DNA of 36,954 nucleotides, from positions 1-36,954 of the forward strand of contig JAFYCM010000097.1 of the NCBI GenBank assembly GCA_017539645.1, given 5' to 3'. Shown here in pieces: positions 1 to 36,954 of the stretch; positions within the stretch are counted from its first letter, which is position 1, and each line of letters starts with the position of its first letter. Source of the DNA: Bacteroidales bacterium. Lineage in GTDB: Bacteria; Bacteroidota; Bacteroidia; Bacteroidales; Marinilabiliaceae. Below the pieces are notes generated by a model. The model worked only from the letters and a program-made list of their open reading frames with translations. It was not told the origin of the DNA and ran no database searches. Position numbers and translations under genes: made by a program.

Positions 1-43
1 AAAATTGAAAATTGAAAATTTGGTAATTAATAATTGAAAGATG

Positions 44-77
44 ACGGCTGCAGGCGGTGCTTGCAGCCGTTTTTTTT
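44..77 (+). terminator. Rho-independent terminator
   Basis: An 8-bp perfect stem (CGGCTGCA at 45-52, TGCAGCCG at 62-69) with a 9-nt loop is followed directly by eight T residues. This is a textbook intrinsic terminator reading on the plus strand. The gene it serves would lie upstream of the window. Confidence 0.8.
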
Positions 78-108
78 GTGCGTTTTGTATTGGTTTTATG
101 TTACAACA

Positions 109-310
109 TGTAGAGACGTAGCGTGCTACGTCTCTACAATTTTCGGCAATATTATTTTGTCACACGTATGAGACGGAGCACGCTCCGTCTCTACAATTTT
201 CGGCAACATTTATTTTGTCACACGTATGAGACGGAGCACGCTCCGTCTCTACAATTTTCGGCAACATTTATTTGTCACACGTATGAGACGGAGCACGCTC
301 CGTCCCTACA
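109..310. repeat. Array of palindromic ~58-bp repeats
   Basis: Four tandem units with period 57-58 bp each carry a palindrome, at 109-138, 170-191, 228-249 and 285-306. The first palindrome is a sequence variant with perfect 14-bp arms; the next two have perfect 10-bp arms; the last has one mismatch. The spacer (ACAATTTTCGGCAACATTT...CACACGTAT) is also conserved. The short open frame across it is only a by-product of the repeat. The element resembles iterated REP/BIME-like palindromes. It lies downstream of uup on that gene's strand and could act as an mRNA 3' hairpin. Confidence 0.8.
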
Positions 311-420
311 ATACGACAACTAAATATCTAAAATGAAATAAAATCTGTGGGAATCAGTTCGGTTCGTGTTATCTGGGTTCTAAATCTCGTAATTCGGAAC
401 TCGGAACTTCACAACTACCC
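311..420. other. Non-coding spacer downstream of uup
   Basis: AT-rich sequence between the palindrome array and the uup stop codon. It contains direct repeats of AATTCGGAACTCGGAACTT type near 391-411. I see no gene or clear terminator in it. Confidence 0.4.
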
Positions 421-2295
421 TCATCCATTCAACTCATCGAGTTCGAGCCAGCGGAGCTCCATGGTGTCTAAGTCTTGCGAAAGCTGCTCGTATTCGGAGG
501 TGAGCGCCATGAGTTTATCTTGTTCGAGAGGTGTGCCACCCGACAGAAGTGTTTCTATCTCCTTCTTGCGAGCCGTAGCTTCGGCAATCTTCACCTCGAG
601 GGCTTCGTACTCTTTGCGTTCGGCAAACGATAGCTTTTGTTTGTGGGTCGACTTAGGTTTTGCCTCTACAACCTTTGGTTTCTCTTGGCTCTGCTGCTCT
701 TCGCGGCGACGAATCTGGTCGGCCTTGCACCAATCGATATACTCGGTGTAGTTACCCATAAAATTCTTCACCGCGCCACTTCCATCGAGCACAAAGAGAT
801 GCTCGGCAACCTTGTCGACGAAGAAACGGTCGTGAGAAACTATAATTACTGTGCCGTTGAAATGCTGCAGATAATCCTCGAGCACGTTGAGCGTAAGTAT
901 GTCGAGGTCGTTGGTAGGCTCGTCGAGTATGAGGAAGTTTGGGTTGCGCACAAGCACCGTAAGCAGGTAAAGACGTTTGCGCTCGCCACCGCTGAGTTTG
1001 TTCACAGCCACATAGTGCAACTCGTTGGGGAACAAGAAGTAGCGCAAAAACTGCGCTGCCGACATAGAACCCGTAGCCGTGGGGACATTCTCGGCAATAT
1101 CGGTAATGACCTCAATGACCTTTTTGTTTTCGTCTACTACTATGCCTTCCTGTCGGTAATACCCCGTGACAATGGTCTCGCCCGTCTCTATGTAGCCCTC
1201 ATCGGGAGCGAGGTTGCCAGTAAGCATATTTATGAGCGTAGTCTTGCCAGCGCCATTTGGTCCGACGATAGCCACCTTCTCGCGCGGCATAAATTTGTAG
1301 CTAAACTCATCTATAATACGCTTATTACCATACGACTTAGATATGCCATACGCATCAACCACCTTGCGTCCCATGCGCTGCGCCTCAAACTTCAGGTCGA
1401 TGGCACGTTGCTCTGGCGTCTGCTGGGCACGCTGTTTCAAGTCGTAGAACGCATCTATGCGATACTTAGCCTTTGTGCCACGCGCTTGCGGCTGACGATT
1501 CATCCAATCTTGCTCGCGACGCAGAAGATTGCGTGCTTTGTCGACCTCGGCAGCCGTGGTGTCGTTGCGTTCCTGACGTTTCTGCAAGAAATATGTATAG
1601 TTACCCGCATACCTATAAACTTGGCGATTGTCGAGCTCAATAATATCGTTGCAAACACGGTCGAGGAAATAGCGGTCGTGCGTAACCATAAGTAGCGTGA
1701 TGTTGGCACGCGTGAGATAATCTTCGAGCCAGTCGATGATGTCGAGGTCGAGGGGGTTGGTGGGCTCGTCGAGGATAAGGAAATTCGGTTCGCTGATGAG
1801 CAGAGCCGCAAGAGCGACGCGTTTCTGCTGACCGCCCGAGAGCGTAGATATGCGCTGCGAAAGGTCGGTAATATGCAGCTGCGAAAGAATCTGACGCACA
1901 CGCTGCTCAAAATCCCAAGCACCAAGAGCGTCCATCTTCTCGATGAGAGGCGTGAGAGCCGCCTCGTCGGAAACTGCAAGAGCCTGCTCGTATTGGCGAA
2001 CGGTGTCGGCCACTTCGCCGCCATAGTCGAAAACTTGCTCAATGACGGTATTGTCGCCCGTGAAAGCCGGCGATTGCTCAAGGTAGCCCACACGAATGGA
2101 GTCGTTGAAAGCTATGCGGCCAGAGTCGGGCTGCATCTTGCCTGTGAGCATATTTAGCAGCGTGGACTTGCCCGTGCCGTTGCGAGCTATGAGCGCAGTC
2201 TTCTGCCCTTCGTTTATACCAAACGAGATATTATCGAAAAGGCAGATGTCGCCCCAATGGTAGTTGAGATTTTCGACGGTTAGGTATGCAGTCAT
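421..2295 (-). CDS. uup: ABC-F family ATPase, Uup type
   Basis: A 624-residue soluble protein with two ABC ATPase domains in tandem and no membrane segment, the ABC-F layout. Domain 1 has Walker A ARNGTGKST at residues 37-45, signature LSGGQ at 152-156 and Walker B/D-loop DEPTNPLD at about 176-183. Domain 2 has Walker A GPNGAGKTT at about 345-353, signature LSGGERKR and DEPTNDLD at about 458. The linker between them is basic and Arg-rich. The last ~70 residues (from about 555) are a charged coiled coil like the DNA-binding C-terminal domain of E. coli Uup, which separates it from EttA. ABC-F proteins act on ribosomes, and Uup is also linked to precise excision of transposons. The start lies 2 bases after the mutS stop, so the two are co-transcribed. 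One oddity: domain 1 has Pro where ABC-F proteins usually have His (DEPTNHLD). Confidence 0.9.
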   Translation of the reverse strand: MTAYLTVENLNYHWGDICLFDNISFGINEGQKTALIARNGTGKSTLLNMLTGKMQPDSGRIAFNDSIRVGYLEQSPAFTGDNTVIEQVFDYGGEVADTVRQYEQALAVSDEAALTPLIEKMDALGAWDFEQRVRQILSQLHITDLSQRISTLSGGQQKRVALAALLISEPNFLILDEPTNPLDLDIIDWLEDYLTRANITLLMVTHDRYFLDRVCNDIIELDNRQVYRYAGNYTYFLQKRQERNDTTAAEVDKARNLLRREQDWMNRQPQARGTKAKYRIDAFYDLKQRAQQTPEQRAIDLKFEAQRMGRKVVDAYGISKSYGNKRIIDEFSYKFMPREKVAIVGPNGAGKTTLINMLTGNLAPDEGYIETGETIVTGYYRQEGIVVDENKKVIEVITDIAENVPTATGSMSAAQFLRYFLFPNELHYVAVNKLSGGERKRLYLLTVLVRNPNFLILDEPTNDLDILTLNVLEDYLQHFNGTVIIVSHDRFFVDKVAEHLFVLDGSGAVKNFMGNYTEYIDWCKADQIRRREEQQSQEKPKVVEAKPKSTHKQKLSFAERKEYEALEVKIAEATARKKEIETLLSGGTPLEQDKLMALTSEYEQLSQDLDTMELRWLELDELNG

Positions 2296-2297
2296 AT

Positions 2298-4904
2298 CTA
2301 TTTCTTTATGCCGAGAAGATTTTTTATATCAGAGAGTTTGTTGAGCGCTTCGAGTGGTGTGAGGTTATTTATATCTATACCTACAATCTGACGACGCACT
2401 TCGCTGAGCACAGGGTCGTCGAGTTGGAAGATGCTATACTGCATGCCACTTGGCGCGTCGATCTGCGTAGTGTCGGCCTCCACGGAACTGCGATTGGCTT
2501 CGAGCGATGCAAGAATCTCGTTAGCGCGATTGACCACAGTGCGTGGCATACCAGCAAGTTTAGCTACGTGTATACCGAAACTATGCGCACTGCCACCACG
2601 CTCGAGTTTGCGCATAAATACAATCTTGCCATTCACCTCGCGCACTGCCACGTTGAAGTTATGTATGCGATCCATCTTTGCCTCCATATCGTTAAGTTCG
2701 TGATAGTGAGTAGCAAAGAGCGTTTTTGCACGTGCCGATGGCTGTTCGTGTAGATATTCCACAATAGACCATGCGAGCGAGATACCATCGTATGTAGATG
2801 TACCGCGACCAAGTTCGTCGAAGAGCACAAGGCTGCGCGGCGTGACGTTGTTCAGGATGTTGGCTGCCTCGGTCATCTCCACCATGAAGGTCGATTCGCC
2901 TTGCGAAATGTTGTCCGACGCACCCACGCGCGTAAATATCTTATCTACAACGCCCACTTGAGCGGCTTCGGCTGGCACAAAACTGCCTATCTGCGCCATA
3001 AGTACGATGAGCGCCGTCTGACGCAGCAGTGCACTCTTACCTGCCATATTCGGACCGGTAACAATAATTATCTGCTGATGGGCGCAATCGAGTTCCACGT
3101 CGTTGGCTATGTATGGCTCGCCAGCGGGCAAGATGCGCTCGATAACCGGGTGACGACCTTGCTTTATTTTCAGTTCGTCGGTGGTGGTTATCTCGGGGCG
3201 GCAATAGTTATTCTCAAGGGCATTGGTGGCGAAGGCTAGCAGCACATCGAGTTCGGAGAGAACCTGTGCGTCGTGCTGGAGCGGCGCCATATAGTTGAGG
3301 AGCGTGTATAGAAGTTCGTTGTAGATCTCCATTTCGAGGGTGAGCGAGCGCTCGTCGGCATGGAGAATCTTCTCTTCGTACTCCTTGAGTTCTTCGGTTA
3401 TGTAGCGCTCGGCATTGGCAAGCGTCTGTTTGCGCATCCAGGTGCTGGGCACTTTGTCTTTATAAGTATTACGAACCTCAATATAGTAGCCAAACACATT
3501 GTTGAAGTTGATTTTCAGGCTACTTATGCCCGTCTCTTCTATGAGTTGGGCTTGCATATTAGCTATGTAGTCGCGGCTGGTGAGCGATATGCTGCGGAGG
3601 TCGTCGAGTTCGGCATTCACGCCCGTAGCTATGACGTTGCCCTTAGCTATGGTAGCCGATGGCTCGGGCAAGATGGTCTTCTCTATGCGGTTGCGCACGT
3701 CGAGACATTTATCTATCGACGAAGTGAGGCGTTTCAGGTGCTCCGACTTGGAGTTTGCAAACGTATCTATGAGCGGTTCTATAGCGTAGAGCGTTTTCTT
3801 GAGTTGGTTCATCTCGCGCGGCGACACGCGACCAGCGGCCACTTTGCCCACGAGGCGTTCCATATCGCCAACAACAGTAAGTGCGTCGCGCAGAGTGTCG
3901 GCAGAAGCAGAGTTTTGCATAAGTTCGGCCACACTGTCGAGGCGAGCGTCGATGGTAGGTTTGTCTTTGAGAGGCAGCACCACCCAACGTTTGAGCATAC
4001 GCGAGCCCATTGGCGTGAGCGTTCTATCTATAATATCTATGAGCGACTTGCTGCCGTCGATGCCCGAAGGCAAGAGTTCGAGGTTGCGTATGGTGAATTT
4101 GTCGAGCCATACGTATCTATCGCTCTCGATGCGCGAGAGAGTTCTTATGTGTGAAGTGTGGTCGTGCTGCGTGACGTCGAGATACTGCATGATAGCGCCC
4201 GCCGCCGTAACGCCGTACTGCATACCATGCACGCCAAAACCTTTCAGCGAGAGTGTCTCGAAATGCTTCGTCAGGCGTTCCACAGCCGACGTGGAGTCGA
4301 ATGCCCAATCGTCGAATGGATATGTAAGCCACTTTGTACCAAAGAGTTCAACGAATTGTTGGCGTTTACCTTTCTCAAACAAAACCTCTTTAGGCTTGAA
4401 CGTAGCCAAAAGGCGGTCGACATCTTCTGGACGGCCTTCGCTCATCATAAATTCACCGGTAGAGAGGTCGAGAAATGCCACACCAACAACGCCAGCCTGC
4501 ATATTTACGCAAGCAAGGAAGTTGTTTTCGCGATTCTCGAGCACATTGTCGCCAATAGCCACGCCGGGCGTAACAAGTTCAGTGACACCACGTTTCACAA
4601 GGCCTTTAGCAAAACGCGGGTCTTCAAGTTGGTCGCAAACTGCCACACGCAGTCCAGCGTGAACGAGTTTGGGCAAATATGTATCTATAGCATGATGCGG
4701 AAAGCCCGCGAGAGCCGCATCGGCAGCGCCACCATTGTTGCGCGAAGTAAGCGTTATTCCAAGCACCTCCGATACCTTAACGGCATCGTCATAAAAGGTT
4801 TCGTAGAAATCGCCCATTCTAAACAGCAGTATAGCATCGGGATGCTTTGCTTTTATCTGGTTATACTGCCGCATGAGTGGCGTTTCCGTGCCTTGTGATT
4901 TCAT
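2298..4904 (-). CDS. mutS: DNA mismatch repair protein MutS
   Basis: An 868-residue protein of normal MutS length. The N-terminal mismatch-recognition motif is present (FYE at residues 33-35, within GDFYETF), so this is MutS1 and not MutS2. The C-terminal ATPase has Walker A GPNMAGKS at about 617-624 and the Walker B/signature block DELGRGTSTYDG at about 695-706, followed by the ATHYHEL motif. It binds base mismatches and small loops as a dimer and recruits MutL. It sits between holA (14 bases upstream) and uup (2 bases downstream) in one minus-strand operon. All key motifs are intact, so it should be functional. Confidence 0.97.
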   Translation of the reverse strand: MKSQGTETPLMRQYNQIKAKHPDAILLFRMGDFYETFYDDAVKVSEVLGITLTSRNNGGAADAALAGFPHHAIDTYLPKLVHAGLRVAVCDQLEDPRFAKGLVKRGVTELVTPGVAIGDNVLENRENNFLACVNMQAGVVGVAFLDLSTGEFMMSEGRPEDVDRLLATFKPKEVLFEKGKRQQFVELFGTKWLTYPFDDWAFDSTSAVERLTKHFETLSLKGFGVHGMQYGVTAAGAIMQYLDVTQHDHTSHIRTLSRIESDRYVWLDKFTIRNLELLPSGIDGSKSLIDIIDRTLTPMGSRMLKRWVVLPLKDKPTIDARLDSVAELMQNSASADTLRDALTVVGDMERLVGKVAAGRVSPREMNQLKKTLYAIEPLIDTFANSKSEHLKRLTSSIDKCLDVRNRIEKTILPEPSATIAKGNVIATGVNAELDDLRSISLTSRDYIANMQAQLIEETGISSLKINFNNVFGYYIEVRNTYKDKVPSTWMRKQTLANAERYITEELKEYEEKILHADERSLTLEMEIYNELLYTLLNYMAPLQHDAQVLSELDVLLAFATNALENNYCRPEITTTDELKIKQGRHPVIERILPAGEPYIANDVELDCAHQQIIIVTGPNMAGKSALLRQTALIVLMAQIGSFVPAEAAQVGVVDKIFTRVGASDNISQGESTFMVEMTEAANILNNVTPRSLVLFDELGRGTSTYDGISLAWSIVEYLHEQPSARAKTLFATHYHELNDMEAKMDRIHNFNVAVREVNGKIVFMRKLERGGSAHSFGIHVAKLAGMPRTVVNRANEILASLEANRSSVEADTTQIDAPSGMQYSIFQLDDPVLSEVRRQIVGIDINNLTPLEALNKLSDIKNLLGIKK

Positions 4905-4919
4905 ATTTATGGTTAGTTT

Positions 4920-5933
4920 TCAGCAATAAACGATGCGCGCCACCATCTCTTTGAGCAAGTCGCCTGCATACTCCTTAGGAATGGCGGGGTAGTTGAAGCC
5001 CTTCGAGCGAGCGTCGTATTTACGAATAATATTTAATACGGTTCTACTTTGAACGGTTGAATACATACGCGCAGCACTGGCGTATGTCTTTAGTGCCCAC
5101 TGCGTCACTCCAAGAGCACGCATCTTGTCGGCATCAGACGCACGACCGAGCATTGAGAAGGAGAAGAGTTTCAGAAACTCGTTATATAAGAATGCTATTA
5201 TGGGCTGAATGGGGTGCGCTTTCTCATTTTCGGCATAGGCTTTCACTATGCGGTTGACCTTGGCTACGTTGCGCGTAAATATAGCATCGTGAAGTTCGAA
5301 GTTGTTATACTCGTTGGATATGCCAACATTCTGAGCCACAAGTTGCGCCGTGATGGTTTTCTGACCGCTATTCTCAGCCACCATCTTTAGTTTCTCTATG
5401 GCAGCCACCATGTTGCATAGGTTGCTACCCACAGCTTCGCATAGCAGCACATTGGCTTTCTCCTCTATCGTCAATCCTTGTTTCGATACGTATCCAGACA
5501 CCCACGCCGGCATTTCATACGTACGCAGCGCCGTGCTCTCCATAAGGCAACCGACCTTGTCGATTACCTTGCAGAGCGACAGTCGGCTGTCGATCTTCTT
5601 CTTGCAACAGATTACGAGTATCGATTTCTCTTGCAGATGCTCGGCATACGTACCAAAAGGTTTCATGTCGGAGATGTCTTGCGCCTCACGGACAATCACC
5701 AGACGACGTTCCGCCATCATTGGGTATTGGTCGGCCTCGTGAACAACCTGAGTGGCGTTCACATCGCGACCGTATAGGATGGTTTGATTGAAGGCTTTGT
5801 CGGCTTCGCTGAGTGCGTGCTGCTCTATGTAGTTGGCTACGGTATCTATGTAGTAGGGTTCGTCGCCATGCAGCAAGTAGATAGGGCGGAATTTGCCACC
5901 CTTCAGCTCTGCCATAACCTCATCGAACTTCAT
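4920..5933 (-). CDS. holA: DNA polymerase III subunit delta
   Basis: A 337-residue protein with the HolA layout. It opens with the family pattern PIYLLHGDEPYYID (about residues 18-31), continues with a Rossmann-like AAA+ domain without a working P-loop, and ends in the helical collar domain that contains FLYNEFLKLF. The delta subunit opens the sliding clamp within the clamp-loader complex. It begins 8 bases after the amn stop and ends 15 bases before the mutS start, so it belongs to the amn-holA-mutS-uup operon. The delta' partner is encoded separately at 17635-18765 in the same window. Confidence 0.92.
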   Translation of the reverse strand: MKFDEVMAELKGGKFRPIYLLHGDEPYYIDTVANYIEQHALSEADKAFNQTILYGRDVNATQVVHEADQYPMMAERRLVIVREAQDISDMKPFGTYAEHLQEKSILVICCKKKIDSRLSLCKVIDKVGCLMESTALRTYEMPAWVSGYVSKQGLTIEEKANVLLCEAVGSNLCNMVAAIEKLKMVAENSGQKTITAQLVAQNVGISNEYNNFELHDAIFTRNVAKVNRIVKAYAENEKAHPIQPIIAFLYNEFLKLFSFSMLGRASDADKMRALGVTQWALKTYASAARMYSTVQSRTVLNIIRKYDARSKGFNYPAIPKEYAGDLLKEMVARIVYC

Positions 5934-5941
5934 ACGCCAAC

Positions 5942-6706
5942 TTAGAATTTCAGGTGCTTAACAGAGAGACCGTCGTCGGCAATTTCTTTGAGCGCCTTGA
6001 TACCTATTTCGATGTGCGGACGTACATAGTTGGCTGTAACGCGTTTGTCGCTCTCGGCAGTCTTGACGCCTTCGGGAATCATTGGCTGGTCGCTCACGAG
6101 GAGCAGCGCGCCACAAGGAATCTCGTTGTGGAAACCAACGGTGAAGAGTGTAGCCGTCTCCATATCTACAGCCATAGCGCGAACCGTCTCGAGGTATGTC
6201 TTGAACGTCTGGTCGTGTTCCCACACACGGCGGTTGGTAGTATATACAGTACCAGTCCAATAGTCGTAGCCCGAGTCGCGAATGGCGGTCGACACGGCAC
6301 GCTGGAGCGAGAAGGCTGGCAACGCAGGCACTTCGGGTGGGAAGTAGTCGTTCGATGTACCTTCGCCGCGTATAGCAGCAATAGGCAAAATGAAGTCGCC
6401 GATATTATTCTTACGCTTCAAGCCGCCACATTTGCCAAGGAAGAGCACAGCCTTAGGGTGAATGGCCGAAAGGAGGTCCATGATAGTGGCTGCGTTCGGG
6501 CTACCCATACCAAAGTTTATAATGATAAGGTTATCGGCCTGTGCCGATGGCATATTGCCCATAACCACCTCAACGCCATAATGTTCGGCAAACATCTCTA
6601 CATATTTCTGAAAGTTAGTCAGAAGCACGTAGCGCGGTATGGTGTCGATAGGACGATTCGTGTAGCGTTGAAGCCAATTCTCTACAATCTCTTGTTTCGT
6701 TTTCAT
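5942..6706 (-). CDS. amn: AMP nucleosidase, short form
   Basis: A 254-residue protein of the nucleoside phosphorylase fold. It should split AMP into adenine and ribose 5-phosphate. Visible family marks are the glycine-rich loop FGMGSPNAATIMDLL (about residues 65-79), the block FLGKCGGLK, and VDMETATLF near residue 195, which holds the ribose- and base-contacting acidic residues. It lacks the extra N-terminal domain of E. coli Amn (484 residues), as is usual in Bacteroidetes. The start chosen is the Met at 6706; an upstream in-frame Met at 6748 would add a hydrophobic 14-residue leader (MLRFFCRILIQLIP) that is not part of the family. It is first in the operon with holA, mutS and uup. Confidence 0.88.
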   Translation of the reverse strand: MKTKQEIVENWLQRYTNRPIDTIPRYVLLTNFQKYVEMFAEHYGVEVVMGNMPSAQADNLIIINFGMGSPNAATIMDLLSAIHPKAVLFLGKCGGLKRKNNIGDFILPIAAIRGEGTSNDYFPPEVPALPAFSLQRAVSTAIRDSGYDYWTGTVYTTNRRVWEHDQTFKTYLETVRAMAVDMETATLFTVGFHNEIPCGALLLVSDQPMIPEGVKTAESDKRVTANYVRPHIEIGIKALKEIADDGLSVKHLKF

Positions 6707-6821
6707 GGGGATTAACTGTATTAAGATTCTACAAAAAAAGCGCAACACATTTTTGCCGTGCCACGCTTTTCACCTTTCGCTGCATCATACGTATGCATGA
6801 ACGCGGCGAGGGAGAAAATTC

Positions 6822-7019
6822 TTATTTTTTCGATTTGTATATCACAAGAGCAGAATATGTAATGACATTTCCGCCTTCAGAATAACCATGATATTTTATA
6901 TCGATAAGCTCTTCGTCACCGATATTAGCCTTAGTAAGGAAGTCGTTAATTTGAGCATCGAGGGCCAAATCGAAGTCGTCCAATCCAGAGTACTGGAAGT
7001 GTTTAGTCAAGACTTTCAT
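6822..7019 (-). CDS. Cse60-like small protein
   Basis: A 65-residue acidic protein starting MKVLTKHFQYSGLDDFDLALDAQ. The pattern of a short N-terminal strand, a 'DLexxINdFL' helix, 'ELIDIKYHGY' and a final strand 'TYSALVIYK' fits the small Cse60 family (named for a Bacillus sporulation protein but found widely in non-sporulating bacteria). Its molecular role is not established. It stands alone, with a TAnnTTTG element at 7066-7073 about 45 bases upstream of the start. The family call is by pattern recognition. Confidence 0.65.
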   Translation of the reverse strand: MKVLTKHFQYSGLDDFDLALDAQINDFLTKANIGDEELIDIKYHGYSEGGNVITYSALVIYKSKK

Positions 7020-7065
7020 AATTCTACGATTTATATTATTGTGTTTTCAAATTTCTCTATTGTGG

Positions 7066-7073
7066 CAAATATA
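7066..7073 (-). promoter_or_regulatory. -7 promoter element of the Cse60-like gene
   Basis: On the minus strand this reads TATATTTG, an exact match to the Bacteroidetes -7 consensus TAnnTTTG, 46 bases upstream of the ATG at 7019. I found no clear TTG at the expected -33 position. Confidence 0.4.
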
Positions 7074-7080
7074 TAAAAAT

Positions 7081-7245
7081 ATGAATTACTAATTACGAAT
7101 TGAGCATTTCAGAAAGCAGATTGAACCGATTGAAAAAAAATTTGCGCCGACAAGAACTCGACATAATTCGTTGTACCAGCACGAAATTTTCAATTATGAA
7201 TTCTGAATTTTCAATTCTCAATTTTCAATTCTCAATTTTCAATTA
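7081..7245. repeat. AT-rich spacer with GAAAATT-type short tandem repeats
   Basis: From about 7187 the sequence alternates TTTTCAATT and CTCAATT several times and runs into the tsaE stop codon. On the minus strand this is a string of AATTGAAAATTGAGAATTGA units just after the gene. The same motif occurs at 1-20 and at 26160-26190, the latter again touching a stop codon. Confidence 0.55.
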
Positions 7246-7652
7246 ATCTCTACCAGGCGCGTTCCATCAGCTTCCACGGTAATATGTATGCTGCACACAT
7301 CGTTTGGCATAAGCGGTTCGGCAAGTTCGGGCCACTCAACGAAGCAGTAGCACCCCGACGAGAAGTAGTCGTCGCAACCAACGTCGACGAGTTCGGCAGT
7401 CGATTTGAGGCGGTAGAGGTCGAAGTGATAGATGGAGTCGCCATTTGGCAGCTCGTAATCGTTGACAATAGCGAAGGTTGGGCTATTGGTAATAGAATCG
7501 GAACCAAGATATTTCACGAGTGCAGAGATGAGCGTTGTTTTGCCAGCACCCATAGGAGCATAAAAAGCCACAACACGCCGCGCGCCAATGGCATCGACGA
7601 CTTTCGCGGCAACAGACTCAAGTTCTTCTATCGAGCGAACCTCTATTTTCAT
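7239..7652 (-). CDS. tsaE: tRNA threonylcarbamoyladenosine biosynthesis ATPase TsaE
   Basis: A 137-residue protein. Walker A APMGAGKTT at residues 32-40 is followed by the family motif SPTFAIVNDYE, then HFDLYRL and FVEWPE, all diagnostic for TsaE/YjeE. TsaE is the ATPase of the TsaB-TsaD-TsaE complex that makes t6A37 in ANN-decoding tRNAs. The Met at 7652 was chosen because the protein then begins with the usual 'MKIEVRSIEEL' strand. The alternative Met at 7682 would place the start next to the TATTTTTG promoter element at 7680-7687. It appears to be a single-gene transcript. Confidence 0.93.
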   Translation of the reverse strand: MKIEVRSIEELESVAAKVVDAIGARRVVAFYAPMGAGKTTLISALVKYLGSDSITNSPTFAIVNDYELPNGDSIYHFDLYRLKSTAELVDVGCDDYFSSGCYCFVEWPELAEPLMPNDVCSIHITVEADGTRLVEIN

Positions 7653-7679
7653 TTCTTTGTTGTTGATTTTTCTGAGCGG

Positions 7680-7687
7680 CAAAAATA
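7680..7687 (-). promoter_or_regulatory. -7 promoter element of tsaE
   Basis: Reads TATTTTTG on the minus strand, an exact TAnnTTTG match, 27 bases upstream of the chosen tsaE start. No clear -33 TTG was seen. Confidence 0.4.
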
Positions 7688-7750
7688 AGAAAATTGCATG
7701 ACTCGCGCAGATGGCATCGCCGCACAGTATTTCTCTTTGCTTTCCAACAT

Positions 7751-8395
7751 AAACTGATTATCACCGAATTGAACTTATTTATACTTCACCGAATTAAACT
7801 TATTTACACTAACAGTATTCGTTTAATTCTCAGCAATTAGATTCTTACTAATTAAACGAATTATAGGCGCTTAATTCGTTTTTTCGTTCAATTAGGTATT
7901 TAGTGTTTCGGCTCAAACTGATCATCACCGAATTGAACTTATTTATACTAACAGTATTCGTTTAATTCTCTACAATTAGATTCTTACTAATTAAACGAAT
8001 TATAGGCGTTTACTTCGTTTTTTTCGTTCAATTAGGTGTTTAGTGTTTCGGCTCAAACTGATCATCACCTAATTGAACTAATTTATACTAACAGTATTCG
8101 TTTAATTCTCAGCAATTTGATTCTTACTTATTAAACGAATTATAGGCGCTTACTTCGTTTTTTTCGTTCAATTAGGTGTTTAGTGTTTCGGCTCAAACTG
8201 ATCATCACCGAATTGAACTTATTTATACTAACAGTATTCGTTTAATTCTCTACAATTAGATTCTTACTTATTAAACGAATTATAGGCGCTTACTTCGTTT
8301 TTTTCGTTCAATTAGGTGTTTAGTGTTTCAGCTCAAACTGACTATCACCGAATTGAACTAATTTATACTAAACGAATTTGTTTGATTAAGTGTAT
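7751..8395. repeat. 140-bp tandem repeat array, MITE-like unit
   Basis: Units start at 7751, 7915, 8055, 8195 and 8335. The last three full intervals are exactly 140 bp; the first is 164 bp because of a 24-bp internal duplication; the final copy is truncated. Each unit is bounded by imperfect terminal inverted repeats (CACCGAATTGAAC and GTTCAATTAGGTG). It also carries an internal perfect 12-bp inverted pair, ATTCGTTTAATT and AATTAAACGAAT. No protein is encoded; the 65-residue frame at 8316-8513 starts inside the array and has no family features. Confidence 0.85.
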
Positions 8396-10742
<2,347 letters not shown>

Positions 10743-10780
10743 CCACAAGTAGGTTCTGTATAGTTTTCATACTAATTATG

Positions 10781-10817
10781 CAGTCTGATGATTACGTGTC
10801 GTCAGACTGTTTTTTTT
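10781..10817 (+). terminator. Intrinsic terminator of the GH97 gene
   Basis: Perfect 8-bp stem CAGTCTGA (10781-10788) with TCAGACTG (10802-10809), then eight T residues. It lies 38 bases after the GH97 stop codon. Confidence 0.85.
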
Positions 10818-10826
10818 GTGTTTATG

Positions 10827-10945
10827 ATCACCTAATTGAACGAATATAAACGAAGTAATCACCCGCAATTCGTTGAATTAGAAAGTGTAGCCATTACGAA
10901 TGGAACGAATTCTATTAGTGTAAATTAGTTCAATTCGGTGATAAC
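10827..10945. repeat. Single inverted, diverged copy of the 140-bp element
   Basis: Begins CACCTAATTGAACGAA and ends GTTCAATTCGGTG. Read in reverse complement it aligns along its full length with the unit of the 7751-8395 array, with the same terminal inverted repeats and internal order but many substitutions. It sits between the GH97 terminator and the beta-helix gene. Confidence 0.75.
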
Positions 10946-11037
10946 CAATAACATTCGATACGTATTGAAATGCAAATGAAAAAGCCGAGGTGGTCTATTT
11001 TTACATACGAAAGTTGAAGTTTTAGAGGCAATAGAGT

Positions 11038-13350
11038 ATGAACAAATTTCTTGCACTAATAATATTTACGCTTACGCTACAAAGCGTTGAAGCTAAAACC
11101 ATTAACGGACACTCTCTGGGCGCAACCACCATTTTGCTCGACAAGAATGCCAATGGTGAATACGTATATAACGACATTCTGTCGGCCATAGATGCGCTCA
11201 ACGCAATGCCATCCGACGTAGAGAAAACACTATTCATTGCGCCAGGCGTATACTGGTTAGACGATCCCGACGATGAAACTATTCGCCGCGCCGATGGTGC
11301 CGACTGGGGTGTTCCTTTTGCGGCTACGTTGAAGGCTTCGCACGTGCATATAGTTGGTCTTGATGGCAATGCCGAAAATGTTGTTATAGCTGCCAACCGA
11401 GGCCAGACTCAAGGCGCGGTAGGCAATTACACCATGCTGCACGTGAAAGGTTCGGATGTGACAGCCGAGAATGTCACGTTTGGCAACTATTGCAATGTCG
11501 ATTTGCATTTCCCGCTCGACACCTTGCAGAATCGCAAACGCCGCGCCAACGCCATTGTACAAGCTCAGATAGCCATCTGCGACCGAAACTCCGACCGCTT
11601 CTATTTCAAAAATTGTCGCTTCATTAGCCGTCTAAATCTTTGTCCGTTTGTTGGCGCATGGCGAACATACTACGAGAATTGCCATTTCGAATGTACCGAC
11701 GACGCTCTCAATGGTTTGGCTGTCTATCGCGACTGTCATTTCTCTTTTTTCTCGTCGAAGCCCTTCTACAACACCAATAGAAATGGCGGAGCTGTCTTGC
11801 TCAATTGCACCATCGACAGCCACGTAGAGGGCACGCAATACTTCACCAAAGCTGGTGGACCTCTTACGCTTGTCGACGTACGTATAAATGGTCCGAAGAT
11901 TAGCAATATTGCTTGGTCGCGAGGCAATGAGCCTTATGTTGGCTATACGTATAACGTCACTCTCAATGGTGAGCCAATAAAAGTCGACAACGCGCTCCGC
12001 ACCGTCGATATGACGGGGAATGAAGCTCTTCTACATCGCTATAAATATGATGATGATACGTACAACGTTGCTGGTCTTTTGGCTGGCGACGATGGTTGGA
12101 ACCCTACGAATGCCAAAGATGTGCATAGTTATGCCACTACGCTCATTGTTGAGCCGAGCAAGTTGACTGCCGAAGCACAAGGCGACATTGTCGATTTGGA
12201 CATCAGAGCCGTTCGTTGGGGCGGCGTAGAAATTTATCCTGCGCATACACAAAGATGCTCCACGCATAACAGCGAAAATCACGAAGTGGTTATCTGCGAC
12301 ACGGTGAATAGCTACGGTCTGCGCGGCATATATAAATATCGAGTGAAAGGCTACTACGAGGCTGCTCCGAAGTTTAGCGCCGCACCTCAAATTGCTATCG
12401 GCGAAGATGGGCGCGTAGTATGTACATACGCACTTACGAAAAAGACATCGGAAGAAGAGAAGTGCGAAGTTTCGTGGTATAGACTTTTGCCCAATGGCGC
12501 TTCGGTTTGTGTATGTAGGCACACCAACGTCAGCCGTGGGCGCGACACATTTTCACCTTTGGCAGCCGACGCCAATCATCGCCTATACGCTATGGTGACG
12601 CCTCAGCTAAGTAATAGTTATGCTGGTGAACCGCAACGCAGCAACGTAGTAGAGCTCGGCAAAAACTATGAAGCACCGCTCACGTTAGAAACAGATTTTT
12701 CCGACATCTGTTTAGCACTGCCGATAAGCGACACCATATCTGGCGTTTGGCTGTTGGACGCATTCAAACCTCTCGACACCTACGACTACGCTTGGCTTCC
12801 AAACACGCAAGAGGTGCCTTGGTGCTACGACATTGGCTGCGCTGAAAATACTTATGGCTTGACAACCAAAAGCAGAGGCGCTCGAATGCGATATTGGTTC
12901 CCGACTAAGGTCAAAGGGCTCGACATGACACTCGACCTCTTTGTATGCAAACCTGCCGGACAGGGATTCGGTTCTGCCACAGGTCAATATCTCGACATCG
13001 CCCTTTGGCACGACCGCAACAGCCGATTGGGCTACTCGCTACGCATAGAACGCACGCCCGAATACGACCGCGCCGTAGTTATGACTATCGTGCGCCACCA
13101 AGGCGATAGGGTTGCGCCAATAAGTAAGCCGGTAGTTACGCGCCTATTCAAGAACAGTTGTCGAATATCTATAAGTATGAAAGGCTCACATTTTGCAGCA
13201 TCAATACAAAACCTCACCGAAGCATCAGACGCCGTCGACAGCGTAGAATCCTCTATTGCTCCCATGGCAATATATGGTCTATCGCTGCAGCACACAGGCT
13301 CCGTCGGCGCCAATGGATTGAGCGTAAATAATCTGAAAATTAGTTTTTGA
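11038..13350 (+). CDS. Secreted pectin-methylesterase-like beta-helix protein
   Basis: A 770-residue protein with a cleavable signal peptide (MNKFLALIIFTLTLQSVEA, cut near residue 19). Residues ~25-330 form a right-handed parallel beta-helix with the rung order of pectin methylesterases (CE8): 'HVHIVGLDGNAENVVI', then 'VTAENVTFGNY', then 'DRFYFKNCRFIS' and 'YYENCHFECTDDALNG'. The usual CE8 catalytic motifs (QDT, VDFIFG with the two Asp, LGRPW) are not seen at the matching rungs, so esterase activity is uncertain. About 380-550 looks like Ig/fibronectin-type modules. About 550-770 looks like a jelly-roll, lectin-like domain ('LDIALWHDRNSRLGYSLRIERT'). A pectate-binding or lyase role is equally possible. 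It is a single gene with a 3' hairpin at 13354-13387. Confidence 0.6.
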   Translation: MNKFLALIIFTLTLQSVEAKTINGHSLGATTILLDKNANGEYVYNDILSAIDALNAMPSDVEKTLFIAPGVYWLDDPDDETIRRADGADWGVPFAATLKASHVHIVGLDGNAENVVIAANRGQTQGAVGNYTMLHVKGSDVTAENVTFGNYCNVDLHFPLDTLQNRKRRANAIVQAQIAICDRNSDRFYFKNCRFISRLNLCPFVGAWRTYYENCHFECTDDALNGLAVYRDCHFSFFSSKPFYNTNRNGGAVLLNCTIDSHVEGTQYFTKAGGPLTLVDVRINGPKISNIAWSRGNEPYVGYTYNVTLNGEPIKVDNALRTVDMTGNEALLHRYKYDDDTYNVAGLLAGDDGWNPTNAKDVHSYATTLIVEPSKLTAEAQGDIVDLDIRAVRWGGVEIYPAHTQRCSTHNSENHEVVICDTVNSYGLRGIYKYRVKGYYEAAPKFSAAPQIAIGEDGRVVCTYALTKKTSEEEKCEVSWYRLLPNGASVCVCRHTNVSRGRDTFSPLAADANHRLYAMVTPQLSNSYAGEPQRSNVVELGKNYEAPLTLETDFSDICLALPISDTISGVWLLDAFKPLDTYDYAWLPNTQEVPWCYDIGCAENTYGLTTKSRGARMRYWFPTKVKGLDMTLDLFVCKPAGQGFGSATGQYLDIALWHDRNSRLGYSLRIERTPEYDRAVVMTIVRHQGDRVAPISKPVVTRLFKNSCRISISMKGSHFAASIQNLTEASDAVDSVESSIAPMAIYGLSLQHTGSVGANGLSVNNLKISF

Positions 13351-13353
13351 AGA

Positions 13354-13387
13354 GCGTAGTGTAGTTAGATTACTATCTACATTACGC
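13354..13387 (+). terminator. Hairpin, probable terminator of the beta-helix gene
   Basis: Eleven-bp arms GCGTAGTGTAG (13354-13364) and CTACATTACGC (13377-13387) with one G-U pair, followed by TTTACTCTTTT. It starts 4 bases after the stop codon. The stem belongs to a GTAGTGTAG hairpin family seen elsewhere in the window. Confidence 0.55.
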
Positions 13388-13402
13388 TTTACTCTTTTAC
13401 AC

Positions 13403-13697
13403 GATTGAATGGGAGTTGCGCAACTTGCGAAACTATGTTTCAATGACTGAATGGCGGTTGCGCAATTTGCGAAACTATGTTTCAATGACTGAATGGCGGT
13501 TGCGCAACTTGCGAAACTATGTTTCAACAATTGAATGGGAGTTGCGCAACTTGCGAAACTATGGTTCAACGACTGAATGGCGGTTGCGCAACTTGCGAAA
13601 CTATGTTTCAACAATTGAATGGCGGTTGCGCAACTTGCGAAACTATGTTTCAACAACTGAATGGCGGTTGCGCAACTTGCGAAACCATGATTTAATC
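13403..13697. repeat. Seven-copy 42-bp tandem repeat with palindromic core
   Basis: The core GTTGCGCAAC (or GTTGCGCAAT) starts at 13415, 13457, 13499, 13541, 13583, 13625 and 13667, an exact 42-bp period. Each unit continues TTGCGAAACTATGTTTCAA and ends with a slightly variable GACTGAATGGCG. Because the period is a multiple of three, long repetitive frames appear on both strands; none has a family match or plausible start context. Confidence 0.85.
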
Positions 13698-13739
13698 ATA
13701 ACAATGGATTTTGCGCAATGTGCAAAAATCCATTTTCAT

Positions 13740-13855
13740 GACTCAATGAAAATTTCCGCACACATGCAAAAAACCATTTACGCGACTCAATGAAAATTTC
13801 TGCACACGTGCAAAAAATCATTTACGCGACTCAATGAAAATTTCCGCAGTCCTAC
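13740..13855. repeat. Three-copy 44-bp tandem repeat
   Basis: GACTCAATGAAAATTTC recurs at 13740, 13784 and 13828, a 44-bp period, each followed by CGCACAC.TGCAAAAAA.CATTTACGC with few changes (the last copy is shortened). It lies just downstream of the 42-bp array and before the mrp stop codon. Confidence 0.75.
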
Positions 13856-13871
13856 ACAATTACTATCTACA

Positions 13872-14948
13872 TTACGCTCTACCCTCTATCGCGCTTACCA
13901 TATTCTGCGCCAATTCGGCGAAGGCTTTTCCGACGATAGAGTTTGCATCGAGGGCGGCGGGAGCACCGTTGTCGCCACATTCGCGGATGCTCTGCACTAT
14001 AGGTATCTGGCCGAGTAGCGTGGTATTCATCTTGGCAGCGAGCTCCTTAGCACCATCTTTGCCAAAGATGTAATATTTATTCTCGGGCAACTCTTCGGGA
14101 GTGAACCACGCCATATTCTCCACAATGCCGAGTATAGGCACATTCACCTTTTCGTTCGTAAACATATCTATGCCCTTCACTGCGTCGGCGAGAGCCACTT
14201 TTTGCGGCGTACTTACGATTATCGCGCCAGTGAGTTTCAGCAGACCGACGAGTGTAATATGTATGTCGCTTGTGCCGGGAGGCATATCTATGAGCAGGTA
14301 GTCGAGTTCGCCCCAATCGCCTTCGGTGAGTAGCTGACGGAGTGCGTTGGTAGCCATAGCGCCACGCCAAACCACAGCGCTGCCCGGGTCGACAAAGTAG
14401 CCAATGGAGAGCATCTTCACACCATATTTCTCAACGGTATTGATGAGTTCGTGGCCTTCGGTGGAATTCTCCGAGAGCGTTGGGCGCGCGTCTTCAGTGC
14501 CAAACATGATAGGCACCGACGGACCGAAAATGTCGGCATCGAGCAGACCAACTTTGTAGCCAAGTTGCGCAAGAGCTACAGCGAGGTTTGCCGTTACCGT
14601 CGATTTGCCTACGCCGCCTTTGCCAGAAGCCACTGCCACAACGTGTTTCACCTCTGGCAATATGGGACGCTCGGGAGCAGCCTCGCGCTTACGTATCTTT
14701 ACATATATATTACCTTCAATATCGACATCTTCGCCAGCCTCACGACGAACAGCCTCTACGCACATACGTTTTATGATGCTGACGAGCGGGTCGTTGGGGC
14801 GGTCGAAAATCAGGCTAAAACTCACACGACGCCCATTGATGCGAATGTCGTCCTCAACCATATTCAGGTCGACGATGTTTTGCTTCTTCTCGGGATGAAT
14901 CACCGTGCGAAGGGCATCGAGAATGAATTTGGGGTATAGTTGTTCCAT
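13872..14948 (-). CDS. mrp: Mrp/NBP35-family P-loop ATPase (iron-sulfur cluster carrier)
   Basis: A 358-residue protein. An N-terminal MIP18/DUF59-like domain (residues ~5-90) is followed by a MinD-type ATPase with the deviant Walker A SGKGGVGKST at 108-117, a switch motif 'DADIFGPSVP' and 'DMPPGTSD'. Such proteins carry or insert Fe-S clusters. The usual C-terminal CxxC is absent: at that place the sequence reads ENMAWFTPEELPENKYYIFG, and only two unrelated cysteines exist in the protein. From memory this is the typical Bacteroidetes form. It is the last gene of holB-ricT-gldH-trmB-mrp, 31 bases after trmB. Confidence 0.9.
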   Translation of the reverse strand: MEQLYPKFILDALRTVIHPEKKQNIVDLNMVEDDIRINGRRVSFSLIFDRPNDPLVSIIKRMCVEAVRREAGEDVDIEGNIYVKIRKREAAPERPILPEVKHVVAVASGKGGVGKSTVTANLAVALAQLGYKVGLLDADIFGPSVPIMFGTEDARPTLSENSTEGHELINTVEKYGVKMLSIGYFVDPGSAVVWRGAMATNALRQLLTEGDWGELDYLLIDMPPGTSDIHITLVGLLKLTGAIIVSTPQKVALADAVKGIDMFTNEKVNVPILGIVENMAWFTPEELPENKYYIFGKDGAKELAAKMNTTLLGQIPIVQSIRECGDNGAPAALDANSIVGKAFAELAQNMVSAIEGRA

Positions 14949-14979
14949 CGTTATCTATATATACGTATTTATAAAAATG

Positions 14980-15720
14980 TCACTTCTCTTGTGCGCCGTA
15001 GCCAACGCTGTGGTAGGTGTCGCGCTCAATCTCCACCGTGGGTTCTACGAGCGCCTTATGCGGCATAGAGAATTTTATGTACTTAATATCAAGGCCGTAG
15101 TTGAGCCACTTCTGCTCGTAGTAGGTCTTTATGCTTAGAATCTCGTTATTAGCCAAATCTTTATAGAGATTATTTGTGGCTATTTCGGGCGCAATAGCAT
15201 TAGCCTTGAGCATCTCTTCGGTGTAGCGGAAGAGGAAGTTGCTGTCGGTCTTTAGGTGGAGGCTACCGCCATCGCAGAGGAATTTTATGTATAGAGCCAG
15301 CATCTTAGTGCCTATGAGGCGTTTGCGCGGCTTAGCCATCTGCGGGTCGGGGAAGGTGAGCCAAATTTCGCTAACCTCGTCGGCGGCAAAGAAGCGGTCG
15401 ATGAGTTCGATGCGCGTACGTATGAAAGCTGCGTTGGTAAGATTCTCCTTGGCAGCCTGCGTTGCGCCATCGTACATACGTGCGCCCTTTATATCTACGC
15501 CGATAAAATTCTTGTCGGGGAAGAGTTTCGCAAGGCCGACGGTGTATTCACCTTTGCCGCAACCGAGTTCCACCACGATGGAATTATCGTTATGGAAATA
15601 TTGCTCGCGCCACTTGCCTTTGAGTTCGAAATCGTGCGCCACAAGTTGCTCGAAGTTTCCTTGAAACACATTGTCGAGCAGTGCCATTTCGGCAAACTTT
15701 CGCAATTTATTCTTCGCCAT
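14980..15720 (-). CDS. trmB: tRNA (guanine-N7-)-methyltransferase
   Basis: A 246-residue SAM-dependent methyltransferase that makes m7G46 in the tRNA variable loop. The SAM-binding motif VELGCGKGEYT lies at about residues 50-60, followed by 'GVDIKGAR' and the TrmB signature 'LTFPDPQMAKPRKRL'. The start at 15720 (MAKNKLRKF) is preferred over the in-frame Met at 15774 because the family begins here and the longer form would run deep into gldH. Even so it overlaps the gldH 3' end by 14 bases, which points to translational coupling. Confidence 0.93.
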   Translation of the reverse strand: MAKNKLRKFAEMALLDNVFQGNFEQLVAHDFELKGKWREQYFHNDNSIVVELGCGKGEYTVGLAKLFPDKNFIGVDIKGARMYDGATQAAKENLTNAAFIRTRIELIDRFFAADEVSEIWLTFPDPQMAKPRKRLIGTKMLALYIKFLCDGGSLHLKTDSNFLFRYTEEMLKANAIAPEIATNNLYKDLANNEILSIKTYYEQKWLNYGLDIKYIKFSMPHKALVEPTVEIERDTYHSVGYGAQEK

Positions 15721-16189
15721 TTTGCTCCGAAGGGAAAATACGTAAGCCAATACTATGAATGCCTTGCACCTCATCGGCGCGCATGCCTTGCGTCAGGCGG
15801 AAAGTGTAGCAACCGGGCATGCGGAAGCGGTTGTGAAGTCGATATGGGCAGCGCACCGAATAGAGGCTACCCCACCCTGCGCCATACCAAGTGCCGTCGG
15901 GCTGTGCTATGAAGCATTCGAGCGTGTCGCGAACCATGTCGCCGTCGGGCGAAACGAGGTCGATGAAGAGCCAGAGATTCGAATAGGGATAGTCGCTCTG
16001 ATGGCGCATCTGCACCCAGATGTCGTAGTACGAAAGCGTGTCGTCAACTTCAGCGCGAAATACGGCAAGCGAATCCATATTCCAGCCTTTGTCGGGGAGT
16101 GCTACGTATTCGTTATATATATCGCGCTGGTTGCACGCCGTAAGTAGCAATGCCACCGATGCCACGAAAAGTATAAGTTTCTTCATCAT
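15707..16189 (-). CDS. gldH: Gliding-motility-type lipoprotein GldH
   Basis: A 160-residue lipoprotein with lipobox LLTAC (Cys19) after a short hydrophobic leader. The body matches GldH: 'VALPDKGWNMDSLAVFRAEVDDTLSYYDIWVQMRHQSDYPYSNLWLFI', then 'DTLECFIAQPDGTWYGAGWGSLYS'. GldH is needed for gliding in Flavobacterium, but it is kept in non-gliding Bacteroidales, where its role is unknown; no other gld/spr gene is in the window. It is 2 bases downstream of ricT and overlaps trmB. Confidence 0.88.
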   Translation of the reverse strand: MMKKLILFVASVALLLTACNQRDIYNEYVALPDKGWNMDSLAVFRAEVDDTLSYYDIWVQMRHQSDYPYSNLWLFIDLVSPDGDMVRDTLECFIAQPDGTWYGAGWGSLYSVRCPYRLHNRFRMPGCYTFRLTQGMRADEVQGIHSIGLRIFPSEQNGEE

Positions 16190-16191
16190 AA

Positions 16192-17616
16192 CTATTCCGC
16201 ATTCTGTTGGTTGCCGCCACCGTTGCCACCATTCGGGCGATTGCCATTCTGGCGGTTTTGCTGTCCGCCACGATTGCGATTGCCGCCGTGGCGATGGTCA
16301 CGATTATTATTGTTGTTCGGGCGGTTGTTGCCGTTGTTATTGCCGTTGCCCTCAGGTCTGCGCTGACGTTGCTCGCCGCCATTGTTCTGACGCGGTTGCT
16401 GCTGCTCGCCGGCAACGTTATTATTGGCGTTGTTGTTATTATTATTCTGACGATTGCGGTCGCGGCCACGGTTGCGTCTGCCACCTTCGCCACCACGCTT
16501 GCGGCTAATCTTGTCGTCGAAGCGAGTGAGTTCGTCGAGCTCCACAACGTTGTTGTAGCCAGTCTCTTCGGTCACCGCAACGAGTTCCGACGAGCCGAGT
16601 TTTTCGGGCTTCTGACCCTTCTCGTTGAGAGCCAACACCTCGCGCACATGGTCGGCATCTACGGCAACAATGTTGACGGGTTTATCTTTTTGTGGCGAAT
16701 ACCACATAATCTTCTTGAATATGTCGTATTTGAAGAAGTAGAACGTGCCTTCGCCCGTTTCGAGCGGTTTCTCAACAGGCGGGAACTGCTTCAGCGCGTC
16801 TAAGTATACGTCGAGTTCGTAGTTGAGGCAGCACTTCAGTTTGCCGCACTGACCAGCGAGTTTCAGCGGGTTGAGCGACAAGTCTTGCACACGCGCCGAA
16901 TGTGTGGTAACCGACACGAAGTTGGTCATCCACGTAGCGCAGCAGAGTTCACGGCCACACGGACCTATACCACCAATGCGACCTGCCTCTTGGCGTGCGC
17001 CAATCTGCTTCATCTCTATACGTACGTGAAAACGGTCGGCAAGCACCTTTATGAGTTCGCGGAAGTCTACGCGCTCGTCGGCTATATAGTAGAAGATGGC
17101 CTTCGTGCGGTCGCCCTGATACTCCACATCGCCAATCTTCATATTTAGTCCGAGGTCTTGCGCTATGCGGCGACTCTCGAGCATAGTAGGATTTTCGAGA
17201 TCTTGCGCCTCGTGCCACTTATCAATATCCGACTGACGAGCCACGCGGTATATACGCTTAAACTCGAACGTCTCTGGGTTGATGCGGTTTTTGTGCATCT
17301 GCAGATATACAAGTCGGCCAAGCAGCGTCACCTCGCCTATGTCGTGTCCGGGCGACGACTCTACGGCAACAATATCGCCCTTCTTGAGCGCCAAGCCGGC
17401 ACTGTTGCGGTAGTAGCTCTTGCGCGTATTTTTGAATTGCACTTCAACAAGGTCCGATGCTCCAGGTGGCTCGGGAAGGTCCGAAAGCCAATCGTATGTA
17501 TGAAGCTTGCCGCCTCGCAATGCGCACGTTCCGCAGTTACGCTTAGGTACACTCGGCGTTGGGCTCTCGGCTGGTGCTTCTTGGTCGAAGTCAATGGGTT
17601 CTGTATTATCGTTCAT
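16192..17616 (-). CDS. ricT: PSP1-domain protein, RicT/YaaT family, with Asn/Arg/Gly-rich tail
   Basis: A 474-residue cytoplasmic protein. The PSP1 domain (about 60-270) carries the family cysteines Cys220, Cys225, Cys226, Cys257, Cys262 and Cys263 (blocks GPCGRELCC and GQCGKLKCC). In Bacillus, RicT with RicA and RicF forms the Fe-S-containing Y-complex that steers RNase Y. An extra CxxC (Cys28, Cys31) lies near the N-terminus. Residues ~372-474 are a low-complexity tail of Asn, Gly, Arg and Gln with RGG-like patches, which looks like a disordered RNA-binding segment. The gene lies 18 bases after holB and 2 bases before gldH, a neighbourhood common in Bacteroidetes. Confidence 0.85.
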   Translation of the reverse strand: MNDNTEPIDFDQEAPAESPTPSVPKRNCGTCALRGGKLHTYDWLSDLPEPPGASDLVEVQFKNTRKSYYRNSAGLALKKGDIVAVESSPGHDIGEVTLLGRLVYLQMHKNRINPETFEFKRIYRVARQSDIDKWHEAQDLENPTMLESRRIAQDLGLNMKIGDVEYQGDRTKAIFYYIADERVDFRELIKVLADRFHVRIEMKQIGARQEAGRIGGIGPCGRELCCATWMTNFVSVTTHSARVQDLSLNPLKLAGQCGKLKCCLNYELDVYLDALKQFPPVEKPLETGEGTFYFFKYDIFKKIMWYSPQKDKPVNIVAVDADHVREVLALNEKGQKPEKLGSSELVAVTEETGYNNVVELDELTRFDDKISRKRGGEGGRRNRGRDRNRQNNNNNNANNNVAGEQQQPRQNNGGEQRQRRPEGNGNNNGNNRPNNNNNRDHRHGGNRNRGGQQNRQNGNRPNGGNGGGNQQNAE

Positions 17617-17634
17617 GTATAAATATATTTAGTA

Positions 17635-18765
17635 TCAGGGCCTCGGCATTCGCAGATAACCTGCCATACTGAACATAAGGTCCGTCATGATGATACGAAC
17701 ACTGCCGTTCTGTTCAATCTCGGCGAGTCCGTTGTTTAGGAAATTATATAAATTGACGTAGTTGCCTACGTGAACAAACTGAGCAAATTTACGCACAAAC
17801 TCCTCCTCCTCGTCGGTCATGTAGCTGAGCGCGGCATTGTCGAGGTTGTACATAAAACTCTCGCGCAGCATATTTATGCTATACACGAGCATACTCTTAA
17901 TAGTCTCGGTCGACTGGCTTTTGAGCGATTCGGCGCAAGCTTCAATCTTCTGCACATTCGATGTGTATGCCGAGCGCATCAAATCTTTGAAAAACTCGAG
18001 GTTGCGCTGGCTGCCTTCGTCCATCGTAATTATCGACTCGAGGCGGCACACGCTACCCATCGACACATGCACCACGCGGCAAGCCTTGTCGTCGGGGAGG
18101 TTGTAGCGCTCTTTTACGTATGCATACATACTATCATCGTCGATGGGCGACATATTTATGCGTTGCACACGGCTAAGTATGGTAGGTATGATGGCGCCGA
18201 AATCTTCGCTCACAAGCATAAAGATGGTATTGGCAGGCGGCTCTTCGAGAATCTTTAGAATCTTGTTAGAAGTGCTTTCGTTCATCAGCTCAGGCGCCCA
18301 GATTAGCATCACCTGTTTCTCCGATTCGTAGGGCGTAAGGCGCAGTTTCTTATGTATGTTGGCAGCCTCGTTTGTACCTATTATGCCTTGCTTCTTACCG
18401 CCGATGAAGTCGAACCACTGCTGCGTGGAGAAATAGTTATGCGCCGCAAACATCTCGCGCCACTTGGGCAGCAGGTCGTCACTAACGGTCTGCGTGCTCG
18501 TTGCGTTGATGATAGGGAAGACTTGGTGAAAATCGGGGTGCGCCAATTTTTTGAACTTGAGACACGACGGGCATTCGCCACACGAGTCGCCATGGCTCTT
18601 ATCGCCAGTGCAGCATATATATTGCGCATAAGCCACAGCAAGCGGCAACGCTCCACATCCCTCTGGACCAGCGAAAAGCATAGCATGCGGCACGCGATTT
18701 TCGGCGTACATATGTAGCAAGCGTTGCTTCACCTCGGTTTGACCAACTATATCTTTTAGGAGCAT
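17635..18765 (-). CDS. holB: DNA polymerase III subunit delta' (clamp loader)
   Basis: A 376-residue AAA+ protein. The opening 'DIVGQTEVKQRLLHMYAENRVPHAMLFAGPEGCG' is typical of delta'/DnaX-like proteins. The P-loop position reads GPEGCGAL (33-40) without Lys-Thr/Ser, as in delta' subunits that do not hydrolyse ATP. A zinc-binding set CC...CGECPSC lies at residues 51-68. The sensor motif 'ILKILEEPPANTIFML' and 'ILSRVQRI' follow. It is first in the operon with ricT, gldH, trmB and mrp. Confidence 0.88.
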   Translation of the reverse strand: MLLKDIVGQTEVKQRLLHMYAENRVPHAMLFAGPEGCGALPLAVAYAQYICCTGDKSHGDSCGECPSCLKFKKLAHPDFHQVFPIINATSTQTVSDDLLPKWREMFAAHNYFSTQQWFDFIGGKKQGIIGTNEAANIHKKLRLTPYESEKQVMLIWAPELMNESTSNKILKILEEPPANTIFMLVSEDFGAIIPTILSRVQRINMSPIDDDSMYAYVKERYNLPDDKACRVVHVSMGSVCRLESIITMDEGSQRNLEFFKDLMRSAYTSNVQKIEACAESLKSQSTETIKSMLVYSINMLRESFMYNLDNAALSYMTDEEEEFVRKFAQFVHVGNYVNLYNFLNNGLAEIEQNGSVRIIMTDLMFSMAGYLRMPRP

Positions 18766-18856
18766 TGGAGCGTTTTTTCGTTACAAAACATTTTAGGCGT
18801 CGAAGTTACAAAAATTACGATAGGTCAATTTGACTATTTGATGTTCTTATATGTAC

Positions 18857-18895
18857 AAAAAAGAGAGAGACGCTTGCAATGCAAACGCCTCTCTG
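18857..18895 (-). terminator. Intrinsic terminator of the beta-barrel gene
   Basis: On the minus strand a 14-bp stem (AGAGAGGCGTTTGC paired with GCAAGCGTCTCTCT, two G-U or mismatched positions) with a tiny loop is followed by CTTTTTTG. It lies 24 bases after the 18919-19623 stop codon. Confidence 0.8.
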
Positions 18896-18918
18896 GAAAA
18901 AAGCTCTAAATACTCTGA

Positions 18919-19623
18919 TTAGAAGTTGAAGCCGATGCGAATCATTGGCGCTGCTATAGCACCAAAGTCGTGGCAATAGCTTTTGTTGGTAGCCAAACCT
19001 GGTTGAGGTTTGTACTTCACTGCACCGTAGGTATACGAGCAGAGGTCGAACTGGCAACCGATGATGAGACCACCTTGGAAGATATAGTCGGCACCAAAGA
19101 CAATTGCACCGCCGTATGTCCAAGTTTCGGCAAGCGATTTGCCCATCGATTCGGCATTGTTGTACTTCAACTCGCTATTGCCGTATGCACCACGACCACG
19201 CAAGCCAACGAAAGGAACTACGTGTTGGGTATTGAAGCAATAGTCGGCACCTACAAAAGCAGTAGCATTGGTCGATTTCTTATCGGGAGTTTCGCCGTAG
19301 AAAGGGATATTTGCCTCTTCAGAGCCAACGTATTCTGCTTTGCCAGGCGTTTCGTTATGGCCGTAGCCACCGCCCAAAAGCACACGAAGATTCTTCGAGA
19401 TATATACACCACCTTCAAAACCAACCATCAGCTTTTTGTCGGACCACGATGGCGAAGCAACGCTGGCACCTGAATAGTAGCTGCTGTTGCCGCCCGTAGC
19501 ATTTACACTTAAGTAGCTATTGTAACCTACTGTTGCCGAGATGAAGAATGGCTTCTCTTGCGCCATCGTTGCAGTAGTGAGGGCAAACAGCATTACAAAG
19601 GCTGCTGATATTAGTTTATTCAT
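18919..19623 (-). CDS. Small outer-membrane beta-barrel protein
   Basis: A 234-residue protein with a signal peptide (MNKLISAAFVMLFALTTATMA, cut before QEKPF). The mature part shows alternating hydrophobic/polar strands with glycine and aromatic residues ('FISATVGYNSYLSV', 'LMVGFEGGVYISKNLRVLLGGGYG', 'GAIVFGADYIFQGGLIIGCQFDL') and ends in 'MIRIGFNF' with a terminal Phe. This is the pattern of an 8-stranded barrel (OmpA-like/PF13505 type). It is 37 bases downstream of the coiled-coil lipoprotein gene and closed by its own terminator, so the two form a two-gene operon. Specific function unknown. Confidence 0.75.
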   Translation of the reverse strand: MNKLISAAFVMLFALTTATMAQEKPFFISATVGYNSYLSVNATGGNSSYYSGASVASPSWSDKKLMVGFEGGVYISKNLRVLLGGGYGHNETPGKAEYVGSEEANIPFYGETPDKKSTNATAFVGADYCFNTQHVVPFVGLRGRGAYGNSELKYNNAESMGKSLAETWTYGGAIVFGADYIFQGGLIIGCQFDLCSYTYGAVKYKPQPGLATNKSYCHDFGAIAAPMIRIGFNF

Positions 19624-19660
19624 ATTATCACTTAATTTTTATAGTTCAGCAAATAGTAGC

Positions 19661-21013
19661 TTATTCTGCAGTTGTAGTAGCTGCTGCGCTTGTTGCGCCA
19701 AGGAGTTTGCCATATTTATCGGCAATAGCTTGCTGAACTTTGATTTCGCTCTTGATTTGTGCAAGAACAGTAGTGTAGTATGAAATAAGTGTTGCGTTGT
19801 CGGTAACGTTGTTAGCTGCGTTTTCGATATTGCTATTGTAGTTAGCAATGCTGTTCTTGTAGTTGTAGATATTCTCCTGTGCGTTGATAACGAGGTTTTC
19901 TATCGACATGCCAGACAAAGCATCGTATGCTGCGTATACGCTGTATGCATACTGATACTCTTGATATGAAGTGTAAACGTCTTTAGCATAGGTCTCCAAA
20001 GTTGCCAAAAGCTTGGTGTAGTCATCGAGGCTCTTAGTGATGGTCTCTACTACAGCTTTTGCTTTGGTCTGAATCTCTTTGTAGTCTTCCAAAGAGCTCT
20101 CATAATAGTCAAGACCGCGGTTTACTCTGTTTGTAAGAGTATCGATGTTAGCCTGAAGAGCTGCGAGGTAATCGGTAGCGTCGAATGAGCCATAGTAGCT
20201 ATAGTTAATGAAAGAATTGTCGTTGTAGAGCAATTTAGCTTCCGTCAACTCAAAGGCATCATACAAATTGTAGTTGTTGTAAGATGCTCCATCGCGATAG
20301 CTATCGTAGAAACGATAGTCGCTGCCGTTGGTGAACACCTCTTTCACTGCGAGAGCGTAATCGCTATTGTAGAGGTCGTGGTTTACTGGAATGTAGTACG
20401 AAGGAGAACTGTAGTTATACTCAGAACCAACAAGAACTTTGATTTGTGAGCTAATTGCATCTTTGATCCAGTAGTAGGTACCGCTGTAGTTCAGGTTGTA
20501 GTTAGCGTCTACAACTTTCTGCCATGCTGCTACATATTCAGCATACTCTTTTTTGTATTCAATCTGAGCATTAAGAGTCTCTTCGCTGAGTTCGTCAGAT
20601 GTAATGACATTCTCTTTAGCCTTCTCGTATACAGCAATCTTAGCCTCTTCGAGTTTTATCTGAGCCTCGTTGAATGCGATACGATTCTGGTTCCACTCGG
20701 TGATAGCAGTTTTGACATTCTCGTAATAAGCGGTGCTCGTTTTAGCATCGTCGAGCTGAAGTTGAATATCTTTTGCGTCAGCTTCGAGAGATTTTACTGA
20801 ACTTACAGCATCGTTGTAGATAGATCTATAGGTACGATCGAGGGATGCTTGTGAGTTTGCAAGGCTTACTTCGCTCTGAGCAAGTTCTACTTTTTCTTTT
20901 GCGAGTTCTACTTCGCGAATAGCTTTTACTTCGTCAGATTCTTCATCGTCAACACATGACACCATTGATCCGCACACAAGTGCAGAGATCATAAACATTG
21001 AATAAAATTTCAT
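19661..21013 (-). CDS. Coiled-coil lipoprotein of unknown function
   Basis: A 450-residue protein with a lipoprotein leader ending GSMVSC (Cys20) followed by the acidic stretch VDDEESDE, which in Bacteroidetes can act as a surface-export signal. Residues ~30-170 and ~270-440 are heptad-rich coiled coils (e.g. 'VELAKEKVELAQSEVSLANSQASL'). Between them (about 175-270) lies a Tyr/Asn/Ser-rich segment with few charges ('SGTYYWIKDA', 'YDSYRDGASYNNYNLY'). It could fold as an antiparallel hairpin with a globular tip. It has a good promoter 92 bases upstream and shares a transcript with the beta-barrel gene. I recognise no family. Confidence 0.75.
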   Translation of the reverse strand: MKFYSMFMISALVCGSMVSCVDDEESDEVKAIREVELAKEKVELAQSEVSLANSQASLDRTYRSIYNDAVSSVKSLEADAKDIQLQLDDAKTSTAYYENVKTAITEWNQNRIAFNEAQIKLEEAKIAVYEKAKENVITSDELSEETLNAQIEYKKEYAEYVAAWQKVVDANYNLNYSGTYYWIKDAISSQIKVLVGSEYNYSSPSYYIPVNHDLYNSDYALAVKEVFTNGSDYRFYDSYRDGASYNNYNLYDAFELTEAKLLYNDNSFINYSYYGSFDATDYLAALQANIDTLTNRVNRGLDYYESSLEDYKEIQTKAKAVVETITKSLDDYTKLLATLETYAKDVYTSYQEYQYAYSVYAAYDALSGMSIENLVINAQENIYNYKNSIANYNSNIENAANNVTDNATLISYYTTVLAQIKSEIKVQQAIADKYGKLLGATSAAATTTAE

Positions 21014-21104
21014 CCTTATAATTTTTTTTGGAATGGCTTATAATCTAAATTTTTAGCGAGTTGATTTGGGATAAAACCGGTTATATTCATTATCAAAACG
21101 GGTA

Positions 21105-21134
21105 CAAATGTAGTGTTTATACGTATTCTCGCAA
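21105..21134 (-). promoter_or_regulatory. Promoter of the lipoprotein/beta-barrel operon
   Basis: On the minus strand a TTG (21132-21134) is followed after 19 bases by TACATTTG (21105-21112), close to the Bacteroidetes -33 TTTG / -7 TAnnTTTG pattern. The leader to the ATG at 21013 would be about 85 nt. Confidence 0.6.
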
Positions 21135-21251
21135 TACATTTTTATTCACTTCCTCTAAATATTAGCCTTTTTCACAAAAAAAAACAATTCTTTACACTTT
21201 TGTGTGGAATATTCTTCTGCAGATCTTTTGAGCATAGAGAGTAAAACGTAA

Positions 21252-21288
21252 AGAGTAGTGTAGATAGTTATTGTATCTACACTACTCT
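21252..21288 (-). terminator. Perfect 15-bp hairpin after the glycan operon
   Basis: Arms AGAGTAGTGTAGATA (21252-21266) and TATCTACACTACTCT (21274-21288) pair perfectly around a 7-nt loop. The minus-strand continuation is TTTACGTTTTACT, only moderately U-rich. It lies 33 bases after the stop of the last gene of the 21321-31446 operon and probably ends or stabilises that transcript. Confidence 0.55.
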
Positions 21289-21320
21289 CTATTCTCTACG
21301 CTTTGCGCTTTATCTGCGCT

Positions 21321-23936
21321 CTATTTCATAAACAACCAATCCACTTCGTCGCCAGCGCCATTGAGGCCAGCATCGCGGGGCTTGAGTTGAGTTTGGGTGA
21401 AGCCTGCTATCATAATTATGCCTTTGGGCAAGTTTATCACGTGACGACCTGCACCAAGGTGATAGGCATGAATATTCACGATAGGCATTCCTTTGATATT
21501 TATTGCATTAGAGATGACGGGCTCAGCCTGACCATATTCGTTGCCCGTAGCATCGACTTCGAGTTTGGGCGGTGCGGCAAATTTAGGGTCGTCGTCGTTG
21601 AAGAAGCCAACGAGCATCATCACCGAATCGGCGCTCTCGAACTCTATGGTAGTGCCTACAATGCGAGTGGTGTCGCGGTTGAGAATCATTGCTTGCATAC
21701 CATCAATCTCGGGAGCTATGGCATCGATAATCTCGCCACGATTCTCTTCAAAGAGTTGTTCGCCTTTGCTTAGCGCATGAGTTTTGAAAGGCGTGATGAG
21801 TTTCACCGCGTAGTTTTGCGCTTTTGCAACGTCGAGTTGAGCATCATCGCTATTATGATTTTCGAGCTTCTGCAAATTGTCGCGTAGGCTTTCAGTCTCT
21901 TGCATATATACGCTTGTCATCTCTTTCCACGTCTTGAAGTTGCCGTTGTCGCCACCCACAGGAATGCGGCGTTGCGAGGTCTGCATACTATTAGCGTAGT
22001 GGTATGTGGGCTCTGTGAGCTCCACAAGCACATTCCAGCACGAATCGCTCTTTTCCATTAGCGGCAGTGCATTGTGTAGATATGATGTCTGTTTGCTCCA
22101 TTTGTATTTGAGCGCCTCGTTGGCTGCCAAAACTTTGTATCGAAAGGCCTCAGCAAAAGCCTTGTAGCAGTTCATATCGTTGGCGAGACGAGCGAACTCA
22201 TCATTATTATTATGAATATTCTTAGCAGCTCGCTCGATAGCAGCAACGGCTTTCGCGCCATGCTCAATGCACTGGTCTACAATGTCGAGCGGAAGTTCAC
22301 CTTCGTGAGGCTCGTGCTTCCATTCGCGTTCGGCATATTCAATAAGTTTCTCGCCTTTAGGTCCACAACTCTCATAAAATCCTGGATAAATAGTGTACTT
22401 ATAAGGGTTGACAAGTTGGGTAATCTTCATGCCAAGGAGCAGACATTGGCGGTTTCCCTCGGTAATGCCAAAACGGCGGATAAGTTTAGGCGCTATCTCG
22501 CCACTCTCGTCGTAAGCCTCAATTATGTAACGAGCAGTGAGCGTGTCGGTGCCATAATATTCAGCAATTCTGCGTTGCCAATAAATATCGTCGTCGGTGC
22601 GGTGGCAGTTCCATGCATAACGACCCCAGACATCGTACCACATCCAGTCGCGCTCTATCTGAAGTTGACGCGAGCCATCGGCAAGTTTGTCGGCTGTGTA
22701 GGGCCAATCCCAGTAGGAAGCTTGAGGATAGAGGTGTAAGCCCTTAGCGCCATGAACGCTGTGCATTGCCTCTACAGCTTTGCGCGCAAAGGCAGGCGAA
22801 GACCAACGCCACGGCTCGAGGTTGGCAAGGATATGTACGTTGTCGATATGTATAGGCGCTACGTTGCTCAGTTGGCGGTGAGTCTCGCCCCAAGGACCGC
22901 CGGGCTCATATGTAGTGAGACTCTCGCCAGTGTATTTCGACATGGTGTAGATATTCGGATAGAGAGGCAGCGCCGCCTCGAGCACGCGCGGACAGTCGGT
23001 GTCGTGGGCGCGAAGAATGATAGGCGGCGTGTCGGTGCGACCCGAAGCAGCAAGTCCGTCTTTGATGCCGGGAATAATGGTCTCGGTCATCCACGTGACA
23101 TCGTCGTCGATGGTGGCCATAGCCTCGCCAAGGCAGACGAGGAAACCAACATTAGGATATTGCTTCACAAACTCGGCAATACTCTTGCGCGTGTAGTCGC
23201 TAATCTCAGGCGTGATTGGACGATTGCGATCTTGCGTACTTATGCCATAGTGGTCGGCAAAGGGCTTGGACACAATGATGTTGTAGAACATCTGTATCAC
23301 GCGAATGCCACGACGCTCAGCCTCGGCAGTGAGGAATGCAAACATCTCTTGGTTGAGCTTCATTGTAGCATCGTCGACCTCAGGTGCGAAAGGATATTCG
23401 GGCACTTTTACGAGCGATGCAAACGGGTGGCCGTTCCATAAGTATACGGTATTCATATTAGCCGAAGCCAAGAGGTCTAAATATTTACACCACAAATCCT
23501 TATCGTAGAACCAAGGGAAGTTTTCGGGTGTATATGGATATTCATAGACCTTATGTCCGGGCAGATAGACCGTCTTCTGCAAACCAACGCAGGCACCACG
23601 CATCTTCATCTGTGGAGCATCGCTCTCGTTTCGCACGCTGTCGAGTGTGCCGTATATCAAAGCAATCTCTTTCAGTCGGTTTGCTGCATAGATAGCACCG
23701 GCGCCATCGTTGCCAATGATGCGAATGTTATCACCTTCGCGCTCGATGGAGTAACCTTCGGCAGGCTCTTGTGGCTCTACGGCGATTGTTATTCGGAAAT
23801 CACCCTTTTGCGACTTCAAGAGTTCGGCTGCATATTCTGTTTGTGGCGTTGGGGTTGCCACTTCCACTTCTACAGTGCTGCACGACGTTGCCAATATAGC
23901 TATGGACAACGCAGCAAGCATTTTTATTCTAATCAT
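21321..23936 (-). CDS. Putative alpha-glucuronidase-like glycoside hydrolase lipoprotein
   Basis: An 871-residue lipoprotein (Cys19 in LATSC). Residues ~35-100 look like the GH20-N/GH67-N alpha/beta domain ('YSIEREGDNIRIIGNDGAGAIYAANRLKEIA'). A TIM barrel follows (~112-480): 'MRGACVGLQ', 'LLASANMNTVYLWNGHP', 'AERRGIRVIQMFYNIIVS', 'NVGFLVCLGEAM', 'PPIILRAHDTD'. Glu271 (CLGEA), at the end of a strand, is a candidate catalytic acid. A helical region (~500-720) and a C-terminal beta-domain complete it. The layout recalls alpha-glucuronidases and DUF4838/GH163-type enzymes, but I cannot assign a CAZy family. Its start overlaps the GH78 stop by 4 bases, so it is translationally coupled and likely acts on the same glycan. 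Confidence 0.6.
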   Translation of the reverse strand: MIRIKMLAALSIAILATSCSTVEVEVATPTPQTEYAAELLKSQKGDFRITIAVEPQEPAEGYSIEREGDNIRIIGNDGAGAIYAANRLKEIALIYGTLDSVRNESDAPQMKMRGACVGLQKTVYLPGHKVYEYPYTPENFPWFYDKDLWCKYLDLLASANMNTVYLWNGHPFASLVKVPEYPFAPEVDDATMKLNQEMFAFLTAEAERRGIRVIQMFYNIIVSKPFADHYGISTQDRNRPITPEISDYTRKSIAEFVKQYPNVGFLVCLGEAMATIDDDVTWMTETIIPGIKDGLAASGRTDTPPIILRAHDTDCPRVLEAALPLYPNIYTMSKYTGESLTTYEPGGPWGETHRQLSNVAPIHIDNVHILANLEPWRWSSPAFARKAVEAMHSVHGAKGLHLYPQASYWDWPYTADKLADGSRQLQIERDWMWYDVWGRYAWNCHRTDDDIYWQRRIAEYYGTDTLTARYIIEAYDESGEIAPKLIRRFGITEGNRQCLLLGMKITQLVNPYKYTIYPGFYESCGPKGEKLIEYAEREWKHEPHEGELPLDIVDQCIEHGAKAVAAIERAAKNIHNNNDEFARLANDMNCYKAFAEAFRYKVLAANEALKYKWSKQTSYLHNALPLMEKSDSCWNVLVELTEPTYHYANSMQTSQRRIPVGGDNGNFKTWKEMTSVYMQETESLRDNLQKLENHNSDDAQLDVAKAQNYAVKLITPFKTHALSKGEQLFEENRGEIIDAIAPEIDGMQAMILNRDTTRIVGTTIEFESADSVMMLVGFFNDDDPKFAAPPKLEVDATGNEYGQAEPVISNAINIKGMPIVNIHAYHLGAGRHVINLPKGIIMIAGFTQTQLKPRDAGLNGAGDEVDWLFMK

Positions 23937-26056
23937 AATCTTACACTTATCTCTTTTCCTGATGGTATTTCTACTCGTTTCTTACCTACTATGAGTACGC
24001 CTTTTCCGCCATCGCTCTTCACGGTGACGCGCTTTTTGTTCATACGTATATGAATCTTACCAAATGGCGTAGGCACATCGCCCTCAATCCATTTCAGTCC
24101 GCCAAGCGATGGGCGAACTTCATACTCGTCGTAGCCAGGCTTTGTTGGCTGCACGCCAAGATAGTAGCGTCCGAGCAAATAGATAGGACTCGCACCCCAA
24201 GCGTGGCAAAGGCTCTTGCCATAAGGACGGCCATACATAGCCAAATGCTGCGCACCACTGTCGGTTGGGTTGTATTTTTCCCAGAATGTGGTTGCACCTT
24301 CGCTCAGCATGCCGCCCCAATAGGCTTTCATCTCGCGCATCACTTGCTCTTGTGCACCAAGTTGGCAGAGTGCCTCCATCTCGTAGAATCGCATGTAGGG
24401 CGTGGTGATCTTGAGCACCTCATCGTTGAGAAGCACACTCTTTTCTACCTCCTTTTTCTGTTCGTCGCTCAGATAGTCGAACATGATGGCGAAGATGTTG
24501 CTGAATTTGAACACTTCGTCGCTCTGCTTGCCGTCGATGCGGTTGTGAACGATGGCTTTCTTGGTGTCGTCCCAGAAATATGGCAGAAGTTTGCTCTTCA
24601 CGTCGGCTGCACGCGCTGCAATTTTTTGTTCGTTTTCGCTATCGCCAACGAGAGCCGCCACTTTGGCTGTGGCCTCAAGCGCACGACAGTATAGTATTTG
24701 CTCGAAGCTGAGTTGACCGTGCTTGTCCATTGGCTTGTCGGCCCAATCTACAAACACCCAGTCGCCTGCCAAACCTTGCACAAGGCCATCGGCATCGGTG
24801 CGACTCTCTACGTAGTCGACATAGCTAAGCATCTTGGGATAAATCTGCGCAAGAAACTGAGCATCACCACTATACATATAATAGTCATAAATAGATATGA
24901 GCCAGTAGAAGGTGTAGTCCATAATGGTATTTATATGGCTACTTATGGGCTCTTTACCAGCGAGAAGCCACATGGTGCGCTTCACCTCTTCGTTGTCGTT
25001 GAAGAGGTAGTAGTTCATCAGATAGCTCTGCGAAGCATCGCCGCTCCACACCCAACGGTCGCGTTTTATGCCGTCGATGAAGAACTCTCGCGTGGTGAGT
25101 TGCAGCGTGTATTGTCCAACTTCCCACATGCGGTTGACGAGTTCGTCGTTGCAGCGGAATGTGCCAACGGCCGTCTCGGGCATATATTCATAGTCCATCG
25201 ATACGTTAGCCACATCTACGTTGCCTTCGGTCTTTATATATACATATCGGAAAGCTTTACTGTTGCTAAATACGTATATATTATCGAGTTGCACCGTTTC
25301 GTTGGTAGCAAGGTTCGTAACCATACCATCGGCCACTTGCAGATAGTCGAGCGTTTCGCAATGCTCTTCGTCGCGTGCCTCTTCGGGGCTTTCGCCGTAG
25401 AACACTCCAATTTTTCCGTTGCCTATTATCCCGTGCAATTTCACGTAGCCAAAGGTCTCGCGGCCAAAGTCGTAGAGGTTGCCATCTTTGCTAACTGCTA
25501 TTTGTGCATCGCGAACAAGGCTAAACTGCGAAGGGAGCGATAGAGCATCGTTGAAATTCCAGCTGCCAGCCTGCATATAGGTTGTGGTAGAGGTGTCGGA
25601 AGCTTTGCCGCTCTCGTCTATCCACTCTTTGTCTTCGGACGTCACTTTCCAGTGGCTGCCCGACTTTATGGTAGCGCCACTCACAAAGAGTGCGGGCGGT
25701 GTGACTTGGTTGTGCACTTTGATATTTATCTTGTGCTGACCCGCAGGAATGGTGATTTTCTGCGGCATGCCAAACTGAAGTTTGCCGTCAATCTTTATGT
25801 TGAAAGTTCCTTCGGCGGCTATCGTAAGTTCCTCGGCAGCAGCGAGGTCAACTTGCGTAGAGAATTCCACCGTCACGAAATGGCTCTCCTGACGCCAAAA
25901 TGGTGGAAAGAATGCACCACGCTCCGTGCGACGATTGTTCATCTTGTTGCCGAGCCAAATCTCGTAGTCGCCTGGATACCATATCCATGTCTGCGCCGAA
26001 GCTATTCCTGTGCCTATATACATAGCTATCAATAACGCTAAAGTCTTTATTCTCAT
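23933..26056 (-). CDS. GH78 alpha-L-rhamnosidase
   Basis: A 707-residue secreted protein (signal peptide about 1-21, GIASA|QT). Beta-sandwich domains occupy ~22-290 ('AFRYVYIKTEGNVDVANVSMDYEYMPETAVGTF'). The (alpha/alpha)6 barrel (~295-610) opens with 'RCNDELVNRMWEVGQYTLQLTTREFFIDGIKRDRWVWSGD' at 301-340, the GH78 substrate/acid motif. A final C-terminal beta domain ends 'VRPSLGGLKWIEGDVPTPFGKIHI'. It should release terminal alpha-L-rhamnose. Between GH141-like and glucuronidase-like genes, it matches BT1001 of B. theta by family and position. The start is 121 bases after the GH141-like gene. Confidence 0.9.
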   Translation of the reverse strand: MRIKTLALLIAMYIGTGIASAQTWIWYPGDYEIWLGNKMNNRRTERGAFFPPFWRQESHFVTVEFSTQVDLAAAEELTIAAEGTFNIKIDGKLQFGMPQKITIPAGQHKINIKVHNQVTPPALFVSGATIKSGSHWKVTSEDKEWIDESGKASDTSTTTYMQAGSWNFNDALSLPSQFSLVRDAQIAVSKDGNLYDFGRETFGYVKLHGIIGNGKIGVFYGESPEEARDEEHCETLDYLQVADGMVTNLATNETVQLDNIYVFSNSKAFRYVYIKTEGNVDVANVSMDYEYMPETAVGTFRCNDELVNRMWEVGQYTLQLTTREFFIDGIKRDRWVWSGDASQSYLMNYYLFNDNEEVKRTMWLLAGKEPISSHINTIMDYTFYWLISIYDYYMYSGDAQFLAQIYPKMLSYVDYVESRTDADGLVQGLAGDWVFVDWADKPMDKHGQLSFEQILYCRALEATAKVAALVGDSENEQKIAARAADVKSKLLPYFWDDTKKAIVHNRIDGKQSDEVFKFSNIFAIMFDYLSDEQKKEVEKSVLLNDEVLKITTPYMRFYEMEALCQLGAQEQVMREMKAYWGGMLSEGATTFWEKYNPTDSGAQHLAMYGRPYGKSLCHAWGASPIYLLGRYYLGVQPTKPGYDEYEVRPSLGGLKWIEGDVPTPFGKIHIRMNKKRVTVKSDGGKGVLIVGKKRVEIPSGKEISVRL

Positions 26057-26177
26057 TAAGTTGTAAGTAATAAGTTTATACGTTCTAAGTATTAAGTTGA
26101 AAGTTCAGAGTTCAAAGTTTAGGGTTGAAAGTTCAAAGTTGAAAGTTCAAGGTTCATGAATTTTCAACTTTCAATTT
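26057..26177. repeat. Spacer with GTTGAAAGTTC repeats and AT-rich hairpin
   Basis: The spacer between GH141-like and GH78 genes holds several copies of AAGTTGAAAGTTC / AAAGTTCAAAG (26089-26155), then the inverse (TTCAACTTTCAATTTTCAATT, 26161-26181). Together they can fold into a long AT-rich hairpin that overlaps the GH141-like stop codon. In a co-transcribed mRNA this could act as a processing or attenuation site. Confidence 0.55.
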
Positions 26178-27938
26178 TCAATTCTCAACTCCCGCAAGCG
26201 CTTTGATGCTATCCGCCACCATCGGACCGTTGTTTTCCCACGTGTTGGTTGGACCATTGCTGTTCTTTAGGAATTTCTCCGAGGGAGTCCAATTGTTGCG
26301 CATAGTTATGCCGTTGGACCCTTCGTCGGTGTAGAGGTAGAACCAGTGGTTGGGGTCGTGAGCGTAGGGCGGAGTGTATATGTCGCGAACAGTGTTCTCT
26401 TGAATGAAGCTGTGCGGCTGACTGCCAAGCGTATATATGCCAGCCACATCGTACATGTGCTTAGCATAATGATGTATCAAGTTGCGTTCTACGCGGTTGT
26501 TGCCCATCACGCCAATCTGCTGATTCCAGCCCCAGCCCATACTTATGCCAGTGTATGAAACTTCAGATATTTCATTGTTACGTATGATAATATTACGTAC
26601 GTAGCCTGCTCCAATGCCCACCGTGCCCCAATCTTCATTGGTTACGTTGGTGATGATGTTGTTGGCTATCAAGCAACCCGAGCAAGCAATGCGGCGGTCC
26701 GTTGGGTCGTAGGGTTGATGTGCCTCGTGACCAGCAGGACCGAAGGTGCCAACCAAGATGCCCGTGCCGCCACAATCCTCAACAAGCGAGCGCGACACTT
26801 CGCCGTCAACTACATTCTCGTTGAAGTCTATTCCCGTTGAAGCGCAATGCGTTACAACACAATTTTGTATACGTACATTGTTGGCATGGTTTACCGTCAC
26901 AGCTGCCGACGGGCGACCAACCCAACCATGATTGTCGAGTTTGTGGTCGCCATTGGGACGCGAAATCTGCGGGCGTATCTTGTAAGCCTCCGTCATATAC
27001 ATTCCAGCCTGTAGCGGATTGTGTCCGTAGAAACTTGGACGAAGCCACGTGGCATAACTAAAACTTACGCCATCGATAGTTACGTTGCTAACAGGATTGT
27101 CCAGCGTGCCAAGCACCTCCATAAGTGTCTCGAGGGCAGGCACTTCCACGTCGGCAGAGTTCATGTTCTCGCCATCGCGCGGAATGTAGTATACACGCTC
27201 GGCCTTCTCGTCGAGCCACCATTCGCCCTTCTCGTCGAGGAGTGCTTTGGCATTCGCGAGATAGAAAGCCGAGTTGTGCCCATCGGAAGTTACCATTGGC
27301 TGCGGCCAAGGCTGGCGAAACTCAATGTGGCTCTCGGGCTGATGGAACGTGAGTGCGGCACTGTCGCCAAGCATCTTTACGCCCTTGATGCGCAAGTTGG
27401 CGGTGCACCACATCTGATGGATAACCATCTCCACGCCATCGCTCTTGGCTATCTTCTTCACGGCAGCTACTGGAACGTATATCTCCTCTTTCTGCTTGTT
27501 GAGCGAGAGTATGCGATACATATCGTCGAAGTTCTGCACATCGCGAGCGCGGTCTGCTTTTTGGCCATTCACCCACATCTGGCGGAAGAGCAGCGGACGA
27601 CCATTGAAACGTGGCACTTGCGCCCACCACATCTTGCCTTCGCGGTGCCAATTCTCTATACGTATGCCACCACTAATTTCGGCTTTGCTATCGCCTACTA
27701 TAGTCACGCCATTGTCCTCGGGACGAATGACTACAGGCGCATTCAATCGGTAGATGCCCGACTTGAGGCGAAGCGTAAACTTGTCGGCATCGCCATGCAG
27801 ACGCATGATGCGCGCCTTCTGCAGCGCCTCTTCTATGGTGTATGCTCCTGGTTCAACATCAATTTCTACCGCTTGTGCCGACGCCGACACAGCAGCATAC
27901 ATACCCATAAGTATGATTAATATGCTCTTGGCACCCAT
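26178..27938 (-). CDS. GH141-like right-handed beta-helix glycosidase
   Basis: A 586-residue secreted protein (signal MGAKSILIILMGMYAAVSASA). It opens with 'YTIEEALQKARIMRLHGDADKFTLRLKSGIYRLNAPVVI', then 'GGIRIENWHREGKMWWAQVP...RPLLFRQMWVNGQKADRAR', a segment typical of GH141 and related beta-helix enzymes. The helix rungs run from about 270 to 540 with repeated Asn ladders ('NNVRIQNCVVTHCASTGIDFNENV', 'CLIANNIITNVT', 'NIIIRNNEISEVSYTGISMG'). Known GH141 members are alpha-L-fucosidase (BT1002, RG-II) and xylanase. Its position between GH127 and GH78 genes favours the fucosidase role. The start overlaps the GH127 3' end by 22 bases. Assignment to GH141 is by pattern and context. Confidence 0.72.
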   Translation of the reverse strand: MGAKSILIILMGMYAAVSASAQAVEIDVEPGAYTIEEALQKARIMRLHGDADKFTLRLKSGIYRLNAPVVIRPEDNGVTIVGDSKAEISGGIRIENWHREGKMWWAQVPRFNGRPLLFRQMWVNGQKADRARDVQNFDDMYRILSLNKQKEEIYVPVAAVKKIAKSDGVEMVIHQMWCTANLRIKGVKMLGDSAALTFHQPESHIEFRQPWPQPMVTSDGHNSAFYLANAKALLDEKGEWWLDEKAERVYYIPRDGENMNSADVEVPALETLMEVLGTLDNPVSNVTIDGVSFSYATWLRPSFYGHNPLQAGMYMTEAYKIRPQISRPNGDHKLDNHGWVGRPSAAVTVNHANNVRIQNCVVTHCASTGIDFNENVVDGEVSRSLVEDCGGTGILVGTFGPAGHEAHQPYDPTDRRIACSGCLIANNIITNVTNEDWGTVGIGAGYVRNIIIRNNEISEVSYTGISMGWGWNQQIGVMGNNRVERNLIHHYAKHMYDVAGIYTLGSQPHSFIQENTVRDIYTPPYAHDPNHWFYLYTDEGSNGITMRNNWTPSEKFLKNSNGPTNTWENNGPMVADSIKALAGVEN

Positions 27939-29992
27939 ACGGTCATCTCTCCTTTGTCCCTATTGCCCCAAGCATAATAGGGAATGAAACGAACTTTTTT
28001 CTTGTTGCTCTCGGCCGTTGCTTTGCGATACAGAACACCATTCCAATTCTTCTCGCTGCGGCAAACGGCGTCGCAAGCCAATGCCACAACGCGGCTGCCA
28101 GCAATAGTCATCTCTTCGGGCGTAAACTTGGTATCTATACCAATAGCAATATTGTCGATGTCTTCGCCATCAATATCCTGACTTTCGAGGCAGTAGACCA
28201 CTGGTCCGCGGCGCACAGCCACCTGACCGCGACACTCCTCAGCAAGCGGATTTGCCTCTACAATCTCGGCATTCATAGGCATGGTGAATTCTATCTTGTC
28301 ACCTTTGCGCCACGTGCGTTTTATATTTACATAACTACCAGCAGCAATGTTGCCGCCGATAGCCTCGCCATTCACAGCCACTGTAGCACCTTCGCACCAC
28401 TGCGGAATGCGCAAGCTAAGCGTAAACTCCTTTTTGCCCTTGAGCTTGTTTATAGTTATGCCCACATTGCCGTCCCATGGGTAGTCGCTTGCCTGCGCAA
28501 GTTCTATGTCGCCAACGCCAGCAAGGTTGGTAGCGAAGGTGTTTTGTCCATACATATTTACGTAGATATGATTCTCGGCAATGCTGTAGGCGTAATCTTG
28601 TGTTTCGCAGAGCGTGCGCAGCGTGTTTGGCGGACAGCAGAAACAACTGATATATTCCGTGCGTTCCTTCGGCCAACGGAGTGTGTAGGGCAGTTCGTCG
28701 GAGAGACGGAGCGGATTGGTGTAGAAATAGCGCTTGCCGTCGAGCGAGATGCCGCTAAGGATGCTGTTGTAGTAGCACGTCTCCATGACATCTACATACT
28801 TAGCATCGGCGGTAGCTTCGAACATACGCCAGTTGAAGAGCATGTTACCAATGTTGGCGCAAGTCTCGTTGTGCGCCGTAGATTGCGGCAACTGGTATGG
28901 GCGACCAAAGCTCTGGTGCACCTTCTGAATGCTGTCGGGCGTGTAGTTGGTGCCATCGGGCGAAGTGCCATCGTAGAGCGCGCCGCAACCGCCAGTGATG
29001 TACATACGACGCGTCACAAGGTCGTTCCAGATGGAGGTGAGGTTCTTCATGAGTTGTTCCTCGCCTGTCTCGAGATACAAATCGGCAACGCCAGCATAGA
29101 GATACGTAGCGCGCACGGCATGACCAAGCACGGTGTATTGCTCGCGGAATGGCACACGGTCTTGGTTGTCGTCGGTGCCATTCTCCACCATGCCGCGAAT
29201 ATCTATGAAGTGTTGCGCGAGGTCTAAGTATTTCTTATCGCCCGTCTCGCGATACATCTCGGCAATGGCCATATAGTGCGACGGACAGATGGCGTTGCGA
29301 GCCAATTCGGCCGACGATGTCTCGTAGAAATGGAGAAGGAAGTCGGCAGCCTTCACAGCGCAGTTGAAGAGCGTAGTCTTGCCCGTTGCGCGTTTGTGCA
29401 TGATGCCAGCAGTGATGAGGTGACCGAGGTTATACGTCTCGAAATTCAAGCGGTTGCCAAAAGCACCTTCGTCGGCAGTGCCAGTGGCTGTACCAATGAC
29501 GGTTTCGTCTTTAGCTTCCGTCTTGGCTGCTAATTTCTTATTCAGTTCGGCAATAATTACAGGCGTATGTATGTATCCATCGGCGCGCTGACTCTTAACT
29601 ACGCAGCCAATGAATCGGTCCATAATCTTATCGAGTTCGGGGTCGTGGTTGATGGCGTAGACCGAAGCGACCGCCTCGAGCCATTTATACATATCGCCAT
29701 CGTGGAATGGCGGGCCTTGGTGTGTACCCTCTTTCTCGCCCGAAGCAATGAGGAAATTCTCGAATCCGTGGGCCTCGTCGGTTTGCCACGTCTGCCACAT
29801 GCTCTGCACCGAAGTTTCGCTAAACACGCCAAAGCGTTCGCCCCAGAAACCGCCAGTCCATTTCACGGCATTTATTGGGGCTGCTGTCATCTTGGCATGT
29901 TGACTTTGACGAGTATTAGTTATGCCACTTTGAGTTTGTGCACTCGCTGCCATTGCGGCAAGTGCAAGCACCATACTTATGATTCGTTTCAT
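27917..29992 (-). CDS. GH127 family glycosidase (beta-L-arabinofuranosidase / aceric acid hydrolase type)
   Basis: A 691-residue secreted protein (signal MKRIISMVLALAAMAASA). The (alpha/alpha)6 barrel carries the GH127 zinc/nucleophile set: Glu376 and Cys378 in HNETCAN, and Cys452-Cys453 in CFCCPPN, matching (from memory) Glu338, Cys340, Cys417 and Cys418 of Bifidobacterium HypBA1. At the place of the HypBA1 acid/base Glu322, sixteen residues before the first Glu, this protein has Gln360 (VHQSF). That may mark the subgroup that acts on substrates other than arabinofuranose, such as BT1003 (aceric acid hydrolase). Met at 29992 is chosen because it gives a clean signal peptide; the longer frame to 30034 adds 14 charged residues and overlaps the upstream gene. 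Confidence 0.88.
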   Translation of the reverse strand: MKRIISMVLALAAMAASAQTQSGITNTRQSQHAKMTAAPINAVKWTGGFWGERFGVFSETSVQSMWQTWQTDEAHGFENFLIASGEKEGTHQGPPFHDGDMYKWLEAVASVYAINHDPELDKIMDRFIGCVVKSQRADGYIHTPVIIAELNKKLAAKTEAKDETVIGTATGTADEGAFGNRLNFETYNLGHLITAGIMHKRATGKTTLFNCAVKAADFLLHFYETSSAELARNAICPSHYMAIAEMYRETGDKKYLDLAQHFIDIRGMVENGTDDNQDRVPFREQYTVLGHAVRATYLYAGVADLYLETGEEQLMKNLTSIWNDLVTRRMYITGGCGALYDGTSPDGTNYTPDSIQKVHQSFGRPYQLPQSTAHNETCANIGNMLFNWRMFEATADAKYVDVMETCYYNSILSGISLDGKRYFYTNPLRLSDELPYTLRWPKERTEYISCFCCPPNTLRTLCETQDYAYSIAENHIYVNMYGQNTFATNLAGVGDIELAQASDYPWDGNVGITINKLKGKKEFTLSLRIPQWCEGATVAVNGEAIGGNIAAGSYVNIKRTWRKGDKIEFTMPMNAEIVEANPLAEECRGQVAVRRGPVVYCLESQDIDGEDIDNIAIGIDTKFTPEEMTIAGSRVVALACDAVCRSEKNWNGVLYRKATAESNKKKVRFIPYYAWGNRDKGEMTVWVPRAY

Positions 29993-29994
29993 AA

Positions 29995-31446
29995 TTATAT
30001 CGTACCTCCTCTTGCTTTGATGCGTTCGTACCAAGCTTCACGCTCCTTCACAAGGTCGTAGCCACGACCACTGAGGTAATTATTTATGCGGCCTTTGTAT
30101 TTACCGAAAACCTCGTGTTTCTTGTTTGAACTCTCTGCGTCGATGGCAAGTTCGCGAGCTTCGATGAGCCACGCCATAATTTGCGCTTTCTCCTCGTCGG
30201 TGAGCGTAGGTATCATATCGCAATGTGCATCGAAAGTGACGTGTAGCACATTGAAGGTCATAACATCTTTTACGGTCTCTATCTCGTGAGGCTTCAGATA
30301 CATAGATAGTTTAGCATCGTAGCCAAAGTGACTTCTGTAGAGTTTCGAGTCGGCAGTGGCTTGCGCAAGTTTCTTGTCTTTCTTCTTCAGCGTGTCGCGC
30401 TCGGCATAAATATCGTTAAGCTCAAAGTAGCGGTTGGCTACAATATTCAGCACGTTGCGGCCCTTAGGTTGGTAAGTGATGTTTAGCTTGTCGGTAACTT
30501 TTTGAGCACGTTTAAGAATGGCGTTTACATATTGCGGATCGCGTCCCGTGCTGTCGAGTGCCACTTCGGGAGCGGCCAAAGTGCCAAGGAGGCTCTTCAG
30601 GTAATGCACGTTGTTGGAATAGTTATAACGAACGTCCTTAACTTTCGATACATCGCGGCTGCGCTCTACGAAGAACCAGCCACTCCATTTGAGATCTTTG
30701 AGCGTATTTATGATAGCTACAGCGTCGATGGCTTTGTCGTCGCGCAAGCAAACGCTGTCGATGCTCGACGAGTGGAAAGCTGCAATGTTTTTAGCACCAA
30801 GTTTTTTTATTTCGGCGCAGATGTCGCGATTGTTTTCCACCGCAGTTTGCCATTTGTAGAAAATACGTATGCCGTCGCTCTTAATCTCCTTGAGCAACTT
30901 GAGGTTGCCTGCTGCATCGAGAGGAGTGTCGATGCCTATGATTTTGCCGCGTTGTTTGGCCATCTCGCCCACTTCGTGCAAGCGTTTAACTATGGTTTTG
31001 CGAAGAGCTTTGTCGTCGGTCCAGCCATTGCCGCAGCCGCCGAGCGGAAGGAATGCTACCTTCACGCCACCCATCTTATCCATGGTATTCAGACAATCTT
31101 CGATGAGCTCTTTGTAGGTCTCTTTGGTGGCAAAGCTCTGGCCGTAGAAACCACTCATAGCCATAGCGCCAATTTCAATGTTCAGACTGTCGGCAGCGCG
31201 ATTGAACGCTACAACGGAAGCTTCGTCGTCGCGGAGTTTGTTTTTGAATTGGGGATTGCTGCCGAGACCGCCCATATCCATCTCTACGCCATCGGCACCA
31301 ATTTGCTTTGCAAGGGAAATCTCGCCAAGTTTTTGGCGTTTTAGTATCATCCAGTCGCATACACCAACCTTTATGGTCTGTGCCTCGACGCCTGTAAATA
31401 TCAGTAGCACAAGGGCTACAAACAGGTTTTTCTTGTTGTTTTTCAT
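29995..31446 (-). CDS. Secreted xylose-isomerase-like TIM barrel fused to DUF3826
   Basis: A 483-residue protein with a signal peptide (MKNNKKNLFVALVLLIFTGVEA). Residues ~25-290 match the sugar phosphate isomerase/epimerase TIM barrel (PF01261): 'QIGADGVEMDMGG', 'GKIIGIDTPLDA', 'NIAAFHSSSIDS', 'SGWFFVERSRD'. Glu55, Asp173, His225 and Glu261 are candidate metal ligands. Residues ~300-480 match DUF3826: 'VANRYFELNDIY', 'PHEIETVKDVMTFNVLHVTFDAHCDMIPTLTDEEKAQI', 'KYKGRINNYLSGRGYDL'. The two domains are usually separate genes, so this is a fusion. It is the first gene of the operon, 2 bases before the GH127 start. A 29-residue longer start at 31533 was rejected because it hides the signal peptide and runs over the promoter-like element. 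Confidence 0.82.
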   Translation of the reverse strand: MKNNKKNLFVALVLLIFTGVEAQTIKVGVCDWMILKRQKLGEISLAKQIGADGVEMDMGGLGSNPQFKNKLRDDEASVVAFNRAADSLNIEIGAMAMSGFYGQSFATKETYKELIEDCLNTMDKMGGVKVAFLPLGGCGNGWTDDKALRKTIVKRLHEVGEMAKQRGKIIGIDTPLDAAGNLKLLKEIKSDGIRIFYKWQTAVENNRDICAEIKKLGAKNIAAFHSSSIDSVCLRDDKAIDAVAIINTLKDLKWSGWFFVERSRDVSKVKDVRYNYSNNVHYLKSLLGTLAAPEVALDSTGRDPQYVNAILKRAQKVTDKLNITYQPKGRNVLNIVANRYFELNDIYAERDTLKKKDKKLAQATADSKLYRSHFGYDAKLSMYLKPHEIETVKDVMTFNVLHVTFDAHCDMIPTLTDEEKAQIMAWLIEARELAIDAESSNKKHEVFGKYKGRINNYLSGRGYDLVKEREAWYERIKARGGTI

Positions 31447-31511
31447 CACTTTGGTTGTAAAATGTTGGTTGTCTATTAATAGTATTCTCACGAATACAAA
31501 CGTTTGCACGC

Positions 31512-31519
31512 CAAATATA
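31512..31519 (-). promoter_or_regulatory. -7 element upstream of the glycan operon
   Basis: Reads TATATTTG on the minus strand, an exact TAnnTTTG match, 65 bases upstream of the first operon ATG. A TTTG lies only 11 bases further upstream (31531-31534), too close for a normal -33 element, so the assignment is tentative. Confidence 0.4.
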
Positions 31520-31575
31520 AGAGAATATCTCAAAGTAAGCAGCTATTTTTTCAGATGTGCAGTTGCGAATAGTTG

Positions 31576-31583
31576 TATTTTTG
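31576..31583 (+). promoter_or_regulatory. -7 element of the GT14 gene
   Basis: TATTTTTG, an exact TAnnTTTG match, 24 bases upstream of the ATG at 31608, giving a very short leader. No clear -33 TTTG was found. It is divergent from the glycan operon promoter element. Confidence 0.4.
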
Positions 31584-31607
31584 CCCCCCGTTTGAAAAAT
31601 AGATAGC

Positions 31608-32507
31608 ATGAATCATGTATATATGGTGCTGACACACCTCGAACGCTGCGGAGATGCTCAAGCTTTTCGAGAACAGATGGAGTTCTTGGTAGAGATGTTG
31701 CATTCCGACAACAGCAGCATAGTGATTCATTTGGATAAGAAAAACGACTTGTCGTTGCTGAGCGGCATAGAGAGCGAAAGAGTTCATTTGATAAAAACGG
31801 ACGTGGTCGACGTTCGATGGGGCGACATCTCGGAGGTCTACGCAGAATACAGATTGCTAAAAGAGGCGAAAAAGTATGGTCCGTTCGACTATTACCATCT
31901 GATTTCTGGCACAGATATGCCAATAAAAAGCCAAGCATATATCAATGAATTTTTCGAGTCGCATAGAGGTAAGGAGTTTGTTGGCTTTTCGCGTGGTAAG
32001 TTCCACGAAGAGGCACTTAAGTATAGGTCGCAAAACTATATTTTAGCAACACGGTGGTTCAGAGAGCATCGATCCTTATTGTGCCGTGGAGGCTACGCCA
32101 TCAACAAACTTTCTGTAAAGTTTAGCCAGATTACAGGTCTGAAGCGTCATTATAAACTGACATTATATAAAGGTCCTCAGTGGTTTAGCATAACCGATGC
32201 GCTCGCTACGCATGTCTTAGAGCGCGAACAAGAGATTCGACGTATGTTCAAATACACTTTTAGCCCCGATGAGGTATTCTTGCAGACTATTGTTGCCGAT
32301 TCTCCATTCTATAAAAATGTATACGATATTGAACAGGATCGTATGCACTCATGTTTGCGAAAGGTAGATTGGAAGCGTGGCAATCCATACGTATTCACCA
32401 AAGAAGACATCGAAGATTTCCGCAACAGCGAAGCCATCTTTGCGAGGAAAATCATATATCCCGACAAAGAGTTCAAGATGTTGCTTTCGCAACTATGCGG
32501 GAAATGA
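31608..32507 (+). CDS. GT14-type beta-1,6-N-acetylglucosaminyltransferase-like protein
   Basis: A 299-residue cytoplasmic glycosyltransferase of the core-2/I-branching enzyme family (GT14). Marks are 'VLTHLERC' at the N-terminus, 'SIVIHLDKKND' (38-48), 'WGDISEVYAEYRLLKEA' (71-87), 'YYHLISGTDMPIKS' (95-108), 'YKGPQWFSIT' (~190) and 'FSPDEVFLQTI' (~235). No transmembrane segment or signal is seen. GT14 members in Bacteroidales usually sit in surface polysaccharide loci, but no such locus surrounds this gene. It is transcribed divergently from the glycan operon and followed by repeat-rich DNA. Confidence 0.85.
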   Translation: MNHVYMVLTHLERCGDAQAFREQMEFLVEMLHSDNSSIVIHLDKKNDLSLLSGIESERVHLIKTDVVDVRWGDISEVYAEYRLLKEAKKYGPFDYYHLISGTDMPIKSQAYINEFFESHRGKEFVGFSRGKFHEEALKYRSQNYILATRWFREHRSLLCRGGYAINKLSVKFSQITGLKRHYKLTLYKGPQWFSITDALATHVLEREQEIRRMFKYTFSPDEVFLQTIVADSPFYKNVYDIEQDRMHSCLRKVDWKRGNPYVFTKEDIEDFRNSEAIFARKIIYPDKEFKMLLSQLCGK

Positions 32508-32576
32508 TTTAGTGGAGAGTGGAGTGAGTAGAGCGTAGAGAGTAGAGAGTAGAGCGTAGAGGGTAGAGAGTAGAGT
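32508..32576. repeat. AGAGCGTAGAG-type short tandem repeats
   Basis: Five or more imperfect copies of GTAGAG(C/A)G(T)AGAG follow the GT14 stop. The same purine-rich motif recurs at 33273-33300 and forms hairpins at 13354 and 21252. Confidence 0.55.
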
Positions 32577-32670
32577 GTAGTGTAGTATGTAGGTTGGGTT
32601 GTAGGGCTGTCATATTATGGCAGCCTTGTTAGAACACAGATGCCGCTGATTGAACAGATTTACGCAGATT
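32577..32670. repeat. 94-bp direct repeat, copy 1
   Basis: Runs from GTAGTGTAGTATGT to TTTACGCAGATT and is nearly identical (one visible mismatch) to 33292-33385. It includes a terminator-like hairpin (GGCTGTCA..TGGCAGCC) and an ACACAGATGCCGCTGATTG segment. Confidence 0.85.
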
Positions 32671-32682
32671 TTTCCCGTTCGA

Positions 32683-32758
32683 GGGGATTTGCAATCCCCG
32701 ACTTATGAGTTGCGGATTTCAAATCCGCTCCTCAGCAACGGCGGATTATAAATCCGCC
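32683..32758. repeat. Cluster of three short perfect palindromes
   Basis: GGGGATTTGCAATCCCC (32683-32699), GCGGATTTCAAATCCGC (32712-32728) and GGCGGATTATAAATCCGCC (32740-32758). All three share a GGATT..AATCC stem with different loops, so they look like variants of one iterated palindrome. Confidence 0.8.
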
Positions 32759-32904
32759 TGAACTGAATTTGCAATCCTTATTACTGATGCAAGCCTCAAC
32801 CACGCTGTGTTTAGTTGATTACTTTCTATCATAATTTCATGATTATTATGTGATTAACTAAAAATGTCTGCTGAAAACTGATAATTCACATTCCTACTTA
32901 TGGT

Positions 32905-33110
32905 GAAACCTTCCCATCACCGATGGCGAACCTTCAACATCATTGTGAAACCTTCCCATCACCGATGGCGAACCTTCAACATCATTGTGAAACCTTCCCA
33001 TCACCGATGGCGAACTTTCAACATCATTATGAAACCTTCCCATCACCGATGGCGAACTTTCAACACCTATGGAAACCTTGCCATCACCGATGGCGAACTT
33101 TCATCATCGG
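32905..33110. repeat. Five-copy 42-bp tandem repeat
   Basis: GAAACCTTCCCATCACCGAT recurs at 32905, 32947, 32989, 33031 and (one base short, with a C-to-G change) 33072. Each unit carries a small palindrome CCATCACCGATGG. The period being a multiple of three opens frames of 67-81 residues, but these only repeat a short peptide and show no coding character. Confidence 0.8.
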
Positions 33111-33291
33111 AAGGTTGGGCGTTTAGCCGTAATGTATTTATGTAAATTTTCAGTGTCATGGGGTTGGATATATTATTTACTATTGGGATAAGTAGCATTG
33201 TATCAGCTACATATCAGACGTTTAGCGAACACAAAAAGTAGGTGGAATGTTGAGAAGTCAAAATTTTTGTTTAGAGGGTAGAGTGTAGAGA

Positions 33292-33385
33292 GTAGTGTAG
33301 TATGTCGGTTGGGTTGTAGGGCTGTCATATTATGGCAGCCTTGTTAGAACACAGATGCCGCTGATTGAACAGATTTACGCAGATT
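33292..33385. repeat. 94-bp direct repeat, copy 2
   Basis: Second copy of the 32577-32670 element. Here the ACACAGAT arm finds its inverse at 33397-33425, so that 33348-33425 can fold into a long imperfect hairpin with about 29-nt arms. Copy 1 lacks that second arm. Confidence 0.85.
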
Positions 33386-33439
33386 ATAAATCCTGAAAAT
33401 CCGTTTAATCTGCGTAATCTGTGTTCCTTTTTCCAATAC

Positions 33440-33470
33440 AAAAAAAGGCGACCACATTGCTGTAGTCGCC
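33440..33470 (-). terminator. Terminator of the 33513-35501 gene
   Basis: On the minus strand, stem GGCGAC (33465-33470) with GTCGCC (33447-33452), extended by partial pairing in the loop, then seven T residues. The same hairpin occurs after the next gene (35665-35695). Confidence 0.8.
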
Positions 33471-33490
33471 ATACTTAATACTTATTATGA

Positions 33491-33510
33491 CAATGGGGCA
33501 TGCCCCATTG
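33491..33510. repeat. 20-nt perfect palindrome after the stop codon
   Basis: CAATGGGGCATGCCCCATTG is self-complementary over all 20 bases and lies 2 bases after the stop of the 33513-35501 gene. An identical copy follows the second surface-protein gene at 35714-35733. Confidence 0.85.
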
Positions 33511-33512
33511 CT

Positions 33513-35501
33513 TTATTTCACAACGCGTCCAGTTACATCGTACTTCACACCATCGACTTCGATAATCAATATGCCGTTTTCGATGTACTTCTTAGCATGC
33601 TGTTTTTCTGCATCAACGCCGTTTACTGCGGTAACAGCGCCGCGAGATACTGTTACGGTCAAATCGGCCGTAGTAGCCTTGTAGTTGGTGCTTCCAGCGT
33701 ATGTAGCAGGGAACGTTTTGTCGCCAATCTCATTGCCAACGTTTGTAGAAGCATCTACCCAAGCCCAACCTTCGGGAAGTTCAACCTCGGCAAGCGTTTG
33801 GTCTTGTGTGGCAACAAGGTTCTCTGGCTCTTCTGGGTCGGCTTTGGTTATTTCAAAGCTCTTATCTACTTCGCCGCTATAGTTGCCCATACCTACGACA
33901 GTATGTATATATGAATCAGCATCGACGATTGACATCTTTGGTCCCTTTACATAGTAATCGACATCTTCGCTAAGCGTTGTCGCGCCATCGGTTACGACTA
34001 CTACTGGTGTGAGACTCTCGCCTGTGTACGTCTGCGATGCTATGTTGGCTACGTTGGCTGCTGTGAGTTCTTTCGGATTAATGGTGAAAGTCTTGTCGGC
34101 ATAAGTATTTTCGTATTTACCAAGGCCGGTTATCGCTATTGTGTAGTTGCCTGCGTTTATGTAGCCATTCTCGGAAAGCGTTGCAGTGTAATCTTCGTTT
34201 AGGGTGAGAGTGGTTTCGCCATCTTTCACCACTACGCTTTGCGCCTCACCATTGTAGGTGGCAGCCGCTATTGTTACACTTGGCGTAGCTATCGATGGAT
34301 ATACGATGCTTTCGCTCGTTAGATACGCTTCACCACCATTTTGATACTCTCCATCCGATACAAAATCGTATTCATTATATTCTTGATTCCAATACGTTAC
34401 TCCACCGATGGTTACAGAGCCACATGCCGATTTTGATGCTACACTTCTTCCTATGCAATCAAGAGCACCCGTACCTTTTACAGCTTGGAGCTTAGCAATG
34501 TCCGCTGTGATAGTGATAGATTTACACCCTTCATAGCTACCATATTCTTCATCCGCAACTCCACAACCAATGGCCGCAGCACCTTCACCGCCTGTGGCTT
34601 CGATTGTGCCGCCCGAAATAGTTATGTTTCCACAGACAGAGTTACTATAGAAGCAATATCCACAACCTATGCCAGCGGCACCAGAGCCACCTGTAGCTTT
34701 GATGTGACCACCTGAAATAGTGATATTGCCACATTCGCCATTGGTGCCACCAACACCAATGCCCGCACCACCAGTAGAGCCATAGGATCCACCACCAGTA
34801 GCAATGATGGTGCCTCCAGTAATTGTAATGTTGCTAATAATTGAAATGTCGTCACTATCGTAGTCGTACTGTACATGCCCTTGGTTTCCGCAGCCAATGC
34901 CAGCGGATTCTTCTCCTCCTATGGCTGTAATAGTGCCACCATTGATAGTTATACTGCCATAAGAGCTATATCCGCCACCACCTATAGCAGCGGCTTGGTA
35001 TCCACCCGTAGCATTTATTACGCCGCCATTGATTGTGATATTGCCGCAATCTATATGTCTACCACCACCAATGCCAGCTCCGAATGATTGTTCATATTGG
35101 TTTACATTACTACTTGCAACGAGTATTCCTGTGTTGCCCTCAATGGTTAGCGTGTAGCCTTCTGCCACGTAAATGCCAGGATAAGTCTCATGGCCACCCT
35201 TAATGGTATTAGTAGTGCCATCGGCAAGCGTAATAGTGGCATTGCCAAGACATGTGAGGCCTGCCCATTTGTGGTCTTCGTCATAAGTTGTAGCCGCAAT
35301 GGTAACGTTGCTAAGTGTCACCGAAGCGCCGTCGGCAATCGACACATGAGTGTTGGCACCACCAGTGCCAGTAAGCACATCGCCATCGGCAAGTGTAATA
35401 GCTTCTGTCTCTTCAGTGAGAGTGACAACATTTTCCGCTGTTGCCACAGCGCAGGGCAGCAACAATGCGAAACAAAAAGAAAGTAAATTGATTTTTTTCA
35501 T
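33513..35501 (-). CDS. Secreted modular repeat protein with MBG-like domains and conserved C-terminal tail
   Basis: A 662-residue protein with a signal peptide (MKKINLLSFCFALLLPCAVATA). Residues ~130-360 hold about six glycine-rich repeats of the form 'GNITINGGTITATGG..AAGIGCG', most of them with paired Cys, which should build a beta-helix or beta-roll like the pectate-binding Cthe_2159 type. Residues ~395-560 hold two MBG/YDG-type Ig-like modules ('YNGEAQSVVV...INAGNYTIAITGLGKYE', 'YTGESLTPVVV...GMGNYSGEVDKSFEI'). Residues ~565-625 form another Ig-like module ('TLAEVELPEGWAW'). The last ~37 residues end 'KKYIENGILIIEVDGVKYDVTGRVVK', nearly the same as in the next gene and similar to tails common in Bacteroidales surface proteins. 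Exact function unknown; adhesion or glycan binding is likely. Confidence 0.75.
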   Translation of the reverse strand: MKKINLLSFCFALLLPCAVATAENVVTLTEETEAITLADGDVLTGTGGANTHVSIADGASVTLSNVTIAATTYDEDHKWAGLTCLGNATITLADGTTNTIKGGHETYPGIYVAEGYTLTIEGNTGILVASSNVNQYEQSFGAGIGGGRHIDCGNITINGGVINATGGYQAAAIGGGGYSSYGSITINGGTITAIGGEESAGIGCGNQGHVQYDYDSDDISIISNITITGGTIIATGGGSYGSTGGAGIGVGGTNGECGNITISGGHIKATGGSGAAGIGCGYCFYSNSVCGNITISGGTIEATGGEGAAAIGCGVADEEYGSYEGCKSITITADIAKLQAVKGTGALDCIGRSVASKSACGSVTIGGVTYWNQEYNEYDFVSDGEYQNGGEAYLTSESIVYPSIATPSVTIAAATYNGEAQSVVVKDGETTLTLNEDYTATLSENGYINAGNYTIAITGLGKYENTYADKTFTINPKELTAANVANIASQTYTGESLTPVVVVTDGATTLSEDVDYYVKGPKMSIVDADSYIHTVVGMGNYSGEVDKSFEITKADPEEPENLVATQDQTLAEVELPEGWAWVDASTNVGNEIGDKTFPATYAGSTNYKATTADLTVTVSRGAVTAVNGVDAEKQHAKKYIENGILIIEVDGVKYDVTGRVVK

Positions 35502-35530
35502 AACGCGTTTATAATTAATAGTTAATGATA

Positions 35531-35560
35531 GTCTCTTCTTTCAAAAGAGACCCAAAATTA
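35531..35560 (-). promoter_or_regulatory. -7 element and leader hairpin of the 33513-35501 gene
   Basis: TAATTTTG on the minus strand (35553-35560) matches TAnnTTTG, 52 bases upstream of the ATG. Just downstream, 35531-35551 forms a 7-bp hairpin (GTCTCTT / AAGAGAC) in the predicted leader. No -33 TTG at the right distance. Confidence 0.45.
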
Positions 35561-35664
35561 GCCGAAGCGAAATTAGTGTTTATTTCGAATGGGTAGTATA
35601 AATACTACGCAAAAAAACTGACATTATATTTATCGAAATGCACAAATATCAGCTATTTATGTAC

Positions 35665-35695
35665 AAAAATGGCGACCACATTGCTGCAGTCGCCA
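35665..35695 (-). terminator. Terminator of the 35748 gene
   Basis: Minus-strand stem GGCGAC / GTCGCC (35689-35694 with 35671-35676) followed by ATTTTTG. It is the same hairpin, with one loop base changed, as at 33440-33470. Confidence 0.7.
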
Positions 35696-35713
35696 TACTT
35701 ATGACTTATTCGA

Positions 35714-35733
35714 CAATGGGGCATGCCCCATTG
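35714..35733. repeat. 20-nt perfect palindrome, second copy
   Basis: Identical to the palindrome at 33491-33510, 14 bases after the stop codon of the second surface-protein gene. Its conservation in the same place after both genes shows that the 3' flank was duplicated with the coding end. Confidence 0.85.
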
Positions 35734-35747
35734 CTACTTACCACTTA

Positions 35748-36954
35748 TTACTTCACCACGCGTCCCGTTACATCGTACTTCACGCCGTTGACTTCGATAA
35801 TCAACTTGCCGTTTTCGATGTACTTCTTAGCATGCTGTTTTTCTGTTTCAACTTCGTTTACAGTGGTAACTGTGCCAGGGAGCATTGTGCCTACAGCCGT
35901 ACGCGTGTCGGTAGTGCCACAACCATGGTCGCACTCAGCTGTTTCGGTGCCATCAGCAAGTTTAGTTGCGTCGTTGTTGTAAACATAGTTTGTAAAGGCG
36001 TGACCAAGTGCAGCGCCTTCTGCCACAATTTGGTTTGTTGCAGTGCAGCCTTCGCGTGTACAAGATGCTGTCTTATGACCATCTTCGGTGCAAGTTTGGT
36101 CGCCATCGAGAATATATTCGCCCCAAGCGTGACCGAGCGCAGTACCTTCAGCTACAACTTGGTTGGTCGCGGTGCAGCCTTCGCGCGTGCAAGATGCTGT
36201 CTTATGACCATCTTCGGTGCAGGTTTGGTCGCCATCGAGAATATATTCGCCCCAAGCGTGACCGAGAGGTTCGCCAACCGATGTTTGTGCAACAACTGTT
36301 GTGTGGCATGCCTCGCAGTGTGAACCTTCCGTGATGGCTGCTTCAGTGCAAGTAGCTGCAATAGCTTCATCGGTAACCACCGACTTGTGCTCTACAACCA
36401 CAGTCATATTGCCCGTAGCATTTTCGTAATTATTCTCATCTGGGTTGTAGATGAGCGCTACGGTATTATCACCAATTGCCAAGGTTTGTTCTGCATTCAC
36501 GAGGCGATAACCATCAGAAAGAGTTACGTTAGCCAAGGTTTGTTGGCAGTTGATTGTCTGCTTTTCTGGGGCTGTGAATGTTGGTGTAGCTTTGTTGATT
36601 TTGAAGGTCTTTTCAACACTGCCAAGCGAGGCATAATCACCTTTGAATGTTACCGTCACTTTCGCTGTGCCAACATTAACATTATCGGTATATGAATACT
36701 CATAATCAGTACCCTTGGTAAGATTCTGCGAACCTGCCATAACTAGCGGCTCAGGCTTGATTTCGCTGCCTGTGTAGGTCTGGTCGGGCACGACATCCAT
36801 CTGACCGGCGGTTTTCAGAATAGATACATTCCACCTGCCGTTGCCTGCGTCGGTCATTGTGATGTCGTAGAAGCCTGCCGTTGCATCATCACTAAGTGCG
36901 AAATTAGTACCGACCATCATAAATGTACCCGTGCCGCCAGAATACGGAATAGAT
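35748..36954 (-). CDS. Secreted repeat protein with Cys-rich 43-residue repeats (5' end outside window)
   Basis: The frame stays open to the window edge (the codons before the first Met at 36920 read SIPYSGGTGTF), so this is the C-terminal ~400 residues of a longer protein. It has an MBG-type Ig-like module ('YTGSEIKPEPLVMAGSQNLTKGTDYEYSYTDNVNVGTAKVTVTFKGDY'), then 'TLANVTLSDGYRL', then Cys-rich repeats 'LGHAWGEYILDGDQTCTEDGHKTASCTREGCTATNQVVAEG'. There are two full copies with a 129-bp DNA period, plus degenerate ones on both sides. The last 37 residues match the tail of the 33513-35501 protein. It is probably a surface or secreted adhesin-like protein; no catalytic domain is visible in the part present. 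Confidence 0.75.
   Translation of the reverse strand, partial: SIPYSGGTGTFMMVGTNFALSDDATAGFYDITMTDAGNGRWNVSILKTAGQMDVVPDQTYTGSEIKPEPLVMAGSQNLTKGTDYEYSYTDNVNVGTAKVTVTFKGDYASLGSVEKTFKINKATPTFTAPEKQTINCQQTLANVTLSDGYRLVNAEQTLAIGDNTVALIYNPDENNYENATGNMTVVVEHKSVVTDEAIAATCTEAAITEGSHCEACHTTVVAQTSVGEPLGHAWGEYILDGDQTCTEDGHKTASCTREGCTATNQVVAEGTALGHAWGEYILDGDQTCTEDGHKTASCTREGCTATNQIVAEGAALGHAFTNYVYNNDATKLADGTETAECDHGCGTTDTRTAVGTMLPGTVTTVNEVETEKQHAKKYIENGKLIIEVNGVKYDVTGRVVK

Follow-up and report, generated by a model that had tools for sequence, protein, structure and literature searches.

The five-gene operon described here, which belongs to a Bacteroidales bacterium of the Marinilabiliaceae, very probably constitutes the "base of side chains A and B" unit of a rhamnogalacturonan-II (RG-II) degradation system, as suggested by homology, synteny and co-occurrence. 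It is found on contig JAFYCM010000097.1 of a draft assembly, positions 1 to 36,954 of which are referred to below as the window. Four of the operon proteins match enzymes of a known system, and the fifth, the product of the first gene, is a little-studied TIM barrel protein which, among the genomes searched, occurs only together with the RG-II machinery.

All five open reading frames (ORFs) are on the minus strand, and their coordinates agree exactly with the co-directional, nearly touching genes of the original prediction, made from the letters of the DNA, with spacings of 2, -22, 121 and -4 bases. The first gene (29995..31446, with an ATG start; the mechanical ORF opens at a TTG at 31533) codes for the TIM-DUF3826 protein, and the second (27917..29992, also from an ATG, its ORF opening at a TTG at 30034) for a GH127 member, a predicted aceric acid hydrolase homologous to BT1003. 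They are followed by a predicted GH141 alpha-L-fucosidase of side chain A, homologous to BT1002 (26178..27938), by a GH78-type alpha-L-rhamnosidase homologous to BT1001 with predicted cleavage of Rha-alpha1,3-Api (23933..26056), and by a predicted GH138 alpha-D-galacturonidase homologous to BT0997 (21321..23936). The five genes would be co-transcribed. A terminator-like stem-loop of 18 pairs, obtained by pattern match, lies 3' of the last gene, whose stop is at 21321 (21249..21291, minus strand), and a TAnnTTTG element read from the sequence is present upstream of the first gene (31512..31519, minus strand); it resembles what we take to be the Bacteroidota -7 box, with no TTTG box at the usual spacing. 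Over the whole region, neither promoter-like sites (18 versus 15.8 +/- 3.9 in shuffles) nor terminator-like sites (13 versus 12.6 +/- 4.2) are in excess over chance, and Rfam and tRNA scans of the window found nothing.

Judged from their sequences, the four hydrolases are full-length homologues of BT1003, BT1002, BT1001 and BPa0997/BT0997. The Bacteroides thetaiotaomicron RG-II locus was compared through the genes of B. faecis MAJ27, whose BT positions are those that we presume. The second gene product has three GH127 Pfam domains, all above cut-off, and scores 1012.5 bits with the NCBIfam aceric acid hydrolase family NF049879 (equivalog cut-off 950); its best solved structure is 5mqo (1083 bits, full length), whose identity with the B. 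faecis BT1003-position gene is 98.4% (193 aligned residues). Its HNETCAN and SCFCCPPN motifs, with the cysteines and glutamate to which we assume a role in GH127, are intact and common to 5mqo. The GH141 protein contains the insertion domain PF21231 (GH141_M) and a beta-helix, both above cut-off, matches 5mqp, entitled "BT_1002", best (712 bits, near full length), has about 54% identity with its syntenic counterpart in B. faecis, and finds no matching NCBIfam family. In the same line, the GH78-type protein (PF21209, PF17389 and PF17390, above cut-off) has 3cih as best solved structure (1056 bits), itself 90.5% identical (243 residues) to the BT1001-position gene of B. faecis, to which the window protein is 63% identical. 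PF05592 finds no match in this protein and marks two other GH78 proteins of the genome, on contigs C69 and C55, so that the family label alone is misleading. These assignments bear out the GH127, GH141-like and GH78 families first proposed, in an order that is indeed that of BT1003-BT1002-BT1001 in the B. faecis locus. As to the "two less-studied proteins" of the same proposal, the description suits the TIM-DUF3826 protein, while the other one is a GH138 of the BPa0997/BT0997 type that had not been recognised: it matches BPa0997 (6hze/6hzf/6hzg) over its full length with about 1114 bits and the NCBIfam alpha-d-galacturonidase family NF049878 with 1316.5 bits, above the equivalog cut-off of 1300. 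Given these two matches, Glyco_hydro_20b, found by Pfam in this 871-aa protein at 26.2 bits for a cut-off of 26.1, was rejected as its identity.

The activities of the operon enzymes would be those of their characterised homologues. In the passages concerned, BT1003 is described as an aceric acid hydrolase (PMC10850190), BT1001 as cleaving Rha-alpha1,3-Api, BT0997 as removing alpha1,2-GalA and BT1002 as an alpha-L-fucosidase (PMC7939467). The initial naming of BT1002 as a 2-O-methyl-fucosidase was thus mistaken, this activity being that of GH139/BT0984. In the periplasm, where their N-termini (lipoprotein-like by eye for GH138) would place the operon proteins, GH138 would remove the alpha1,2-GalA and GH141 the alpha1,4-fucosyl branch from the rhamnose of chain A, GH127 would remove aceric acid from the rhamnose of chain B, and GH78 would then cut the exposed Rha-alpha1,3-apiose. 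The secreted TIM-DUF3826 protein would bind or convert an acidic sugar freed from RG-II. The outer RG-II parts would be handled by clusters on C69 and C55, from which the operon would have become separated.

The proposal that the locus is devoid of SusC/SusD and of most other RG-II enzymes stands for the window contig, since a scan of 20 window proteins, with at least three smaller ORFs lying outside it, turned up no SusC, SusD or regulator family, but not for the genome. The idea of a genome lacking these enzymes was dropped after searches that found most of the other RG-II families on two contigs. C69 carries GH137-GH2, two GH2, GH106, a SASA esterase, GH139, a second GH78, an arabinofuranosidase-GH143-GH142 fusion, a BT1017-like protein and GH95, and C55 carries SusC, SusD, GH140, GH78-GH33, GH2 and a pectate lyase. 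The GH33 is a BNR domain behind the GH78, and the GH139 was assigned through 9hyq (656 bits), an entry deposited by the GH139 paper. Hence, from the RG-II set, GH138, GH141, an aceric-acid-type GH127 and a BT1001-type GH78 are in the window locus, and GH137, GH139, GH140, GH142/GH143, GH106, GH33 and a BT1017-type esterase are in the genome. Among the fetched contigs, the B. faecis protein at the BT1018 position (GH28) has no counterpart and the BT1011-position protein only a 25% match; GH28 genes are present elsewhere in the genome as candidates for RG-II specificity. Another contig (C13), with GH106, a GH88-family protein and an RG-I lyase, was left aside as resembling an RG-I locus. The host is a gut-type bacterium, and co-regulation of the operon with C69 and C55 is assumed.

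Synteny was evaluated in 80 loci fetched with GH141, 76 of which show the GH141 ORF. Because GH127 stands upstream of GH141 in 58 of the 71 loci where the upstream gene is visible, this gene order is not accidental. GH138 is present in 44 loci; the next gene is visible in 38 of them, and in 33 it is GH137-GH2 (BT0996 type). Besides, in a search of 71 genomes of the family, the five genomes with GH138 (E up to 1e-100) are also those with GH137 (E up to 1e-40).

The B. faecis MAJ27 locus comprises the same hydrolases, in the order GH127-GH141-GH78, then GH138 and GH137-GH2, with 46-67% identity to the window domains, whereas GH137-GH2 and the remainder are on other contigs in the window genome. 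The TIM and DUF3826 domains, joined in the leading gene of the window operon, are encoded in B. faecis by two genes some 10 kb from each other, that of the TIM lying at 9488-10381 of locus L125; conversely, the BT1021-like and BT1020-like genes are fused here, and the BT1017-like protein has 432 aa instead of 654 aa and seems to be devoid of DUF3826. Most Prevotella/Xylanibacter-type operons (L004-L015, L073 and others; 54-74% identity) show the order TIM-DUF3826-GH127-GH141-...-GH78-GH138, except that L007 shows no TIM and that L012 and L013 end before GH78. Many of them differ from the window by an MFS transporter, or DHDPS and SSF genes, between GH141 and GH78, and by GH137-GH2 thereafter. 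The Prevotella intestinalis RG-II degradome is reported in a review to include GH137, GH138, GH139 and GH141, the passage concerned giving no operon structure and no mention of TIM or DUF3826 (PMC12959208). In the same-genus genome G055 (L003), the operon proteins are 95-99% identical to those of the window, with the same flanking glycosyltransferase. There, all three RG-II clusters stand on one 134.6-kb contig, from 38 to 132.5 kb (within 95 kb), SusC/SusD being about 30-35 kb past the operon. A GH97 gene (8586..10742, plus strand, in the window) lies in G055 between the GH137..GH95 cluster and the operon, which is co-directional with both, while the window operon is inverted relative to GH97. 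The same neighbourhood in G055 includes a second gene of the window (11038..13350, plus strand), whose product has a weak pectinesterase-like stretch but no Pfam domain (NF041896 at 19.9 bits, cut-off 700). The draft contigs, and an arrangement around the operon that differs from that of G055, count against the RG-II reading, as do the GH141 values given above, the missing BT1018 and weak BT1011 counterparts, and the scan of window proteins in which SusC, SusD and regulators were not found.

A horizontal origin of the operon GH138 is likely on the basis of its sequence. This protein is 64-69% identical to those of Prevotella-type loci versus 51% for its own family (G051/G031), while MutS is 62-64% identical to its own family versus 58-61% to others. 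In a tree with few rows and long end branches, the window GH138 falls inside a Prevotella/Xylanibacter-type clade, separated from the own-family sequences.

Two other explanations of the whole operon have to be considered. Its distance from SusC/SusD in the window contig and the moderate identity of GH141 to characterised relatives could reflect recruitment, with loss of the SusC/SusD link, to another glycan containing rhamnose, fucose and uronic acids, such as an RG-I side chain or a bacterial exopolysaccharide. This is highly improbable, as both the GH138 and the aceric acid hydrolase equivalog cut-offs are passed and the genome holds most of the other RG-II families; in addition, part of PMC12168206 describes Kdo and Dha as exclusive to RG-II in plants and traces the identification of aceric acid to work on RG-II. 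It is also quite improbable that the operon is a decaying remnant of an RG-II system that is falling apart in the genus and has ceased to function as a unit. Such decay would fit the 12 of 15 genus genomes without GH138 at E 1e-100 (8 of these 12 being less than 90% complete), and the dispersal of RG-II genes over three contigs here and four or more separate places in G057, but the five ORFs are full length and nearly identical to those of G055, and the GH127 motifs shared with 5mqo are intact. The original proposal that the operon trims RG-II or a similar glycan is supported, for RG-II, by the 5mqo, 5mqp, 3cih and BPa0997 best matches, which are not those of unrelated GH78 or GH127 clades devoid of RG-II-linked neighbours.

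The 483-aa product of the first gene is composed of a signal-peptide-like N-terminus, a xylose-isomerase-like TIM domain (about 30586-31380, minus strand) and DUF3826 (about 30013-30525, minus strand). Pfam detects AP_endonuc_2 and DUF3826, and a predicted model shows the TIM fold, while a sequence search for a solved relative of the TIM domain gave no PDB match at E 0.01. Metal-site positions were placed by predicted strands in 46 TIM segments (44 distinct). The ends of strands 5-8 are D173, K198, H225 and E261 in the window, and the E-D-H-E quartet that we take to be typical of tagatose-3-epimerases is incomplete, the strand-6 Asp being replaced by K, N or S in 46/46 segments and the strand-5 acid missing in 3/46. 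In contrast, His225, Glu261 and Asp57 are kept in 46/46 and Glu55 in 45/46. Lys36, Arg37, Lys39, Arg262 and Arg264 are invariant, partly by construction within the 31-38 motif, which was used to collect the segments. An ordinary metal-dependent epimerase is weakened as a candidate by the strand-6 position, and barrels of the D-tagatose/D-psicose 3-epimerase type, 12-16% identical, differ by this Asp, never present here, and by the signal-peptide-like N-terminus of the window protein. Within the order, the TIM was found in 11 of 392 genomes, all among the 15 with GH138. Regarding its partners, DUF3826 is found in Prevotella-type loci and the window, and GH33 in Dysgonomonas-type loci. The only text retrieved by a literature search linking such barrels with RG-II is a remark in PMC7939467, in the part concerned, that BT1017-type domains co-occur with xylose-isomerase-like TIM barrels; the 2017 Nature RG-II paper was outside the search, and novelty is not proven.

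The first-gene protein is an RG-II-linked accessory whose probable role is to bind or convert an acidic sugar set free from RG-II, and this ligand may be Kdo. There is a nearly even chance that it has no catalytic activity and serves as a pseudoenzyme, in carbohydrate binding or scaffolding, as suggested by the strand-6 position, by the strand-5 acid missing in a few segments and by the DUF3826 structures 3kdw and 3g6i, titled as a putative sugar-binding protein and as part of a putative carbohydrate-binding complex. Nevertheless, the conserved His225, Glu261, Asp57 and Glu55 seem to indicate an active site, and the passage of PMC7939467 on this point reports no RG-II binding by calorimetry for BT1022 and the DUF3826 of BT1017. 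Alternatively, and more tentatively, the TIM could act enzymatically in the periplasm on a 3-deoxy-ulosonic acid that RG-II breakdown sets free (Kdo, possibly Dha), in a role like that of the mutarotase step in the uptake of sialic acid. In six fetched loci (L080, L081, L136-L139; Pfam was run on four of them), the TIM follows, in a single fusion protein, a GH33 (BNR) domain, which presumably releases Kdo; it adjoins a DHDPS-family gene in L142, and DHDPS and SSF symporter genes stand between GH141 and GH78 in 6/53 loci. The invariant Lys and Arg residues would suit an acid ligand, and part of PMC12168206 presents Kdo and Dha as structurally related to sialic acid. On the other hand, the window TIM is fused to DUF3826 and not to GH33, 4 of the 15 GH138 genomes have no TIM at the threshold used, and the TIM directly upstream of GH141 in several loci makes the GH141 product an alternative substrate.

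Few plant glycans are as complex as RG-II, and in the texts consulted the fate of its rarest sugars after release is little described. In this context, the operon shows which enzymes stay together as a large locus breaks up, namely those acting on the rhamnose-apiose base. Since it co-occurs with GH138 and is fused to GH33 in some loci, the TIM is a candidate for a missing step of RG-II utilisation, and its sequence might serve as a marker of organisms that use RG-II. Speculatively, RG-II loci might hold an overlooked secreted TIM that lacks the usual metal site and changes partners from one type of locus to another. It would act in the periplasm on Kdo or some other 3-deoxy-ulosonic acid released from RG-II, and would feed an SSF symporter and a DHDPS-family aldolase. 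If true, this TIM would be the plant-pectin counterpart of the sialic acid mutarotase, and its reaction would be new for the fold.

The five co-directional genes of the original prediction are present on the minus strand (21321..31446), and the spacings of 2, -22, 121 and -4 bases are reproduced when ATG starts are taken from the sequence. In the five proteins, Pfam detects GH127, GH141 and GH78-type domains, a marginal GH20b match, and AP_endonuc_2 together with DUF3826. Sequence comparison with solved structures gives matches spanning nearly the full length for GH127 (5mqo, 1083 bits), GH141 (5mqp, "BT_1002", 712 bits) and GH78 (3cih, 1056 bits), in agreement with the families first proposed, and for an 871-aa hydrolase left unnamed at that time (6hze, 6hzf and 6hzg, "BPa0997", about 1114 bits). 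Since the latter also passes the NCBIfam equivalog for alpha-d-galacturonidase (1316.5 bits, cut-off 1300), it is, as judged by sequence, a GH138. GH127 passes the equivalog for aceric acid hydrolase (1012.5 bits, cut-off 950), GH141 is matched by none of the NCBIfam models, and GH78 has a weak match only (27 bits, cut-off 1800). The identities of the 5mqo, 3cih and 5mqp fragments to the Bacteroides faecis genes at the corresponding positions are 98.4%, 90.5% and 85.2% over 193, 243 and 189 aligned residues, thereby tying 5mqo and 3cih to the positions which we take to bear the numbers BT1003 and BT1001.

About 30 bases past the last stop of the operon lies a strong terminator-like stem-loop (21249-21291), the count of such sites across the region being not above that of shuffled sequence. 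On the same side, a 450-aa protein (19661-21013), coiled-coil-like and lipoprotein-like by eye and flanked by an OmpA-like porin gene, is without any Pfam or NCBIfam match. The stretch 33513-36954, adjoining the operon, encodes large surface-type proteins with nearly identical C-terminal tails, one of them with Beta_helix_3, and a MiiA motif match there is under cut-off; related DNA is found on the same side of the operon in the same-genus genome G055.

Aceric acid is carried by the base rhamnose of chain B of rhamnogalacturonan-II (RG-II). The four enzymes would strip three residues off the rhamnoses at the base of chains A and B, the rhamnose itself being removed last; we infer this grouping of the four. 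BT1003 is described as aceric acid hydrolase (PMC10850190), while BT1001 is reported to cleave Rha-alpha1,3-Api, and BT0997 and BT0992 to remove alpha1,2- and beta1,3-linked GalA, respectively, from chain A oligosaccharides (PMC7939467). The initial label of BT1002 as a 2-O-methyl-fucosidase was wrong, because BT1002 is an alpha-L-fucosidase (PMC7939467) and the 2-O-methyl-fucosidase is the GH139 BT0984 (PMC12282258). Removal of the second GalA requires a beta-galacturonidase of the BT0992 type, a role that would fall to one of the GH2 proteins encoded on another contig, C69.

The lack of SusC/SusD and most other RG-II enzymes, as originally proposed, holds for the locus and not for the genome (3.44 Mb, 101 contigs, the window being C79), where GH137, GH139, GH140, GH142/GH143 and GH106 are found on contigs C69 and C55, the latter read over its first 40 kb. 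C69 encodes GH137-GH2, two GH2, GH106 (also on C13), a SASA esterase, GH139 (DUF5703), GH78, an arabinofuranosidase-GH143-GH142 fusion, a BT1017-like protein and GH95; C55 encodes DUF4992, SusC, SusD, GH140, GH78-GH33, GH2, a pectate lyase and DUF6298. The BT0996-like GH137-GH2 protein scores 1797 bits to NF049877, just below the cut-off of 1800, and GH139 matches 9hyq (656 bits), an entry deposited by the GH139 paper (PMC12282258). The fusion (L098:3118-7257; 1622 bits to 5mqr) carries a BT1021-like arabinofuranosidase domain ahead of BT1020-like GH143-GH142, whereas B. faecis has these as separate adjacent genes. The BT1017-like protein (C69:28160-29458), 61% identical to that of B. faecis, probably lacks DUF3826 since it has 432 aa against 654; the single PF12875 match genome-wide is in the first operon protein. 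DUF6298 proteins, of about 1000 aa each, are found repeatedly next to RG-II operons (L006; a cluster of 13 loci) and on C55 (L100:4397-7453).

A 75-kb stretch spanning the B. faecis RG-II region contains 40 ORFs of at least 130 aa, many of which do not belong to the RG-II system. The contigs fetched from the window's genome hold counterparts of 21, of which 20 lie on C79, C69 or C55 and one, for the protein at the BT1011 position, on C13 (25% match). The other 19 have none there, including a 445-aa protein (BT1018, GH28, position); a PF00295 search locates GH28 genes on four other contigs. GH106, SASA and GH139 fall outside this comparison, the B. faecis contig beginning at a GH2 gene.

In 80 loci fetched with GH141, GH127 lies immediately upstream of it in 58 of the 71 with a visible upstream gene (five others end too soon and four are not clustered). 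GH137-GH2 immediately follows GH138 in 33/38 loci with a visible next gene, six more ending too soon and the G055 locus (L003) being among the five exceptions. The GH141-GH78 interval (n=53) is empty in 25 loci; in 17 its sole occupant is an MFS transporter, in six it holds DHDPS and SSF genes with or without others, and in five something else. In Prevotella-type loci (L014, L017, L018, L028 and others), the DHDPS-family and SSF symporter genes or MFS transporter found there may serve to take up and cleave sugars that have been released. Use of RG-II by bacteria other than Bacteroides has a precedent, since a review credits a Prevotella species with an RG-II degradome (PMC12959208). The GH138 tree, limited by long end branches and sparse sampling, groups the window, L003 and the same-genus G057 (97/95) inside a Prevotellaceae-type clade, two other family members falling with Dysgonomonas. 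A GH127-GH141-GH78-GH138-GH137 locus labelled Paenibacillus (L052, JAMPHR010000001.1) falls with Bacteroides/Phocaeicola, and its assembly is probably mislabelled or contaminated.

In G055, a single 134.6-kb contig (C11, the SIG108 record of L003) holds all RG-II sets: the C69 set at 37.9-67.0 kb, GH97 with a weakly pectinesterase-like gene at 67.5-73.3 kb (8.6-13.3 kb in the window), the operon at 85.6-95.8 kb and, on the other strand, the C55 set at 112.5-132.5 kb. In the window, by comparison, operon and GH97 point in opposite directions, with housekeeping-type genes in between, and contig C79 may be misassembled. In G057, the RG-II parts lie at four or more places (TIM-DUF3826 on C77; GH127-GH141 on L021, a record equal to C77 in length at 189,923; GH78-GH138 on C23; GH137-GH2 on C92), and this scatter suggests stepwise dispersal of the locus inside one genus.

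The first gene (29995..31446) encodes a xylose-isomerase-like barrel (TIM) fused to DUF3826; such barrels have been found joined to BT1017-type domains (PMC7939467). In 30 loci, clustering placed an ORF together with this gene. TIM lies in an ORF of at least 440 aa, counted as a DUF3826 fusion, in 15 of these loci, precedes a stand-alone DUF3826 gene in 11, and is without DUF3826 in four (L078, L079, L081, L082, of which L078 and L081 are truncated by the edge of the locus). It stands beside DUF4992-SusC-SusD of the RG-II region in B. faecis, with DUF3826 about 10 kb off, and upstream of SusC-SusD-pectate lyase-DUF3826 in P. vulgatus and B. cellulosilyticus. All seven RG-II-carrying genomes tried possess it. 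Across the order (392 genomes, completeness of 90% or more requested), TIM (E up to 1e-40) occurs in 11, all within the 15 with GH138 (E up to 1e-100), both sets including G055 and the window's genome (Fisher p = 1.9e-18, assuming independent genomes, which they are not); at that threshold it was not found in G086, G180, G381 and G411 of the 15.

In six of the fetched loci, a GH33-type domain precedes TIM in one fused protein, as GH78-GH33-TIM (L080, L136, L139), GH33-TIM (L137, L138) or a cut ORF (L081), and Pfam reports BNR plus AP_endonuc_2 in all four scanned (L080, L136-L138). Elsewhere, TIM follows GH78-GH33 (L141), stands in the order GH33, BT1017-like, TIM, GH141 (L079, L082) or adjoins a DHDPS gene (L142). 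TIM is proposed to act, ahead of uptake, on Kdo or on another 3-deoxy-ulosonic acid related to it. The grounds are that the domain travels with the GH33 of the rhamnosidase-GH33 protein, presumably the chain C, Rha-Kdo enzyme, and that an SSF symporter and a DHDPS-family gene are also present in some loci. That TIM serves purely in binding is no less likely. Both Kdo and Dha are reported to resemble sialic acid in structure and, in plants, to occur in RG-II alone (PMC12168206). Taken together, the operon joins the known RG-II system as a new member whose arrangement is unusual and broken up, and the part that merits experiment is the RG-II-linked TIM-DUF3826/GH33-TIM protein.
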